A stretch of DNA of 64,000 bases from Gammaproteobacteria bacterium (GTDB lineage: Bacteria > Pseudomonadota > Gammaproteobacteria > Eutrophobiales > Eutrophobiaceae). The stretch is from NCBI GenBank assembly GCA_004297165.1, contig SCUJ01000008.1, forward strand, positions 248,001 through 312,000, written 5' to 3'. The notes below the pieces were generated by a model, which saw nothing but the letters and a program-made list of their open reading frames with translations, did no database searches and was not told the origin of the DNA. The position numbers were made by a program, and so were the translations under genes. Numbering within the stretch: the stretch's first letter is position 1; every line of letters starts with the position of its first letter. Below, one piece after another: positions 1 through 64,000 of this stretch.

Positions 1-96
1 GGCGATAAAACACATCTTACAGCCAGGGCTTACGAAGCGATGGACCGTGCTTTTGCCCGTTTTCTGCCAAATCTGGACAAGGCTCCCGACAAATAA
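1..96 (+). CDS. C-terminal end of a possible SGNH/GDSL hydrolase (partial)
   Basis: An open frame enters from the left edge in frame 1 and stops at TAA 94-96, giving 31 codons. It contains GDKTHLTARAYE, which resembles the D-x-x-H catalytic block near the C-terminus of SGNH/GDSL hydrolases, with the charged helix expected after it. Such hydrolases are common next to polysaccharide acylation genes, which fits the acetyltransferase-like gene that starts 24 bases downstream on the same strand. Only the tail is visible, so the family call is inference from a short motif. Confidence 0.45.
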   Translation, partial: GDKTHLTARAYEAMDRAFARFLPNLDKAPDK

Positions 97-119
97 ACGG
101 TATCGGTGACGTCTCCACC

Positions 120-716
120 ATGGCGACAAAACAGCACCTATGGTTCCCTTTAATACGGCAGGATTTAGGCCGCTATTTTGATCCTGACCAGGGAGCCAAT
201 TACTTCAAGAAGGCAAAAATATTTTTAGATACGCCAGGCTTGCAGGCAACGCTGGTTTACCGGTTTGGTTTCTGGGTGGAACGTAAAGTTTCCTCCGTAT
301 GGTTCAGGCTTCCCTTGAAATTATTGTATTATTTTCTTGATAAGGCGATGGTCATTCTTTGGGGTATACACATCGATCCGCTGGCGGAAATCGGCGGCGG
401 CCTCTATATCGGACACTACGGTGGCGTTCTTATCGGTCCAGTGCGGGTCGGAACGGACTGCAACATCAACCATCAGGTCACGATGGGGCTAAGGGCAGAC
501 GGGATACCCGGTGTCCCCACCATAGGTAACCGCGTTTGGATCGGGGCTGGCTCGATCCTCTTCGGCGCAATTCGGGTGGGAGACGGGGCAACCATCGGCC
601 CCCTTACGGTAGTATCTAGAAGCCTGCCGAACAATGTCCTGGTCGGAGGCAACCCCATGCGCCTCGTTCGCAAGAACTACGATAACAGCGCTCTGCTTCG
701 CAGAATCCCTGAATAA
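120..716 (+). CDS. Serine acetyltransferase-like hexapeptide-repeat acyltransferase
   Basis: The protein has 198 residues. Residues about 87-180 form a left-handed beta-helix of hexapeptide repeats (IGGGLYIGHYGGVLIG, VPTIGNRVWIGAGSILFG, VGDGATIG), with His99 and His118 in the positions typical of the CysE/SAT group. The N-terminal part (1-80) is shorter than in true CysE, as in the SAT-like proteins of exopolysaccharide loci that acetylate sugars or amino-sugar precursors. Family knowledge supports acetyl-CoA-dependent O- or N-acetylation in the cytoplasm; the acceptor is unknown. It follows the possible SGNH hydrolase on the same strand and converges on the fkbM-type gene. No strong ribosome binding site precedes the ATG. 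Confidence 0.8.
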   Translation: MATKQHLWFPLIRQDLGRYFDPDQGANYFKKAKIFLDTPGLQATLVYRFGFWVERKVSSVWFRLPLKLLYYFLDKAMVILWGIHIDPLAEIGGGLYIGHYGGVLIGPVRVGTDCNINHQVTMGLRADGIPGVPTIGNRVWIGAGSILFGAIRVGDGATIGPLTVVSRSLPNNVLVGGNPMRLVRKNYDNSALLRRIPE

Positions 717-846
717 TATAATTAACACGTCAAACACCTCGTGGATTGCATACACGAGCACGCCCAAGTAGAAGAGTAGTAATCGTTGTCAGTTGGGAAT
801 TCGGGCGGCGCCCGGGAGAAGTATCGGGTGGTGCTGGCGAACTGAT

Positions 847-1575
847 TCAGTTTTCAGTTCCAAAGCTTTTTTGGAGGCTCTTCAACAAATCTGTATTTTG
901 TTTCTGAATATAAATCGTATTATGCGAGCCTGGTAGATTTACAGGGAGATACCCAAGGTTTTCAAGATATTCTGTAATCCTGGACGCATTTGCTTCAACC
1001 ATCAAGGTGGGTTTATCCCTGGTAATCAATTTTCGCAAACCCAGGAGCACTTTGTAATCGTGACCTTCAGCATCTATCTTGATAAATGAAATATGTTTCG
1101 CCGGGCTTAGGCTATCAATGCTTAAGGAAAGTACATGTATCCCCGCACTCACTCCGTTTGTCACATGCGCTTGGTAATAATTTATACCATTCGCATCTCT
1201 AGGAATATCTATCGCCGGTTCTCCAGGCTCATCAGAGACTGCTGCATTGATAAATGAAACATTATCATGAGGAAAGTATTTTCCATTCGCGACTAGAAAC
1301 CTGAATGTGTCTGGTACGGGTTCAAAAGACAATACTCTTCCTTCTATTCCCACCAGCTTCGACATTAGACATGTGTAATGTCCGACGTTTGCTCCCACAT
1401 CAATGACCCAATCCCCTTTCCCGATGAATTGTGTAATGACCGGATACTCTAATTCTTCACTAACAAACTTTCCGCGAATTATATTGCACCGGTAATACCA
1501 TATTCTTATTTCATGCTGTAGCCATGCAGGTAATCTCGTAATAATCCTCTTTAATAATCCCATGACCCTAACCAT
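847..1575 (-). CDS. FkbM family SAM-dependent methyltransferase
   Basis: The protein has 242 residues. The SAM-binding motif VIDVGANVGHYT lies at 57-68, an acidic strand end FEPVP at 84-88, and the FkbM signature KIDAEGHD at 166-173. FkbM enzymes O-methylate hydroxyl groups of sugars or polyketides; in a polysaccharide locus a sugar O-methyltransferase is the likely role. Its ATG at 1575 directly abuts the TGA of the upstream flippase, so the two are probably translated together. A second ATG at 1563 (MGLLKR) is possible; neither has a convincing Shine-Dalgarno. Base composition is AT-rich like its neighbours. Confidence 0.85.
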   Translation of the reverse strand: MVRVMGLLKRIITRLPAWLQHEIRIWYYRCNIIRGKFVSEELEYPVITQFIGKGDWVIDVGANVGHYTCLMSKLVGIEGRVLSFEPVPDTFRFLVANGKYFPHDNVSFINAAVSDEPGEPAIDIPRDANGINYYQAHVTNGVSAGIHVLSLSIDSLSPAKHISFIKIDAEGHDYKVLLGLRKLITRDKPTLMVEANASRITEYLENLGYLPVNLPGSHNTIYIQKQNTDLLKSLQKSFGTEN

Positions 1576-3087
1576 TCACATATCAAAAGCAGACTTTATC
1601 TTGCTAATTAGAAGATGTTTTTCATCACCGCGCATTCCAATTACATAATAAACACCAAAGAATGCCACTGCAGCTATGAGAGCATGAAGGATCAGTTCAA
1701 CCATGCTCCCCACCAGCTCATACTCGAGAACCATCGTCATCAGCATAAAAACACAGATTGCTGGTAATATACTCGGTAATATAGTTCGTTGCAGATAAGT
1801 CGACACCTCAACGCCAATCATGCGGCAGGTCTTGTTTAATATTATGGGTGTGACAATTAATGCCGGGAATATCCCCGCATACGCCACCCCAACATACCCA
1901 TGGATCTTCACAAGGATGATCGAAGTTGGTATGAGCAGTATTGTATAGAGCAAATTAGTTTTCGCTAATATTCCATGGCTATTCATCGCCGTCAGATATC
2001 TGTGCCCGAGAGGATTTACGCTAAGGAGTATAGTGGTGATTACCAGACCTGTGATAATTGGTGGCGCCTTATTTCCATATTCAATACCAATCCAGTAACC
2101 TATAAACTTTTCGCCCATCATGAAGGTGCCCACTCCAATCAAGCTGGAAAATGAAAATATTATCTTTGATCCGAACAGATAATATTTTTTGGCGACTTCT
2201 TTATTATCACTGCCATGTAGTTCTGAAAAGAGTGGCATCGTTGCCTGTGTCAAGGTCAATATAAGCGCATCAAACACACGTATCAAATTGGTTGGCAAGA
2301 CATAATATATGATGACATTAACGCCATCAAAAGCCGTGATTACAAGTTTATCAACACTCATGCCTACTGTGTAGGTAGCGGCCTGGGCAAAAGATTTTAG
2401 GCTAAATCTCAATACTTCCTTGAATGCCACTGACGATACGTGATGCTTGGAGAAGTATACCGGATATGGACTTTGGCGTTTTAGAATTACGTAAAATACT
2501 ACGTATTTCACCGAACTTGATATCGCGGATATAGCGGCGATCATCAATAATGCATTTGACGGAGTTATTAACTTATATATCAGGACAGAACTGATTATCA
2601 TGAATATTACAGTGACATTATTACTCAGATAATATTTTTGATATCCCTCCAATGTGCATTCGGCTATTTTCCCGGGAAACATTATCAGCAATTGCGCCCC
2701 AATAATAAATATTAACCATTGATACCGTTCCGATATATTGGCATTTCCTATAAGGATTTCCGGTTTTATCAATGAAACCATTACTCCTGAAGCAAATGCA
2801 ACAACGCCTAATAAAAACATATAGAGCATTGTTGTGGAGTAAACAGCCATCAAGGCATCGTTTTTCATCAGGGATTTATAATATGCCACGAATCTGGATA
2901 CCGCAGGTTTGATGCCAAGATCGAATAACCCCATGTAACCGACTGCGACAGTCACAATTTCCCAGATGCCGTAATCATGCGCGCCAAGATTTTTTACAAA
3001 TATAGGAGTCATAACAAATGTTATGACTGTCCTTACGAAGTACATCCCGGCGTTGGACCCGGTGTTTAGAATCAAGCTTTTTAGCAT
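1576..3087 (-). CDS. Wzx-like polysaccharide flippase (MATE/MOP superfamily), copy 1
   Basis: About 503 residues, almost entirely hydrophobic, with some 12-14 predicted membrane segments and an N-terminus of the MOP/Wzx type (LNTGSNAGMYFVRTV, then NLGAHDYGIWE). Family knowledge: these proteins flip undecaprenyl-linked oligosaccharide repeat units across the inner membrane. The ATG at 3087 (MLKSL) is chosen because the neighbouring paralogue starts with the same residues; the frame could open at a TTG two codons earlier. It is clearly paralogous to the protein at 5243-6745: both share the MLKSL start, the NTGSN motif, HDYG, GYMG and DLGI. AT-rich codon use (many ATA, AAT, TTA) sets it apart from the housekeeping genes further right. 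Confidence 0.85.
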   Translation of the reverse strand: MLKSLILNTGSNAGMYFVRTVITFVMTPIFVKNLGAHDYGIWEIVTVAVGYMGLFDLGIKPAVSRFVAYYKSLMKNDALMAVYSTTMLYMFLLGVVAFASGVMVSLIKPEILIGNANISERYQWLIFIIGAQLLIMFPGKIAECTLEGYQKYYLSNNVTVIFMIISSVLIYKLITPSNALLMIAAISAISSSVKYVVFYVILKRQSPYPVYFSKHHVSSVAFKEVLRFSLKSFAQAATYTVGMSVDKLVITAFDGVNVIIYYVLPTNLIRVFDALILTLTQATMPLFSELHGSDNKEVAKKYYLFGSKIIFSFSSLIGVGTFMMGEKFIGYWIGIEYGNKAPPIITGLVITTILLSVNPLGHRYLTAMNSHGILAKTNLLYTILLIPTSIILVKIHGYVGVAYAGIFPALIVTPIILNKTCRMIGVEVSTYLQRTILPSILPAICVFMLMTMVLEYELVGSMVELILHALIAAVAFFGVYYVIGMRGDEKHLLISKIKSAFDM

Positions 3088-3168
3088 GTGCAATAAATAT
3101 CCTTGTCGATGTTCAAATGCTATTAGCTGTATTGGATAGCATCTGAACTGATTTATGACATGTGTTAA

Positions 3169-3963
3169 TTACAATCCTGTCAATAATTTGTACTGTCGCA
3201 GTTCATCCTCTGTCCCATGCTGAAAATAAAAGTATTCATCGTTAAATCGAATCGGCCTGGTTCTGCCGTAGCCTATCGGCAGATGATCATAATTACGTAA
3301 TACTTTTGATATGTGCCAGTCCAATTTATTAAACAGAAGATTTTTCTCCCTTTTCATGCTCAGATAAACCAGATAACCAAGTAATCCTCTTGTGCAGACG
3401 AGGTGATATTTTTCCTCGGGGGCAATCTCGTGGTCATCCTGCTTTATCTCGTTCAGCCTTTTTATGAAGCTTAAAATACCATCCTGTCGGATAATAAATA
3501 GTGATTGTTGCGTCCGCTGGGGTGTGCCAGCGCCGTTGCCAAACATGTATTGAGTCTTCATGCATTTGATACAGTGTTCGATAACGCCGGCGCCATATAT
3601 CAGCGCATCCTGCTCCAGATAAACGAAATAATCGGTATCGCACTGCAACGCATACATCAGACCGAGCTGCATTGCGCGCACAGCTCCGCAGAACTTAGTA
3701 TTTAGTGCTGTATTATGCCCTGCGTTATAATTCAGGCTGACCAGTTCCATCCTGTCATCATCAGGATTTATTTCCGGCAGCAATGGTGAATTGCTATCGA
3801 CTATCAGGATCTTCTGAGGATTGGAGTATCTGCTAATCGCCTGATACCACAATTTGTGGAATTCCCTGCTTCTTATCGCTTCATCGCCATACAGCTTTGT
3901 CCTGTCTTGGATGGCCTCCCCAGGACACCACCAACCAGTACCAATTATATAACGCGCACTCAT
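3169..3963 (-). CDS. Uncharacterised protein, possible GT-A-type glycosyltransferase
   Basis: The protein has 264 residues. I do not recognise it firmly. The segment DTDYFVYLEQDALIYGAG (about 108-125) looks like the central strand and acidic metal-binding region of a GT-A nucleotide-sugar transferase, and NYNAGHNTALN (about 78-88) resembles the substrate-binding part of that fold. No signal peptide or membrane segment is seen. It sits between a flippase and a CDP-glycerol-transferase-like gene, all on the same strand, so a role in repeat-unit assembly is likely. A GGGGT stretch lies about nine bases before the ATG. It could also be a nucleotidyl- or phosphotransferase with a Rossmann-like fold. 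Confidence 0.5.
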   Translation of the reverse strand: MSARYIIGTGWWCPGEAIQDRTKLYGDEAIRSREFHKLWYQAISRYSNPQKILIVDSNSPLLPEINPDDDRMELVSLNYNAGHNTALNTKFCGAVRAMQLGLMYALQCDTDYFVYLEQDALIYGAGVIEHCIKCMKTQYMFGNGAGTPQRTQQSLFIIRQDGILSFIKRLNEIKQDDHEIAPEEKYHLVCTRGLLGYLVYLSMKREKNLLFNKLDWHISKVLRNYDHLPIGYGRTRPIRFNDEYFYFQHGTEDELRQYKLLTGL

Positions 3964-4014
3964 GGCAGGTTACCCCATGTTCATCCGGCTGGCCTGCTGT
4001 CCTTGCATTCCTAC

Positions 4015-5205
4015 TTATGCATCAACAGTATTTTTAATGAAATAAGGATTATCTTTTCTCCATTTTCTGCTATTGACTGAACACACTTTCCCTAATGATC
4101 GGATGACGTTAGCGGCATGTTTCGCTGCCGCACCTTCATTTGCAATAAAATATTCGCGCATTCTTCTTCTATTGTCTTTCTTCTCATCTATACCTGATAA
4201 AGCATTTCTTAATGAATAGCCTATCTCATCGTAACTCGCGAAACATTCTGTTGCATCCAAGTATATATTCTTTACGGCTATGGAATTAAATTCCCTTGAG
4301 GGCGGATTAAAATACAATACGGGTTTGTCCGCTAAAACACACTCAATGGTGAACGAGGAATGGTCCGTAATGAAGACGTCTGCGGCGCATAAGTGGGGAT
4401 AAAAATCCACGAACCTATCAACGATCGTATTAGCATAATCATCTTCCAGTTTCTTAAATTCCAGCCACCTCTCGGGCCCTCCCTCCTTAGTCCAATTTTT
4501 GGCATGTCCTATAACTATGAAGTTACATGCCGCGTTATAGTCCTCAAGTAAATTTCTTACAAAGTTTATGCCCAAATAAGAATAGATCGATGTTTCGGTA
4601 AAATGGGAGCTAATTAAGACTGTCTTTTTAAGTGGATCTATCTTCTTGGCGCGTAATGCAATTTCACGTAACTCGAGTTGCTTATTGAATAAGATATCCG
4701 TTTTCGCGGATCCGACAATCGCATAATATTTATTCTCATGCGTGATCAGAGGATCCTCATTAAACGATTCATATTCCGCACGTGACAAGCCTAGATATAA
4801 ATCACATTTTTTAGATTGATATTGCTTGCCGTTATAGTTAATCCGCATGTTACCAAAACCGACTCCATGCGGGAGCATTATGTGCACAGCGCTTCTGTGA
4901 AAATGCGGGTCGATAATATCAGTATGTATTATGTAATGCCATTTGCGCCACACGGCCTTACCGGCCCCTGACAGTATCACTCCTTGTGGTAATTCTATAA
5001 TCCCGACATCGACATCACCTGTGGTTATACAGGCATAAACATCCATTTTCCTGCTCGCGGCATCGCTAGCTACCTCTTCAATTATTGGCTTGAGACAATG
5101 CCAGCCATAATTATTACATATACAAAACAGTATTCTTATATTTCCCAGGCTCTCATGGATATCATTATCAATCTTTCTTAGTAGCGTAATTATATTGGTC
5201 AGCAT
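4015..5205 (-). CDS. CDP-glycerol glycerophosphotransferase-like (TagB/TagF family) protein
   Basis: The protein has 396 residues. The C-terminal third carries the hallmark of the CDP-glycerol:polyglycerophosphate transferase fold, a GT-B-like domain: ADVFITDHSSFTIECV followed by LADKPVLYF, preceded by ILISSHFTE-type strands and an HGVGFG loop. The family transfers glycerol-phosphate or related polyol-phosphates in teichoic acids; in Gram-negative capsule and O-antigen loci, members transfer phosphate-linked substituents. Substrate is unknown. It lies between the unknown 264-residue protein and flippase copy 2 on the same strand. The N-terminal 100 residues are less conserved to my eye. Confidence 0.7.
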   Translation of the reverse strand: MLTNIITLLRKIDNDIHESLGNIRILFCICNNYGWHCLKPIIEEVASDAASRKMDVYACITTGDVDVGIIELPQGVILSGAGKAVWRKWHYIIHTDIIDPHFHRSAVHIMLPHGVGFGNMRINYNGKQYQSKKCDLYLGLSRAEYESFNEDPLITHENKYYAIVGSAKTDILFNKQLELREIALRAKKIDPLKKTVLISSHFTETSIYSYLGINFVRNLLEDYNAACNFIVIGHAKNWTKEGGPERWLEFKKLEDDYANTIVDRFVDFYPHLCAADVFITDHSSFTIECVLADKPVLYFNPPSREFNSIAVKNIYLDATECFASYDEIGYSLRNALSGIDEKKDNRRRMREYFIANEGAAAKHAANVIRSLGKVCSVNSRKWRKDNPYFIKNTVDA

Positions 5206-5242
5206 AAATGTGCGAAGGTTGGGAGTGCTTATGTGTGTATCG

Positions 5243-6745
5243 TCATATTTTCCTAATAATCAATTTTTTTACAAATTGCTTCTCTTTATTATTTGTGGAA
5301 ATAATAAAATACACTCCAACGTATACCATGCCGCCTGTAATCGCTACCAACAGCAACTTTGTGTAGGATTCTATAATGAACTCCTCAGTGACTGCCGCAA
5401 GATATGCTAATAAAGCAAGAGCTGGTAGTAATGCCGGCAGGACAATAATCTTCAAATAGTCAGCCAGTGAAGTTTCAAGACAGGAGCATGTATACTTAAG
5501 GATGTATAATGTGAACAAGATTGATATGAATGATGCGTATGCCGCGCCAACATAATCAAAATAATATACTAGCGGAATCATTGTTACGGTTCTAACAATC
5601 GTTTGTACAGTTTGAGAGATTGCGAGAACGCCATGTCTGTTTATCGCGGTCAAATACCTTCCCGCAAGGGGGTTTATGGCATTAAACAAACTCGCGATAG
5701 TTGTACAGGTTAAAATAATACGCCCTTTAATCGCATACTCATCCCCCATCCAGATGGCCAGGAAATCATCTCCTACCATTAGCAAACCTATACACAATAT
5801 TACTGCAATGGCGTATATATATTTTGAGAGCACAAAATATATTACCCTAGTCTCCTCATCTTTAGACTCGCCATGCAGCTTCGCGAAATATGGCATGCAT
5901 GCTTGACTCAGGACGCTCAACAAACTCCAGGCAAAGTCCATCAGCCGTGACGGTATGGAGAAGTAAATGATTTTATTGACTCCCGCGATGGCAGTTATGA
6001 TTATCGAACTCGCTGTTTGCTGGAGCGTCAATGCGGCCCCTGATACGAAGGATTTAACGCCGAAGGAAAGAGCATCCCGCAATACGGACAATTTGACACG
6101 AACAGGCGTGAAGAATACGGGCCTCTCTCGGTTTAGGCCCAGCATTACATAAAATACAGTGTATTTAATCGCGGCTTCTACCATACTGACTATCGCCAAC
6201 AATATCAGCGCATTATCCTTGGTGATGAGATTATAAATGAGAATATTGGAAACAACCGAAATAACAATTGTTACATTATTTTTTACATAAAATTTATGGA
6301 ACCCCTCGAGAACACTTTCTGTAACCTGCCCAGGGAACACGATGAGCACTTGTATTCCGACAACAAATAGAAGCCATTTATATCTGGTACTGCTGGCTTG
6401 AGATTCCGCTATCTGATCCGCCCATTGAAATCCCACGCAGACAAAAATCAACAGGGATCCAAGGCCGAGCAGGAACATGTAAAATAATGAGGTGGAAAAG
6501 ACATCGAGTAGCGAATCGTAATCGTTTTTAGCCTGGTAATATGAAGTAAACCTCGACACCGACGGTCTGATACCCAGGTCTAGAATCCCCATGTACCCGA
6601 TGGAAACGATAATCAGATCCCACACGCCATAATCATGATTGCCAAGATTCCTTACGAGAATTGGCGACATCAGAAATGTCAATACGAGCTTGAAAGCATA
6701 CAGGGTTACATTTGAACCCGTGTTAATTGCCAAACTTTTCAGCAT
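5243..6745 (-). CDS. Wzx-like polysaccharide flippase (MATE/MOP superfamily), copy 2
   Basis: 500 residues with some 12-14 hydrophobic helices and the same N-terminal pattern as copy 1 (MLKSLAINTGSN, then NLGNHDYGVWD and GYMGILDLGIRP). The role expected from the family is export of a lipid-linked repeat unit across the inner membrane. The start ATG overlaps the end of the upstream glycosyltransferase gene by 7 bases, which suggests translational coupling. The two flippases are diverged, not recent copies, so they may handle different substrates or one may be a relic; both reading frames are intact. Confidence 0.85.
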   Translation of the reverse strand: MLKSLAINTGSNVTLYAFKLVLTFLMSPILVRNLGNHDYGVWDLIIVSIGYMGILDLGIRPSVSRFTSYYQAKNDYDSLLDVFSTSLFYMFLLGLGSLLIFVCVGFQWADQIAESQASSTRYKWLLFVVGIQVLIVFPGQVTESVLEGFHKFYVKNNVTIVISVVSNILIYNLITKDNALILLAIVSMVEAAIKYTVFYVMLGLNRERPVFFTPVRVKLSVLRDALSFGVKSFVSGAALTLQQTASSIIITAIAGVNKIIYFSIPSRLMDFAWSLLSVLSQACMPYFAKLHGESKDEETRVIYFVLSKYIYAIAVILCIGLLMVGDDFLAIWMGDEYAIKGRIILTCTTIASLFNAINPLAGRYLTAINRHGVLAISQTVQTIVRTVTMIPLVYYFDYVGAAYASFISILFTLYILKYTCSCLETSLADYLKIIVLPALLPALALLAYLAAVTEEFIIESYTKLLLVAITGGMVYVGVYFIISTNNKEKQFVKKLIIRKI

Positions 6746-7938
6746 GAAGGCATTCGGCCGCTTTCGATAGTCTCGGACAATTTTATCGTCAGTATATTTG
6801 AGACATAATTATGCTCGGCATTGATCCTGCACTTGCGGCTCATGACCTCATATTCGTTTTTACTCAAATTCATCATTTTTCCTATCGCCCAACGAAGAGC
6901 TGCAGAGTCCTTAGGTCGGACTTTAATACCAACATCGGAATCGACGATTTCCTTGCAGCCCATGAATTCCGTAGTGATTACGGGAACACCCAAGGCCATC
7001 GCCTCCTTGAGCACCAAAGGGCCGGTATCCCGATCGCCATTGGTCGACTGACAAAATGGCGCTACCAAGGAGTAATAAGAAGGTAGATTCTCGATGATCC
7101 ATTGACTGTCGCGCTTGCCAAGAAATCTAATAAATGATTGCAGGTTTTGCACCTCGACCATATTTTTCAGTTCCGGGAGCAGGGGACCTTCGCCAACAAT
7201 ATCGAGATTTGGTCTTTCTTCCTCAGGCATGGCCGATAATGCCTGAATCAGATAATACAATCCTTTCTTTTCCACTAATCTTCCGATAAATATCAGGTCT
7301 TTCTTTTCTCGATAACAGTCTTGCTCCCTGATTGGGTATCTGTCGAGCTCTAGGCCGCATTCAACCTGAATAATATTCGCGGCAGGGCATAAATTCCGGA
7401 AATCATCCATCATGTCGCGGCATACGGCCACGGCAAAGCCAGCAGCAAGCAATTTCAGTTTCAAGTCACGAGGTCTTACATAGATGTCGAATCCGTGTCC
7501 AACAAAGGATACAGTTATGCCAGCGAGTCTAGAGGCCACGATAGCCAGCGTGGTTGCATTATGTGCAAAATGGGCATGTAGATGATCACAGGAATATCTT
7601 TCAGAGATTATCGCGATACGGGCGGCGTCCAGCAGAATATCCTTGGTGTTCATTGCCGTTTGGCGAAAAATGAAAGGGAGAGTATTAAATAGCCGTCTAA
7701 CCCTTCGCATAAGATAGATCGATGCCTCCCTGGCGGTAATATCCGTCAGATATTGCGTCTGGTTGGCAAGTGTTGAATCGATAGACTGGTAATGATCGAT
7801 GGGCCTCGTAAACGTTATCGGGATGATTCTATGTCCATGTCTGAGCATGGCCCGCATTTCGACTCCTACAAACGTCTCGGTGAATACCGGGAATTCCATC
7901 AGCACATAGCCGATCGCCTTCTTACTCAAATCATGCAC
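6739..7938 (-). CDS. Glycosyltransferase family 4
   Basis: 399 residues, GT-B fold. The N-terminal domain carries the exopolysaccharide-type opening (GYVLMEFPVFTETFV, 10-24) and HLHAHFAHNATT (119-130). The C-terminal GT4 domain has FIGRLVEKKG (217-226), the DIVGEGP loop, and the E-x7-E type region EAMALGVPV (312-320) that binds the nucleotide-sugar. It is a retaining sugar transferase acting at the cytoplasmic face on a lipid-linked chain; donor and acceptor are unknown. The start is a GTG at 7938, and no in-frame ATG fits before residue 14. It is followed by flippase copy 2 with a 7-base overlap. Confidence 0.87.
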   Translation of the reverse strand: MHDLSKKAIGYVLMEFPVFTETFVGVEMRAMLRHGHRIIPITFTRPIDHYQSIDSTLANQTQYLTDITAREASIYLMRRVRRLFNTLPFIFRQTAMNTKDILLDAARIAIISERYSCDHLHAHFAHNATTLAIVASRLAGITVSFVGHGFDIYVRPRDLKLKLLAAGFAVAVCRDMMDDFRNLCPAANIIQVECGLELDRYPIREQDCYREKKDLIFIGRLVEKKGLYYLIQALSAMPEEERPNLDIVGEGPLLPELKNMVEVQNLQSFIRFLGKRDSQWIIENLPSYYSLVAPFCQSTNGDRDTGPLVLKEAMALGVPVITTEFMGCKEIVDSDVGIKVRPKDSAALRWAIGKMMNLSKNEYEVMSRKCRINAEHNYVSNILTIKLSETIESGRMPSC

Positions 7939-7972
7939 CAGATAGTATAAATCGTCAGCCCAGGTATAATTA

Positions 7973-9922
7973 TCAGGCTGTTGATTTCCAGCATTCGTTC
8001 CAGGATTGATAAATTATCAATCCCCACAAGTGAAAAGAATTATCCGCCAAATTATTTATATGATTGTTCCAGGTATTTTGGACCAGGCGCCCATCAAACA
8101 TGCCTGTGTTCGATAATGCCTGCTGGCTCAGGAGATCGCCCGCCCATTCTTTCAACTCATTCCGCAGCCATTGGGCGAGCGGCACTGCGAATCCCTTTTT
8201 CGGACGTTCGGTCAATTCAGTCGGGACATATCGTTTGAGTATTTCCCGTAGCGGCCATTTTCCGAGGGGATGTCTGAGATTCACATCTGTTGGTATTTTC
8301 GCCGCCAGTTCCACAAATTCGTGGTCAAGGAATGGTATACGGGTTTCCAGACTGTTGGCCATGGCGGCACGATCGACTTTTGTCAGGATATCATCAGGGA
8401 GGTAGCATGCCGCATCCAGGTACTGCATAAGCTTGTAGTCGTCCCAACCAGTGAAATCAGTCGCTGGCGAATTCATCGCATAATCGATGTCCCTGCAACC
8501 TCTCACCACAGCCGTATCGGTCCAATAAGAGATTGATTGCCGATAAAACTCCTGCAAGCTGTTGTACTGCCATGTGGAACTCTTGCGTTGCAATCTCATT
8601 CCAGCAAGATGAGGACTACGATTGGAAAAATAACGTAATGGCCAGTACAGAAGCTGATTCACTACCTTGGTCGGCAACCTCCTGATTGCGCCTGCGAGCG
8701 TACGCCTGACGGATAAAGGGTATCGACTTATCCACTTCCATGAAGCGTGCGTCTTAAAATAGCTGGGATAACCACAAAATAACTCATCACCTCCATCTCC
8801 GGACAGGGAGACTGTAACTTGTTCCCTAGTAAGTTTGCTGATCAAAAAAGTCGGTAGTTGCGATGAGTCCGCGAAAGGTTCGTCATAAATCATATTTATT
8901 TTCGGAATCACATCCAGCACGTTCTTTGGAGTCAGATATAATTCTGTGTGTTCGGTACCCAGATGTTTGGCAATTGCCTTGGCATATTTAGCTTCATTGA
9001 ATTCATCTTCATTGAAACCAATGGTGAAGGTCTTCACCGGTGTTGCTCTTTGTGCCTGCATCAGGGCCACAACCGTGGATGAATCTATACCGCCGGAGAG
9101 AAATGCGCCCACAGGCACATCGGCGATCATTTGTCGTTTGATAATCCCAAGCAGCTTGTACTCAAGGAGTGAAACAATTTCATCTGCCGGCAGATCAAGA
9201 GACGCTTCCTGCCCTTTGCTAAATATTTCCGCCAGTGACCAGAATCTCTCAGTTCGATATCGTCGTGTGGAGGTGTCAAGAGTCAGGAAAGTGCCTGGTA
9301 ATAACTTGAAAATTCCTTCAAAGATGGACCATGGTGCGGGAATATAGTTGTGTCGCAACAAGAGGCCAACGGCGTCACGATTAATTATGTTGTTCCAGGA
9401 ATAGTGCGGTCGAAGGGCCTTGAGTTCGGAACCGAAGAGGAATGTATTACCCTGCCAGCCATAGTACAACGGTTTCTCTCCGAGCCTGTCCCGGGCCAGG
9501 ATCAGTTGCTTTACCCGCCTGTCCCAGAGGACGAAGGCGAACATTCCGGTAAAGTTTGCGAGCGCGCGCCCCAGTCCCCAGGCTTCTATGGCCGCCAACA
9601 TCACCTCGGTATCCGACCCGCCCTTGAATGAGCACCCTTCCATTTCGAGTTTTTTGCGCAGTTCAAGAAAATTGTAAATTTCCCCATTGAAGATGATCAC
9701 AAACCTACCGCTTTGAGACAACATCGGCTGGTTGCCGAGCGGAGAGAGGTCCTGTATTGACAGGCGACGATGGGCGAAATAAATTCCCGAATCGCCGTCG
9801 ATCCACATGCCCGCACTATCGGGGCCACGGTGAACCAACGTGTTCGACATGGCTTCAAGGATGTTGGACATGACATCCTTGTCGGCCGCTTCAGCCTGAT
9901 AGAAACCTGTTATTCCGCACAT
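7973..9922 (-). CDS. asnB: Glutamine-hydrolysing asparagine synthase, exopolysaccharide-locus type
   Basis: 649 residues. The class II glutamine amidotransferase domain starts at Met-Cys2 (MCGITGFYQ), so the ATG start is fixed by the catalytic Cys. It includes HRGPD (31-35) and NGEIYN (79-84). The synthetase domain has the ATP-pyrophosphatase loop SGGIDSS (276-282) and SGDGGDE. The family amidates a carboxylate using glutamine and ATP. Within exosortase-linked polysaccharide loci such enzymes are thought to amidate uronic acids or related groups rather than only make asparagine; that is inference here. Neighbours are prsT upstream and a GT4 gene downstream. Confidence 0.88.
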   Translation of the reverse strand: MCGITGFYQAEAADKDVMSNILEAMSNTLVHRGPDSAGMWIDGDSGIYFAHRRLSIQDLSPLGNQPMLSQSGRFVIIFNGEIYNFLELRKKLEMEGCSFKGGSDTEVMLAAIEAWGLGRALANFTGMFAFVLWDRRVKQLILARDRLGEKPLYYGWQGNTFLFGSELKALRPHYSWNNIINRDAVGLLLRHNYIPAPWSIFEGIFKLLPGTFLTLDTSTRRYRTERFWSLAEIFSKGQEASLDLPADEIVSLLEYKLLGIIKRQMIADVPVGAFLSGGIDSSTVVALMQAQRATPVKTFTIGFNEDEFNEAKYAKAIAKHLGTEHTELYLTPKNVLDVIPKINMIYDEPFADSSQLPTFLISKLTREQVTVSLSGDGGDELFCGYPSYFKTHASWKWISRYPLSVRRTLAGAIRRLPTKVVNQLLYWPLRYFSNRSPHLAGMRLQRKSSTWQYNSLQEFYRQSISYWTDTAVVRGCRDIDYAMNSPATDFTGWDDYKLMQYLDAACYLPDDILTKVDRAAMANSLETRIPFLDHEFVELAAKIPTDVNLRHPLGKWPLREILKRYVPTELTERPKKGFAVPLAQWLRNELKEWAGDLLSQQALSNTGMFDGRLVQNTWNNHINNLADNSFHLWGLIIYQSWNECWKSTA

Positions 9923-9991
9923 GTGAGAATGGATTAAGACTACGAATGGGAATTAACGACTATGTTCCTTTTCGGGCAAAGGATGACTCAA

Positions 9992-12802
9992 TTATTTTAA
10001 CGATGACAGCAATTTCTCGGCTTCACTGCGAGTCTCAAAAGACTTATGCCGTTCAATCAGATCCTCTAGCTCTTTTATAGCGGCGCCTTTGTCTCCGGAG
10101 GCATAGCGCGCGGCCGCCACATGATAGAGAAGGTCCGGATTATCTGGCATGGCGGCCAACGCAGTTTGTAATAGTTCAAGTCCACGTTCTGACTGATTCT
10201 GTTTTACGAGCACCCAACCATAGGTATCGATTATTTCGGGGCGGTTGGGATTTGCCTTATAGGCCCTTTCCGCATAAGCCTCGGCCTTGCGCGGGTCATT
10301 CGATTCAAGATACAACCAGGCGAGATTGTTCAGGGCTCGTGCATCCGTCGGATCACGACTCAGAATTAGTTCATACGTTGCCGCTGCTTGCTCCTGGTTT
10401 CTGCCCTGCTGATAACCGGCTGCCAGGGCAAACTGAGCCTGTTGGTCGTCCGGGTGCTGCGCCAACCAGCTATTCAGCACCTGCCAAGCTTCTTCATTTG
10501 CATTCGTATTCAGCAGGGCTGAGGCCAACTTTATCGAAGTCTCCCTGGTGTTGTTTCTTTCCTCAGCCTTCCGATAGGCGATGATCGCCAGCTTCATGTC
10601 ACCCTCATTGTAATAGATATCTCCTTCTATAGCGTCCAGATCCAATGATTCAGGGTAGGACTTTCGCATGGCAGCCAGATGGAGCCGCGCATCCTGATAA
10701 CGCCTCTCCTTGATAGCCAATTGAATTGCGGTCAACAACGCCGGTAAATTTTCCGGTTCCGCGCTGAGGACTTGATTCAGGGTCTGTTTGGCGGATGCGG
10801 CATCCCCCGATAATAATTGCGCCTGGGTCAGTTCAACCAATGCCTGACTCTGATCGGGGTTCCTTTCCGCCACCAGTTTCAGCGTCGCGAGGGCTTCGGC
10901 ATGCATCCCGTTCAAAAGTTGTGCTTGGCCGAGCAGAAACAAGACATCGGTATTATTCGCATCGATCTCCTTGGCCTCATTCATCACGCGCAGCATGTTC
11001 CCGGCGTCCCGCTTGCGGTAGTAATATCGGCCCAGCACCAGACGGGCGGCCAATGCCTTGTCGTTATAGACCCTGGCATTCTCCAGCAACTGTCGCATCT
11101 TTTCCTCATTGCCGCGTTGTTCCTCCAGCCAAGCGAGCCGGATAAGGGCATTTTCATCATGCTCATCGATAGACAGGATTTTCTGATAGCGCGCCTCGGC
11201 TGAGATCAGGTCCTTGGCCGCAACATCCAGCAGAGCGAGGTTTGACAACGCCGGTTTGAATGAGGCATCCGCCTGCAGGGCTCTTTCGAACAAGCTTCGC
11301 GCCTGTTTGTGGTCACCCCGTATCGCATGGACTTCACCCAATAAATTAAGCGGCAATGGTTCGTCCGGATGCTTGTTCAATAATTTCGTTGCGGCATCCA
11401 GGGCCTTATCGTTATCCTTGGAACGCAGGTTCGACATGACCAGGAGGACATCAGCACGAATGAGATCGGGATTCAGTTCAACTGCTGTTTCCAGTTCAGT
11501 GACGGCCGCATCGAGCGATCCAGATGCCAGCAGTCCCATTGCAAGCTGGGTGCGAATATCCGCGGAGTCCGGAGCAATCTCGATTGCCTGACCCAGTATG
11601 CTCGACCCTTTATCAGGCTCGCCTGATTGTAAATATGCGCTGCCGAGGAGCGCCAGGATCTCAGCATCCTTGTGCCTGGCCGCGGTTTGCTCCAGCAACA
11701 CGATGGCTTTCTCGGTATTTCCTTCTCCTAGATACAGTTGGACGAGCAGCTTGACGGCGTCAAGGTGATCCGGCGCTATGGCAATGAAGCGACTCAAATA
11801 CTCTATCGTCTGCTCCAGGTTACCTTGTTTGAAGGTGATTTCGCTAATCAACAGCAGACTGCTAGAGTGATCGGGCATATCCTTCAGAATGCCCAGCAAC
11901 ATATCCTTCGTTCTCTCTACATCGCCGCTCTGGTAGGTAATATAAGCCCTGTAATACCTCGCCGTGGGATGGTTTGGATATTTCCTCAAGACGCTTGCGA
12001 GAGCCTCCTCCGCCTCAGAGTATTTCTTCTGCAGCAGGAGCGAACTCGTCAAGCCCAAGCGGGCGTTCATATCGTATCCGGCGAGGCTTATCGCCTGATT
12101 GAAGGCTGCCTCCGCGGCGACCGGGTCCTTACGCAATAATTCAAGTTCGCCCTTTCTATACCAGATTCTGGGATCCTCTGGCGAAATCTTCGATGCCTCT
12201 TCCAAATCGACGCCAGCCTGAACAAAATCCTGGCGTACCAATGCGAGTCTCGCGAGCCCCAGCCTGGCCGTAATGGACTCCGGATTCAGTTGTAATGCCT
12301 GGGCAAGCGCATTCTCCGCTTCCACTTGGTTTCCTAATCCGAAAAATCCATACCCTCGATAAGCAAGTAATTCCGAATTGGCCGGGATCGAAGCATCGAG
12401 GTTCGCGGTTTCATCCAGAACCTGCTGGAATCCGCCTTGCAGGATAAGCGCCTCAAGAACAAACGTCTTTATGAGTGGATCAGAAAATCCAAGAGCCTGT
12501 GCCTGCTCCAACTCCTTTACCGCGGAGATGCCGTCCCCTGCTTTTATGTAGGCACCTCCCAGCAGCCAGCGGGCTTCCCCGTATTCCGGATCCTGCTGCA
12601 ATGCGGACTTCAGTTCGAGAATGGCGGAATCGACATCTCCATCCGCCAGAGCAAGTTTGGACTTCTCGATATGCTCCGCTGGATCACTCCCGCCAATAAG
12701 ACCACACCCCGCAAGGCTGATCATCGTTAATAATGGCAGGAGAGCATATCCACATATTGAAATTACGGAACTCGCAAATGTGGGAAAGAAATTCGTACGC
12801 AT
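9992..12802 (-). CDS. prsT: PEP-CTERM system TPR-repeat lipoprotein PrsT
   Basis: The chosen start gives 936 residues. The N-terminus from the ATG at 12802 is a lipoprotein signal with lipobox LAGC (Cys33), followed by tandem TPR repeats to the C-terminus (for example KLALADGDVDSAILELKSAL and repeated A-x-x-L-x-x-P-D/E blocks). The open frame extends 51 codons further upstream, but that stretch runs through an intrinsic terminator and would bury the signal peptide, so it is rejected. No good Shine-Dalgarno is visible before either start. Known members occur beside exosortase A/PEP-CTERM loci and probably help exopolysaccharide assembly or export in the periplasm. The PEP-CTERM gene lies directly upstream on the same strand. 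Confidence 0.85.
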   Translation of the reverse strand: MRTNFFPTFASSVISICGYALLPLLTMISLAGCGLIGGSDPAEHIEKSKLALADGDVDSAILELKSALQQDPEYGEARWLLGGAYIKAGDGISAVKELEQAQALGFSDPLIKTFVLEALILQGGFQQVLDETANLDASIPANSELLAYRGYGFFGLGNQVEAENALAQALQLNPESITARLGLARLALVRQDFVQAGVDLEEASKISPEDPRIWYRKGELELLRKDPVAAEAAFNQAISLAGYDMNARLGLTSSLLLQKKYSEAEEALASVLRKYPNHPTARYYRAYITYQSGDVERTKDMLLGILKDMPDHSSSLLLISEITFKQGNLEQTIEYLSRFIAIAPDHLDAVKLLVQLYLGEGNTEKAIVLLEQTAARHKDAEILALLGSAYLQSGEPDKGSSILGQAIEIAPDSADIRTQLAMGLLASGSLDAAVTELETAVELNPDLIRADVLLVMSNLRSKDNDKALDAATKLLNKHPDEPLPLNLLGEVHAIRGDHKQARSLFERALQADASFKPALSNLALLDVAAKDLISAEARYQKILSIDEHDENALIRLAWLEEQRGNEEKMRQLLENARVYNDKALAARLVLGRYYYRKRDAGNMLRVMNEAKEIDANNTDVLFLLGQAQLLNGMHAEALATLKLVAERNPDQSQALVELTQAQLLSGDAASAKQTLNQVLSAEPENLPALLTAIQLAIKERRYQDARLHLAAMRKSYPESLDLDAIEGDIYYNEGDMKLAIIAYRKAEERNNTRETSIKLASALLNTNANEEAWQVLNSWLAQHPDDQQAQFALAAGYQQGRNQEQAAATYELILSRDPTDARALNNLAWLYLESNDPRKAEAYAERAYKANPNRPEIIDTYGWVLVKQNQSERGLELLQTALAAMPDNPDLLYHVAAARYASGDKGAAIKELEDLIERHKSFETRSEAEKLLSSLK

Positions 12803-12885
12803 GGAGGATAGTCCGTTCGATTTATCTCTAGGACAGAATAAACCAATAGGATAGTAATACAATGTGCAATTTTTGAGGCGTAATA

Positions 12886-12921
12886 AAAAAGCCCGCCCCA
12901 AATATCTGGAGCGGGCTTTTT
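12886..12921 (-). terminator. Rho-independent terminator after the PEP-CTERM gene
   Basis: The stem GCCCGC (12891-12896) pairs with GCGGGC (12911-12916), extended by the flanking A-run pairing with the T-run, with a 14-base loop. On the - strand the hairpin is followed by a T-rich tract. It lies 60-100 bases past the stop of the PEP-CTERM gene and upstream of prsT, and should uncouple the two. The A/T flanks make it potentially bidirectional. Confidence 0.85.
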
Positions 12922-12982
12922 CGAGTGCTAGCGTCAGAGAAGGTTTAGTTGGCAACCAGCGCCGCCTTCTCCTTTTTACTGC

Positions 12983-13651
12983 CTATACTGCTCTTTTCCT
13001 GGCAAGACCCAGACCAATCAGGCCAATACCCAGGAGGGCCAAGGAGACAGGCTCCGGGACTTTGACATGGGTATTGCCATCGAAGCTGGTTTTTTCGCCG
13101 CCCACATGAGTTATCACTGCGATCTGGCTGATGGTCAGAGGGCTCGTTACGGCCACACTTGTCACGTTACTATCGCCACCGATTGCAGTGATAGTGTCTG
13201 ATAGCACCAGGGAGGCATTAACCCATGATTCGAAATGGAGGCTATCGCCAGCGACTGTAACACTTGCCGGTCCACCTTCGGGTTGACCGACTGCCGCCGC
13301 ATTGTATATGGATGATGCAAACGCTGAACCGGCGTTCACACCAGAGTACGTGTCGGTAACAGTGATCGTCAGGGTACCGCCCGAAGTGGAACTGGTATCA
13401 ATCGTTGTTTCCCAAAGATTCGCAAACAGTGTTCCACTGGTTGATTCAGCCGTGACGGAATACGACCATCCACCCAAGGTATTGTCTGCAATAACCTTTC
13501 CAGTTGCACCAGAAAGATCTCCAACTCCGCCATCGGATACAGATACTGAGGTCGCACCATCGAAGATGGTGATAACTAAAGCCTGGCTCGCACCAGAGAC
13601 CGCGAACAGGGTCATCAGGGAAACCGTTTTGAATAAATTCATAATCTTCAT
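12983..13651 (-). CDS. PEP-CTERM sorting domain protein, secreted
   Basis: About 222 residues. A Sec signal peptide (MKIMNLFKTVSLMTLF, cleavage near ASQA) precedes a Gly/Ser/Thr-rich beta-type body of low complexity. The C-terminus is a PEP-CTERM signal: VPEP, a hydrophobic helix (LALLGIGLIGLGL), then the basic tail ARKRAV. Such proteins are exported, cleaved by an exosortase and found on the cell surface or in the matrix. The start ATG at 13651 is chosen because AAAGGAG lies eight bases upstream; an earlier GTG at 13660 overlaps that site. A sigma-54 promoter lies upstream and an intrinsic terminator downstream, so the gene is probably monocistronic. Confidence 0.92.
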   Translation of the reverse strand: MKIMNLFKTVSLMTLFAVSGASQALVITIFDGATSVSVSDGGVGDLSGATGKVIADNTLGGWSYSVTAESTSGTLFANLWETTIDTSSTSGGTLTITVTDTYSGVNAGSAFASSIYNAAAVGQPEGGPASVTVAGDSLHFESWVNASLVLSDTITAIGGDSNVTSVAVTSPLTISQIAVITHVGGEKTSFDGNTHVKVPEPVSLALLGIGLIGLGLARKRAV

Positions 13652-13706
13652 TGCTAGCACTCCTTTAAAATTAACTTAGTAAATCTGACTGCTTCGCCAG
13701 AATAAT

Positions 13707-13722
13707 AGCAAGTGATGTGCCA
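13707..13722 (-). promoter_or_regulatory. Sigma-54 (RpoN) promoter of the PEP-CTERM gene
   Basis: On the - strand the -24 element TGGCAC (13722-13717) and the -12 element TTGCT (13711-13707) have exactly ten bases between the invariant GG (13721-13720) and GC (13709-13708). A transcript would begin near 13697, leaving a leader of about 45 bases with AAAGGAG before the ATG at 13651. Sigma-54 control of PEP-CTERM genes through the PrsK/PrsR two-component system is known for exosortase A systems, which supports the call. Confidence 0.8.
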
Positions 13723-13934
13723 ATATTATTTATATTAGTAATAACAGTGAGTTACGAGGGTTCATATGTACTAGTAAAGTTGTATTTGTAAAGAATGCCG
13801 ACATGACCCTGGCGATATTTCCAAGTCACGGATCGCATAAACTTGGAATAAACAAGTAAATTCATATAGTTACTCTAAAATAACCAATCAACAGGAAGTG
13901 TTAATAATCCCGACGGGTTATCAGAATCAAGAAT
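13723..13934. other. Intergenic region between galE and the PEP-CTERM promoter
   Basis: AT-rich non-coding DNA between the galE stop and the sigma-54 site. It is the natural place for binding sites of a sigma-54 activator, but I see no clear repeated or palindromic operator in it. A very short CCCG/CGGG inverted repeat just after galE is too weak to call a terminator. Confidence 0.4.
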
Positions 13935-14918
13935 TTAGCCCCTCACCTGCTCCCATCGCAGGGCATCCCCTATTATCTGTTCCAGGTTGTTGAATCTCGG
14001 CCGCCAATTCATGAGTGAAAGGAGTAAGCAGTTGTCGGCAACGAGTTGTTCAGGGTCGCCGGCACGGCGCCCCTCCTCGACGATATTCAATCTTTTGCCG
14101 ATGATATTTTGCAATGTTGTAAGCACTTGCTTTACGGAATATCCAGTGCCATAGCCGCAGTTTATGACCTGACTGTTGCCGGATTCCCTAAGAAGCTTTA
14201 AGGCCAGGACATGCACATCCGCGAGGTCGCTTACATGAATATAATCCCGGATGCAGGTCCCATCAGGGGTTGCGTAATCCGTACCGAAGATGGACATGCC
14301 CTGGCGTTTGCCCAGCGCCAGTTCGCACCCAACCTTAATCAGATGTGTCGCCTTTCTGATAATTTGCCCTGACCGGCCGGCGGGATCGGCCCCAGCGACA
14401 TTGAAATACCGAAGGGCGATATAACGCATCGATGATGTGGCGCAGGCATCGCGCAGGATTAGCTCCGTCATCGCCTTCGATTGGCCGTAGGGATTGATCG
14501 GATACAAAGTTGCATCTTCAGCCACGGGAACCTTCGCGGGATTGCCATAGACCGCAGCCGTGGAAGAAAAAATAAATTGGCCAACACCTTCCTGAATACA
14601 GGTCTCGATTAGATTGCGCGAGACACAGGTGTTATTCCGGTAGTATTTCAAGGGGTTGGTCATGGATTCCTCGACAATGAGCGAACCGGCGAAGTGCATG
14701 ACCGCTCCAGCACAGGTCTCCCGAATCGTCTTTGCGATGAGTACCTGGTCGCCGGCATTCCCTTCTACAAATTCGCACTCGTCAGGGATCACCTCACGGT
14801 TACCAGTGGACAGGTCGTCTACAACGACCACCTTATGTCCGGCAGCAAGCAAGGCCAGCACAGCATGACTGCCGATATACCCGGCGCCGCCGGTTACCAA
14901 TACGGTTTTATCACTCAT
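13935..14918 (-). CDS. galE: UDP-glucose 4-epimerase
   Basis: 327 residues from the chosen start. It is an extended short-chain dehydrogenase: NAD-binding TGGAGYIGSH (9-18) and catalytic Tyr144/Lys148 in NPYGQSK, with the Ser/Thr of FSSTAAVYG. It interconverts UDP-glucose and UDP-galactose, supplying galactose for surface polysaccharides. The ATG at 14918 (MSDKTVLVTGG) is preferred over the ATG at 14936 because AGGA lies upstream of it and galE proteins start this close to the first strand. The neighbours (PEP-CTERM gene downstream, rlmD upstream) place it at the border between the polysaccharide locus and the housekeeping block. Confidence 0.92.
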   Translation of the reverse strand: MSDKTVLVTGGAGYIGSHAVLALLAAGHKVVVVDDLSTGNREVIPDECEFVEGNAGDQVLIAKTIRETCAGAVMHFAGSLIVEESMTNPLKYYRNNTCVSRNLIETCIQEGVGQFIFSSTAAVYGNPAKVPVAEDATLYPINPYGQSKAMTELILRDACATSSMRYIALRYFNVAGADPAGRSGQIIRKATHLIKVGCELALGKRQGMSIFGTDYATPDGTCIRDYIHVSDLADVHVLALKLLRESGNSQVINCGYGTGYSVKQVLTTLQNIIGKRLNIVEEGRRAGDPEQLVADNCLLLSLMNWRPRFNNLEQIIGDALRWEQVRG

Positions 14919-15026
14919 AAGTAGCAAATCCTGCATTTAATAAGATAGTCCGCGTAGCTTAGCATCACCAATGGACCTGGCGAAGCCAGACTCCGATCAG
15001 GAATTATTCGCGAAAGGAAGTAGTCC

Positions 15027-16367
15027 TCATCGCTCAAAACAAGCGATCGACTCCACATGCGCCGTGTGTGGAAACATATCCATCACCCCCGCCTGCGTCA
15101 TGCGCATGCCTTTTTCATTCACGAGAATCCCTGCATCCCTGGCAAGAGTGGCTGGGTTGCAGGAGATATAGATCAGCCGTTCAACCTGTTGGAGATTCAG
15201 TAGCCGGAGGACCTCCTGAGCCCCGGTTCGGGGCGGATCCAGTAATATCTTATTCCAGTGCTGTGCAAGAAAAGCGTGAGATATATCCTCATTCATCAGA
15301 TTGCCAACCTGAAATCGCACATTGGTAATTCCGTTTCGGACGGTGTTCTCGCCTGCCCTCTGCACGAGTGAAGAGTCGCCTTCCACGCCCGTGACAGCGC
15401 CCGCATACCGCGCGAGCGGCAAGGAGAAATTTCCGAGGCCGCAAAAAAGATCCAGGATCTGTTCATCCGCCTGCGGTTGCATCAACTCGATTACCCTGTC
15501 CACCATTTCCCTGTTGATGTCGAAATTGACCTGGGTGAAATCCAGGGGTTGAAAACGAAACGATACATCATGCCGGGGCAGGGCATATTCAAGAGAACAA
15601 TCCTGATCCGGCAACAGCGCCGTGATGGTCTCAGGTCCTTTGGCTTGCAGGCAGAGAACAAGCCCGGTATGTGTCTGAAATGATCGCATACGATCGAGGT
15701 CTGCCTCGTTGAATGGCCGCAGGTGGCGCAGGACCAGAACGGCGCTGGCCTCACTGACGGCAACCTCAATCTGCGGGATATGCTCGCGGATGCTCAACCC
15801 GGATATCAGAGACCGCAACTCATGCAGTCGATTCCCCACTGCCGGATGCAGCACTGGGCAGGTATCCAGGTCGGCAAGGTAGCGCCCCTGTTTTTCCCGA
15901 AAGCCAATAATCACCTTGTCCTTGCCCTGGAGATATTTCACGCCGAGGCGGGCCTTGCGGCGATATCCCCAAACGGGCCCCCGCAGAGGACAAAGAATTT
16001 TCTCCGGTGCGATACCACCGGCACGCCTGAGTTGATCGAGCAACATGCCTTCCTTGAGATGGAGTTGCTCATCAGGAGCGAGGTGTTGCAGGTTGCAGCC
16101 GCCGCAGGAGTGGAAATGCGCGCAGAGAGGAGTTATCCGTTTCTCCGCTGGCTCAAGGATCTCGATCGCCAACCCCTCGTCGAAATTCGAGCGTCGGTTC
16201 AGATAGCGAAACCGGACTAATTCGCCCGGCAAGGCGCCTTCGATGAACACAGTTTTACCCTTGATCCTGGCCACGCCCCGGCACTCGTGGGACAGGGATT
16301 CGACCCTAGTGTCGACTGGAACTGATAATTCTTTTCTGATCCTTCTTGGCATGGTTTTATAAGACAT
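15027..16367 (-). CDS. rlmD: 23S rRNA (uracil-1939-C5)-methyltransferase
   Basis: 446 residues. An N-terminal TRAM domain (about 12-75) is followed by four cysteines that bind an iron-sulfur cluster (Cys82, Cys88, Cys91, Cys170). The SAM site is DLFCGLGNFSLPLA, the LDPPRTG loop follows, and the catalytic Cys403 lies in YISCNPATLARD. The length fits RlmD (RumA) rather than RlmC. It methylates U1939 of 23S rRNA. In many gammaproteobacteria rlmD sits beside cysM; here MBOAT, SGNH, exonuclease, ydbL and ydbH genes lie between them. Confidence 0.93.
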   Translation of the reverse strand: MSYKTMPRRIRKELSVPVDTRVESLSHECRGVARIKGKTVFIEGALPGELVRFRYLNRRSNFDEGLAIEILEPAEKRITPLCAHFHSCGGCNLQHLAPDEQLHLKEGMLLDQLRRAGGIAPEKILCPLRGPVWGYRRKARLGVKYLQGKDKVIIGFREKQGRYLADLDTCPVLHPAVGNRLHELRSLISGLSIREHIPQIEVAVSEASAVLVLRHLRPFNEADLDRMRSFQTHTGLVLCLQAKGPETITALLPDQDCSLEYALPRHDVSFRFQPLDFTQVNFDINREMVDRVIELMQPQADEQILDLFCGLGNFSLPLARYAGAVTGVEGDSSLVQRAGENTVRNGITNVRFQVGNLMNEDISHAFLAQHWNKILLDPPRTGAQEVLRLLNLQQVERLIYISCNPATLARDAGILVNEKGMRMTQAGVMDMFPHTAHVESIACFER

Positions 16368-16416
16368 ATGCGAAGATTATGACCTCGCATTAGATTATCC
16401 AGAGTTAAAGAAATTT

Positions 16417-17811
16417 TCAGAACTGAAAATACAAGAATGGGGAGTCGCGCCCGCCAGCGATTACCGCCACGCAGGAACCGAAGGCTAAAGACATTACCAT
16501 GCCATAACCTAACCTCCACTCGCGATTCTCATTCCACTCCCAGGGATTACGGCCAACCATACTCCAAAACGCTGCTAATATGAGTATCGGTAAAAGTATC
16601 GCCATATTATTCAACTGTTCTCCCTGCGTTAACACAAACATCCTGTAAAGCAAGCTACTCGCGATGTCTAATGTCTCCGAACGGAAAAACACCCAACCGA
16701 TCATGACCAGGATAAACATAGAGACCTGCCGCAGTATCCTATGCAAACCGTCCCATAAGACACGATAGTGCCGATACAAAATCAACAGACATCCATGATA
16801 GAAACCCCAGATGATAAATGTCCAGTTTGCCCCATGCCATAAACCCCCAATCAACATCGTCAACATCAGATTTCTGTATGTAGTAGAAATGCCATGTTTG
16901 TTACCTCCGAAAGAAATATAGAGGTAGTCACGCATCGCTGTGGACAACGATATATGCCAACGCCGCCAAAAATCGGACGGATCCAAGGCTTTATAGGGTG
17001 AATTGAAATTCTGAGGGATGCGCAGGCCAAACATATAGCCTAATCCTACTGCCATCGCGCTATAACCGCAGAAATCGAAATACAGTTGAAAAGAGTATGT
17101 AAGCATGAGCAGCCAAACACTTACGGTCGATAGGGAGGCATAATCCCCGAATGCCGGGTCAACAAAGCCAGAGAGGGTGTCTGCTACCAGCACTTTTTGC
17201 ACCAGTCCGATGACAAAAAATGATATGCCGAGACCGAGCCAACGCCTACGATCGGCCTGCTCGATATTATCCAAATCCTGTTCAATTTGCCTGAAACGAA
17301 CGATCGGACCCGCGACGAGTTGCGAGAACAACGATACATAAGCGCTGAACTCCCATATACTCCGGGTCGGCTTTATGAGGCCACGATAGCTATCAACAAT
17401 GTAGGTGATCGTATGGAATGTATAAAAAGAGATCCCCACAGGCAGGACGATATCGAATACTGGCAGGTCGAGATCGATCCCCACCAATCCCAGGGCGGTT
17501 TCCGCGCTCCTGAGGCCAAAACCTGCGTATTTGAAGAACCCTAATAAAAGTAAATCCACAGTTATCGGAATGACTAGCGATAACTTTCTTAAACCTGCAT
17601 CCTTAACCCGTAGCAGCGACAGGCCAGCACAGTAGCTGACAAGGGTTGAGAACGCCATCAGCAGACAGAAACGTGGATCCCAATAACCATAGAAAACATA
17701 TCCAGACAAGGCCAACCACACATAACGATGTTGCGCAGTGCGTAACGCCCAAAAGACAATGTATGTGATCGGTAGAAAGACAAACAGAAAGATAAAACTA
17801 TTAAATAGCAT
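16417..17811 (-). CDS. MBOAT family membrane O-acyltransferase (AlgI-like)
   Basis: 464 residues with about ten membrane segments. Family marks are SDFWRRWHISLSTAMRDYLY and the conserved LWHGANWTFIIWG, whose His is the presumed active-site residue. AlgI-type MBOAT proteins move acyl groups across the inner membrane to acylate alginate, cellulose or other exopolysaccharides in the periplasm, usually with an SGNH partner, and such a partner is encoded immediately upstream (12-base gap, same strand). The gene is AT-richer than flanking rlmD, suggesting acquisition. Polymer acylated is unknown. Confidence 0.88.
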   Translation of the reverse strand: MLFNSFIFLFVFLPITYIVFWALRTAQHRYVWLALSGYVFYGYWDPRFCLLMAFSTLVSYCAGLSLLRVKDAGLRKLSLVIPITVDLLLLGFFKYAGFGLRSAETALGLVGIDLDLPVFDIVLPVGISFYTFHTITYIVDSYRGLIKPTRSIWEFSAYVSLFSQLVAGPIVRFRQIEQDLDNIEQADRRRWLGLGISFFVIGLVQKVLVADTLSGFVDPAFGDYASLSTVSVWLLMLTYSFQLYFDFCGYSAMAVGLGYMFGLRIPQNFNSPYKALDPSDFWRRWHISLSTAMRDYLYISFGGNKHGISTTYRNLMLTMLIGGLWHGANWTFIIWGFYHGCLLILYRHYRVLWDGLHRILRQVSMFILVMIGWVFFRSETLDIASSLLYRMFVLTQGEQLNNMAILLPILILAAFWSMVGRNPWEWNENREWRLGYGMVMSLAFGSCVAVIAGGRDSPFLYFQF

Positions 17812-17823
17812 GTAAATGTCCGT

Positions 17824-18933
17824 TTAAAAGCCTTCCAGATCGATCTCTTTGGCGATCAATGAAGAGAATCTTCGCGCCCCCAGGTCGCTAAAATGCACCA
17901 AATCTCCGAAGCATTCTCGGCAACCGTTAAGGCTGGTTGCGCTGTCTATAATTTGGATATTATTGTCTTTCGCAACTTGAGTCATGATTGCATTTGCGGC
18001 ATGTTCAAACGGCACTATGACATTAAGGTTTACATGTGGGATAAAAACACGCGCCGACCATAGATCCGGGAGATCCTTTGATCTAGGCGGATCTGTAGCG
18101 CGTATTGCGTGTGTTATCAGCACGGGGCGAGCGCCGGATTCTTTGACGGTAATCACCAGTTGAGTAAGATCCTCCTTAAACATCTCGAGACTTTCCTCGG
18201 GGATCTCGCTGAACAATCTTTCTTTGGGTTCAGCCGCGATCGCACGTTGTACGGTGATCTGATCTCGGTATATCTGGATATAAGGGGGGAAACTGAAAAC
18301 ATCTCTCAGACGACCTATAAATCTGGATCTATATTCCAGTTGTATATCTGGGTTAAGAATTGGCCTGTCAGGAGAACTTTGATTACCAGTGTTTCCCAAG
18401 ATTTCTGGTTTATTCAATCTATCCATTGCCAGATAAAAATTTGATGACGGGTAAATCAAGACGAGATTTGGGCGAAATTGCGCGACCTGATATTTCCAGT
18501 AATCCCGCATACTGCCAAGGGTCATACCCACTACCGCTGTATTGATTACTTCCGTACAAGTGTGTGGATATTGGGCGGCAAGCATTGCGCCCAATTGAGC
18601 CGGATACTCCTTGTCAGGTGATTCGTATAAACCAAAGGTCTCAGATGCGCCAATCACGACGATACGTATACAACCGGGCTGCGCCTGAAGGTTTATCTCA
18701 GGTCCGCGAAAACCATAGCTGTTCAAATTCCATTTTTTATAGCGGCCGTGTGGTCTGCCGCGGCGACCGTGAGTATCCTGCGTAAATAAATCCTCCCTTC
18801 CCGGAGATGCCAGCAGCGGTACATCTTCAAATAGCCAATCGTCAAACCGGGCGGTGAATTCGGCCGCGACAAGCGATGTAAGTCCAGCAAGCAAGACAAG
18901 CCCTGTGGTTTTACACAAATCGGTAAATTTCAT
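17824..18933 (-). CDS. Periplasmic SGNH-hydrolase-like partner of the MBOAT acyltransferase
   Basis: 369 residues. A single N-terminal hydrophobic segment (about 8-25) probably anchors or exports it. The SGNH blocks are visible: IVVIGASETFGLYES (nucleophile Ser), a Gly in NTAVVGMTLG, Asn in YPSSNFY, and the C-terminal Asp/His pair in DLVHFSDLGA. In AlgJ/AlgX and PatB-like systems this fold receives the acyl group from MBOAT and places it on the polymer. The 12-base spacing to the MBOAT gene supports a two-gene operon. It could instead be a deacylase. Confidence 0.75.
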   Translation of the reverse strand: MKFTDLCKTTGLVLLAGLTSLVAAEFTARFDDWLFEDVPLLASPGREDLFTQDTHGRRGRPHGRYKKWNLNSYGFRGPEINLQAQPGCIRIVVIGASETFGLYESPDKEYPAQLGAMLAAQYPHTCTEVINTAVVGMTLGSMRDYWKYQVAQFRPNLVLIYPSSNFYLAMDRLNKPEILGNTGNQSSPDRPILNPDIQLEYRSRFIGRLRDVFSFPPYIQIYRDQITVQRAIAAEPKERLFSEIPEESLEMFKEDLTQLVITVKESGARPVLITHAIRATDPPRSKDLPDLWSARVFIPHVNLNVIVPFEHAANAIMTQVAKDNNIQIIDSATSLNGCRECFGDLVHFSDLGARRFSSLIAKEIDLEGF

Positions 18934-18974
18934 GAGTTAACGTTTACTAACGAGTGACTATTGTATCGACTTAT

Positions 18975-19760
18975 TTATGGGGCAACACAATCCCAGATCC
19001 GCAAAAACTCATGCAAGTGTGCCCTGCCCGCACCACGCAGCATCTGTTTGAGGCGTTCGCATTCCCGGTGATGTTCTGACTCGGAGTAACGGCCACGGAT
19101 TTTTTCGTAACGCAGGTAGATGAGATAGGTGTTCAGGACATCCGTCTCACAATAATTCCGGATGGCCTCGATCTCCCCGTTCTGATAGCAGTCCCAGACC
19201 CTTCCGCCGTCCATGCCCATCTTGCCTGGGAAACCGAGCATGCCGGCGATCTCGTTCAAAGGGGCAACAGCGCGGTATTCATAGCCGGAGATGATATCCA
19301 TCAGATCGGTGTGGCGCTTGTGGTAACGACTGAGATAATTATTCCAGCGGAAGGCCTGATCGTCTTCGCCGGTTTCCCAGTAGCGCGGGGACGCCACCCC
19401 GTGCAGGAGCGCCCGGTAATGCAGCACCGGCAGATCGAAACCGTGCCCGTTCCAGGACACCAGCACCGGAGTGTATTTCTCGACCCCTTCGAAGAAACGC
19501 TGGATTAGTTCCGCCTCGCCGGAAGCGGCCTCGCCCAGCGACCAGACATTGAGCTTGTCCCTGGTCGCTAGCACCACCGAGATGGCGATGATCCGATGCA
19601 GGTGATGGCGCAGAAAATCGCTGTTACCGCCCGTATCCTGGCGACGCTTGATGAACATGACCTCGGCGACTTCCCGATCCGTCAGCCCTTCCAGATTATA
19701 AATCCGCCGGCCGCTGTCGACATCGGGGATGGTTTCGATATCGAAGACCAGTGTGGTCAT
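18975..19760 (-). CDS. PolB-like predicted 3'-5' exonuclease
   Basis: 261 residues. DEDD-type exonuclease motifs: LVFDIETIPD near the N-terminus (ExoI), SWNGHGFDLPVL (ExoII), and YCETDVLNTYLIY (ExoIII), with DLMD between. It belongs to the ribonuclease-H-like family of stand-alone PolB proofreading domains; its substrate is not established. The ATG at 19760 (MTTLVFDIET) is chosen because an open extension of 64 codons upstream is Pro/Arg-rich and overlaps the ydbL gene. It follows ydbL on the same strand. Confidence 0.85.
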   Translation of the reverse strand: MTTLVFDIETIPDVDSGRRIYNLEGLTDREVAEVMFIKRRQDTGGNSDFLRHHLHRIIAISVVLATRDKLNVWSLGEAASGEAELIQRFFEGVEKYTPVLVSWNGHGFDLPVLHYRALLHGVASPRYWETGEDDQAFRWNNYLSRYHKRHTDLMDIISGYEYRAVAPLNEIAGMLGFPGKMGMDGGRVWDCYQNGEIEAIRNYCETDVLNTYLIYLRYEKIRGRYSESEHHRECERLKQMLRGAGRAHLHEFLRIWDCVAP

Positions 19761-19788
19761 GCCATTCCGCCCGGGCTTGCGGAGTCTT

Positions 19789-20394
19789 TTACTTCTGCGA
19801 CCAGTTACCACCGGGACCGACATACCACCAGCCGCCGGGGGCATTGGCGACCCAGCGCCGGGCGAAGGTGGCGCGGATCTCGGCCTCCCATTCAGGATGA
19901 CCATTGGCCTCTGCAAGTTCGCTGTAGAGTGCGAGCCGATCGCGATTTTCATCCGCTACCAGCATCTTTACCGTATTGCGCTCACGCAGCGGGATCGCCT
20001 CCTCGGCGCGCAGCGTGATCAAACCCTGCGCATCCATACCGACCGCCCCGCTGTTGTAATACGGTTCGAGGCGGGCATGCCGCTCTGTCATCAGTGAGCG
20101 CAGGCGGTTGATCCCCGGTGTCGAGATGTTGATATCCGGCTGCTGTGCAAAGGCCGGCGGAATCACCTGTTCCAACAGTCCGGCGATCAGTCTGGCGCTC
20201 CAGGAGGGAATATAAGTCTGGTCCGGCTCTGTGGCCGGGTCATTCTGCTGATTCTGATCCTTTCCATAGACCTGTTTGATGATGGTATCCGCCGCGCTTT
20301 CGGCCGCCGCCGCCGGGAAATAGACATTGATGGTGACGCAGGCCATCAATAACAGCAGGGAGGAAAGGATGAAGAGGTTCTTGTAGGCGTTCAT
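19789..20394 (-). CDS. ydbL: YdbL/DUF1318 family lipoprotein
   Basis: 201 residues. The start ATG at 20394 has AGGAGT seven bases upstream and opens a lipoprotein signal with lipobox LMAC (Cys19), followed by VTINVYFPAAAAE. The rest is the DUF1318 domain, ending in a glycine/tryptophan-rich tail (GGWWYVGPGGNW). In E. coli, YdbL works with YdbH and the lipoprotein YnbE in an outer-membrane lipid-homeostasis system. Here ydbH lies just upstream and no ynbE fits in the 91-base gap, so the lipidated N-terminus may take over the YnbE-like anchoring; that last step is inference. Confidence 0.8.
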   Translation of the reverse strand: MNAYKNLFILSSLLLLMACVTINVYFPAAAAESAADTIIKQVYGKDQNQQNDPATEPDQTYIPSWSARLIAGLLEQVIPPAFAQQPDINISTPGINRLRSLMTERHARLEPYYNSGAVGMDAQGLITLRAEEAIPLRERNTVKMLVADENRDRLALYSELAEANGHPEWEAEIRATFARRWVANAPGGWWYVGPGGNWSQK

Positions 20395-20485
20395 ATCGCT
20401 GACTCCTGTTAAATCCGCTGGCGTGCCGGGTAACCTGTCCCGGTATTTTACAGATATACAGCACAACATAAACCGCCCCCTGACA

Positions 20486-22546
20486 TCACCGGATCTCGAA
20501 TCCGCCCCGGGATATCTGTTTCAGGCCATCGATCAATTCATCCCAACTGATCGAGCGTCCCAACGCCCGCACCTCCACCCAGGGGGGCAGCATACCGCCA
20601 CGGGTAAGGAGAAAAGACCCACCTTCCACGGCGCGGATGCCACCGAGTTCGCAGACGCCCCCGTGCAGATAGCAACTGATCCCGAGTTGCCCGTAGGAAT
20701 ATTCCGGGAAGAGACGCAGGAATCCGCGCGACATCGTGCCGCTCAGGCCGCCGCCCAACTGATTGAGGTTTTCCAGGGCGCGGCGGCTGATGCGATGCGG
20801 GCGCGTGTCATCGACCGTGGCGAATTGCGCCTCGAAGCTCATGGGACGCCAGTCCTCGAGCACCAGATTGCTCACGGCGCCGGCGAGCGTGCCCTCGATC
20901 TTGCCGAAGGTGAAGGTCTGGGTCAGTTGCTCCAGGTCCAGGCGCTCGAAATCGACATCGCCCTGCAACACGGAATACTGGCTGAAGAGACCGGTGATGG
21001 TCAGGTCGCGGAGCGTGACCGCGCCGCCGAAGACATCGATATTCAGGTCGCCGTTCAGTTCGAGGGCATTATTCTCGTAGTGCAGGCCATTGAACTCCCC
21101 GGCCAGGGTCCCGGTCAGCACCGGCCAGCCCATGGCCTGGGAAAATTCATCGAGGGAAACCGGCGCGAGGCGACCGTCGAGCGTGATACTGAATCCCGGC
21201 TTGCCGAAATTCCGGACTTGGAAATCCTCGATATGAAACACGCCATCCAGGATGGGGATATCCCGCCATTCCGCGACCTCGATCTTGTCCCCTCTGGATT
21301 CGAACGCCATATCGCCCGCGCCCAGGTTCAGTCGGTAGAATCTGAGGCCCTCCCAGCCCAGGGTCGAGCGAACCGGGGCCTCATCCCCGTTCACGCGCAG
21401 ATCCCCATGCAGGCCATAGATCGCAAAGCGCCTGTGGGCATCGGCAAGATGCAGATCGCCGATCCTGAGCCAGGCCTCCTCCACCTCGCCCTTGCGCCAC
21501 CGAATGCCCGTCTCCAGGACTCCCACAAGTTCTAGATTATTGATCGAGGTGCGCAATAACAGGGGTTGTAGATAGATCGGATAGGTCTGCTCCAACGCCG
21601 GCGCCGTGAGCGCCAACTGGAAGCTGGAAATCGCGAGTTCAGGCGAGAGATTTCCTTCCACGCCAAGGGCCACTTGCAGGATCCCGGGATGACTGTAAAA
21701 GAAATGTTTGATGAGAAAATGGTCCTGCCCTGGATCCCAGGTTACATCGAGATCCACGATGATGGGCTCGGCGCCAGGCTCTATATAAAAACCCGGCCAC
21801 TCGCCCATGACCTCGCGGGGCGAGATCAGGTAGACGGCGCCCTCCTTGAGCTTCATTGTGGCTGAGAGGCGCCACGCCTCATCCCGTTGTTCCGCGTTAA
21901 GTGTCAGTGCGGCATTCACATGTTCCAGGACGCTTTCAGCCGAGAGGTTCAGATCGGCCAGGTCGCCTTGCAACGAGACTGCGCTCAACCGCGCGCCTTC
22001 GCCCTTGACCTCCACGGCGCCGTTGAACATGCCACCGGTCAACGTCTCTGCGCCAGTCGCAACCAACCTTGTTCGCAGTCCTCCGGCGAGCAGCGAGAGG
22101 TCGAACGCCATATTCCCGGACTTGAATTCCCAGCGCCGCTCAGCGCCGAGGCCCAGGGCGAACTCCACCTTCATCCGGGTGCGCGCGCCATCCTTGTGTC
22201 CCAACCCCAGCACGCCCTCGGCGCAACTCAGATACTCATCCCTCCAGATAGCGGTTTGACACTCAATTAAAAAAGAGCTTTCTGCGGCAGCGGTGCTTGC
22301 TGGCGCGATATCGCCCCGCAGTAACAATGAAACATGGTCGTCCGATTTCCAGTCGATTTCAGCCACGAGGTCGGTCAGGGTAAGGACCTCCGTCTCGATA
22401 CGTCCGAGATCGACCCGAAGGCCGCTGAGGGCGTATGCCCCAGGCACATGAACAAATGACAGTCCGAGGATACAGGCACAGCAGATATCCCGGAGACGTA
22501 AAGGACGCGAGACGGCGGACAGGTCCGGACCGCGCATGTTCAGCAC
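20486..22546 (-). CDS. ydbH: YdbH family AsmA/TamB-like protein
   Basis: 686 residues, shorter than E. coli YdbH (about 880). The N-terminus has one hydrophobic segment (about 20-40) that acts as signal or anchor. The long body alternates short hydrophobic and polar strands, as in bridge-type beta-groove lipid-transport proteins, and the C-terminal part (RRALENLNQLGGG, then FLRLFPEYSYGQLGISC) matches the family. It is thought to span the periplasm and help move phospholipid to the outer membrane. The frame opens at GTG 22546; ATG 22537 is equally possible. ydbL follows on the same strand. Confidence 0.75.
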   Translation of the reverse strand: MLNMRGPDLSAVSRPLRLRDICCACILGLSFVHVPGAYALSGLRVDLGRIETEVLTLTDLVAEIDWKSDDHVSLLLRGDIAPASTAAAESSFLIECQTAIWRDEYLSCAEGVLGLGHKDGARTRMKVEFALGLGAERRWEFKSGNMAFDLSLLAGGLRTRLVATGAETLTGGMFNGAVEVKGEGARLSAVSLQGDLADLNLSAESVLEHVNAALTLNAEQRDEAWRLSATMKLKEGAVYLISPREVMGEWPGFYIEPGAEPIIVDLDVTWDPGQDHFLIKHFFYSHPGILQVALGVEGNLSPELAISSFQLALTAPALEQTYPIYLQPLLLRTSINNLELVGVLETGIRWRKGEVEEAWLRIGDLHLADAHRRFAIYGLHGDLRVNGDEAPVRSTLGWEGLRFYRLNLGAGDMAFESRGDKIEVAEWRDIPILDGVFHIEDFQVRNFGKPGFSITLDGRLAPVSLDEFSQAMGWPVLTGTLAGEFNGLHYENNALELNGDLNIDVFGGAVTLRDLTITGLFSQYSVLQGDVDFERLDLEQLTQTFTFGKIEGTLAGAVSNLVLEDWRPMSFEAQFATVDDTRPHRISRRALENLNQLGGGLSGTMSRGFLRLFPEYSYGQLGISCYLHGGVCELGGIRAVEGGSFLLTRGGMLPPWVEVRALGRSISWDELIDGLKQISRGGFEIR

Positions 22547-22567
22547 ATGCGGCGGCGGGAACCGCGT

Positions 22568-23506
22568 TCAGGCGTTGGGGAAGACCCCGGTGGACAGATA
22601 ACGATCGCCACGATCGCAGATAATGGTCACGATGACGGCATTCTCCACCTCGCGCGACAGTTTCAAGGCGGCAAAGATTGCCCCGCCCGAGGAGATGCCG
22701 GCGAAAATACCTTCCTCCGCGGCCAGCCGGCGTGCGGTCTCTTCGGCCTCGGCAGGAGTGATGTCGATGATCCGATCGACCCGGTCGCGCTGGAAGATCT
22801 TCGGCAGATAGGCGGGAGGCCAGCGCCGGATCCCGGGGATGTTCTCGTCGCCCGCGGGCTGGACGCCGACGACCTGCACGGACTGATTCTGTTCCTTGAG
22901 GTAGCGGGAGACGCCCATGATCGTCCCGGTGGTGCCCATGGCGCTGACGAAATGCGTCACCTTGCCGCCGGTATCGCGCCAGATCTCCGGGCCGGTCCCT
23001 TCGTAATGGCAGAGCGGATTATCCGGATTCGCGAACTGATCGAGGACCTTGCCCCTGCCCTCGCGCTGCATCTCGAGGGCAAGGTCCCGCGACCCCTCCA
23101 TCCCGGAATCCTTGCTCACCAGGATGATCTCCGCGCCGAAGGCCCGCATCGGGGCTCGGCGCTCCTCGCTCATATGCTCCGGCATGATCAGGATCATCTT
23201 GTAACCGCGGATCGCCGCCACCATCGCCAGCGCGATCCCGGTGTTGCCGCTGGTGGCCTCGATCAGGGTATCGCCCGGCTTGATCTCGCCGCGCTCCTCG
23301 GCGTGCATGATCATGCTGAGCGCGGGGCGGTCCTTCACGGATCCGGCGGGGTTGTCGCCCTCGAGTTTGGCATAAACGATGTTGCTCGTTTTGCCTGGCA
23401 TGCGCTGCAGGGCCACCATGGGTGTATTGCCCACGCAGGCATCGATGGTTTGCAGTTGTACGCGCTTATGAAGGCCGGGTTTGCCGGGTGAATTTGTTTC
23501 GCTCAT
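22568..23506 (-). CDS. cysM: Cysteine synthase B
   Basis: 312 residues. PLP-dependent beta-family fold: VGNTPMVAL near the N-terminus, the PLP-binding Lys in NPAGSVKDRPA, the substrate loop EATSGNTGIALA, and the glycine-rich phosphate cup GTTGTIMG. Compared with CysK the sequence and length are CysM-like. It makes cysteine from O-acetylserine and sulfide or thiosulfate. It lies between rimI and ydbH on the same strand with short gaps. Confidence 0.93.
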   Translation of the reverse strand: MSETNSPGKPGLHKRVQLQTIDACVGNTPMVALQRMPGKTSNIVYAKLEGDNPAGSVKDRPALSMIMHAEERGEIKPGDTLIEATSGNTGIALAMVAAIRGYKMILIMPEHMSEERRAPMRAFGAEIILVSKDSGMEGSRDLALEMQREGRGKVLDQFANPDNPLCHYEGTGPEIWRDTGGKVTHFVSAMGTTGTIMGVSRYLKEQNQSVQVVGVQPAGDENIPGIRRWPPAYLPKIFQRDRVDRIIDITPAEAEETARRLAAEEGIFAGISSGGAIFAALKLSREVENAVIVTIICDRGDRYLSTGVFPNA

Positions 23507-23515
23507 GGATACAGA

Positions 23516-23983
23516 TCATACCAGACTGCGGGCCATGATTAATGCATCTTCTCGGCCTTTGCTGGCGGGATAGTAGTTGCGCCGCAGGCCGACTTCATTG
23601 AAGCCGTTGTCGGCATAAAGCCGCCGTGCCGCCGCGTTCGAGGGCCGCACTTCCAGAAACACGACTTCCGCGTGATGGTCCCGCGCGACATCCAGCATGT
23701 GTTCCAGCAACATCCTCCCGAGTCCGCGACCCTGAAGTTCTGGTTTTATACAGAGGTTCAGGAGGTGGCATTCCCCGGCCCCGACCGTCATGATGCCGTA
23801 ACCGTTCGTCTTGCCGTCCTGTTCCACGATCCAGCAACAATATCTGGCCACCAGGCAGTCGCTGAAGATGGTGAAGGTCCAGGGATGGGGATAGGCGGAC
23901 TCTTCGATATCCATGACCGCATCGAGGTCCTCCTCCGTCATGGGGCGGAACCGGGGCAGGGCTGGTTTCACCACGGCGCTCAT
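23516..23983 (-). CDS. rimI: Ribosomal protein S18 alanine N-acetyltransferase
   Basis: 155 residues, GNAT fold. The acetyl-CoA loop QGRGLGRMLLEHM is clear, with the preceding LLNLCIKPELQ strand, the EVRPSNAAARRLYADNGF region and a YYPASKGREDALIM tail typical of RimI. The ATG at 23983 overlaps the TGA of the uracil-DNA glycosylase gene (ATGA), so the two are coupled; an upstream extension of 40 codons inside that gene is rejected. RimI acetylates the N-terminus of S18, and the pairing with a type 4 UDG gene is common in gammaproteobacteria. Confidence 0.92.
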   Translation of the reverse strand: MSAVVKPALPRFRPMTEEDLDAVMDIEESAYPHPWTFTIFSDCLVARYCCWIVEQDGKTNGYGIMTVGAGECHLLNLCIKPELQGRGLGRMLLEHMLDVARDHHAEVVFLEVRPSNAAARRLYADNGFNEVGLRRNYYPASKGREDALIMARSLV

Positions 23984-24669
23984 GACTTCCCCGGATACAG
24001 CGAGAGGGCGAGTTGCAGGTCCTGCCAGGCCTTGCGTTTTTCGGCCGGACTGCGCAGCAGATAGGCGGGATGGTAAGTCACCACCACCGGGATCCCGTTC
24101 CATTCCCAGGGTTTGCCGCGCATGCGTCCGAGCGGCGTCTCCACCTTAAGGAGGTTATGCGCGGCGATCCGGCCCAGCACCAGGATCAAGGCCGGGCGGA
24201 TCAGATCGATCTGCCGCTTCAGATAGCCTTCGCATGCGGCAACCTCCGGCGCGGACGGGTCCCGGTTATTGGGTGGGCGGCATTTCAGGATATTGGCAAT
24301 GTAGACTTCCTCCCGCGCGAGACCCATGGCGCCCAGCATGGCATTCAGCAACTGACCCGCCCGGCCCACGAACGGCTCGCCCCGGCGGTCTTCCTCGGCC
24401 CCGGGGGCCTCGCCGATGACGAGCCAGCCCGCCTTTTGATTGCCAACGCCGAAGACGGTATTCGTTCTGCCCCGATGCAGCTCGCAACGCGTGCAGGAGG
24501 CCACTTCCTCGCCGAGCGTCAGCCACTGCTCATTTTCAGCTTCTGGTTCAACACCACCAGATTTCGTTTCTGAACCAGCGCCAGCCCCGGCGCGGCTGAC
24601 CCACACGGTGACCCCCATGCGATCCAGATATTGGCGCTGCAACGGGCTCAGGTTTGCCATCGCCAGCAA
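23980..24669 (-). CDS. Uracil-DNA glycosylase, family 4 (iron-sulfur)
   Basis: 229 residues. Family 4 motifs: CTRCELHRGR (first two cluster cysteines), GEAPGAEEDRRGEPFVGRAGQ cut at GEAPG and FVGRAG (active-site region), NILKCRPPNNRDP (third Cys), and the YHPAYLLR uracil-specificity motif; a fourth Cys lies in VAACEGY. The first 60 residues form a variable linker also seen in proteins annotated as DNA polymerase-related. It removes uracil from DNA. It overlaps rimI by four bases and follows leuA by two bases, so it is probably cotranscribed with both. Confidence 0.9.
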   Translation of the reverse strand: MLAMANLSPLQRQYLDRMGVTVWVSRAGAGAGSETKSGGVEPEAENEQWLTLGEEVASCTRCELHRGRTNTVFGVGNQKAGWLVIGEAPGAEEDRRGEPFVGRAGQLLNAMLGAMGLAREEVYIANILKCRPPNNRDPSAPEVAACEGYLKRQIDLIRPALILVLGRIAAHNLLKVETPLGRMRGKPWEWNGIPVVVTYHPAYLLRSPAEKRKAWQDLQLALSLYPGKS

Positions 24670-24671
24670 CT

Positions 24672-26213
24672 CTATACCTGTTGCGGATGCGCCCGGCCCG
24701 CCTTCGGCGACCAGGCGCGGTTGAGGGCATTGATGTAGGCCCGCGCCGAGGCTGCGATGATATCCGTATCCGCGCCCCGGCCGTTGATCACCTGACCGTC
24801 CATGTCGAGCCGCACCGTGACCTCGCCCTGCGAATCCGTCCCGCCCGTGATGCTGTTGACCGAATAGAGCAGCATCCGGCTCTTGCTCTCGACCAGGCCC
24901 TCGATGGCCTTGATCACCGCATCCACGGGACCATCGCCGCGGGCGCTGCCCTGCCGTTCCTCGCCGTCGATGGCCAGGGTCACGATGGCGTGCGGAACTT
25001 CGCCGGTCTCCGACACCACTTTCATGGAGAGGAACCGGATCCTATCCTGTTCCTGATCGCGCGGACTATCGGCGATCAGCGCCTGCAAGTCCTCGTCGAA
25101 GATCTCGTGCTTCTTGTCCGCCAGTTCCTTGAACCGTTTGAAGCCCTCGTTGAGTTCCTCTTCGTTCCTGAATTCGAGGCCCAACTCCTTCAAGCGGGTC
25201 TTGAAGGCATTGCGGCCCGAATGCTTGCCCAGCACCAGACGGTTGGTCTGCCAGCCGACGTCCTGGGCGCGCATGATCTCGTAGGTCTCCCGGCTTTTGA
25301 TCACGCCGTCCTGGTGAATGCCGGCCTCGTGGGCAAAGGCATTGGCGCCGACAATCGCCTTGTTCGGCTGCACCGGAAAACCCGTGATGTTCGAAACCAA
25401 CCGCGAACAATGGACGATCTCTGTCGTATCCAGCGTCGTGTCGCAGGGAAAGGTGTCCTGACGGGTGCGCACCGCCATTACTATCTCCTCCAGCGCGGCA
25501 TTTCCGGCGCGCTCACCCAAGCCATTAATCGTACATTCGACCTGGCGCGCCCCGTTCAATACCGCCGCGAGGGAATTCGCCACCGCGAGCCCGAGGTCGT
25601 TATGACAATGAACCGAGAATACCGCCTGGTCGGAATTAGGCACCCGCTCGATGATCTGCCGGATGGTCTCCCCGAACAGGTGGGGGATGGCATAACCCAC
25701 CGTATCCGGGATGTTCACGGTCCTGGCCCCGGCCTTGATTACGGCCTCGATGATCCGGCAGAGAAAATCGATCTCGGAGCGGCCGGCGTCCTCGGGCGAG
25801 AATTCCACGTTGTCCGTGTAACGCCGCGCCCTTTGCACGGCCTTGACGGCATGATCCACCACTTCATCGGGCGTCATGCGCAGTTTCTTCTCCATATGTA
25901 TGGAGGAGGTGGCGATGAAGGTGTGGATGCGCGCCGACCTCGCCGGCTTCAGGGCCTCGGCGGCACAATCGATATCCTTATCGCTGGTGCGCGCCAGTCC
26001 GCAGACCGTGCTGTCCGTCACGGCCTCGGCGACCGCTTTCACGGCCTCGAAATCGCCGGGGCTCGCGATGGGAAAACCAGCCTCGATGATATCGACCTTC
26101 ATCTTTTCCAGGGCCTTGGCGAGCTTCAATTTCTCGTCGCGGGTCATGGAGGCGCCGGGTGATTGCTCGCCGTCGCGCAAGGTCGTATCGAATATGATTA
26201 ATTTGTCTTTCAT
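24672..26213 (-). CDS. leuA: 2-isopropylmalate synthase
   Basis: 513 residues. HMG-like TIM barrel with [16 protein letters not shown] at the N-terminus, the metal ligands in [26 protein letters not shown], and a C-terminal LeuA allosteric domain (about 390-513) that binds leucine for feedback control. First committed step of leucine synthesis. AGGA lies nine bases before the ATG. A leucine-rich leader peptide and two stem-loops precede it, indicating attenuation control. pssA lies upstream, with uracil-DNA glycosylase, rimI and cysM downstream. Confidence 0.95.
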
Positions 26214-26245
26214 GATCGTACATCCTAATTTACGGAACTCAGGCT

Positions 26246-26270
26246 CACAATACCGCCTTCGCGGATTGTG
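26246..26270 (-). promoter_or_regulatory. Stem-loop in the leuA leader
   Basis: CACAAT (26246-26251) pairs with ATTGTG (26265-26270), and CCGC (26253-26256) with GCGG (26261-26264) around a four-base loop, with one unpaired base. It lies between the Leu-rich leader peptide and the leuA ribosome binding site. No T-run follows on the - strand, so it is not a standard intrinsic terminator; it may act in attenuation by another route. Confidence 0.55.
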
Positions 26271-26306
26271 CTCGGATAACTGATGAATTGTATGGTGCGA
26301 GGAAGT

Positions 26307-26322
26307 CTGCCCGTCAGGGCAG
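26307..26322 (-). promoter_or_regulatory. Stem-loop overlapping the leader-peptide stop codon
   Basis: CTGCCC (26307-26312) and GGGCAG (26317-26322) form a six-base-pair stem with a four-base loop. The stem covers the last Leu codon, the Pro codon and the TGA of the leader peptide, so a ribosome stalled at the Leu run would prevent or alter its folding. This is the position expected of the first pairing element of an attenuator. Confidence 0.55.
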
Positions 26323-26394
26323 CAGGAGCAGGAGGGCGACGCGGCTGTTCAAGGCGCGTTCAAATGCAGGGTTCTGGATTCCGCTTGGATACAT
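26314..26394 (-). CDS. leuL: leu operon leader peptide (26 residues, five consecutive Leu)
   Basis: A short frame of 26 codons starts at ATG 26394 and ends at TGA 26316-26314. It ends ...RVALLLLLP, with the five Leu codons CTC CTG CTC CTG CTG at 26334-26320 immediately before Pro and stop. It lies about 100 bases upstream of leuA, is followed by stem-loops and is flanked by no other gene. A run of codons for the pathway's end product in such a peptide is the defining trait of ribosome-mediated attenuation (as with E. coli leuL). No clear Shine-Dalgarno precedes the ATG; a possible promoter would make it nearly leaderless. Confidence 0.75.
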
Positions 26395-26403
26395 GAGGGG
26401 CAC

Positions 26404-26431
26404 TATATAACCGAATCAATGGACCGCGCAA
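26404..26431 (-). promoter_or_regulatory. Possible sigma-70 promoter for leuL-leuA
   Basis: On the - strand TTGCGC (26431-26426), a 16-base spacer and TATATA (26409-26404) form a weak -35/-10 pair just after the pssA stop. Transcription would begin only a few bases before the leader ATG. Read-through from the ilv-pssA transcript is the alternative. Confidence 0.35.
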
Positions 26432-26443
26432 GCTTGGTCTTTA

Positions 26444-27217
26444 TTAATTCCCGTCAGACGTATGGTCATTCATACCATCGCTCACCTCGGTCTTTTTCCT
26501 TATGGTTCTGTGACGTTGCAGTTGCGCCAGGGTGATAATCGGACCTGAAAGCGTATAACAGAGCGCCAGCAGAAACAGCACCAGCGGCGGTTCGAGGGCA
26601 ATGAATGCGAACCCTAGGACAATTACGAGGGCGGCGAGGAACGGAACCCTGCCCCGGAGATCGAAATGTTTGAAACTGTGATAACGGATGTTGCTGACCA
26701 TGAGAACGCCGGCCAGGATGGTCAGCGGAAAACTGAAGACGAGGATCGTGGCGCCGTCGTTCAAGCCATAGGCATCCCCCATCCAGACAAAACCGGCGAT
26801 GAGCGCCGCCGCCGTCGGGCTTGGCAGGCCCTGGAAGAATTGCTTCGCCTCGGAGGATGCCTGGGTATTGAAGCGGGCGAGACGCAGCGCCGCCGCCGCG
26901 GCGTAGATGAAGGCCGCGACCCAGCCAGGTTTGCCCATGCCAGACAACGACCAGAGGTAGATGACCAGCGCCGGGGCGATACCAAAGGAGGCAAGGTCAG
27001 AGAGGCTGTCGTACTGCACCCCGAAGGCGCTTTGGGTGTTGGTCAGGCGGGCTATGCGGCCGTCCATGCCGTCCATGATCATGGCGATAAAGATGGCAAT
27101 TGCCGCCGCCTCGTAGCGTGAATTTATGGCGGCAACGATCGCATAAAACCCGGAGAATAATGCCGCCGTGGTGAACAGGTTGGGCAGCAAGTAGACACCG
27201 CGACGGGGATTTTCCAT
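26444..27217 (-). CDS. pssA: CDP-diacylglycerol--serine O-phosphatidyltransferase
   Basis: 257 residues, several membrane segments. The CDP-alcohol phosphotransferase signature D-x2-DG-x2-AR-x8-G-x3-D-x3-D is complete, beginning at DGMDGRIAR and ending in YDSLSDLASF. It makes phosphatidylserine, the precursor of phosphatidylethanolamine, at the inner membrane; this is the integral-membrane type II PssA. It commonly follows ilvC and precedes leuA in gammaproteobacteria, but here two acyltransferase genes separate it from ilvC. The charged tail (last 30 residues) is cytoplasmic and not conserved. Confidence 0.93.
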   Translation of the reverse strand: MENPRRGVYLLPNLFTTAALFSGFYAIVAAINSRYEAAAIAIFIAMIMDGMDGRIARLTNTQSAFGVQYDSLSDLASFGIAPALVIYLWSLSGMGKPGWVAAFIYAAAAALRLARFNTQASSEAKQFFQGLPSPTAAALIAGFVWMGDAYGLNDGATILVFSFPLTILAGVLMVSNIRYHSFKHFDLRGRVPFLAALVIVLGFAFIALEPPLVLFLLALCYTLSGPIITLAQLQRHRTIRKKTEVSDGMNDHTSDGN

Positions 27218-27241
27218 TTCAGGACCTAATGCGTGTACTGA

Positions 27242-28252
27242 TCAGGCAGTAATAGTACCGGATTGCAGTCTCAATAAGTATGATTTTAGTTTGCCCGAAT
27301 ATCGTTTCTCCATGTAGTTGTATATCAGCCAGGAGATAAACAACATCAGTGCAAGCGTGAATCCAATCGCGGCCGCCTCGGAAACCGCTGATTTACAAGC
27401 ATCTATGATGGCTTTACCAGCCGTATTATGGACCAGATAGAGTGGGTAGGTGAGACCGCCCAGCACTACATAAACATTCCTCTTGGCCAATTGGACTTTC
27501 TCAGTTGTAATCGCCAGAAACAGTCCGAAGGACGCGGCGATAATAATCGCACTGATGAATTGATCAGCTATTGAAATGCCCTCTATGAAACCATGAGTCT
27601 GCTGAAACACTCTTATCATCGACAAGACAAAAGCAACGCATAAAATTGCAACGTTCGGCCAAGTCATCCCTTCTGAATGTATCCGATAATACACAATGCC
27701 TGCGATAAAAAAGGGGGAATATCCTGGGCTGATAAACCAACCCATAAAACCAGGTTGATTCGTCAACAGATGTATCGTAGTTAATGCCGTCCAAGGAACA
27801 AGCCAAAGCTTGAACCGGTCGAATACTCCTAACATTAATAAAATAAAAACGCACCCGTAGAATTTCAACTCAACCTGTAATGTCCAGTAGATATCATCGA
27901 TGTTTTCGATATCAAAATAATCGTTCAGCATCGTCAGATTCGTGACAACCTGTAAAAGGCTGTAATTCCCCTCCCCCAATACCATGGCGACTAAGAGAGT
28001 GACGCCGATGCCACACCAATACGTTGGATAGAGCCGTACAAATCTCGATATAACAAACTCCATCGCAGTGCGTTTGGAGGCAGACATGCTTATCACATAA
28101 CCACTGATCATAAAAAATACCGGCACGCCCAGATACCCATACTTCGTCAAGCCAGAAATCAAGTAATCCATCCCAGGTTTGGCCGTGTAATGATATAGAA
28201 CCACCGACATGGCAGCGAAAAACCGTACGAGGTCCAGCGTTATTACCCGCAT
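27242..28252 (-). CDS. Acyltransferase-3 family membrane protein, copy 1
   Basis: 336 residues with about ten membrane helices. The family N-terminus is present: LDLVRFFAAMSVVLYHY, with the essential His in LYHY, then YLGVPVFFMISGYVIS. Acyltransferase-3 proteins (OafA/NodX type) acetylate or succinylate sugars of O-antigen or exopolysaccharide in the inner membrane. The gene is AT-richer than pssA and ilvC on either side. It lies 55 bases after another member of the same family; the two are diverged, not recent duplicates. Acceptor unknown. Confidence 0.87.
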   Translation of the reverse strand: MRVITLDLVRFFAAMSVVLYHYTAKPGMDYLISGLTKYGYLGVPVFFMISGYVISMSASKRTAMEFVISRFVRLYPTYWCGIGVTLLVAMVLGEGNYSLLQVVTNLTMLNDYFDIENIDDIYWTLQVELKFYGCVFILLMLGVFDRFKLWLVPWTALTTIHLLTNQPGFMGWFISPGYSPFFIAGIVYYRIHSEGMTWPNVAILCVAFVLSMIRVFQQTHGFIEGISIADQFISAIIIAASFGLFLAITTEKVQLAKRNVYVVLGGLTYPLYLVHNTAGKAIIDACKSAVSEAAAIGFTLALMLFISWLIYNYMEKRYSGKLKSYLLRLQSGTITA

Positions 28253-28307
28253 ACATCAATTCTCTGCGCCAATCCTCGACTATCCAAACGCATGGACGTA
28301 AGACAAG

Positions 28308-29387
28308 CTAACCGAGTCGTATCCGTTTGGAAAGCCGGTGTACTGGCCTTTCTACAACATAATAGAGGATATGCGCAGAGAGAACACTTACGAGTACACC
28401 GGATATAAATAGCGATATCCCCCAAAAAGGCGCTATGACCGGTCCCAGAAACTGTTTACATACCGACAGGTATCTCCAACCGATTTCCGGATGCAGTAAA
28501 TACAAACTATAGGAAATCTGCCCCAGATAAAGCAGAAATTTATTACTCAGATAACTCCCCAGTTTGTCTTTCCAACCAACTATAAAGATAAATACGGATG
28601 TGATGGTTGCGAATAGCGTATTCACATCCATTCTAGTTACCATCAATATCGCCAGAAAGATAACGAATATGATGAAATACATGCAGGGAATTCTTTTTTT
28701 AATCGCCCAGTTGGCCAGAACACCGAGAAGAAAATGGTGCCAGTAGGGCAGAAACAAGCCGGGGATCTGCAAAGTCAAATAATCCAGTTTTACCAACGCG
28801 GAGAGGACGCCCACGGCCATCAGAAACCAGGCATCTGTCCTCCAGTCCTTGTGGTCGCCGTCCTTCCCAATATTCCGGTAACAATATCTGCTGAGAACAA
28901 AGAACAGATACAATTGAATTTCCAGGCATAAGGTCCAGAATACCGCGGATATCGGAGTTAACTGCAATATGTCCTGCGCATAAAACACATGCGCGATCAC
29001 GTCCGTTACCATCGGCAATACCACTGAGTATTCCGGGTAAACCTTATTCTTTAGAGCGGTAAGCGCGATGGCGATTGTTATCGCCGCCCAGTAAGGCGGA
29101 TCCAGTCGGATTGAACGCCGCAGAGCGAACAAACCAATGTATTTTGCGTCCAACTTTGCATTATCGGTGCTGTACGAAATTACAAATCCGCTTAATACAA
29201 AGAATATCGGGACGCCTAAAAAACCGTGTTCGCATATGAGGCGCAGGAAAGACGGAAACCAGGAGGCAATTTCGTTATGGAGATTGCCGTGCAGGTGATA
29301 AACCACGACGCCCATGGCGGCGATCCCCCGCAGAGAATCGATCAGGACAAGTCTGTTCTTCTCGTTGACGGCCGCCACACTTGTCAA
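28308..29387 (-). CDS. Acyltransferase-3 family membrane protein, copy 2
   Basis: 359 residues. The N-terminal motif IDSLRGIAAMGVVVYHLHGN carries the conserved Arg and catalytic His; GFLGVPIFFVLSGFVISYS follows, then about nine more helices. It is the OafA-like type of inner-membrane sugar O-acyltransferase. It begins 102 bases after the ilvC stop on the same strand and with copy 1 forms a two-gene insertion in the ilvC-pssA neighbourhood. AT-rich composition suggests acquisition. Confidence 0.88.
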   Translation of the reverse strand: MTSVAAVNEKNRLVLIDSLRGIAAMGVVVYHLHGNLHNEIASWFPSFLRLICEHGFLGVPIFFVLSGFVISYSTDNAKLDAKYIGLFALRRSIRLDPPYWAAITIAIALTALKNKVYPEYSVVLPMVTDVIAHVFYAQDILQLTPISAVFWTLCLEIQLYLFFVLSRYCYRNIGKDGDHKDWRTDAWFLMAVGVLSALVKLDYLTLQIPGLFLPYWHHFLLGVLANWAIKKRIPCMYFIIFVIFLAILMVTRMDVNTLFATITSVFIFIVGWKDKLGSYLSNKFLLYLGQISYSLYLLHPEIGWRYLSVCKQFLGPVIAPFWGISLFISGVLVSVLSAHILYYVVERPVHRLSKRIRLG

Positions 29388-29410
29388 CTTTGAGATATGA
29401 GGTCAGACGG

Positions 29411-29446
29411 GATCCGGACTACGGCATTCGCAGTCAGAACCGGATC
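29411..29446. repeat. Inverted repeat between ilvC and the acyltransferase pair
   Basis: GATCCGG (29411-29417) is repeated inverted as CCGGATC (29440-29446), with a smaller nested GACT/AGTC pairing (29417-29420 with 29432-29435). It can form a stem-loop after ilvC. There is no T-run on either strand, so terminator function is not clear; it may mark the left junction of the inserted acyltransferase genes. Confidence 0.4.
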
Positions 29447-29489
29447 TGCAGCAGGGCGTTCAGCGGGATCCAGTCCATGGGAATCCCGG

Positions 29490-31064
<1,575 letters not shown>

Positions 31065-31065
<1 letters not shown>

Positions 31066-32792
31066 CAGGCCAGTTCCCGATTGTTCGAGAGATGCATCTC
31101 GTTATGGGCCTTGCCGGCGGCGATCATCGGGTAGACGTTTTCGGTCGGATCGGTCACGAAATCCATCAATACCAGCCGATCCTTCATGGCGAAGGCGTCC
31201 TTGAGCGCCTGTTCCACATCCGCGGTCTTTTCCACGCGCATGCCGACATGCCCGAAACTCTCCGCCAGCCTGACGAAATCGGGCAGGGCCTCCAGATAGG
31301 AATGGGAATAGCGCTTGCTGTAGAACATCTCCTGCCATTGCCTGACCATGCCCATGTACCTGTTGTTCAGGGTGACGATCTTCAGCGGCAGGCCATGTTG
31401 CAGACAGGTCGAGAGTTCCTGGATGCACATGACCAGGCTCGCATCCCCCGAGAAGCAGACCACCTGCTCATTGGGCAGGGCCACCTGGACGCCGATCGCG
31501 GCAGGCAGGCCGAAACCCATGGTGCCGAGGCCGCCGGAATTGATCCACCGCCGCGGTTCGTCGAATTTGTAGAACTGCGCCACCCACATCTGGTGCTGGC
31601 CCACATCCGAGGTGACATAGGCCTTGCCACCCGTCAGCTCCCAGACCTTTTCCACCACGTACTGGGGTTTGATGACCTCGCTCTTGCGGTTATAGCCCAG
31701 ACAGTTGATCCCCGCCCACGTACGGATCTGCTCCCACCAGGCCTTGAGCGCCTCCGCGTCGGGTTTCTCTTCGCCCGCTTCGATAACCGCGATCATCTCC
31801 TGCAGGACGCTCTTCACATCGCCGACGATGGGGAGATCGACCCGGACATTCTTCGAGATCGAGGCGGGGTCGATATCGATCTGCATGATGCTGGCGTGCG
31901 GACAGAATTTTTGCAGGTCCCCGGTCACCCGGTCATCGAAACGGGCACCGATGGCGATCAGCACATCGCACTGATGCATCGCCATGTTGGCCTCGTAGGT
32001 GCCGTGCATCCCGAGCATGCCGACGAACTGCGGGTCGGTGCCGGGGAAGCCGCCAAGTCCCATGAGGGTATTGGTGATGGGGAAGCCGAGCGCGCGGGTG
32101 AACCGGGTCAGTTCCACATTCGCATTGCTCAGGATGACGCCGCCGCCGGTGTAGATCATCGGCCGCTTCGCGCCGAGCAGCAATTTAACGGCCTTTTTAA
32201 TCTGCCCCGGATGCCCCTTGGTCACCGGCCGGTAGGAACGCATGTCGATAGTCTTCGGATAATCGTATTCGCACGAGGCGGCGGTGATGTCCTTGGGGAT
32301 ATCGACGACCACGGGCCCGGGACGGCCGGTGGTGGCGATATAAAAGGCCTTCTTGATCGTCAACGCAATGTCGCGCACATCCTTGATCAGGAAGTTGTGC
32401 TTGACGCAGGGCCGGGTGATGCCGACGGTATCCACCTCCTGGAAGGCGTCGTTGCCGATGAGGTTGGAGCTGACCTGGCCGGTGAACACCACCAGGGGGA
32501 TGGAATCCATGTAAGCGGTGGCGATCCCGGTCAGCGCGTTCGTGACGCCAGGCCCGGAGGTCACCAGCACCACGCCCGGCTTGCCCGTGGCGCGCGCGTA
32601 ACCGTCGGCGGCATGCGCGGCCCCCTGTTCGTGGCGCACCAGGATGTGGTTTACCGCCGTCTGCTTGAACAGGGCATCATAGATATGCAGCACCGCCCCG
32701 CCGGGGTAACCGAAGATATGCTGCACGCCTTCATCCGCGAGCGCCCGGCAGAAGATTTCCGCGCCGCGCAATATTTCTCGACTCTCACTCAC
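31065..32792 (-). CDS. ilvI: Acetolactate synthase large (catalytic) subunit
   Basis: 575 residues from the chosen start. Thiamine-diphosphate enzyme: the catalytic Glu in VRHEQGAAHAADGYARA, the FAD-domain middle region, and the TPP-binding GDASLVMCIQELST with LNNRYMG. It joins two pyruvates, or pyruvate and 2-oxobutyrate. The start is GTG at 32792 (VSESREILRG) with AGGTG about six bases upstream; a longer open frame to 32975 runs through the divergent proS promoter and into proS itself and is rejected. Followed by ilvH. Confidence 0.93.
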
Positions 32793-32832
32793 AACAACAC
32801 CTGGGCCTGTCTGATAAAAATATTTCAAATGA

Positions 32833-32860
32833 TTGAACCTTCGAAAGTTACTGTTATTAT
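32833..32860 (+). promoter_or_regulatory. proS: Sigma-70 promoter of proS
   Basis: TTGAAC (32833-32838), a 16-base spacer and TATTAT (32855-32860) form a good -35/-10 pair in the 106-base gap between the divergent ilvI and proS. Transcription would start near 32867, about 30 bases before the proS ATG. Confidence 0.6.
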
Positions 32861-32898
32861 GCGGCGAGGTCAAGCAAGAAAGAATAACTGCCGCAATC

Positions 32899-34614
32899 AT
32901 GAGATCCAGCAAAATACTTTTAAGCACGCAACGACAGGCCCCGGCGGACGCCGAGGTGATCAGCCACCAGCTCATGCTGCGCGCCGGAATGATCCGGCGG
33001 CTCGCGGCAGGCGTCTATACCTGGCTCCCGCTCGGCCTGCGGGTGCTGCGCAAGGTCGAAAACATCATCCGGGAGGAAATGAACCGGGCCGGGGCGGAGG
33101 AACTGCTGATGCCCGCGGTGATCCCGGCGGAATTGTGGGAGGAGACCGGCCGCTGGGACAAATTCGGACCCGAGTTGCTGCGTCTCGAGGATCGGCACGA
33201 GCGCCATTTCTGTTTTGGCCCCACTCATGAAGAGGTAATCAGCGATCTGGCGCGAAATTCCTTGCGCAGCTATAAACAACTGCCGGCGAACTTCTATCAG
33301 ATCCAGACCAAGTTCCGGGACGAGATCCGTCCGCGCTTCGGGGTGATGCGCGCGCGGGAGTTCCTGATGAAGGATGCCTATTCGTTTCACCTTACGGAAG
33401 ACTGCCTCAGGGAGACCTATGACCTGATGTATCGGACCTACACCCGGATCTTCGATCGGCTGGGGCTCGAATTCCGGGCGGTGCTCGCCGACTCGGGCAA
33501 CATCGGCGGCAAGACCTCGCACGAGTTTCATGTCCTCGCGGACTCCGGCGAGGATCGGATCGCCTACACGCAATCCGGCAAATACTCCGCCAACATCGAG
33601 CTCACCGAGGCCCTCCCGCCAGAGGGAGGCCGGCCAGCCGCCATTCATGTCATGAGCGAGATCGCAACCCCGGATCGGCACACCATCGAGGAGGTCTCGG
33701 CGTTCCTCGGCCAGCTGCCGGAGCAATGCCTGAAGACTCTGATCGTGGAAGGAAGCAATGGCGGCCTGGTCGCCCTCGTGCTGCGCGGCGATCATGAACT
33801 CAACCGGGTCAAGACAGAAAAACTGACTGAGGTGGCAAAGCCCCTCAGTTTCGCGGGACCGGCACGGATCCGCAAGGAACTGGGCTGCGACATCGGTTCG
33901 CTCGGCCCATTGAATCTGTCATTACCCGTGATCGCCGATCACGCCGCCTCCGCAACCGGGGATTTCACGTGCGGCGCCAATCGGGACGGGTTCCATCTGC
34001 AAGGAGTCAACTGGGGACGGGATCTCCCGGAGCCTGCGTGCGCGGACCTGCGCAACGTCGTGGCGGGCGAGATCGGTCCGACGGGCGAGGCCCTGGAGAT
34101 TGCCCACGGGATCGAAGTGGGGCACATCTTTCAGTTGGGCACGCGCTACAGCGAGGCCATGAATGTGAATGTGCTGGACGAAACCGGCCGCGCGGTCACC
34201 CTGCTCATGGGTTGTTACGGCATCGGCGTGTCCCGGATCGTGGCCGCCGCCATCGAGCAGAACCACGATGACCGCGGGATCATCTGGCCAGTGGCCATCG
34301 CACCCTGGCAACTGGCACTCGTCCCCATCCACATGCACAAATCGGTGCGCCTGCGGGAGGCGGCGGAGCGTCTCTACGGGGAATTGCAGGATGCCGGCGT
34401 GGCAGTCCTGCTGGACGATCGTCGGGAGCGACCGGGGGTGATGTTTGCCGATATGGAACTCATCGGCATCCCCCATCGTTTCGTGTTGAGCGATCGCGGC
34501 CTCGATGCCGGGACGGTCGAATATCAGGCGCGGCGCGAGACGGAGAGCAGGAACATCCCCCTTGGCGAGGCCGTGGGATTCCTGCGTGAGGCCCTGGCGT
34601 CTGCGGCAGGTTAG
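32899..34614 (+). CDS. proS: Prolyl-tRNA synthetase
   Basis: 571 residues. Class II synthetase of the bacterial type, with an editing (INS) domain of about 170 residues inserted between motifs 2 and 3. Motif 2 is [17 protein letters not shown] with LMKDAYSFH; motif 3 is [10 protein letters not shown]; the C-terminal anticodon-binding domain starts near residue 470. The ATG at 32899 ([13 protein letters not shown]) matches the family N-terminus; the frame extends to 32833 but the upstream part overlaps the promoter. It charges tRNA-Pro and clears mischarged alanine. It is divergent from ilvI. Confidence 0.95.
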
Positions 34615-34621
34615 CCCCGGA

Positions 34622-34900
34622 TTATCCGGTCCGGCGGATATCGAAGCCGCTGAAAACCTGCGTCTCGATCTCCTCGATTTTCAGGTCTTCCACGCAGGCG
34701 ATGCGCGGCCCATGCCGCAACCAGACGATGAACGCCTCCAGCATGGCCGAATCGGCGGTTGCATTGCCCTCGACAGCGCCATCGGATCGATTTCTCACCC
34801 AGCCGGTCACACCCAAAGCCAGCGCCCGATCCCTAGTCGCGGTGCGAAAATTCACGCCCTGCACACGCCCGGCTGCCAGAAAATAGACTGTTTTTTCCAT
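34622..34900 (-). CDS. acyP: Acylphosphatase
   Basis: 92 residues, normal for the family. The signature is present: GRVQGVNFR (phosphate-binding Arg) and GWVRNRSDGAVEG (catalytic Asn). It hydrolyses acyl phosphates such as acetyl phosphate. The ATG at 34900 is chosen because AGGGG lies seven bases upstream; an in-frame ATG two codons earlier sits too close. It converges on proS with only seven bases between the stops. Confidence 0.9.
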   Translation of the reverse strand: MEKTVYFLAAGRVQGVNFRTATRDRALALGVTGWVRNRSDGAVEGNATADSAMLEAFIVWLRHGPRIACVEDLKIEEIETQVFSGFDIRRTG

Positions 34901-34996
34901 CGACATACCCCTGCGCGTGAAACCCGCCGCCGCATGTCCGGCGTTGTTGCCGACCCCGATCATGGCGGGATATAGTATGAACCGGAATCATAACCC

Positions 34997-36616
34997 ATGA
35001 AGACGACCAGACACGCCCTCCCCATGCAAAAAACCGCCAGTGGCGAGGTGATCGACACCCGGCCGCCGGATATCGAGGATTGGCTGAACTCGCTGCCCTA
35101 TGTCGATTTCGCGCGCACCAGCGCCCTGCTCGAGGAAGCGACCGCCGCCACCAACAATGTTGCCATAAAACCCTCCGTCCGGCTCGAACTGGCGGCATTG
35201 TACAACCGGCCCTATCAATATTACGTCGATACCCAGATAAAACTCGGCTCGCAGCATACCCTGCAATCGATCGATCTCATGGTCCGGCAGATCGCGGTCC
35301 TGAGCCGGATCGCCGCCAATCTGGCCAGCGCCTGTAAACTCGTGGCCACGGAAGGCGTGGGGCATAAAACACTCTGGGGAAGATTCAAACCCTTTCAGGT
35401 CGGGATGCTGCAGGCCATCCATTATCTGTCGCATGAACAGATCTTCAGTTACCTGCAATACACCCCGGCGCCCGAAAAATTCTGGCGGGAGATCAGCAAA
35501 CTCTACCAACAGGCGGAACTTGCGGGTCTCGCCAGCACGGAACTCAAACTCCCGGAAGGCTTTGGCGGCGGCGGGAACAGTACGATCGCCGAGGCCTACA
35601 AGCGTATGGCGGTCATCGCGCTGCTCGATCCCTACCACCTGCCGTTCGGGGCGATCTGGGAGATCTACAATCAGCTCGAGCGCTGGTCGTCGTTATCGAC
35701 GATTGAGATATTCAAGCGGGGCTGCGAGCGCCACGGCGCCTTCGCGGTGGACCTGGACAACGCCGTCCGGCCCGCCCCGCTCGAAGCGTTCGACGATCGC
35801 AATCTGTGTGAGACGCACCGCATCATCGTCGTCCGGGATCTTGAAGACGAGATCAACGCGCGGCTCGATTCCTTGAACAAGAAAGGAAAAACCGAACCGG
35901 ATCTCTGCATCTCGCCCTATATCGCCAAGCAGGTCCTCATGCAGATGGCGAAGGACTTGGGCACGCCGCCGCGGCGTCATTCGCCCCGGATTGCAAGTCA
36001 AGGCAGCGTCCAATTGGTCTTTGGCCTTAATGCGATCTATTACCACGGCAACGGGGGCAAGGAGTTTGCCGCCGCCGCCGAGGAATCCGAAACAGTGGTC
36101 ACGGACAACCTCGGCAAAGCTTCGCCTACGGGCGCCCTGCCCGCGCAATACCCGGCGGAACACTGGAACCTCATGGATATGGGTCCGGAAGGGTTTTCGG
36201 TATCCGCGACCGCGGCGCAGGGAAATCTCGTCAGGGTGGGCGACCTGGTCGCCATACGCAGGGAAAACATCGGCCATGGGGAACCCAGCAACTGGAGCCT
36301 CGGCGCCATCCGCTGGATGATGAAGATGCCGTCCGGCAGCAACCAATCCCGCCTGGGGATCCAGATGATCGCTGCGGAGCTCATGCCGGTGGGTTTGCGG
36401 GCGCTGACCGGGGGTACGCATGAGGTCGAGTACCGCCGGGCAATCGTCGCGGGCGACGATCTTACGCGCGGAATGAACGATATCGTCTGTGGCCCGGGGA
36501 TCTATCAGACCAACCGGGAACTGGAACTCTCGGTGAACGGTCGCGTGTGGCCGGCGATTGCGGTTGAACTCGTCGAGGCCTCGAATAATTTCGAACACCT
36601 CATCATCAAGGTTTGA
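34997..36616 (+). CDS. Uncharacterised protein with a degenerate PilZ-like C-terminal domain
   Basis: 539 residues, soluble, no signal peptide. I do not know its function. The N-terminal half is mostly helical. A possible PilZ-like start is PPRRHSPR (about 335), matching the RxxxR c-di-GMP motif, followed by WNLMDMGPEGFSVSA (about 395), where the second motif [DN]xSxxG appears as D-M-G-P-E-G. The strand pattern LVRVGDLVAIR and WSLGAIRWMMKM, then LGIQMIAAEL, is what PilZ barrels show. If so it may sense c-di-GMP, in line with the exopolysaccharide genes in the window. It converges with the yihY gene, overlapping it by 11 bases. Confidence 0.5.
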   Translation: MKTTRHALPMQKTASGEVIDTRPPDIEDWLNSLPYVDFARTSALLEEATAATNNVAIKPSVRLELAALYNRPYQYYVDTQIKLGSQHTLQSIDLMVRQIAVLSRIAANLASACKLVATEGVGHKTLWGRFKPFQVGMLQAIHYLSHEQIFSYLQYTPAPEKFWREISKLYQQAELAGLASTELKLPEGFGGGGNSTIAEAYKRMAVIALLDPYHLPFGAIWEIYNQLERWSSLSTIEIFKRGCERHGAFAVDLDNAVRPAPLEAFDDRNLCETHRIIVVRDLEDEINARLDSLNKKGKTEPDLCISPYIAKQVLMQMAKDLGTPPRRHSPRIASQGSVQLVFGLNAIYYHGNGGKEFAAAAEESETVVTDNLGKASPTGALPAQYPAEHWNLMDMGPEGFSVSATAAQGNLVRVGDLVAIRRENIGHGEPSNWSLGAIRWMMKMPSGSNQSRLGIQMIAAELMPVGLRALTGGTHEVEYRRAIVAGDDLTRGMNDIVCGPGIYQTNRELELSVNGRVWPAIAVELVEASNNFEHLIIKV

Positions 36617-37499
36617 TCAACACCCTTCGACTCAGCCTGCATTCCGCTTTCATGTTGAAGGCGGAAAGACAAAACGTGAAATGCGCCCCCAGGATCACGA
36701 TGACCCAGGAGATGTAGACCCAGATCAGGAATACCGGGACCACGGCGATGGCGCCATAAATCACCTGATAGGTGGGGACGCTCTGCAGGTAGACCCTGAA
36801 GCCCGCCTTGGCGCCCTCAAAGAGCAGGGCCGCGAGCAGCGCCCCGGTGAAGGCGTGCCGGCGACGGACCGGGCAATTCGGAATGACATGATAGATCAGG
36901 GCAAAGACAAACACGGTTGTAATAAAGGGCAGCCAGGAGATGAATCGTTCCCGCAGGCCGTACACCCCGCCCAGTTGATTGAATAATTCCAGGGAAAACA
37001 GATAGGAGGCCGCCAGGACGCCCGTGCCGGCCAGGAGCGGTCCGAGGGTGAGGATGGTCCAGTACACGACAAAGCGCGCGACCGCGGGCCGGTGGTTGCG
37101 GATGTGCCAGATGATGTTGAAGGCATTCTCAATGGTCGCCATGAGCAGCAGGGCGATCAACACCAGGACCGCGATCCCCGGCAGCGTCAGGGCGGCCGCC
37201 CGATCGCTGAAAACGTTCAGATGCGTCCATACGGCATCGCCGAAGGCCGGCATGAAATTCCGGGTGATGAAGCCCTGAACCGTGTCCTGCAGCCCGGAAA
37301 AATAAGGCAACCTCCCGATCACGCCGAAGGTCACGGTCGCAAACGGCACCACCGAGAGGAGCGTGGTATAGGCAAGTGCGGCGGCGATCTGAAATCCCCG
37401 TTGCCGGTAGAAACGGCGCGCCGCAAAGCGGCTGAAGTAATATCCGGCGACCAGGTAGTAATGCGTGAGATTAAGGTATCTTCCGTGCATCGGGATCAT
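36606..37499 (-). CDS. YihY/BrkB family inner-membrane protein
   Basis: About 297 residues with six membrane segments. Family marks: RGFQIAAALAYTTLLSVVPF near the N-terminus (cut at AAALAYTTLLS), the ENAFNIIWHI motif, and LIWVYISWVIVILGAHF towards the end. Once thought to be RNase BN, this family is a membrane protein of unclear transport function. Start is uncertain between ATG 37499 and ATG 37490; both overlap the 3' end of hda. Its stop overlaps the convergent 539-residue gene. Confidence 0.85.
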   Translation of the reverse strand: MIPMHGRYLNLTHYYLVAGYYFSRFAARRFYRQRGFQIAAALAYTTLLSVVPFATVTFGVIGRLPYFSGLQDTVQGFITRNFMPAFGDAVWTHLNVFSDRAAALTLPGIAVLVLIALLLMATIENAFNIIWHIRNHRPAVARFVVYWTILTLGPLLAGTGVLAASYLFSLELFNQLGGVYGLRERFISWLPFITTVFVFALIYHVIPNCPVRRRHAFTGALLAALLFEGAKAGFRVYLQSVPTYQVIYGAIAVVPVFLIWVYISWVIVILGAHFTFCLSAFNMKAECRLSRRVLIKP

Positions 37500-38211
37500 A
37501 TCCGCGGTCGAGCAGCTCGCGGAGCAGGGGTATGGTGAGCCTTTTCTGCCGCTCGAGCGCCGTTTCATCCAGCCGCTCGAGCAGCCGGAACAGACTGTGG
37601 GTATCCCTGGCGCAACGGGTCATGATGTATTGCGCGATCTCCTCCGGCAGATCCAGACCCCGCTCCGCGGCGCGCTCCCGCAAGGCCCGGATGAGGGTTT
37701 CATCATCCGGGGGCTCCAGGAGAAAACCTAGATCCCAGGCCAGCCGCGTCTTGAGGTCCGGCAGTTCGATCGAAATCTCCCGCGGTCCAAGTCTGGAAGC
37801 GAAGACCAGGGCCTTCCCGGCCTCCCGCATCCGGTTGAAGAGATGGAAAAGTTCCCTTTCCCAGTCTGGCTTTCCCGCCAGTTGATCGAGGTCGTCCAGA
37901 CAGACGAGATCCAGACTGTCCAGCCCCTGGAGCAGATCCGGCGAGAGTTCGCGAATCTGCCGTAACGGGATATAGCCGGCATTTTTTTGCCTGGCGCTTG
38001 CCGCACCGCAAACCGCGTGCAGGAGATGGCTCTTGCCCGTCCCGGCCCGGCCCCAGAGATAGATATTCCCGCCGCCCTCGCCCAATGAGAGCGCCTTGAG
38101 CGCCGCCACGGCCGCGTGATTGCGCCCGGCAATATAGGCGGCGAAATCGAAGCGCCGGATCCAGGCGAACGGCAGCGCGATCTGCCGCGCTGAATCCGCG
38201 CCGCTATTCAT
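37471..38211 (-). CDS. hda: DnaA regulatory inactivator Hda
   Basis: 246 residues, AAA+ fold. The N-terminal QIALPF is the sliding-clamp-binding motif expected of Hda. Walker A is GRAGTGKSHLLHA, Walker B LVCLDDLDQLAG, and the arginine-finger region and sensor helices follow. It has only the ATPase part of DnaA, without the DNA-binding domain. With the clamp it makes DnaA-ATP hydrolyse to stop re-initiation. It lies next to the DUF2066 gene, as is common in gammaproteobacteria, but perM is not between them. Confidence 0.92.
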   Translation of the reverse strand: MNSGADSARQIALPFAWIRRFDFAAYIAGRNHAAVAALKALSLGEGGGNIYLWGRAGTGKSHLLHAVCGAASARQKNAGYIPLRQIRELSPDLLQGLDSLDLVCLDDLDQLAGKPDWERELFHLFNRMREAGKALVFASRLGPREISIELPDLKTRLAWDLGFLLEPPDDETLIRALRERAAERGLDLPEEIAQYIMTRCARDTHSLFRLLERLDETALERQKRLTIPLLRELLDRGYDPDARKIP

Positions 38212-38250
38212 GGTGCGATACGTTCACGATACGGTCCCGATCTCTCCGGA

Positions 38251-39303
38251 TCAGGGCAACAGCCGGTAGATCCGTTCGCCGGAATTGGCAATCGGTTGCA
38301 ACCTCCGGCTCAGGGCGATGGCCTGGACGATCGCCGCCTCGCCGCCGTGTGCAGTAACCGAGAAACTGACCTGGCCCGGCGCCACCTGTGTCACCTGCAC
38401 ATCCGTCACCGAACTCAAGGAGCGAAGATACTTGAGGGTCTCGGCATACTGGTCATTGGTGTTTATCTCCGCCACCGTGATGCTGACCCGCGTTCCCACG
38501 CCCGCCACACTCTGGATGACATAGCGCGCCGCCAGGGTATCGGCCAGGCTGTCTATCAGTTCCTCCAGCGCGAGGTCCGCGATCTCCCCGCGGGTGTTCC
38601 AGTCCAGGGTCTCGCCAGCCAGATAAATATGCCATTCGGCCTCCCAAATCCCGGGCTCCGGGGAAACGATCTTGCCGGCAAGGACGGCGTCCGCGCCATA
38701 GCGGGCGGAGGCCTCTGTTATCGCCGGCAGGTCCGCTGACCCGATGTCGGCGGCGCGGATGCGGCTGCTGTCTTCCAGATCCAGCAATGGAAAAACAAGT
38801 CCAATCCCCCGGCGTCTGGCCCGATCCTCCAGGACCGCGATGAACCCGGGCTTGCTGTCCTGACCGACGATGAACGGCCCGCCGGCATCCTCGGATACAA
38901 GCCACACCAAGGTCCCCGGCCGCTCCGCCCCCCAGATGGATGCCCCGAGCCCCCGCAGTTGCTGGCTCAGGAGGCGTTCGTCGAAGCGGGCCCACAACAG
39001 GGTCTCCGGCTGGGTGACCAAGGCCGGATCGGCGCTGACAGGTACTCGCTCACGGTAAAGATATTGCTGCACAAGCCTCTGTGACTCGCCAAGGACCGGC
39101 GCAAACTCCGGCCGGCCGGGGGCGGTGCGATCCCCGGTCAGTTTGATCAACACCTGCCCCAAGGCCGCCCGGATCGCCCCCGGCCGGCGCTGATCAGTCT
39201 GGTCCGAGACCGGAACTTCGGCCTCATAGAGATCGCCGACCGGGACCGCGCGCGCCGCGCATGGCAGAAGGATCAACAACAGACAGGCGAGAGACATTCT
39301 CAT
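38251..39303 (-). CDS. DUF2066 family periplasmic protein
   Basis: 350 residues from ATG 39303. A Sec signal peptide (MRMSLACLLLILLPCAARA) precedes VPVGDLYEAEVPVSDQ, the typical DUF2066 opening. LGQVLIKLTGDR and the ERIYRLLP end also fit. Function is unknown. The gene lies between hda and the divergent purM, a conserved gammaproteobacterial order. A longer open frame to 39390 would overlap purM and lacks a signal peptide at the N-terminus, so it is rejected. Confidence 0.85.
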   Translation of the reverse strand: MRMSLACLLLILLPCAARAVPVGDLYEAEVPVSDQTDQRRPGAIRAALGQVLIKLTGDRTAPGRPEFAPVLGESQRLVQQYLYRERVPVSADPALVTQPETLLWARFDERLLSQQLRGLGASIWGAERPGTLVWLVSEDAGGPFIVGQDSKPGFIAVLEDRARRRGIGLVFPLLDLEDSSRIRAADIGSADLPAITEASARYGADAVLAGKIVSPEPGIWEAEWHIYLAGETLDWNTRGEIADLALEELIDSLADTLAARYVIQSVAGVGTRVSITVAEINTNDQYAETLKYLRSLSSVTDVQVTQVAPGQVSFSVTAHGGEAAIVQAIALSRRLQPIANSGERIYRLLP

Positions 39304-39380
39304 GGACACAACGCTATGCAACCGGCCGGGACAAGTCAAGGATTGCGGGAGGGGCATCCGCCCGATAACATGAGCGCCCC

Positions 39381-40424
39381 ATGACCGCACGCAACCCCAC
39401 CACCAGTTATGCCGATGCCGGCGTCAGCATCGATCGGGGCGATCAGCTCGTCTCGCGTATTAAAAAGCGCGTGGACGGGTCCCGTCGTCCCGGGGTGATG
39501 GGAGGACTCGGCGGTTTCGGCGCACTCTTCGACATGGCGGCGTTGAAGTACCGGAATCCGGTGCTGGTCTCGGGCACGGACGGCGTCGGCACCAAGATCA
39601 AGATCGCCGCGGATCTGAACCGGCACGATGACATCGGGATCGACCTCGTCGCGATGTGCGTCAACGACCTGCTGGTCCAGGGGGCCGAACCCCTCTTCTT
39701 TCTCGATTATTATGTCTGCGAAACGCTCGACGTGGACGTCGCGGAGCGCGTCATCGACGGGATCGTCCGGGGTTGCGAGATCGCCGGCTGCGCCCTGGTG
39801 GGTGGGGAGACCGCCGAACACCCGAAGGCCTTTCCGCCGGGAGAATACGACCTCGCCGGATTCTGCGTCGGGGTGGTGGAGAAGGATCGGATCATCGACG
39901 GCAGCCGGGTGCGCACGGGCGATGCCGTGATCGCGCTCGCCTCGAGCGGCCCGCATTCCAACGGTTACTCGCTGATCCGCAAGGTGCTTGCGGACTCCGC
40001 CACACACCCGGACACCGCCTTCGCAACAGGCACGCTTGCGGACGCCCTGCTCGCCCCCACCCGCATCTATGTGCGACCGGTGCTATCGATACTCGATAAG
40101 GTCGAGATCCGGGCGATCGCGCACATCACCGGCGGCGGTTTGCTGGAAAACATCCCCCGGGTGTTACCCGACGGTCTTGGTGTCGTACTGGATACCGCGA
40201 GCTGGGACTTGCCGCCGATCTTCCACTGGCTGATGACGACCGGGAACATTGAACGCCGGGAGATGCACCGGACCTTCAACTGCGGCGTGGGCATGATCCT
40301 CATCACCCCGCGTGAATCCGCGGAGACCGTCATCGATCTACTGCGGCAACAGGGCGAGGCCGCCTGGCTGCTGGGCAAGGTCACGGATGCAAAAGCAAAA
40401 GAAGATCTCGTAACCTTTCGATAG
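39381..40424 (+). CDS. purM: Phosphoribosylformylglycinamidine cyclo-ligase (AIR synthetase)
   Basis: 347 residues. PurM-type ATP-binding fold with [22 protein letters not shown], the [20 protein letters not shown] core (cut at [10 protein letters not shown]) and [11 protein letters not shown]. It closes the imidazole ring in purine synthesis. purN, usually its neighbour, is absent here: the next gene, trmJ, is convergent with a five-base gap. purM is divergent from the DUF2066 gene. Confidence 0.95.
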
Positions 40425-40429
40425 CACAC

Positions 40430-41176
40430 TCAATCCTTCCGTGCCGCCGCCTTCCGCGCCGCCCGGATGATGCCCATCATGATGTTGTATTCGTTCAGGT
40501 CCATCCGGGAGCGATTGAACAACCGCTTCAGACGCCGCATCAGCAATCTTGGTTGCTCCGGATCGAAGTAGCCGATCTCCGCGAGGCAGGTCTGAAGTTC
40601 GGCATAAAAGCGATCCATGTGGGCCACCTCCGCCGGGGGTACGCGATCTTCGGGGGGCAATCCGGCCGGTGACTGACGCAGATATTGCCGGCGCAATTCA
40701 TAACTCAGGATCTGCGCCGCGGCGGCGAGATTCAACGACTTGAATTCGGGATCCGTCGGGATCCGGATCATGCCATGGCAGAGATCGAGTTCGGCGTTAC
40801 TCAGGCCAGAACTCTCCCGGCCGAATACGATGGCCACGTCCGCGCCCTCCTCCGCCTGCCGCAACACCAAGGCCATGGCTTCCTCCGGCGCGTAGACCGG
40901 CCAGTCGATGTTTCGACTTCTGCCGCTCGTCGCGAGCACCAGCCCGCAACCCGAGAGCGCCTCCGCGAGCGATTCATGGCGCCCTGCGGCGGCGAGGAGA
41001 TCATCTGCCCCGGAGGCGCGGGCGGTCGCCTCGGCGCTCGGGAACACGCTGGTTGCAACGAGATCCAGTCGCCGGAGCCCCATGGTCTTCAGCGCGCGGG
41101 CGGTCGCGCCGATATTGCCAGGATGGGTGGTGCCCACCAGCACGAAATGAATATGGTCAAGCAACTCGTTCTGCAT
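40430..41176 (-). CDS. trmJ: tRNA (cytidine/uridine-32-2'-O)-methyltransferase
   Basis: 248 residues. SPOUT trefoil-knot methyltransferase: VLVGTTHPGNIGATARALKTMG at the N-terminus (cut at THPGNIGATARAL), then the knot region VFGRESSGLSNAEL, IPTDPEFKSLNLAAAAQI. It 2'-O-methylates residue 32 of several tRNAs. It is divergent from suhB, an arrangement conserved from E. coli onward. Confidence 0.93.
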   Translation of the reverse strand: MQNELLDHIHFVLVGTTHPGNIGATARALKTMGLRRLDLVATSVFPSAEATARASGADDLLAAAGRHESLAEALSGCGLVLATSGRSRNIDWPVYAPEEAMALVLRQAEEGADVAIVFGRESSGLSNAELDLCHGMIRIPTDPEFKSLNLAAAAQILSYELRRQYLRQSPAGLPPEDRVPPAEVAHMDRFYAELQTCLAEIGYFDPEQPRLLMRRLKRLFNRSRMDLNEYNIMMGIIRAARKAAARKD

Positions 41177-41240
41177 GGATTCGCTTCACGTTACAGGGAG
41201 AGACACTTACAATTCCACGTTTAATGGATCGGAGTCAATC

Positions 41241-42035
41241 ATGCATCCCATGCTGAACATCGCCATCCGGGCGGCTCACGCCGCCGGCGACCATATCATA
41301 AAATACGTCGATCGCGCTCCGGACCTCGTCGTGAAAAACAAAGGGCGCAGCGACTTCGTCAGCGATGTGGACCGGCGGGCGGAAGCCATCATCATTGACA
41401 TCCTGCGCAAGGCCTATCCACAGCACGCGATCCTCGCGGAAGAGACAGGGGGACAAGGCGAGAGCGAGTTCCAGTGGCTGATCGACCCGCTGGACGGCAC
41501 CACCAATTTCCTGCACGGATTTCCCCAGTTCGCGGTCTCCATCGCGCTGAAATTCCGCGGCGGCCTGGATCAGGCGGTCGTCTATGACCCCCTGCGGCAG
41601 GAGCTCTTCACCGCGAGCAAGGGCGCAGGCGCCTACCTGAACAAAAAGCGGATTCGCGTCAGCAAACGTCGCACCCTGCAAGGCGCGCTGCTCGGCACCG
41701 GCATTCCATTCGGCGACAGCCAGGACCTGGAGCCTTTCTTCAGCACCCTGCGAGGCATGTACAGGGAAATTGCCGGGATTCGCCGGGCCGGGGCCGCCTC
41801 GCTGGATCTGGCCTATGTCGCCTGCGGGAGGCTGGACGGATTCTGGGAATTTGGACTGCATCCCTGGGACATGGCCGCCGGGGCGTTGTTGATAATCGAG
41901 GCGGGTGGATATGTGTCTGACATGCAGGGCGGCGGGGATTATCTGGAGAGTGGCAATATCTTCTGCGCCAACCCGGACCTGCATCGGGAACTGGGCGCCC
42001 TGATCAAGTCGCGATCCTCTCATACATTTCCCTGA
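41241..42035 (+). CDS. suhB: Inositol-1-monophosphatase SuhB
   Basis: 264 residues. Metal and substrate motifs: EETGG, DPLDGTTNFLHGFPQF, and WDMAAGALLIIEAGG. SuhB also works in rRNA transcription antitermination. The ATG at 41241 has GGAGT five bases upstream and gives the usual N-terminus (MHPMLNIAIRAA); the frame opens 22 codons earlier. Its last 32 bases overlap the convergent nucleotidyltransferase gene. Confidence 0.93.
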   Translation: MHPMLNIAIRAAHAAGDHIIKYVDRAPDLVVKNKGRSDFVSDVDRRAEAIIIDILRKAYPQHAILAEETGGQGESEFQWLIDPLDGTTNFLHGFPQFAVSIALKFRGGLDQAVVYDPLRQELFTASKGAGAYLNKKRIRVSKRRTLQGALLGTGIPFGDSQDLEPFFSTLRGMYREIAGIRRAGAASLDLAYVACGRLDGFWEFGLHPWDMAAGALLIIEAGGYVSDMQGGGDYLESGNIFCANPDLHRELGALIKSRSSHTFP

Positions 42036-42783
42036 CCTGAACGGCGAGCGGCGCAAGACTGCCACCCGCCTTCCCGTTCCGCATCAGCGCCAGATATTCC
42101 CGCTGGGCCTTTTCGAGGGCCTCCGGCGAGCCAATATCCCGGTGATATACCTGATTCCGCCAGGTGAAGATCCTTCCGACCAGCTGTGGCAACACCTGGG
42201 TGCTGAAATCGATCGCCTCACTACCGACGCTCTCGAGTATCCTGAATATCGAGGGCTCCAGGAGATAAACAGCGGCATTGGCAAGCGTACCGGGCGGGTC
42301 CGGTTCCTTTTCATGAAAGCCCCGGACGATTTTCTGTTCATCGAGAACAACGATGCCACAGGTGCTTGGCGAATCCGTTTCATAAACCATCATGGTCATC
42401 TCGGCCTTTGCCGGACGGCGTTTGTGGGCGCGCATGAATTCCTTCAGATCGCCAAGACACAGATTATCCGCATGGATCATGAGGATGGTCTCGTCGGCAA
42501 AGAATTTTCTGTTTCTGAGGAGCGTGCCGCCGGTATTAAGCAAGGCATCTTCATGCACTAGGGTGACCTTGCGCTGTATCGCATGCCCTTCCAGGTATTT
42601 TCGCACCAGTCCGGCGTGATGATGGGTATTGATCAGGATCGAATCGACCCCGGCGCGATCCAACGCTTCAAGCCAGAAATCCAACAATGGCCTGGCGGCG
42701 ATGGGCATGAGACATTTTGGCAGGGTGTCGGTTAATGGACGCAGTCTTTGGCCGACGCCGGCGGCGAGCAGGAGCGCTTTCAT
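42004..42783 (-). CDS. Sugar-phosphate nucleotidyltransferase
   Basis: 259 residues. The nucleotidyltransferase signature is at the N-terminus: MKALLLAAGVGQRLRPLTD with TLPKCLMPIA, and HADN as the metal-binding Asp region. The length suggests the HddC/RmlA-like group that joins a sugar-1-phosphate to NTP; the base used cannot be told. Its ATG overlaps the stop of the reversed HldE-like gene (ATGA), so the two are coupled and probably act in succession: phosphorylation, then activation. It ends the seven-gene operon that starts at 49251. Confidence 0.85.
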   Translation of the reverse strand: MKALLLAAGVGQRLRPLTDTLPKCLMPIAARPLLDFWLEALDRAGVDSILINTHHHAGLVRKYLEGHAIQRKVTLVHEDALLNTGGTLLRNRKFFADETILMIHADNLCLGDLKEFMRAHKRRPAKAEMTMMVYETDSPSTCGIVVLDEQKIVRGFHEKEPDPPGTLANAAVYLLEPSIFRILESVGSEAIDFSTQVLPQLVGRIFTWRNQVYHRDIGSPEALEKAQREYLALMRNGKAGGSLAPLAVQVREMYERIAT

Positions 42784-44288
42784 GAAGCAAATGGCCGCGC
42801 CTGCAGTATTTCCCTGCGCAATTCTTCCACAGTCAGCGGAATATTCCCCACCTTGCCCACCTGGCAGGCGGCCGCCATGGACCCGATATAAGCCGAGGTC
42901 CAGATATCCGCCCCAGCGGCCAGCGCCAGCGAGGCGCAGGTCAATAGCGCATCGCCCGCCCCTGCCACATCCCTGGGCGCATTGTTCAGTGCGGGCAATC
43001 TGTCGGTCGCGAAACCGCTCGCGTTATCCGCCCCGGCATGGGTCAAGGTCCCCTCCGCACCCAGGGTAATGAACACATTTTCCGCCCTGGCCTTCTGCCT
43101 GAGCAATTCCCCGAGCACGACCAGACCATCGGTGAAGTTTTGCAAGGCAAGGCGCGCCTCCCGCTCTGTAGGCGTGAGCAGTTTCATCGAGTGGAATCTC
43201 GACACGTCCCCTACCTGGGAAGAGGACTGACTGTCCGCGACCATCATGATCTCCCGGGCGCGGAATTCATCAATCAGTCTTGATACCATCTCGTCCGGCA
43301 GACAGCCGTAGTTGAAATCCGAAAAGATGACCAGATCCAGGTCATCGATCACCGCTGTCACGCGGTGCATTATCCGCTCCTGCAAATCCCGACTGATGGG
43401 ATTCTGGCGCAAGTGATTGACCCTGAGCAGGGTTTTTGAATTGGCACGGTATCGTTGTTTAAGTGTAGTCGGGCGCGCTTCGTCGGTAAGCAGGGTGTTT
43501 TTCACACCCGCTTTCTCTAGTTCCCGCACAGCGAATTCCGCCGTCGCGTCGGTCCCGCATACGCCGACGTAGATGACTTCCGCGCCCAGCGCCCGGGCAT
43601 GGGCCGAGACGATGCCCGCACCGCCGATGAAACGTTCCTGCATCACGGGCGTTACGACGATCGTCGGATCCTCCTGGGACATGCCCAGCGCATCGCAGGT
43701 GATGTACTCATCAATGATCAGATCGCCGAGAACGAGGGTCTTGAGCGCGCCGATCTTTTTCAAGGTATCAGCCGCCGCCGCAGTGTCTATGCCATGCCGT
43801 TGCAGATATTTTTCCGGCTGACGTATGGTCGAATAATTCAGATGCCGGAATTCATCCCGAAGGAGATCGATCGAGGAAAAACTGATATCGCCAGATGAAA
43901 ACAGCAGCTTGCCGCCATAGCCTTGCAAGGCATGAAGTTCGGGATTATCCATCCTTTCATGCTCCTTCCCCTTCACCACCACCGCGGGTCGCAGGACCCT
44001 GATGAAATCGGCGGGTTGGTCGTGCAAGATGAAAGCGTATTGCACCCAGCTGTTTGCCTTCACGCCCGCCAGACGCAGGTCTTCCGCCAGCATGACTCCT
44101 TCATGTCCGTCGGCATGCACCCCCACAACCAGATAATCGCCGCATTCCGAGGCAAAGCGCAAGAGTCGCAGGTGACCGGGGTGGACTATGTTGAAATTTC
44201 CGGAGACGAAGGTGATCCGCGCCCCCGCCTTTCTCACCGCGAGAATTTCCCGCAACGCCGTTTGCGAATCCGGATGCAGTCCCCGCAT
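42780..44288 (-). CDS. Bifunctional HldE-like protein in reversed order: nucleotidylyltransferase then PfkB kinase
   Basis: 502 residues. The N-terminal domain (about 1-150) is an RfaE2-type nucleotidylyltransferase with FVSGNFNIVHPGHL, containing the HxGH motif. The C-terminal domain (about 180-502) is an RfaE1-type PfkB kinase: VLGDLIIDEYI, TTLKQRYRA, and the DVAGAGDAL signature with the catalytic Asp. Classical HldE has the kinase first. By homology it would phosphorylate a heptose-7-phosphate or similar sugar at C1 and attach a nucleotide. No gmhA or gmhB is in the window. It is coupled to the nucleotidyltransferase downstream, and the radical SAM gene lies three bases upstream. Confidence 0.85.
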   Translation of the reverse strand: MRGLHPDSQTALREILAVRKAGARITFVSGNFNIVHPGHLRLLRFASECGDYLVVGVHADGHEGVMLAEDLRLAGVKANSWVQYAFILHDQPADFIRVLRPAVVVKGKEHERMDNPELHALQGYGGKLLFSSGDISFSSIDLLRDEFRHLNYSTIRQPEKYLQRHGIDTAAAADTLKKIGALKTLVLGDLIIDEYITCDALGMSQEDPTIVVTPVMQERFIGGAGIVSAHARALGAEVIYVGVCGTDATAEFAVRELEKAGVKNTLLTDEARPTTLKQRYRANSKTLLRVNHLRQNPISRDLQERIMHRVTAVIDDLDLVIFSDFNYGCLPDEMVSRLIDEFRAREIMMVADSQSSSQVGDVSRFHSMKLLTPTEREARLALQNFTDGLVVLGELLRQKARAENVFITLGAEGTLTHAGADNASGFATDRLPALNNAPRDVAGAGDALLTCASLALAAGADIWTSAYIGSMAAACQVGKVGNIPLTVEELRREILQARPFAS

Positions 44289-44291
44289 GGG

Positions 44292-45386
44292 TCAGATGAA
44301 ATTATCGTGCGGTTCGGGATGATCGAGCCGCCATAAATATCTGTTCACTTCGTCCATCCGGCAATTCACGCGGCACTGACTGATATCGAGATCCTTGCGG
44401 ATGAATTCAAAACTCTGGCGCCGCAACTCGCCCTCCCAGATATCCCTGAAGCCCTGTTCGTGTATGTTACCGTATCTGAATTTCTGGTTGCCCAAATAGG
44501 CGCTACAGCCATAGACGCTGCCATCCGCCATGATGTAGGCCCAGAAAAAAGGCGTTGCATAGCACTTGTCGTACAGGCGCTTTTCCTCGTTCAACTTGTG
44601 CATCGTATGCTTGCGATAAATGACGTGGAAATTCGCATCATTCAGGCTGGACAGGCGCGCATCCAGTTCGCCGAATTTCTCATAACGCAGGTTTTCGTAG
44701 GTGTGGGAGATGCCGTAAAGGCTCTGCGTATAGGGCTTGACCACAAGATAATCCACGCCGATTGCTTTCAATCTGACGCCGAGGTCGTATACCTCATGGG
44801 CGTTTTCCGGCAAGAGCAGGATTTGTCCGCCGATTGTACAGCGGTGGCGATTGGCGTTTCTCAGCCTGACAGCCTCGGCGAAATTATCCATCACCCGCTC
44901 GAAATCAGCCGCCTTGGTGCGATGAATCGCGGCATAGGTCTCCGGGCTGCCCGCATTGACGCTGGTCTTGATCCAGCTGCAATTGCGTACAAATGCCTCA
45001 ATATTTCTCCGCGTGAACGGCACCATGTTGGTCGTCATCGAAGTGTCTATGCCGCAACTGGTGCAGTGATCGAGGATCTCCGGGAGCGGTTTCCACAGGG
45101 AGGGTTCGCCTTCCCCGGCGAACATGATGCTCCGTACGCCAAGCGCGCCCATCTCGGTCAACCGTTCCTTCAGCTTGTCGGCATCGAGGCTGCGGTTCTG
45201 ATAACCGATGTAATCCACCGAGCAAAAGACGCAACGGTGGTTACAGGCCCCCATGGGCGAGAGCTCCATATACACCGGATAAATGGTTTTCGCCGTTGCC
45301 CAGTCATGCCTGCCCTGCAACCAGCGCGACGTCCGCTCGGGGTGATACTGCAGCTTGTGACTATCTATAGCATATTCATCAGCCAT
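44292..45386 (-). CDS. Radical SAM/SPASM domain protein A
   Basis: 364 residues. The radical SAM cluster motif CNHRCVFC lies about 51 residues from the start, with MFAGEGEPSL as the SAM-binding GGEP-like turn. A C-terminal SPASM-type cysteine set follows (CYATPFFWAYIMADGSVYGCSAYLG, cut at DGSVYGCSAYLG; then CRVNCRMDE) for auxiliary iron-sulfur clusters. The ATG at 45386 has AGGAG seven bases upstream. It overlaps the upstream epimerase gene by eight bases. In a sugar operon it might carry out a radical dehydration, epimerisation or dehydrogenation, but the substrate is unknown. Confidence 0.85.
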   Translation of the reverse strand: MADEYAIDSHKLQYHPERTSRWLQGRHDWATAKTIYPVYMELSPMGACNHRCVFCSVDYIGYQNRSLDADKLKERLTEMGALGVRSIMFAGEGEPSLWKPLPEILDHCTSCGIDTSMTTNMVPFTRRNIEAFVRNCSWIKTSVNAGSPETYAAIHRTKAADFERVMDNFAEAVRLRNANRHRCTIGGQILLLPENAHEVYDLGVRLKAIGVDYLVVKPYTQSLYGISHTYENLRYEKFGELDARLSSLNDANFHVIYRKHTMHKLNEEKRLYDKCYATPFFWAYIMADGSVYGCSAYLGNQKFRYGNIHEQGFRDIWEGELRRQSFEFIRKDLDISQCRVNCRMDEVNRYLWRLDHPEPHDNFI

Positions 45387-46197
45387 TCGGATTCTCCTCG
45401 CGGGACAGCCTTTGCCGGCACCAGGTTCGCAGGATCTCGCGTACATCGCCCGGTTGATAATCGTAATCTCTTACCGCCTTGTCAATCGACAGGTTAAAGA
45501 AATGTCGGCGCGCATCCGCGCAATGGACCTGCGAATTGGATTGGAGACATGCCTTCAGCAGCATAACTATCGAGGCGAGCGAGAGCTCGGCGCGACAGGC
45601 CAGATTGATGACGTCGTAACCGGGATGGATCCGCACATGGCGAAGAAACCCCGCCAGTGTGGGGATATCCACGAAGTTATTGTATTCTCTCTCCGCATTG
45701 AATATCTCAATATCCTCTCCATGTCGCAATTTTTCGAAGGTGCGGGACATGAAGTTGCTCATCTTGCCGAGTTCGAGCACTGCGGGCAACCTTACGACAA
45801 GTGTGGGGATGCCCGTGGTCTCGCATAATTTTTCCCCGATAAGTTTCGTCAGCCCATACAACCCCGGCCCTTGCAGCGGGGCTGACTCGGCGATCTGCTC
45901 GCAATCCTGTTTGCCATAAACCGAGACGCTGGAAATAAAGATAATCTCATCGACCTTGTGTTCGCGCGCGGCGTGCAACACCTGGCGCAGATAATCCAGA
46001 TTTGCCGCCAGCAACCCGGCGGGATCGCCCTCATCCGCGCGCCCGGCCGAGTGCAATAACCTGACTTTTTCATGAGACAGGGGCCGTGACTCCGTGAGAT
46101 CGTCCAGCCTTAATACGGGCTGGCCGGAGAGCGCATAGCTCTGGCATAAGCCGGTTCCCACCTCTCCGCCCTGGCCGGTGATAACGAGTATGGGCAT
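45379..46197 (-). CDS. NAD-dependent epimerase/dehydratase family protein A
   Basis: 272 residues. Extended SDR fold: the glycine motif is ITGQGGEVG in place of the usual GxxGxxG, and the Ser and Tyr-Lys catalytic set is seen in FISSVSVYG and GLYGLTKLIGEKL. It probably modifies a nucleotide-activated sugar. The ATG at 46197 is chosen as it opens the first strand (MPILVITGQ). It follows the E1 beta gene after ten bases and overlaps radical SAM gene A by eight bases. The atypical cofactor loop deserves a check. Confidence 0.8.
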   Translation of the reverse strand: MPILVITGQGGEVGTGLCQSYALSGQPVLRLDDLTESRPLSHEKVRLLHSAGRADEGDPAGLLAANLDYLRQVLHAAREHKVDEIIFISSVSVYGKQDCEQIAESAPLQGPGLYGLTKLIGEKLCETTGIPTLVVRLPAVLELGKMSNFMSRTFEKLRHGEDIEIFNAEREYNNFVDIPTLAGFLRHVRIHPGYDVINLACRAELSLASIVMLLKACLQSNSQVHCADARRHFFNLSIDKAVRDYDYQPGDVREILRTWCRQRLSREENPNG

Positions 46198-46207
46198 GGC
46201 CGCCCGC

Positions 46208-47266
46208 TCAGAAGGGACCGTTGAACCAGTCACCGGGGACATCATGGGGAAACTTGCATTGCGCCGCCAGCGCGCCTGGATTCACGTCCCGTCCCAGCAT
46301 CTCCCCCACCTTCGCGGCGATGTCCGGCGCCCGTGGGTAATAATTCCTGGTAAGGGCTGGGCTTGCGGGCGATGGCGCATCCGGAAACGTCATCCGCTCG
46401 GGGGCCTGTTTGAGACCGGCGAACAGATTGCTTGCGACCAGGGCGATGATCTCTCCCGCCACGGATCCGGTCAGGTGCGCCGAATCCAGCACCAGGAGCC
46501 TGCCAGTGGTTTGCACCGATCGGAATATGGTTTCCCGATCGAGCGGTTTGATCGAACGCAGGTCGATCACCGAGACAGAAATCCCTTGATCCCGCAGAAA
46601 ACGCGCGGCATGCCAGGCTTCGAGCGTCAGGTATGAGGTGGCGACAATCGTGAGATCCTGTCCCGCCAGCAGCTCTTTGGCCTGCCCGAACGGTATGCGA
46701 TAGGGCGAATCAGGGACTTGCGCTCTGCTTCCGTGCAGCCAGCGGTGTTCAATGAACACCACGGGGTTGGGATCGAATATGCTCGCGAGCAACAAGCCTT
46801 TGGCGTCATACGGATTTGTGGGCATCACCACCTTGAGTCCGGGGATATGCGCAAACCAGGCGTGCAGATTCTGCGAATGGGTCGGCCCCTGACCCCAACC
46901 CTGCCCGGTAATCAGCCGGATCGTAATTCCCGCCGCCCGTCCTCCGCCGAACATGTAATGCCATTTGGCGGCATTATTCACCAGCTGATCCAGGGCAAGG
47001 AGAAAAAAATCGGTGCGCTGGTGAACCATGACCGGCCGCAGGCCCAGAAGCGATGCGCCGACTGCGATCCCGGTCATCGCATTTTCCGAGGTGGGCATGT
47101 CGAACACCCGATCCGGGCCGAAGCGTTCCTTGAGGCCCAAGGTGGTGCCAAAGATATTTTTCGGATCCCCTACGCCAAGCCCGAAACAAATTACGTCGGG
47201 GTCAACCGTCATGGCTGTCGCAAGGGCCTCATTAACGGCCTCGCAGAAATTCAATTCCCGACCCAT
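46208..47266 (-). CDS. TPP-dependent dehydrogenase E1 component, beta subunit
   Basis: 352 residues, matching the pyruvate/acetoin dehydrogenase E1 beta family: a pyrimidine-binding transketolase domain (MTVDPDVICFGLGVGD..., then PTSENAMTGIAVGASLLG, where the Glu activates TPP) and a C-terminal transketolase domain (YLTLEAWHAARFLRD, SVIDLRSIKPLD). It overlaps the alpha gene by 16 bases. No E2 lipoyl acyltransferase or E3 gene is near, so a complete oxidative complex is not encoded here. A carboligase role, transferring a two-carbon unit from a keto acid to a sugar, is one inference. Confidence 0.87.
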   Translation of the reverse strand: MGRELNFCEAVNEALATAMTVDPDVICFGLGVGDPKNIFGTTLGLKERFGPDRVFDMPTSENAMTGIAVGASLLGLRPVMVHQRTDFFLLALDQLVNNAAKWHYMFGGGRAAGITIRLITGQGWGQGPTHSQNLHAWFAHIPGLKVVMPTNPYDAKGLLLASIFDPNPVVFIEHRWLHGSRAQVPDSPYRIPFGQAKELLAGQDLTIVATSYLTLEAWHAARFLRDQGISVSVIDLRSIKPLDRETIFRSVQTTGRLLVLDSAHLTGSVAGEIIALVASNLFAGLKQAPERMTFPDAPSPASPALTRNYYPRAPDIAAKVGEMLGRDVNPGALAAQCKFPHDVPGDWFNGPF

Positions 47267-48258
47267 GGTATCCCCACAGAATCATCAGCCCGATAAACGC
47301 CCTCCGCCAGCGTATCCGGATCGGGAAACGGCGAATCCTCAGCGAACCGGAAGGCATCCTCAATCTCGTCCCGGATGCCTCGCTCCATGGTCGCGAGCCC
47401 GACGGAGGTAATGCAGCGCTCGTCGAGCAACCTCTCCTGCAGGAGTCGCAACGGGTCATGCGCATGCCAATAGTCAACGAGCCTTGCATCACGGTAACCC
47501 AGATCGTCGTCATGATTGGGACCGCAATGCTCGCGCCACCGAAAGGTCTTGATCTCGATGAAGGCCGGGAGGCATTCTTCCCGCGCCGCCCGCATCCGCT
47601 CCGCCACCTGCGCGTGCAGCGCCAGGACATCCACCGAATCCACGCAGCCGCTCCTCAAGCCGATCGCCGCGGCCAGGCTGCTCAATTCTCTGTTCTCGGG
47701 TTGCCTGACGGAGAGTGGCGAGTAGACGGAATAGCCGTTGTTCTCGCAAATGAAGACGACCGGGAGCCGGCGCAAAACCGCGAAATTCGCGGTCTCATAG
47801 AACACGCCCTCTTCCACCGCGCCGTCGCCGAGGAATATGCAGGCGATGTTCTCGCTGTGCCGCATGCGCAAGGCCAGACCCAGACCGGCGCCGACCGGGA
47901 TGGAATTCGCGACGATGGCGGTGCTGCCCATAAAACCGGCGTCGATATCAACCAGATGCATCGAACCGCCCCGGCCCCGGCTGCATCCGGTTTCCTTGCC
48001 GTACAATTCCGCGATCAGGGCCCGGAGGGAACCGCCCTTGGCGAGATAGTGGGCATGCGCCCGATGGCTGCTGACGACGAGATCGTCCATGCGTAATAAC
48101 GATCCCAACACCGCCGCCGGCGCCTCCTGTCCGATGGAGAGATGAGTGGGACAGCGCATCCTGCCTTCCGGATACCTGTCCGCGATTGCCTCCTCGACCA
48201 TACGGATGCGTTTCATCTGCGCGAGTAGCGCCAGCGCGATTTCCGGCGTTGTTTCCAT
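47251..48258 (-). CDS. TPP-dependent dehydrogenase E1 component, alpha subunit
   Basis: 335 residues. TPP-binding motif GDGAVEEG...ENNGYSVYSP, HLSIGQEAPAA and SRGRGGSMHLVD are typical of acetoin/pyruvate dehydrogenase E1 alpha. AAGGAG lies six bases before the ATG at 48258, so that start is preferred to the ATG directly before it. It directly follows the epimerase gene (the TAG abuts the first ATG) and overlaps the beta gene by 16 bases. It forms an alpha2beta2 E1 with the beta subunit; substrate unknown. Confidence 0.88.
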   Translation of the reverse strand: METTPEIALALLAQMKRIRMVEEAIADRYPEGRMRCPTHLSIGQEAPAAVLGSLLRMDDLVVSSHRAHAHYLAKGGSLRALIAELYGKETGCSRGRGGSMHLVDIDAGFMGSTAIVANSIPVGAGLGLALRMRHSENIACIFLGDGAVEEGVFYETANFAVLRRLPVVFICENNGYSVYSPLSVRQPENRELSSLAAAIGLRSGCVDSVDVLALHAQVAERMRAAREECLPAFIEIKTFRWREHCGPNHDDDLGYRDARLVDYWHAHDPLRLLQERLLDERCITSVGLATMERGIRDEIEDAFRFAEDSPFPDPDTLAEGVYRADDSVGIPWVGN

Positions 48259-48261
48259 CAT

Positions 48262-49251
48262 CTACTCCTTGTGCTGATAACTATCAGGCATGGAGGACAA
48301 TCTGGCGAGATTTTGCAGATACCATTCAATGGTCAGGTCCAGTCCCCGATCTAGATTCAGCGCAGCCTGCCAGCCCAATTGCTCCCGTGCCCGCACGGTG
48401 GAGAGCAGATAGGCGCTGTCCGCGCCGGGCCGGGCCGCAGACTCCCGGATGAAATCCTCTGTGCGCACCCTGAGTTTGTCGCAGATTGCGCTCACGAGTT
48501 GTCTGATGCTCACCACTTCCGCCGTAGCCAGATGGAAGATCTCTCCGCTGTATCCGCTCTTCAGCAGGAGCAGCATTGCTTCGCAGACATCCTGTATATG
48601 AATAAAGGATCGGCGGGCGTAACCCCCGCCGTGCAATGCAATGGGTACGCCTTTTTTAATCGCGAGGATCGTCCGCGGAATGATCCGGTAAAGCGGCTGC
48701 CCAGGGCCGTATACATTCGCGGCCCGGGTGGTGATTGCCGGGAAGCCATATTGCCGGTGATAGATGCGCAGATTCATGTCGCACGCCGCCTTGGACACCG
48801 CATAGGGCGTGCTCGGCCGGAGCGGGGCATCTTCAGACACCACGTCAACGCAGTCGCCGTACACCTCCGGCGTGGAGATCTGCATGAAACATTTCAAATG
48901 GCTGTTATTACGCAATCTCTCGTGCAGTGCCGTTGCGGAAAGAAAATTGGTTCGATACCAGTGTTCGGGGCGATCCCAGCTCTCCGCCACCATGCCCTGT
49001 GCCGCGAAGTTCACGATATATTCCGGTTTGAACCCTTCTATGACCGCCATGATACGGTCCAGATCGCGGTTCAGATCCAGTTGATGGAATTCGAACGCCG
49101 GACGGCTCTGCCACCGGTACGGCAGGAAGAGGGCATCCGGTTCCGCGGATCGGCTGATGCCCACGACTTCGAATCCATGGGTTAGGGCTTGAGCGGCGAA
49201 ATGCGCTCCGGAAAAGGAGTTGCTGCCCAGTATCAGTAGTTTCTCAGCCAT
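48262..49251 (-). CDS. NAD-dependent epimerase/dehydratase family protein B
   Basis: 329 residues, extended SDR similar to GDP-mannose or dTDP-glucose 4,6-dehydratases: LILGSNSFSGAHFA as the NAD loop, STPEVYGD, TPYAVSKAACD with the catalytic Tyr and Lys, and RRSFIHIQDVCEAM. It probably acts first in the operon on a nucleotide-sugar, making a 4-keto or inverted product. The gene is the first of the - strand operon ending at 42004. The first glycine loop GSNSFSG deviates from GxxGxxG. Confidence 0.87.
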   Translation of the reverse strand: MAEKLLILGSNSFSGAHFAAQALTHGFEVVGISRSAEPDALFLPYRWQSRPAFEFHQLDLNRDLDRIMAVIEGFKPEYIVNFAAQGMVAESWDRPEHWYRTNFLSATALHERLRNNSHLKCFMQISTPEVYGDCVDVVSEDAPLRPSTPYAVSKAACDMNLRIYHRQYGFPAITTRAANVYGPGQPLYRIIPRTILAIKKGVPIALHGGGYARRSFIHIQDVCEAMLLLLKSGYSGEIFHLATAEVVSIRQLVSAICDKLRVRTEDFIRESAARPGADSAYLLSTVRAREQLGWQAALNLDRGLDLTIEWYLQNLARLSSMPDSYQHKE

Positions 49252-49644
49252 TCGGAAAGCTTCGGTGGTAAGCGACGCGCAACCATGATGTCACAACTTT
49301 CCGCCAGGGGATCTCATCAACAAATGTACCGTGTCTGATTTGCATTCCTCGGCGATCAGCATGTAGTCAATTTGATACTGCGCCGCATCATCGTCTAGCT
49401 GCATCTTTCGCCCGCCTGAATTGCGAAGAGTCAACCTGCACATCAACCCCGAATAGCTCCAAGATTGATGGCTCTGAATATCGCATTGTTCCAAAGCAAA
49501 CTGACGCGGATACACTGGTGGCAAGCAGCCGGCACAGCCCCATTACGACCTTGTGATCATTCTCTCATTCCAATCTTCATCATACTATATAATTTCCTTG
49601 CCCTGACGGTAACTTAGAACCAACGATGGAGCACACACACAACC
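49252..49644. other. Intergenic region between divergent operons, with an uncertain short frame
   Basis: 393 bases separate the - strand operon from the + strand methyltransferase. On the - strand a frame (49291-49524, possible TTG start) could encode 77 residues ending SDTVHLLMRSPGGKL; it has no ribosome binding site that I trust and no family resemblance, so it may be a relic. On the + strand a perfect -10 hexamer TATAAT lies at 49588-49593 with no good -35. No terminator or operator was seen. Confidence 0.4.
49588..49593 (+). promoter_or_regulatory. Likely -10 element for the methyltransferase operon
   Basis: TATAAT is a perfect consensus -10 box in an AT-rich stretch about 50 bases before the methyltransferase ATG. 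No good TTGACA-like -35 lies 16-18 bases upstream, so an activator may be needed. Confidence 0.4.
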
Positions 49645-50304
49645 ATGCAACGGGAAATAGATCTGATGTTGAATTATCCACGGACAAAACGGGATCTCGA
49701 GGGCCGGGCGGCGAATCGGACCGAGGCAGACAGGATGATTGCGCGCCGCTTCGGCAAGGAATTTTTCGATGGCGACAGAAAAACCGGTTACGGTGGATTC
49801 AACTATCATCCCCGCTTCTGGCAACCGGTGATACCCGATTTTCAGAAGTTCTATCGTCTGGAAAAATCGAGCAGGATCCTGGACGTTGGTTGCGCCAAGG
49901 GCTTCATGCTGTATGACTTCACGCAATTGATCCCCGGCATAAGCATAGCCGGGGTCGACATATCGGGATATGCGATCAGCCACGCCAAGGAGGAGATCCG
50001 TCCGTGGGTGCAGGTGGGAGACGCCAGAGCCCTGCCCTATGAAGACAATTCCTTCGACCTGGTGATATCCATCACCACCGTGCACAACCTTGATCGGGAT
50101 GACTGCTCTCTGGCCCTGCGGGAGATCGAACGGGTGAGCCGCAAGGATAAATTCATCACCGTGGACGCCTACCGCACTCCCACCGAAAAACAGCATATGG
50201 ACATGTGGAATCTCACGGCGCTTACTTACATGAGCACGACGGAGTGGAAGGAGTTTTTTGCCGCGGCAGGTTATACCGGCGATTATTACTGGTTCATCCC
50301 CTGA
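49645..50304 (+). CDS. Class I SAM-dependent methyltransferase (type 11)
   Basis: 219 residues. SAM motif I ILDVGCAKGFML (about 78-89), motif II GVDISGYAI, and LPYEDNSFDLVIS with motif VHNL. A WHPRFW-like basic region precedes it (GGFNYHPRFWQPVI). The protein probably methylates a sugar or aglycone; the acceptor is unknown. It is first in a three-gene + strand operon (methyltransferase, dehydrogenase, glycosyltransferase), with a gap of 16 bases to the next gene. A later ATG at 49669 is a possible start. Confidence 0.83.
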   Translation: MQREIDLMLNYPRTKRDLEGRAANRTEADRMIARRFGKEFFDGDRKTGYGGFNYHPRFWQPVIPDFQKFYRLEKSSRILDVGCAKGFMLYDFTQLIPGISIAGVDISGYAISHAKEEIRPWVQVGDARALPYEDNSFDLVISITTVHNLDRDDCSLALREIERVSRKDKFITVDAYRTPTEKQHMDMWNLTALTYMSTTEWKEFFAAAGYTGDYYWFIP

Positions 50305-50320
50305 GTCGATCCCCAAGCAA

Positions 50321-51361
50321 ATGAAGGCAGCCGTACTCGTGGCGCCGAAGGAACCCCTCTGGGTGACTGACGGCATCGAAGTGCCTCTGCCCGGCAGAGG
50401 TCAGGTGGTGGTGCGCATCGCATATACCGGACTCTGCCACAGTCAACTGATGGAAGTTTCAGGTCTGCGTGGTCCCGATCCCTGGCTGCCGCACCTTCTC
50501 GGTCATGAAGCGACAGGGAGAGTTGAAATGACGGGTGCTGACGTAACGAAGGTGAAGCCCGGAGATGCGGTCATCCTGAGCTGGATACGAGGCGTTGGTC
50601 TTGAGGCCCCCGGCGCGAGATACCGGCGTGGCGACATGATAATCAACTCAGGCGCAGTCACTACCTTCAGCGAGTATACCGTCGTCAGCGAGAACCGTTG
50701 CACTCCCCTGCCACACAAGCTGCCGATGTCCATCGGCAGTCTGTTGGGCTGCGCGGTCATGACCGGCGCTGGCGCCGTCATGAACGCCATGCAACCTGCC
50801 GTCAACAGCAGCATAGTCATCTTTGGCTTGGGCGGCATCGGCATGAGCGCCCTGATGGCCGCCAGGCGCAGCCGGCCTGCGGCGCTCGTGGCTGTGGACG
50901 TGGTTGACTCCAAGCTCAGCCAGGCCGACCAGTTGGGGGCGACACATACCGTCAATGCCGTGAGCGAGGACCCGGTCGCGGCAATCCGGAAGATCTGCGC
51001 CGGCGGCGCCGATTTCGCCCTGGACGCCTCTGGCCAGACAGCCGTGATTGAACAGGCCTTCGCCAGCGTCCGCCCCCATGGCGGCTTGTGCGTCTTCGCA
51101 AGCCATCCGGCGGCCGGCGAAGTAATCAGACTGGATCCCTTCGATCTCATCTGCGGGAAACAGATCCGCGGAACCTGGGGCGGCGATTGCAAACCGGATC
51201 GGGATATACCCCTGCTTGCCGATTTATATGTAAAAAATGAATTACCGCTCGACAGGCTGATATCGGTCGAATACACACTCGACGAAATCAATTCCGCTAT
51301 GGCGGATCTGCGCGCCGGCAAGGTCACCAGGGCGTTGATTCGGGTCAATCCTGATGTTTGA
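50321..51361 (+). CDS. Medium-chain (alcohol-type) dehydrogenase
   Basis: 346 residues from the ATG at 50321. The catalytic zinc set is seen: Cys in GLCHSQLMEVSG, then LGHEATGRVEM; the Rossmann loop is GLGGIGMSAL. The four cysteines of the structural zinc lobe are missing: that segment reads SWIRGVGLEAPGARYRRGDM. It resembles enzymes that oxidise sugar alcohols or nucleotide-sugar hydroxyls. It lies between a methyltransferase and a glycosyltransferase on the same strand. Confidence 0.83.
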   Translation: MKAAVLVAPKEPLWVTDGIEVPLPGRGQVVVRIAYTGLCHSQLMEVSGLRGPDPWLPHLLGHEATGRVEMTGADVTKVKPGDAVILSWIRGVGLEAPGARYRRGDMIINSGAVTTFSEYTVVSENRCTPLPHKLPMSIGSLLGCAVMTGAGAVMNAMQPAVNSSIVIFGLGGIGMSALMAARRSRPAALVAVDVVDSKLSQADQLGATHTVNAVSEDPVAAIRKICAGGADFALDASGQTAVIEQAFASVRPHGGLCVFASHPAAGEVIRLDPFDLICGKQIRGTWGGDCKPDRDIPLLADLYVKNELPLDRLISVEYTLDEINSAMADLRAGKVTRALIRVNPDV

Positions 51362-51419
51362 TCCGTTGATCTCAAGCGACTTTATCTTACCATCCCGCTT
51401 CGAACCGTAGAAAGAAGAC

Positions 51420-52676
51420 ATGCCTGGAATATTTCGATATCTCGGCGAACGGCGACGGGTAATTTTCAGATTGCTGAAACACCATGCGCTATGGTTTTTC
51501 GCCGAGGCATTCGGAAACCGCGCCCGCGCGGATCTGCCCACCGTAATCTTTGTGCGCAGGAGCGCGCGCAGCCGGATCTACAACCACGCCGCAAGCCTGG
51601 CGACTTGCGGCTTTCAGTCCCTGCTGGTGGCGCAGGCCTTCGATTACCCTTACCACAGGGAAATGTTCCCGGGGATTTATCCCTGGTACAAGGCATCTTC
51701 AATCCCGGCAATTCTCAGGAAATTGATCGCCAAACATAAAGTCATTGCGATAGTCTCTTCGCTGCAACCATCCGCCCAGACTCTGGAAATTCTGAAAGAG
51801 AAGTGGCCGGCGCCGGTATTCATCGATCATCACGATTCTGCCTGGTCGCAGGTGTACTTTCAGCCGGACGGGACTCAGAACCACGGCGGCGACTCGGATC
51901 CGTGGCTCTCCGCGGAGGAGGTCGAAAAGGAGAAATATTGCTTCACTCATGTTGACGGTGTCATCGCGCGCAGCAATGAACTCGTCGAACTCTTCCAGGC
52001 GAACTCGGTAACCACACCGACCGAGGTTTTTGAAGATTGTTGCGCGGCGGAATACTTCGAGCCCATCGCTTCAGGTTCTGGCCCGCGGCGGGAGGAATGG
52101 GCGATCGCCTATGCCGGCATGGTGTTTCCCATGGATCACGATCCCCGTTTTGCGTTCCCGCAGTTTGTGAATCTCGCCTCCATATTCGCCAGGGAGAGGA
52201 TCCACTTCCATATCTATCCCGGACAGCATCATGAATATCTTTACCCGGAATACGATGCGGAGGCAGGCGTCAATCCGTATTTTCATATGCACCGATCCGT
52301 GGATTTCGGCGCCATCCGCAAGGAGCTCGCCCGGTATGATTTTGGTCTGGTAGGCTTCAATCCCCCGTCCGATTATCGGTTATTTTCGCCCGTACACTTC
52401 CGGCACATCCTGCACGCCAAATTCCACACCTACCTCGAAGCCGGCCTGCCGATTATCGTTTCCCGGATCTTCGCACACGAGGCGGATATCATCCGCAAAT
52501 ACCAGGCGGGATTCGTGGTCGACCAAAGCGACCCCGCCGGATTGCGCAAGCTCATCGAGTCCGCGGATATCGCCGTGTTGCGCCGTAATGTTGCAGTCCT
52601 CAGAAACGACTTTCTGGCTGAACGGCAGGGCGCGAGGCTCAGGGATTTTCTTGCCGGGCCGATATCCCGCCCGTAA
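51420..52676 (+). CDS. GT-B type glycosyltransferase
   Basis: 418 residues, soluble. The layout suggests GT-B: an N-terminal Rossmann-like part (TVIFVRRSARSRIYNHAASL), the helix-loop DHHDSAW, and a C-terminal domain with FHTYLEAGLPIIVSRIFAHEA that resembles the E-x7-E/GxP region (YLEAGLPIIV) of GT4 enzymes. Donor and acceptor are unknown. It is the last gene of the + strand operon and converges on the YbhN-like gene with a two-base gap. Confidence 0.75.
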   Translation: MPGIFRYLGERRRVIFRLLKHHALWFFAEAFGNRARADLPTVIFVRRSARSRIYNHAASLATCGFQSLLVAQAFDYPYHREMFPGIYPWYKASSIPAILRKLIAKHKVIAIVSSLQPSAQTLEILKEKWPAPVFIDHHDSAWSQVYFQPDGTQNHGGDSDPWLSAEEVEKEKYCFTHVDGVIARSNELVELFQANSVTTPTEVFEDCCAAEYFEPIASGSGPRREEWAIAYAGMVFPMDHDPRFAFPQFVNLASIFARERIHFHIYPGQHHEYLYPEYDAEAGVNPYFHMHRSVDFGAIRKELARYDFGLVGFNPPSDYRLFSPVHFRHILHAKFHTYLEAGLPIIVSRIFAHEADIIRKYQAGFVVDQSDPAGLRKLIESADIAVLRRNVAVLRNDFLAERQGARLRDFLAGPISRP

Positions 52677-52678
52677 TG

Positions 52679-53602
52679 TTATGCCGATTGCCGCTTTGGC
52701 CACAGCAGAATGGCTGCCGCCAGTAAATAGAGAAGTATCTGCACTGCCCTTGCCGAAAGATTGGCCGCCAGTACCACAGCGCCATCGATGCCGGCCATGC
52801 CGAGCAAATGGATGTTGATTCCTTCCACCAGACCGATGCCCATGTACGTGACAGGCAGAATCGTTGCAATCTGGACTACCGCCTGCACCAGGATTACGTA
52901 CCACAGGGAGATCTCCACGCCGAACCAGGAGAGGATGAGCGTGAAGGAAATCCCCGCAAGCAGTATGCGCAAGGCCGTGCAAAGGAGATTCAATCCCAGA
53001 CTTACCGGCGTGATTTTCCTTGCGGACTCGCTGCACATGTCCGCGATGATATGTAGCGTCTTCGCGAAGAAGGTGTCCCGCCAGCGTCCGTCGAACTCCT
53101 GAGGAATCTGTTGCAGCAGCCACACCCCAATCGCAATCAGCGCCAGATAAACGAGGGCTGCGGGCAGCAGCAGCGCCCGGTCGTAGAAAAATCCGATCCC
53201 CACCCATGCCAGGAGACTCACCAGCAGCAAGGTGATCAACTTGTCGATCAACAACACCAACGCGCAATCGCGCGCCCGGAATAGATGCCGCAAGAGATAC
53301 ATCATACTTATATCGCCCGTCCTGCCTGGAAATATCAGCGTCAAGATCTGCAATTTCGCGCCAGCGAGGAACAAGTCTCCATAACTTATCTCGCCGAACC
53401 TGCGCAGCATGGCCAGAACGCCGACGCTCCAAAGTATGAGCACCAGCACCTCGTAGATGACAGACCAACCAGCCAGCCTGCCGAATGGCGCCCCGGAGAT
53501 CCTGGACAGCAGATCAAGCGGATCGGTAAGCCAGATCAGCAAGCCGAGAATGAGCAGGCTTAACAGCGCCTGCCAGAGACGGCGATGTTTACTCAATTGC
53601 AT
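52679..53602 (-). CDS. YbhN/LPG-synthase-type transmembrane protein
   Basis: 307 residues with about eight membrane helices. It shows the UPF0104/lysylphosphatidylglycerol-synthase membrane-domain pattern: FPGRTGDISMMYLLRH near residue 92 and VVQIATILPVTYMGIGLVEG near the C-terminus (cut at LPVTYMGIGLVEG). In LPS and glycoconjugate loci the family is linked to flipping or lipid modification. It is convergent with the glycosyltransferase and precedes, in the genome, two radical SAM genes on its strand. Confidence 0.8.
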   Translation of the reverse strand: MQLSKHRRLWQALLSLLILGLLIWLTDPLDLLSRISGAPFGRLAGWSVIYEVLVLILWSVGVLAMLRRFGEISYGDLFLAGAKLQILTLIFPGRTGDISMMYLLRHLFRARDCALVLLIDKLITLLLVSLLAWVGIGFFYDRALLLPAALVYLALIAIGVWLLQQIPQEFDGRWRDTFFAKTLHIIADMCSESARKITPVSLGLNLLCTALRILLAGISFTLILSWFGVEISLWYVILVQAVVQIATILPVTYMGIGLVEGINIHLLGMAGIDGAVVLAANLSARAVQILLYLLAAAILLWPKRQSA

Positions 53603-53628
53603 GTGACAACGTCTGATCGGCGCCTGCT

Positions 53629-54744
53629 TCAGACAAACGGATCGGGGGCGGGCCTGGAATCCACTGTTAAGCCAATCGGAATTACCGACTTATACAGCGA
53701 CTTCAGGATTTGATTGGTTTTCCCGTGCGGACAGGAGGGACAGGCATCATAACTGAGCCCCCGGTAAAACCCTCTGCGCAACGGATCGTTCCAGAATTCG
53801 GAGAAGTCCCGATCCAGGATATTACCCATCACATAGCGTTTGTCGTAGCGCGTATAGCAACACGGATAAACATCTCCGTTTGCCGCGATGTAAGTGGAGT
53901 GGTTGGAGTAAAAACAGACGAGGTCCGGATCGCCCAATTTGCGGACATCTTCCAACCGGTCCTCGTTAACATGAACCTGGAATGTGGCGGAATCGTAGTC
54001 CCGTTTTGCGCGCAGAATGTCATGCAGCGTCTGACCCAGGTAACTGAGCGGCGCCGCCTCGCGGTCGAAGGGGGTATCGGGACGAAAGGCAATGCTGCTC
54101 ACGCCAAGACCGGCCGCCAACGCCGCCGCGGGCGCGGCATCCATGGCATTGCTCTCATGCACCACAAAACTGGCGTTGAGCCGGGATCGATCCCGCATTT
54201 CCAGTAATATCCGTTTTACATTTTCCTGACTGGTTACAAAGCTCTCCCCGGCGCGATTTCCTCGTGGCCTGTGCACCCGCATATACACGTCTTCTGTGCC
54301 GCCGTTCATGCTCCAGCGCACCCATGAACAATGTGCAAGTTCCTGGATGGTTTCGTCCTTCAGAGGCATGGCCAGATTCGAAGTGACGCCCGATTTGATA
54401 CCGGCTTCCCTGATACGGCGGAGAACCTCCGCCATATGGGGATACACCAGCGGGTCGCCGGCCCCGGTGAACGAGATTGCCTTGATGCCAAGGGTTGCAA
54501 ACTCATCAATCAGGCGCAGCAACCGCTCCCTGGGCAGTTGCCGCTTCCCGGTCATATCCACTCGTGACTCTATGGCCTGATGCCTCTCGGGGTCATGCCA
54601 CACGCAAAATTGGCAGCGAAAGTTACATACCTCCGATGGTTCGATACGCACATGGAGCGGCGGACACGCAGCGCCATCGCCTGCAAGAATGGCCTTGACG
54701 GTATCGCTATGCTCGAGCAACCGGATATTGCTGTACAGCCCCAT
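53629..54744 (-). CDS. Radical SAM/SPASM domain protein B
   Basis: 371 residues. The cluster motif CNFRCQFC (about 40), FTGAGDPLVYP as the SAM-binding turn, and a SPASM-like C-terminal set: GDVYPCCYTRYDKRYVMGN and CPSCPHG. The ATG at 54744 (MGLYSNIRLLE) is taken as the start. It follows radical SAM gene C after seven bases on the same strand. Substrate unknown; it may modify a sugar or a lipid carrier group of the locus. Confidence 0.85.
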   Translation of the reverse strand: MGLYSNIRLLEHSDTVKAILAGDGAACPPLHVRIEPSEVCNFRCQFCVWHDPERHQAIESRVDMTGKRQLPRERLLRLIDEFATLGIKAISFTGAGDPLVYPHMAEVLRRIREAGIKSGVTSNLAMPLKDETIQELAHCSWVRWSMNGGTEDVYMRVHRPRGNRAGESFVTSQENVKRILLEMRDRSRLNASFVVHESNAMDAAPAAALAAGLGVSSIAFRPDTPFDREAAPLSYLGQTLHDILRAKRDYDSATFQVHVNEDRLEDVRKLGDPDLVCFYSNHSTYIAANGDVYPCCYTRYDKRYVMGNILDRDFSEFWNDPLRRGFYRGLSYDACPSCPHGKTNQILKSLYKSVIPIGLTVDSRPAPDPFV

Positions 54745-54751
54745 GGACAGA

Positions 54752-55867
54752 CTACCCGCCCGCCGCAACGGCTTGCGACTGACCTTGGGCGGACGCGGAT
54801 AATGCGGGTTTAGGCCTCAGCCAGCCACAGCGATGACAAGCAGGCACAGTACCGTTTTCGCTTATTGTCTTGCGGAACCGGACGAATGCCTCGCCGCCGA
54901 TAATATCCGCAAGCGATCGCTCCCTGACATTGCCCATGCTTACAGCAAGACAGGGGAAGAGATGCCCGTCCGCGTTGATATGCACGCTGCTCCAGGGGAA
55001 TCTGCAGGCAAGGTAATCCTGCGGCCTGAAAGCTCGGGTGTTGATATACCTGATGTCCGGCAGATGTTCCGCGGACTGCAAGTCGCCGATGGGAGGATGG
55101 AGATAGGATCGTTTGCCGTTAACGACTGCGTAACGCCGCACCTTCTCCAGTTGCTCCAGGATTAGATCCATCCTTTCATATATGTGAGGTTCAGGCGCGA
55201 GGAATATGTCATCGGGATCGAACATGGTATCCGCATGTTGCAGTGTGGAACCCTTCAGAAATTGGAAGGCATGGCTGTCGCAATGGAGTTCTTCCACACA
55301 GAACCTGTAGATATCGAACAGATCCCCGGCATTCTCGTCGAGGACGACCGTCTTGATGTCGAAGAGAGTCTCAGAATGAAGCGCATCCCGCTTTTCCACC
55401 AGGATGCGGGCCATGATTGTGAGATGCTGCCACTGCTCCGATTTAAGCAGGCGATTATGATTGCCGACATCGTCAACCGAAATCGATATCACCTTCAGCC
55501 GCGGTCTCGCCAAAAGTTGATTGATCCACTCTTCGTCGAGCAGGATGCCGTTGGTGATCAGGTTGCAGTCATGTTTGACGGTTATAGCATCCAGTATCTC
55601 CAGAAATCCCTTGTAGACCAGCGGTTCACCCCCGGTAAGCGTGACCCTTGCATAGTCGGGCAACTGCCCGGTCAGGCGCAACCAGTCATCCTTCAACATC
55701 GGTGCATGACTTTTATGTTTGTACTGAAAACAGAATGGACAGCGCAGATTGCACAGGTTGGTAAGGATGTACACGTAACGGGCAGGCAACATCAGTTCCG
55801 CCGAGTTGAAGATCCGCTCGGTCATTTGCTCATGCCGCGCGTGGATGATTACATCTTTATCGCTCAT
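54752..55867 (-). CDS. Radical SAM/SPASM domain protein C
   Basis: 371 residues. The motif CNLRCPFC lies at about residue 39, LTGGEPLVYKG is the SAM-binding loop and the C-terminus has the twitch/SPASM cysteines (CRFPWSSVHINADGHLFPCLAV, cut at DGHLFPCLAV; then CHRCGW). Only 30% or so visual similarity to protein B outside the motifs, so they are not recent duplicates. It starts the operon that continues with protein B. A 137-base gap separates it from the bi-domain oxidoreductase; I see no clear promoter there. Confidence 0.85.
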   Translation of the reverse strand: MSDKDVIIHARHEQMTERIFNSAELMLPARYVYILTNLCNLRCPFCFQYKHKSHAPMLKDDWLRLTGQLPDYARVTLTGGEPLVYKGFLEILDAITVKHDCNLITNGILLDEEWINQLLARPRLKVISISVDDVGNHNRLLKSEQWQHLTIMARILVEKRDALHSETLFDIKTVVLDENAGDLFDIYRFCVEELHCDSHAFQFLKGSTLQHADTMFDPDDIFLAPEPHIYERMDLILEQLEKVRRYAVVNGKRSYLHPPIGDLQSAEHLPDIRYINTRAFRPQDYLACRFPWSSVHINADGHLFPCLAVSMGNVRERSLADIIGGEAFVRFRKTISENGTVPACHRCGWLRPKPALSASAQGQSQAVAAGG

Positions 55868-56004
55868 TTATCGCCAGCAACTCATGAATTTCGGATTGCG
55901 CTGGAAAATACCGGTTTCGACTATAGCAGTCTGCTGTTCCTCCGGCCAGCGACTCACCCCTGACACGCCTACAAACCGGGATCTATCCTGAAGATTTATG
56001 GGGT

Positions 56005-58212
56005 CTATTTTCCCCTCGCTGTCTCCGGGCGCGTTGATGGAGAATCAACGGGGCTGGTCTCCGAGGCAGAAACGGCCGCAGTCGCGAGGACCGCAATCCT
56101 GGATGATTGAAGAAATCCATTTGCGTCCACGGGTTGCCCGCTGCGGATGGCATTGAGGAAAGATTCGATCTCCCCGGCATGCCCTTTATCCCTGGTAAAC
56201 CACAGCCGTTTGCTCGATGTCAGCAGCCCCCTGGAGAATTCCAGTTTCCTGAAATCGGTGAGCACGGCGACGCGGTTGTCGCAAAAGACCTCGCAGCGCT
56301 CGGCAGGGTAGGCCTTGCTGCCATTGGAGAGATAGACGATATGGGCGATGGAACCGTCAGCATAACGCAGACTGATATGGATGTTGTCCGCCGACTGGAA
56401 CCCAAGGTTGCCGGCCCCAACCGGAGTCGCGGAGACGCTTAACGCCGGTTCGCCGATCAACCAGTTGCAGAAATCGATCTGATGACAGGCCTCGCCGAGG
56501 ATCACGCCCCCGCCCTGCCGCGGGTCATGCAGCCAGTGTTCCGGCGGCCGGTAACCCACGTTGACCGTGTATTGAATTGATGCCGGGCCCGCGCGGCGGC
56601 CGAACCAATCCCGCATGCGCACCGCGAGTCGGGCGTAGCGTCGATTGAAACCCACCATCAATAGCCGATCGCCGCCGGCCAGCGCCTGTTCAACCCGCTC
56701 CAGTTCTCCGAGCGTGAGGGCCAGCGGCTTCTCCACGAACACATGCTTGCCGCTCTCGAGCGCCACCGCCGCATATCCGGCATGGGTGTCATGACGCGTG
56801 AGGATGAACACGCAATCGGTCTCCTTATCCTTGAAGATCGTCTCGGGGTCCGTGGCGCAGGATTCGAATCCGTATTTCCTGCCCAGGGCGGCGGCGCGCA
56901 CGCCGGTGGCGGAACAGATGGAGCGCAGGTGGAGATTGGGCTGCTTGCAGAGCAGCGGCAGAAATTCGTTCGTGGCAAAACTCCCCGCGCCCAGGACCGC
57001 GACGCCGATCCGGCCGCTGGCGGAGGTGGCCGGTAGTTTCGTCCGCAGTGGAATCGATCTCGCAGGCGTGGTTGCTCCGGCATCCGGTTCGGGATACTTG
57101 AGCAGGATTGCGAGACTCCGTTCACTGCTGGCGCCGCTGATCAGGGCGAAGGCCTGGTCGGCCTGCTCAACGGGAAACTCATGGGTGATCATCCCGCTGA
57201 AATTTATCACCCCCGACGCCAGAGACTCCAGCACCGCCGCCATGTTCCGGCCTTCCGTCCATCGTACATAGCCATAGGGATAGTCCTCGCCCTTCAGTTC
57301 GTAGGCCTGATCGCCGGTGCCGGGGCCGTAAGCCATCGAGGTGCAGAGCTCCAGTTCCTTGAACAGATAGGTCTCGCGCGGCGCCTCCAGCCGCGTCCGG
57401 CCCACCGCGACCACGCGTCCCTTGATGCGGGCAAGCTCCCCCGCCAGCGCCACGGGCCCGTTGTCATCCGTAGCCGCGGTGATGATGACGGCATCCGCCC
57501 CTTTGCCGGAGGTCCAGGCCATGACCCGCTCCTTCAGATTGCCCGCCCCCAGGACCTCCCCATCGCCAGAGCGTCCGGATTTGAGGAACGCGACCCGCTC
57601 GGGATCGATATCGATGCCGAAGACCCGGCAGCCGGCCGCCTTCAACAATTGCGCGGTAATGAGTCCGACCAGACCGAGACCAATCAGGACGACGTTATCT
57701 CCCAGTTGTGCCCTGGCCACGCGCACGCTCTGGAGCGCAATCGCGCCGAGCGTGGTAAAGGCGGCTTCGCGCGTCGCCGCGCCTTCCGGGATGCGCACGC
57801 ACAGATTCTTCGGGACACAGACGATCTCGGCATGGTTCGCGTAACCAGCGCCGCCGCAGGCTACGCGGTCGCCGATCTCCACATGATCCACTTGCCTGCC
57901 CTTGCCGATCACGACACCGGCGGTTGAATAGCCTAAGACTATCGGCATATCCAGGGTGCGCATGGCCGCGTTCCAGGCCACCGCGAGACCTTGGGTCTTG
58001 ACCACCTGGAGGACCTTGCGCACCTGTTCCGGCCGCGCCCTGGCCTTGCCGAGCAGACTCATCTTCCCCAGTTTTACCGTGCCGCCTTCCGTGCCGCTGC
58101 TGATAAGGGAATAGCAGTTGCGGACCAGGACGAAATTTTCACCGGCGACCGGCGCCGGGACGTCTTCCACGTAACACTCTCCGGTCCGGAAATTTTCCAA
58201 CACCTGTTTCAT
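56005..58212 (-). CDS. Bi-domain oxidoreductase: medium-chain dehydrogenase fused to Gfo/Idh/MocA domain
   Basis: 735 residues. The N-terminal 370 are a zinc-type medium-chain dehydrogenase (VLGYSTAGVVIGKG, VACGGAGYANHAE, the NAD loop VLIGLGLVGLITAQ). After a linker, residues about 395-735 are a Gfo/Idh/MocA dehydrogenase (GVAVLGAGSFATNEFL, and the EKPLALTL motif). The fusion is known in polysaccharide loci, often next to alpha/alpha-barrel proteins, and probably carries out two linked oxidations on a sugar. A methyltransferase gene lies 21 bases upstream and the radical SAM genes downstream. Confidence 0.87.
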   Translation of the reverse strand: MKQVLENFRTGECYVEDVPAPVAGENFVLVRNCYSLISSGTEGGTVKLGKMSLLGKARARPEQVRKVLQVVKTQGLAVAWNAAMRTLDMPIVLGYSTAGVVIGKGRQVDHVEIGDRVACGGAGYANHAEIVCVPKNLCVRIPEGAATREAAFTTLGAIALQSVRVARAQLGDNVVLIGLGLVGLITAQLLKAAGCRVFGIDIDPERVAFLKSGRSGDGEVLGAGNLKERVMAWTSGKGADAVIITAATDDNGPVALAGELARIKGRVVAVGRTRLEAPRETYLFKELELCTSMAYGPGTGDQAYELKGEDYPYGYVRWTEGRNMAAVLESLASGVINFSGMITHEFPVEQADQAFALISGASSERSLAILLKYPEPDAGATTPARSIPLRTKLPATSASGRIGVAVLGAGSFATNEFLPLLCKQPNLHLRSICSATGVRAAALGRKYGFESCATDPETIFKDKETDCVFILTRHDTHAGYAAVALESGKHVFVEKPLALTLGELERVEQALAGGDRLLMVGFNRRYARLAVRMRDWFGRRAGPASIQYTVNVGYRPPEHWLHDPRQGGGVILGEACHQIDFCNWLIGEPALSVSATPVGAGNLGFQSADNIHISLRYADGSIAHIVYLSNGSKAYPAERCEVFCDNRVAVLTDFRKLEFSRGLLTSSKRLWFTRDKGHAGEIESFLNAIRSGQPVDANGFLQSSRIAVLATAAVSASETSPVDSPSTRPETARGK

Positions 58213-58233
58213 GTCATTCAGTATAGGCTGCGT

Positions 58234-59106
58234 TTAACTCTCAATAGTGCCCTGGCGGGGGCGGGCTTTCACGATGAATCCCTTGGTCAGGAGCTCGTCC
58301 TCGCTGTAGTCCGGCAATTCCCGGCGGATCTCCGGCGTCAATAACGACTCCCCTTCCCGGCCATACGGGATCCATTCCACAATCTCGAAGTACTTGCCGA
58401 ATTCCCGCCGGTAATCCCTTTCCCGCATCCGGTTGATCCACGACGGGATGTCAGGATAGAGATTTCCGCGCAGATGATCCCACGGCGGTACTGTAGCAGA
58501 GGGCTCGGTATCCGGGTACTTCCAGGCAATGTGGTGACCGCCGGAGAGACTCGTGAAATTATGAATATATATGTAGGTCAGGGCGTCCGGCTTCAGCACC
58601 CGCCGCAGCGCCCGCAGCGTGGCGGGGATGTCCGCAATGTGTTCGAACACCTCGTGGGAAACGGCCAGATCGAAAGTGGCGTCGGGAAATTCGTCCAGGG
58701 TAATCGCGCTGACGCAGCGCACATCGAGCCGGTCCCATCGCAGCGGCTCGGTACAGAGCCCGGCGAGTTCTTTATAGTACGGTCTGGCAAAGAGCAGGTC
58801 CCAGCAGAGGGTCCGCAGAGCCCGCTCCAGACCGTTCTCCTTAAGGATGGCAAGATATTTTCCAGGACCGTGCTTCGCGGTGACAAGTTCGGTATCCACC
58901 CCCGTGACCACGGCCCCGGCGCTGTGGAGCAGCAACGTCAACCAAAAGGATTTCCCGCACCCGATATCGATGACCCGGCGGCCATGCACATCGCCGACCC
59001 GTTCGAGCATATCGCGAAAAAACCAGTGATGCTCATGGGCGAAGTCCCGGTTGTGGGCGAGTCCATAATTGAGCATGGACCAATACAGGCGCAGTTTTTT
59101 CAGCAT
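58234..59106 (-). CDS. Class I SAM-dependent methyltransferase
   Basis: 290 residues. SAM motif VIDIGCGKSFWLT (about 44-56), VTGVDTEL, and FDLAVSHEVFEHI are typical of the type 11/12 methyltransferases. The N-terminus is basic with an aromatic run (HEHHWFFRDML). The acceptor is unknown. Its first seven bases overlap the end of the alpha/alpha-barrel gene upstream, so the two are coupled. Confidence 0.83.
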   Translation of the reverse strand: MLKKLRLYWSMLNYGLAHNRDFAHEHHWFFRDMLERVGDVHGRRVIDIGCGKSFWLTLLLHSAGAVVTGVDTELVTAKHGPGKYLAILKENGLERALRTLCWDLLFARPYYKELAGLCTEPLRWDRLDVRCVSAITLDEFPDATFDLAVSHEVFEHIADIPATLRALRRVLKPDALTYIYIHNFTSLSGGHHIAWKYPDTEPSATVPPWDHLRGNLYPDIPSWINRMRERDYRREFGKYFEIVEWIPYGREGESLLTPEIRRELPDYSEDELLTKGFIVKARPRQGTIES

Positions 59107-60296
59107 GGGGATCCCGCGTTATTGCGATGCAGGAGATAACTGGACAGCGCCCGGCACATCCAGGCATTGCACCAACGCAGCAGCGTATAGTTCTTCCGGT
59201 ACCAGCGGTGGATCTGGTAATTGAACCGGCCGCCGCCGGCGTACATGTTGGCGAGCGTCCAGGCGAGGATGCGATCGGCGAGCCCTGGGTATTCATGACC
59301 ATGCCGGCTGAAGGTCAGAATGCCTTGGGCCGCGCCGTGGATGTCGTAGGGATGCTCGCAATCGTGCATCCACTTCGGCGCGCCTGCGGCGGTAAAATGA
59401 TTCCCGGCATAAAAATCCAGCCCCTTGAAATAGACCCCCACCCACTGCCTCTCCCCCGTGGCCTGCATATACCGCCAGAGGGCGTCCAGGATGAAGCCGG
59501 TGTGGTAATTGTCGTGCGTGATGTGCGAATCCCCGGGCGGGTCGGTATAGAACCAGGCGCCATAATCCGTCTGCTGGTTCACCACATAGCTGACCAGGCG
59601 GCGCGCGTGACTTCGATATTCATCCACTCCGGCGCATTTACCGTAGCGGGCGAGGACCGAACCGATGAGGATGCTCACATCCATGACCCGCATGCGCATG
59701 GGCAACGGCATGTAGGCCAGACATAACTCCGAGTCCGTGTCCTTCAACACCGGGAGTTCATGGAGCAGAAACTCGATGGCCTCGCGTGTAATCCCCAAAT
59801 AATGTTGTTCGCCTGTCAGTTCATGGGCATCCAGAAAGGCCCCGCAGACAAAGGCGGTGACCACCGCGTTCGGCGTCCCGGCAGGGGCGTAGAACCCTGG
59901 GTCCTGCCACGGGTAGTGATAACCCCAGGCGCTGCCCGTCCATTTGCCTTGGGATCGATTCTCCTTGAGGAGATCGAGCAAGGCGCGGGCGGATTGCAGA
60001 TCGCTTTCCTGACCGTTACGGCGGTAGCGGTCCAGATAGGCCTGGGTAAACAGTGCGATACCCTTCGGATTCAGGGTCTTCGGCACCAGGAGCAACGGCC
60101 GCAGATTGATCGGACAGCGCATCACCGTCTGGATCGCCAGGATGCGCGTCCACTTGTGCCAGCCGCACAACCTGGCGAGGATCGGGCTGTTCAGTCCGTC
60201 ATGCTTGTTGTAGCCCCGAAAGTTCTGACCCCGGCTCCAGGTCAGGACTTCCTCGATCACATTCTCTATCCGGACCAAGTCGATGGGTGTTTCCAT
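59100..60296 (-). CDS. Uncharacterised protein, probable alpha/alpha-barrel (six-hairpin glycosidase-like)
   Basis: 398 residues, no signal peptide. I do not recognise a specific family. It alternates amphipathic helices with conserved aromatic loops (GSAWGYHYPWQDPGFYA, DNYHTGFILDALWRYM, DCEHPYDIHGAAQG), a pattern of alpha/alpha-toroid carbohydrate enzymes such as uronyl epimerases, lyases or hydrolases. The neighbours, a bi-domain oxidoreductase and an asparagine synthase, are often found with such proteins in capsule-type loci. The start ATG at 60296 lies four bases from the stop of the asparagine synthase gene. Confidence 0.55.
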   Translation of the reverse strand: METPIDLVRIENVIEEVLTWSRGQNFRGYNKHDGLNSPILARLCGWHKWTRILAIQTVMRCPINLRPLLLVPKTLNPKGIALFTQAYLDRYRRNGQESDLQSARALLDLLKENRSQGKWTGSAWGYHYPWQDPGFYAPAGTPNAVVTAFVCGAFLDAHELTGEQHYLGITREAIEFLLHELPVLKDTDSELCLAYMPLPMRMRVMDVSILIGSVLARYGKCAGVDEYRSHARRLVSYVVNQQTDYGAWFYTDPPGDSHITHDNYHTGFILDALWRYMQATGERQWVGVYFKGLDFYAGNHFTAAGAPKWMHDCEHPYDIHGAAQGILTFSRHGHEYPGLADRILAWTLANMYAGGGRFNYQIHRWYRKNYTLLRWCNAWMCRALSSYLLHRNNAGSPC

Positions 60297-60300
60297 TTTG

Positions 60301-62190
60301 TTATTCTCGCGCCTGCCGCAAGGCAGGATCGAGGAAGCCGCCGCTCTCGAAGATCTCCAGCCAGAGATGGGTCAGCAACATGAAATAGAGCATGAAGAAA
60401 TGCCAGCGGTAACGGGGGGATGTCCCGAGCCGCAGCGTGGCGGCGACAAAATCCGGATTGAAGAGCCCGTGGGCGATGACCCTCTCCCGGCTCAGATACT
60501 CTCCCGCGAGCGCCGCTAACTGCTCCCTGAAAAATCGCGGGGCATGGACCTGAAAACCGCTCTTCGGTCGAGCGAGTATTTTTTGGGGCAACAGGTCCCG
60601 CAGGATCGCCTTCATACGGCCCTTCCTGATCCCCTTCGGCATCAAGTCCGCCGTATCCTGCGCGTCTGACCAGGTCTTGAGTTGCGGATCGAGATACGGC
60701 ACCCGCACCTCCAGACCCCAGGCCATGCTCGTGCGATCCTCATGCCACAAAAGATCATTCACCATCTTCTCCCGCCACTCGTAGTTCGCGGCATCCCGGA
60801 CCGGGTCCCCGCTGTCCACCCAGGAGGCCCGCAAGACACTCATGGCGTCGTCAAGTTTTGATTCGAGCATCCTTGGTCCATAGATCCGCTCACGCAACCT
60901 GGGATGGTCCCAGATGTTGCGCAGATAGGCATAGACCCTGGGCATATCATCCAGACAAGCGCCCAACTGCAGCAGGCGCTCGGGTTCCGACCATAACGGC
61001 GGGCTGAAGCCGCGGAGCATGCCCAACCCAAGCGCCGAGATCAGCCGGCAAATGCTCATTGGGGCAATGTGCCGCACCCGGTCGGCGTGGCGCAACCACG
61101 AGTGCAGATTGTAGCCGAGAAACAGTTCATCCCCGCCGAGACCGGACAACGCCACCTTGACCTCACTGGCCGTGCGCCGCGCGATCTCGTTGCTCTGCCA
61201 GGCATTGATCTTGGGCGCCTCGAGATGCCAGAGCAGACTGCGCAACCCGGCTGGCGTGATGGGCGAAGGTTTATAACACCGATTCTTTACGTCCAGGATC
61301 GCCGCGGTCTCGGCGGCATAGCGCGCCTCCGCCGGGTCATCACCGACATCGAGCGTGAAGCTCCTGATGGGCTGGATTCGCTTTGCGAGCGCCACGATCG
61401 CCGCCGAATCCATTCCGCCCGAGAGATACGCCCCCACCTCGACATCGGCGGTCAGATGCGCCTTGACCGAATCCTCCAGGATCGAGAGCGGGTCGCAAGC
61501 GCCGGGCTCGGGTGTCACAGTGAAACTATCGAGTCGCCATCCCTCGTTGGCACTCCAATGCAGAATGGTTCCCGGTGGGACCTGCCGGACCCCCGAAAAC
61601 AGCGTCGAATCGCCCGGCAGGTAACGAAAGTTCAACAAGAGATGCAGGGCGTTCTCATCGAGCGCCGGTTGCTCGGGCAATGCCGCGAGGATCGCCTTGG
61701 CCTCGGAGGCGAACAGAAGCTTGCCGGTCTTCGTTACGTGATAGAACAGGGGCTTGATCCCGACGCCATCACGGACCAGCTGGGCCCGGCCCCGTCGCTT
61801 GTCCCACAGTGCGAAGGCGAACATCCCGCGCAATCTCGAGAAGCCGGCGCTGCCGTGTACACAATAGGTATGCAGGATGACTTCCGTATCCGAGACCGTC
61901 GTGAAGCGCGCGCCGCCTGCAATAAGCTGTTGGCGCAATGCCTTGTAATTGTATATCTCCCCGTTGTAGACCAGCGCGAGTGCGCCATCCTCGATCGTCA
62001 TGGGTTGCTGCCCGGTGTTCAGATCGATGATGGCAAGACGCCGATGTCCGAGGGCCGCCGGTCCGTCGAGCAACATGCCCTCGCCGTCCGGTCCCCGATG
62101 GCTGATCAACTCCAGCATTCGTCCAAGCGTTTTACCGGACTCGCCGCGTTCCAGCGGCTCGGGCGAGAACCAGCCGGCTATCCCGCACAT
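60301..62190 (-). CDS. asnB: Glutamine-hydrolysing asparagine synthase, second copy
   Basis: 629 residues. The start at ATG 62190 puts Cys at position 2 (MCGIAGWFSPEP), as the glutaminase needs; a TTG two codons earlier is less likely. HRGPDGEG and NGEIYNYKAL in the glutaminase half, and SGGMDSAAIVAL with SGLGGDELF in the synthetase half. It is not a close copy of the gene at 7973. In a polysaccharide locus it may amidate a uronic acid. The gap to the DUF354 gene is two bases and to the barrel gene four bases, so all are in one operon. Confidence 0.88.
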   Translation of the reverse strand: MCGIAGWFSPEPLERGESGKTLGRMLELISHRGPDGEGMLLDGPAALGHRRLAIIDLNTGQQPMTIEDGALALVYNGEIYNYKALRQQLIAGGARFTTVSDTEVILHTYCVHGSAGFSRLRGMFAFALWDKRRGRAQLVRDGVGIKPLFYHVTKTGKLLFASEAKAILAALPEQPALDENALHLLLNFRYLPGDSTLFSGVRQVPPGTILHWSANEGWRLDSFTVTPEPGACDPLSILEDSVKAHLTADVEVGAYLSGGMDSAAIVALAKRIQPIRSFTLDVGDDPAEARYAAETAAILDVKNRCYKPSPITPAGLRSLLWHLEAPKINAWQSNEIARRTASEVKVALSGLGGDELFLGYNLHSWLRHADRVRHIAPMSICRLISALGLGMLRGFSPPLWSEPERLLQLGACLDDMPRVYAYLRNIWDHPRLRERIYGPRMLESKLDDAMSVLRASWVDSGDPVRDAANYEWREKMVNDLLWHEDRTSMAWGLEVRVPYLDPQLKTWSDAQDTADLMPKGIRKGRMKAILRDLLPQKILARPKSGFQVHAPRFFREQLAALAGEYLSRERVIAHGLFNPDFVAATLRLGTSPRYRWHFFMLYFMLLTHLWLEIFESGGFLDPALRQARE

Positions 62191-62192
62191 CG

Positions 62193-63257
62193 TCAATTCG
62201 CCCCTGTGCGGAGCAAATCCTGCGGCAGGTCCGGATAGGATTCGATATAACCCGCCACGAAGCGGGCGACATCAATCGTCTCGGCCAGCAGCCGTTCCCG
62301 CGCTGCCTGCGCCGTCTCACGGTCATAATCGAGCAGCCAGTCCATTGCGGCCTGGAGACTCTCGCGATCCAGGGTACGGACATTGCGTACCAGCCCATAA
62401 CGGCGTTCCTGTTCATTGGTGTAACCGCGGCCGGTCAGCGCCGCATACACGGCGGGTACGCCGAGCGCCGCGCACTCGGAGGCCATGGTCGCGCTCTCTC
62501 CGATCAAGCCCCGGCAGAAGGCCATGACATGATGCAAGTCGGCCGGGTTGCCCTGGTAGAGATAATTCGCGAAGGCATCCGGCAGGGTTTGTTCGGAGGA
62601 GATAAGCACCTTGCCCCGTGCCTTGAGCTGCCGCACCACGAAGTCCAGCAATTCATGATCCCAGCCATGTTCGTGAAGATCGTGGCTCGCCTTCCAGGAC
62701 ACCAGCCGGATGAGGAAGGTGTCCCCGCTCTCCGCGAGTCCGTTCCGGGCGGCCAGCAGCCGATCGGGGCTGAAATAACCGGGACGCAGGTAGGACAACT
62801 CGTGATAGCCCGGATAGCGGATGGTCTTCCGCTCGGGGACGCGTCCCTCATAACAACTCGGGACTATTACGCGGGTCGCCAGGGGATAGGTCAGCGCATT
62901 CTGCAAGTGCGCGTTTTCCGTGTCGTAAAACACGAGCGACGGGATGCCCGTGAGCGCCCCCACGTGGGCGATGAAAATGCCGCCGATGGCGGCCATACGG
63001 TCCGGCTTGAAATCCTGGACCTGCCGGTAGAGCCGGTAATCCCGGATCGCGAGTTCGCGGAGCAAGCCGAGCATACCGCCCTTGGCCTGGGTGGACAGGG
63101 AAATGTGGGGAATGGACAAGCTATCGAGCAATCTGTGGGTGACCTCCTTATCCCGGCTGGTCACCAGGATGGCGTGTCCCTTCTCCTTTAAGAGACGGAT
63201 CGGATTCCTGAAAAAATGGACATGCGCGGGATGACCGATGTCGAACAGGATGCGCAT
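62193..63257 (-). CDS. DUF354 family protein (GT-B fold, UDP-GlcNAc 2-epimerase-like)
   Basis: 354 residues. The opening MRILFDIGHPAHVHFFRN and the later CRGLIGESATMASECAALGVP motif are typical of DUF354, a GT-B-fold family related to UDP-N-acetylglucosamine 2-epimerases and glycosyltransferases. Its reaction is not established. It lies two bases from the asparagine synthase start and four bases after the GT2 gene, all on the - strand. Confidence 0.8.
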   Translation of the reverse strand: MRILFDIGHPAHVHFFRNPIRLLKEKGHAILVTSRDKEVTHRLLDSLSIPHISLSTQAKGGMLGLLRELAIRDYRLYRQVQDFKPDRMAAIGGIFIAHVGALTGIPSLVFYDTENAHLQNALTYPLATRVIVPSCYEGRVPERKTIRYPGYHELSYLRPGYFSPDRLLAARNGLAESGDTFLIRLVSWKASHDLHEHGWDHELLDFVVRQLKARGKVLISSEQTLPDAFANYLYQGNPADLHHVMAFCRGLIGESATMASECAALGVPAVYAALTGRGYTNEQERRYGLVRNVRTLDRESLQAAMDWLLDYDRETAQAARERLLAETIDVARFVAGYIESYPDLPQDLLRTGAN

Positions 63258-63260
63258 CGA

Positions 63261-64000
63261 CTATTTCGAGCGCTGATAGAGCAGCATGGTGATTTGCTCG
63301 GAGACGAGTCCGATAAGAAATATGATGACGCTGCACATGAACAGTACGGCGCTCATGTTGGTGAACCTGCTCTGCGTCATATAGGTATACAGGTAATAAC
63401 TAAGGCCGGTGAGAAACATGGCGAGACTGAAGGGGAAAAACACCTTCATGGGCGAATACAAGGTGCCTATCTTGAACAGGATTAAAAGAAACCGGATGCC
63501 ATCCTTGACGATCCGGATGTGGCTGTTCCCGATCCTCTGCTCCACCTTCACCGGGACATAAGCGACGGTATAACCGGCGCGGAAGAAGGCAAGCGTGCTG
63601 GTGGCGGGATAGGAGAAGCCATTCGGAAAGAGGTGCAGGAATTCCCGGAAGCGATCGGCCCGCGCGGCGCGGAAGCCCGAGGTCAGGTCCTTGACCTTGT
63701 GATTGACCATGAAGCTCGCGAAACGGTTGTAGATACCGTTGGCCAGATGCCTCCAGAGGTTGGCCTGGGAGGCGGCATTGCGCGAACCGACCACCAGATC
63801 GAAGCCTTCCGCCATCTTGTTCAACAGATCGGGGATGGCCGCCGGGTCGTGCTGACCGTCGCCGTCCATCAGCACCAGGATATCGCCCGTGGCTTTACGA
63901 GCCCCGGCCTTGATCGCGGCGCCATTGCCCATGCTGACCGCGAGATGCAGGCGAATGACTTTGAATCGCGCGCAAATCTCGGCGGTATTGTCGGTGGAAC
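63261..64000 (-). CDS. GT2 family glycosyltransferase, DPM1-like (5' end cut off)
   Basis: At least 246 residues are visible and the frame stays open to the right edge; STDNTAEICARF, from the edge inward, is the conserved DDGSTDNT-type start of a GT2 domain, so the true start lies outside the window. LMDGDGQHDP is the acidic metal-binding motif. Two C-terminal membrane helices follow (FPFSLAMFLTGLSYYLY, then SVIIFLIGLVSEQITM). Such enzymes transfer a sugar to a polyprenyl phosphate or directly to a growing chain. Confidence 0.85.
   Translation of the reverse strand, partial: STDNTAEICARFKVIRLHLAVSMGNGAAIKAGARKATGDILVLMDGDGQHDPAAIPDLLNKMAEGFDLVVGSRNAASQANLWRHLANGIYNRFASFMVNHKVKDLTSGFRAARADRFREFLHLFPNGFSYPATSTLAFFRAGYTVAYVPVKVEQRIGNSHIRIVKDGIRFLLILFKIGTLYSPMKVFFPFSLAMFLTGLSYYLYTYMTQSRFTNMSAVLFMCSVIIFLIGLVSEQITMLLYQRSK

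Follow-up and report, generated by a model that had tools for sequence, protein, structure and literature searches.

HldE (RfaE) is a bifunctional heptose-7-phosphate kinase and heptose-1-phosphate adenylyltransferase, and in the Escherichia coli enzyme the kinase domain precedes the transferase domain. The GDP-D-glycero-D-manno-heptose cassette (GmhA-HddA-GmhB-HddC) follows a logic of isomerase, anomeric kinase, phosphatase, and nucleotidyltransferase, which the locus described here has in common with it. For bradyrhizose, the synthesis genes were unknown in 2016, and only an 11-gene cluster had been indicated (PMC4743980). This cluster contains gdh, is syntenic in photosynthetic strains, and lies ~44 kb from rfaL; disruption of gdh abolishes the bradyrhizose O-antigen, and according to the authors the mutation may be polar (PMC4743980).

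The available part of a further source (PMC12247030) names the three ThDP superfamilies known to use ketone acceptors, DC, TK, and α-KADH2, all of which are linked to or proposed for C-branched sugars. The systems treated there, C-4 branching in yersiniose and erwiniose by YerE-like ThDP enzymes and the antibiotic α-KADH2 and split-TK pathways, encode a ThDP enzyme and a dehydratase-like SDR within the same cluster, as does the present locus. However, that part of the source mentions no HldE-type kinase, and it ties TK and α-KADH2 mainly to secondary metabolites, not to surface polysaccharides.

An HldE homolog with reversed domain order

The window (the whole 64,000-nucleotide stretch analysed, from the gammaproteobacterial genome referred to here as G000) contains an ORF of 502 amino acids with an ATG start, located exactly where a sequence-only reading had placed it:

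42780..44288, minus strand: domain-swapped HldE-like protein (H), 502 aa, based on Pfam, NCBIfam, and an AlphaFold2 model
43794..44288, minus strand: N-terminal nucleotidyltransferase domain of H, residues ~1-165, with HxGH at 36-39 (~44172-44183)
42780..43775, minus strand: C-terminal HldE-type PfkB kinase domain of H, residues ~172-502, with GAGD at 443-446 (~42951-42962)

Pfam placed CTP_transf_like at residues 28-109 and PfkB at residues 185-483. The NCBIfam profiles rfaE_dom_II (54 bits, residues 17-130) and rfaE_dom_I (198 bits, residues 177-493) matched in the same order, with both scores far from the curated cut-offs of 181.5 (TIGR02199) and 345 (TIGR02198), respectively. The order in H, transferase followed by kinase, is truly reversed relative to E. 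coli HldE, as the sequence-only reading had claimed. It is not an assembly or frame artefact, because it is kept across many loci. Relatives spanning both domains were found in 10 of 369 genomes of the same class, the genome of H included. In a scan of a genome collection, which confirmed 357 relatives at E 1e-3, 80 loci were retained and examined, and at least 79 of them spanned both domains. Counts out of 79 leave out L105, which matches over residues 4-222 only and in which no H match passed the filter; the Bradyrhizobium operon content given below is that of 13 genomes, apart from a 31-33% subtype in this genus (L121-L125 and the partial L126) and the two 53% carriers G568 and G605. A protein search of plasmid records with H gave no match at 1e-30.

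Both domains of H are homologous to those of HldE and share its GAGD, K277, R279, and HxGH residues. The AlphaFold2 model (mean pLDDT 90.5, pTM 0.71) was used for structure comparison, which returned matches for the kinase region only. Residues 166-492 matched HldA best (Z 37.8, rmsd 2.5, 311 residues aligned), while the top non-HldA entry reached Z 32.4; the kinase is thus closest to HldA/HldE in fold as well as in sequence. Nevertheless, the reversed forms constitute a clade distinct from canonical HldE, separated by one branch in the trees of both domains (support 1.0 and 0.998).

Heptose genes elsewhere in the genome

H is the sole HldE-type kinase in G000, and the canonical hldE that the sequence-only reading had proposed to look for elsewhere in the genome is not there. 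Profile searches of this assembly, which is 98.95% complete, found no HldC over the cut-off and two TIGR02197 (HldD) matches of 117 and 89 bits, neither over the cut-off of 274.6. The reported absence of gmhA and gmhB holds for the surroundings of H but not for the genome, where both are present at a distance in what reads as a GDP-D-glycero-D-manno-heptose cassette, one copy of which lies on contig 13. The kinase of this cassette we take to be GHMP-type from reading its sequence, unlike the kinase of H, which is PfkB-type and fused to a transferase. The GmhA beside the GHMP-like kinase carries histidine at position 180 and aspartate at 65. Another strong GmhA-family match, C2:366984, was rejected as gmhA; in place of E65 and H180 of GmhA it carries K and N, which identifies it as DiaA-type, and its neighbors presumably are RsmI-, LppC-, and YraN-like genes.

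The operon around H

The genes around H are the following:

42004..42783, minus strand: NDPT, sugar-1-phosphate nucleotidyltransferase (Pfam NTP_transferase), 259 aa, overlapping H by 4 bases
44292..45446, minus strand: radical SAM/SPASM protein (CNHRCVFC motif), with relatives at 16 of 80 loci
45379..46245, minus strand: SDR2, a member of the NAD-dependent epimerase/dehydratase family and distantly similar (28% over 158 aa) to the SDR encoded by gene 3 in the Bradyrhizobium operon
46208..47266, minus strand: E1 beta, half of a ThDP enzyme (Transket_pyr and Transketolase_C)
47251..48261, minus strand: E1 alpha (E1_dh), half of a ThDP enzyme, GDG..N motif at residue 145
48262..49251, minus strand: SDR1, 4,6-dehydratase-like SDR (STPEVYG, YAVSK), sharing 48% identity with the gdh homologue (gene 5) in the B. 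erythrophlei operon
49645..50304, plus strand: methyltransferase (MT), divergent, 44% identical to Bradyrhizobium operon gene 11
50258..51361, plus strand: Zn-dependent dehydrogenase (ADH), 43% identical to Bradyrhizobium operon gene 8

The adjacent nucleotidyltransferase gene noted in the sequence-only reading proved to be a conserved partner, as 65 of 79 loci have a same-strand NDPT next to H, at a median distance of 13 bp. A ThDP enzyme was found in 47 of 79 H loci and in 30 of the 41 with full flanks, the other 11 showing none, as compared to 1 of 20 RmlB control loci. Chance clustering of H with ThDP enzymes was rejected on the basis of this control, which has weaknesses: its queries came from H loci, it represents only the class of the window as against many groups for the H loci, and 3 of its 20 loci are shorter than 14 kb. 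Three kinds of ThDP enzyme occur beside H: E1 alpha/beta, split transketolase, and an acetolactate-synthase/YerE-like enzyme. The label "YerE-like" is used by analogy, since NCBIfam places the example at acetolactate synthase, below the cut-off. The ThDP enzymes beside H are of types linked to C-branched sugars. An acetolactate-synthase-like match, 30% identical and 9 kb distant (31113-32741 of the window), was not counted as part of the module.

A GmhA-like SIS protein is present in 29 of 80 H loci and a GmhB-like HAD in 11 of 80, while the window and 51 of the 80 loci show no SIS. The operon SIS proteins mostly carry histidine at 180 (28/30) and aspartate at 65 (28/30). Across H loci, SIS showed no clear link to E1 alpha (p 0.11), and the radical SAM gene was linked neither to E1 alpha (p 0.75) nor to TktN (p 0.14).

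The Bradyrhizobium counterpart is the published gdh operon

All 13 Bradyrhizobium genomes examined share an 11-gene order, H-NDPT-SDR-SIS-SDR1-TktN-TktC-ADH-HAD-APH-MT, with H as gene 1. The published ORS285 gdh primers match SDR1 (gene 5) with 0 mismatches in G533, spanning 382 bp, and with 0-5 mismatches in all 13. In G533, the rfaL primers likewise have an exact site (0 mismatches), 45.0 kb from the gdh primer site. The reversed-HldE operon of Bradyrhizobium is the published gdh operon. Against the window, the gdh primers had 8 and 6 mismatches, the level of shuffled primers, and thus no match.

At the protein level, the window holds 5 of the 11 Bradyrhizobium operon families, with H, NDPT, SDR1, ADH, and MT being 43-53% identical to their counterparts. 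No separate SIS, HAD, APH, TktN, TktC, or SDRc4 gene was detected in the window at E 1e-15 and 50% coverage. In place of the split transketolase the window has E1 alpha/beta, and it has in addition the radical SAM protein.

Active sites and alternative explanations

The claim that both active sites are intact stood for the kinase, in which GAGD, K277, and R279 are conserved, but only in part for the transferase. The latter retains HxGH, R72, and K106-G107 in H, yet the loop equivalent to residues 375-394 of E. coli HldE is shortened in every reversed form (13-19 residues in 89 aligned forms and 13-15 in 72 of them, as compared to 20 in 21/21 canonical proteins). This loop is lysine-free in 55/89 reversed forms, H among them, while the canonical proteins have K in 21/21. 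In HldC, Lys69 of the KG motif contacts the nucleotide phosphate and Phe143 stacks on ATP, according to the available part of PMC7993394, and this KG-loop lysine is absent from H. Because the loop is shortened throughout and so often lacks lysine, transferase activity of H is, judging from the sequence, doubtful. It is therefore possible, though we consider it unlikely, that only the kinase works and the N-terminal domain survives as a relic, degenerate or regulatory, with all nucleotidyl transfer done by NDPT, which adjoins H in most loci. In so wide a family, however, HxGH should have been lost had the domain been dead, whereas both histidines are invariant in the reversed forms (87/87), as are R72 (89/89) and G107 (89/89), with K106 kept in 78/89.

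A comparable doubt concerns the substrate. The reversed forms carry family-wide kinase substitutions (202 R->G, 226 N->I, 230 N->H, 327 K->Y, 353-354 PK->SQ, and 482 T->N) at positions where 95-100% of canonical HldE kinases agree, and most loci show no SIS; both would fit activation of another sugar phosphate, a polyol, or an acid. Given the proximity of the kinase to HldA/HldE and the GmhA-like SIS and GmhB-like HAD in related operons, we regard a non-heptose substrate as conceivable but improbable. H may nevertheless act on a heptose phosphate, because the HldE-type catalytic residues of the kinase are kept and the GmhA-like isomerase of related operons retains catalytic-site residues. The earlier proposal that H acts on another sugar is thus less well supported than the view that it acts in another pathway. 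That H is instead a circularly permuted but ordinary HldE supplying ADP-heptose to the lipopolysaccharide core is suggested by its being the only HldE-type kinase in G000. We rejected this as very improbable: 20 of the 21 other carriers examined also have a canonical HldE above the TIGR02198 cut-off, neither HldC nor HldD exceeds its cut-off in G000, the two forms separate in both trees, and H resides in a different, surface-sugar operon. Here, the sequence-only reading, which overall is partly supported, was borne out. Finally, the E1 alpha/beta pair could be an ordinary pyruvate dehydrogenase incidentally near H, as PDH E1 families are its highest-scoring NCBIfam matches. Both proteins score under the PDH cut-offs, however, no E2 protein was found among ten scanned proteins of the region, and E1 alpha and E1 beta occur together in 19 of 79 H loci, making this very unlikely. 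E1 alpha and E1 beta with a ThDP motif and no adjacent E2 is the arrangement of the α-KADH2 type.

Proposed role of the pathway

H probably serves branched surface sugars, not the ordinary lipopolysaccharide core. The explanation we favor, with reservations, is that H is one of a widespread family of HldE homologues with swapped domains acting in surface-polysaccharide operons, and that it 1-phosphorylates, and perhaps nucleotidylates, a heptose-7-phosphate-like sugar destined for a branched higher-carbon surface sugar. We infer the substrate, step order, carbon donor, and product as follows. The kinase would phosphorylate C1 of a phosphorylated sugar, probably heptose-7-phosphate or a close analogue, and the transferase domain and/or the co-transcribed NDPT would yield the nucleotide-activated sugar. 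The dehydratase-like SDR1 could then form a 4-keto-6-deoxy sugar, and a ThDP enzyme may attach a C2 unit at the ketone, so that a higher-carbon sugar with a C branch would result. This step would fall to E1 alpha/beta in the window and to split transketolase or an acetolactate-synthase/YerE-like enzyme in relatives, with ADH, MT, SDR, and radical SAM enzymes presumably completing the branched sugar. In photosynthetic Bradyrhizobium, the same module is the bradyrhizose-tied operon, and the window module is a variant, presumably for a related but different sugar. Against this explanation stand the 11 full-flank loci without a ThDP enzyme, the presence of only 5 of the 11 operon families in the window, the lack of a gdh primer match there, the limited occurrence of SIS (29 of 80 loci), the doubtful transferase activity, and the possible polarity of the gdh mutation. 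A search of one open literature library with limited terms returned no account of a mutant or an assay of H.

These results assign to the bradyrhizose cluster a set of enzymes that can be defined, in which gene 1 is a domain-swapped HldE, and the same set or variants of it are present in many other bacteria. This opens to direct testing which sugar the pathway starts from, how the carbon branch is made, and how widely branched sugars occur, and annotating reversed-HldE proteins as LPS-core HldE should be avoided. More speculatively, and with rather low expectation, domain-swapped HldE might mark an unnamed phylum-spanning pathway in which SIS, H, a phosphatase, and NDPT start a heptose, SDR1 introduces the 4-ketone, and any of the three ThDP superfamilies adds C2 there. 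If so, the carbons of Bradyrhizobium bradyrhizose would be C7 + C2 + C1 (methyl), ten by arithmetic only, and bacteria whose genomes are labelled Prochlorococcus, Herbaspirillum, and others would produce sugars resembling bradyrhizose.

Within Bradyrhizobium, 11 of the 25 genomes with a reaction centre carry H, as compared to 10 of the 217 without a reaction centre (Fisher p 2.7e-7); that 14 of the 25 are without H, and that those 10 carry it, speaks against the favored explanation. In a post hoc view, all eight genomes with a reaction-centre match in a 314-residue frame carry H; we prefer the full table.

A domain-swapped HldE-like protein defines a large family

The sequence-only reading had described an HldE-like protein, here called H, with its domains in reversed order:

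42780-44288, minus strand, open reading frame (ORF) of 502 amino acids, H

Domain placement by Pfam and NCBIfam confirmed this order, with a cytidylyltransferase-like domain at the N-terminus followed by a PfkB/rfaE-type kinase. Both domains are HldE-like, yet they score far under the curated NCBIfam cut-offs (54 versus 181.5 bits for the transferase and 198 versus 345 bits for the kinase). In the confident predicted model of H (pLDDT 90.5), the closest structural match to the kinase half was HldA (Z 37.8, rmsd 2.5, 311 residues aligned), and entries other than HldA reached at most Z 32.4. The N-terminal half had no entry in the structural match list for this model, and its fold assignment therefore rests on sequence. 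The CDD family "RfaE_N" is presumably placed N-terminally; if so, the architecture of H would already be known to databases.

Relatives of H were found in 10 of 369 same-class genomes, its own included (E up to 1e-30), all ten alignments covering both domains, and at least 357 stretches of the genome collection encode one (E up to 1e-3). We analyzed the best 80 of these loci; in at least 79, the matched residues extend into both domains, and some loci are cut by contig ends. Their titles name several kinds of Proteobacteria, Acidobacteria, Nitrospirae, Omnitrophota, Lentisphaerae, Chlorobium, Prochlorococcus, Actinomycetota, and a Thermoplasmata archaeon; many of the records come from metagenome bins, for which such labels are uncertain. 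In trees of 89 reversed and 21 canonical forms (kinase first, transferase second), one per domain, a single branch parts reversed from canonical HldE (support 1.0 for the kinase and 0.998 for the transferase). This separation in both trees fits one old family rather than a recent shuffling of HldE. Reversed HldE is a large, coherent family.

Active-site residues

In a comparison against 20 canonical HldE proteins plus that of E. coli, the kinase of H retains G222-G223, K277, R279, D440, G443, G445, and D446. It departs from residues shared by 95-100% of canonical forms at 202 (R to G), 226 (N to I), 230 (N to H), 327 (K to Y), 353-354 (PK to SQ), and 482 (T to N), substitutions that are family-wide. 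In the transferase, both histidines of HxGH are present in 87 of 87 reversed forms, R72 and G107 in 89 of 89, and K106 in 78 of 89. In the available part of the HldC study, Lys69 is described as contacting the nucleotide phosphate and Phe143 as stacking with ATP (PMC7993394). The loop that in HldC carries this lysine, as part of a KG motif, spans 13-19 residues in every reversed form versus 20 in the canonical ones, and 55 of the 89 have no lysine in it, the window's H among them. The Phe position, variable in canonical proteins (I in 10, F in 6, and Y in 3 of 21), is G in 84 of 89 reversed forms. Thus, the earlier view that both active sites are intact holds for the kinase catalytic residues and HxGH but not for the transferase loop, and nucleotidyl transfer by the N-terminal domain is a putative function.

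H is very unlikely to be the LPS-core HldE

A canonical HldE over the cut-off was found alongside the reversed one in 20 of 21 other carrier genomes scanned, the exception being a genome of 520 contigs at 90% completeness. This bears out the suggestion that H may not make ADP-heptose for the LPS core. The proposed search for a canonical hldE elsewhere in the genome was positive for other carriers but not for the window's own genome, in which we found no canonical HldE kinase, no HldC-type match beyond the H gene, and no HldD over the cut-off. We conclude that H is very unlikely to be the LPS-core HldE. The GmhA of this genome lies in a cluster on contig 13:

5791-9281, contig 13 (L016), consecutive ORFs for a nucleotidyltransferase-HAD fusion (642 amino acids), a GHMP-kinase-like protein, and GmhA

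Judged from its sequence, the cluster resembles a GDP-D-glycero-D-manno-heptose cassette in which HddC and GmhB form one protein. A second GmhA-family match in this genome was rejected as gmhA, the protein being DiaA-like.

H is often accompanied by a nucleotidyltransferase and by ThDP enzymes

H was recognized in 79 of the best 80 loci. In 65 of these, its immediate same-strand neighbor resembles the sugar-1-phosphate nucleotidyltransferase of the window (NDPT), lying downstream in 61 and upstream in 4 with a median gap of 13 bp; in 5 more such a gene lies 0.4-2.4 kb away, and in 9, some at contig ends, no same-strand copy was found. H and NDPT of the window share a 4-base overlap, so the adjacent nucleotidyltransferase noted earlier is upheld both there and across loci.

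Gene families in the best 80 loci around relatives of H
SDR1 (4,6-dehydratase-like SDR, gdh homologue): 34
MT (methyltransferase): 34
SDRc4: 31
ADH (Zn-dependent dehydrogenase): 30
SIS (GmhA-like isomerase): 29
TktN, TktC (split transketolase): 26, 25
E1a, E1b (E1 alpha and beta ThDP enzyme halves): 21, 19
HAD17: 18
APH: 18
Radical SAM: 16
GmhB-like HAD: 11
Acetolactate-synthase-like: 9

A ThDP enzyme was present in 47 of the 79 loci. Where more than 9 kb was available on both sides, 30 of 41 loci had one and 11 had none, compared with 1 of 20 RmlB control loci from the window's class (Fisher p 2.9e-7). HAD17 co-occurs with TktN in 16 of 18 HAD17 loci and with E1a in 0 of 21 E1a loci.

The three ThDP kinds beside H correspond to the three known ketone-accepting superfamilies in the available part of a 2025 review (PMC12247030): YerE-type decarboxylases, for branched LPS sugars; alpha-keto acid dehydrogenases 2 (E1 alpha/beta type), with ~120 clusters, mainly for antibiotics; and transketolases, with 13 putative split-gene members, found in Streptomycetes only and untested. 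An acetolactate-synthase-like example beside H scored 360 bits versus the NCBIfam cut-off of 538, and by analogy this kind may be called "YerE-like." If the correspondence to the three superfamilies is right, the E1 and split-transketolase kinds would also be surface-polysaccharide enzymes in Gram-negatives, a role that the same part of the review does not list. Two Rhodopseudomonas loci (L034 and L035) hold reversed HldE, E1 alpha/beta, and an acetolactate-synthase-like ThDP enzyme together; according to that text, R. palustris is reported to make the C-branched sugar "ropiose," for which the enzyme RhopE is assumed.

Reversed HldE is the first gene of a bradyrhizose-associated operon

Bradyrhizose is a ten-carbon bicyclic sugar and the sole constituent of the O-antigen in one Bradyrhizobium strain (PMC9912281, available part). 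Busset et al. (PMC4743980, available part) describe a cluster of 11 genes that includes gdh, is syntenic in photosynthetic strains, and lies ~44 kb from rfaL; their gdh mutants lack bradyrhizose, although they note that the mutation may be polar, and they state the synthesis genes of the sugar as unknown. We found one eleven-gene order (H, NDPT, SDR, SIS, SDR1, TktN, TktC, ADH, HAD, APH, and MT) in 13 Bradyrhizobium genomes, that of Bradyrhizobium erythrophlei (L069) included. When trimmed to the portions that anneal, both ORS285 gdh primers from that study fit SDR1 of the operon with 0 mismatches in genome G533 (L130) and with 0-5 in the others; ten shuffled versions of the forward primer never fell below 6 mismatches in any locus, and the window had no match (8 and 6 mismatches). 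The rfaL primers also matched G533 with 0 mismatches, 45.0 kb from gdh, and a canonical RfaE match ends ~0.6 kb before the rfaL site, in agreement with the available text of PMC4743980. Six other genomes had both genes on one contig, with rfaL taken there as the best Wzy_C match and rfaL primer matching confined to G533; five of these distances fall within 34-42 kb, and that in G539 is 17.4 kb. Based on the primer matches, the spacing, and the RfaE position, the bradyrhizose-associated operon has reversed HldE as its gene 1. All 11 families also occur in loci titled Prochlorococcus (L099), Herbaspirillum (L091), Gammaproteobacteria (L044), Kiloniellales (L060), and Rhodospirillaceae (L092).

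Among 242 Bradyrhizobium genomes, 21 carry H and 25 carry reaction-centre genes; 11 have both, 10 only H, and 14 only the reaction centre (Fisher p 2.7e-7). H is strongly, though by no means completely, associated with the reaction centre. All nine reaction-centre genomes with the 53-54% H type have the full operon, as do four genomes without a reaction centre (G369, G404, G455, and G470). The 31-32% type is the sole form of H in two reaction-centre genomes. A second reversed-HldE subtype, 31-33% identical to the window's H, occurs in five Bradyrhizobium genomes (L121-L125), two of them with reaction-centre genes.

The window module and a proposed pathway

On the minus strand, the module runs from 49251 to 42004 in the order SDR1, E1a, E1b, SDR2, radical SAM, H, and NDPT, with MT and ADH divergent from it. 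H, NDPT, SDR1, ADH, and MT are 43-53% identical to their B. erythrophlei operon counterparts. In contrast to that operon, the module has E1 alpha/beta in place of the split transketolase, and SIS, HAD17, and APH genes were not found within the 64-kb window at the thresholds used. Thus, its product is probably a sugar related to bradyrhizose rather than bradyrhizose itself.

The combination of an HldE-type kinase with a GmhA-like SIS suggests a pathway starting from heptose. The operon SIS proteins have H180 and D65 (28 of 30 each), positions that we take to be catalytic; the contig 13 GmhA also has both, whereas E. coli GmhA has E65. With the enzyme activities of the operon proteins as we infer them, a ThDP acyl anion would attack a C4 ketone, yielding a tertiary alcohol that bears a new branch. 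The hemiacetal closures of bradyrhizose, from positions 4, 5, and 9 (PMC9912281, available part), agree with such an attack, since they suggest to us two carbon branches at C4. By arithmetic only, C7 + C2 + C1 would give its C10. H is best viewed as an enzyme that activates branched higher-carbon surface sugars, and its family connects directly to the bradyrhizose operon.

The polysaccharide region of the window also holds two adjacent ORFs (53629-55867) that read as putative radical SAM/SPASM proteins, the first (53629-54768) being 24% identical to the module's radical SAM protein. A 735-amino acid ORF (56005-58212) resembles a Zn-dehydrogenase fused to a Gfo/Idh-type oxidoreductase.
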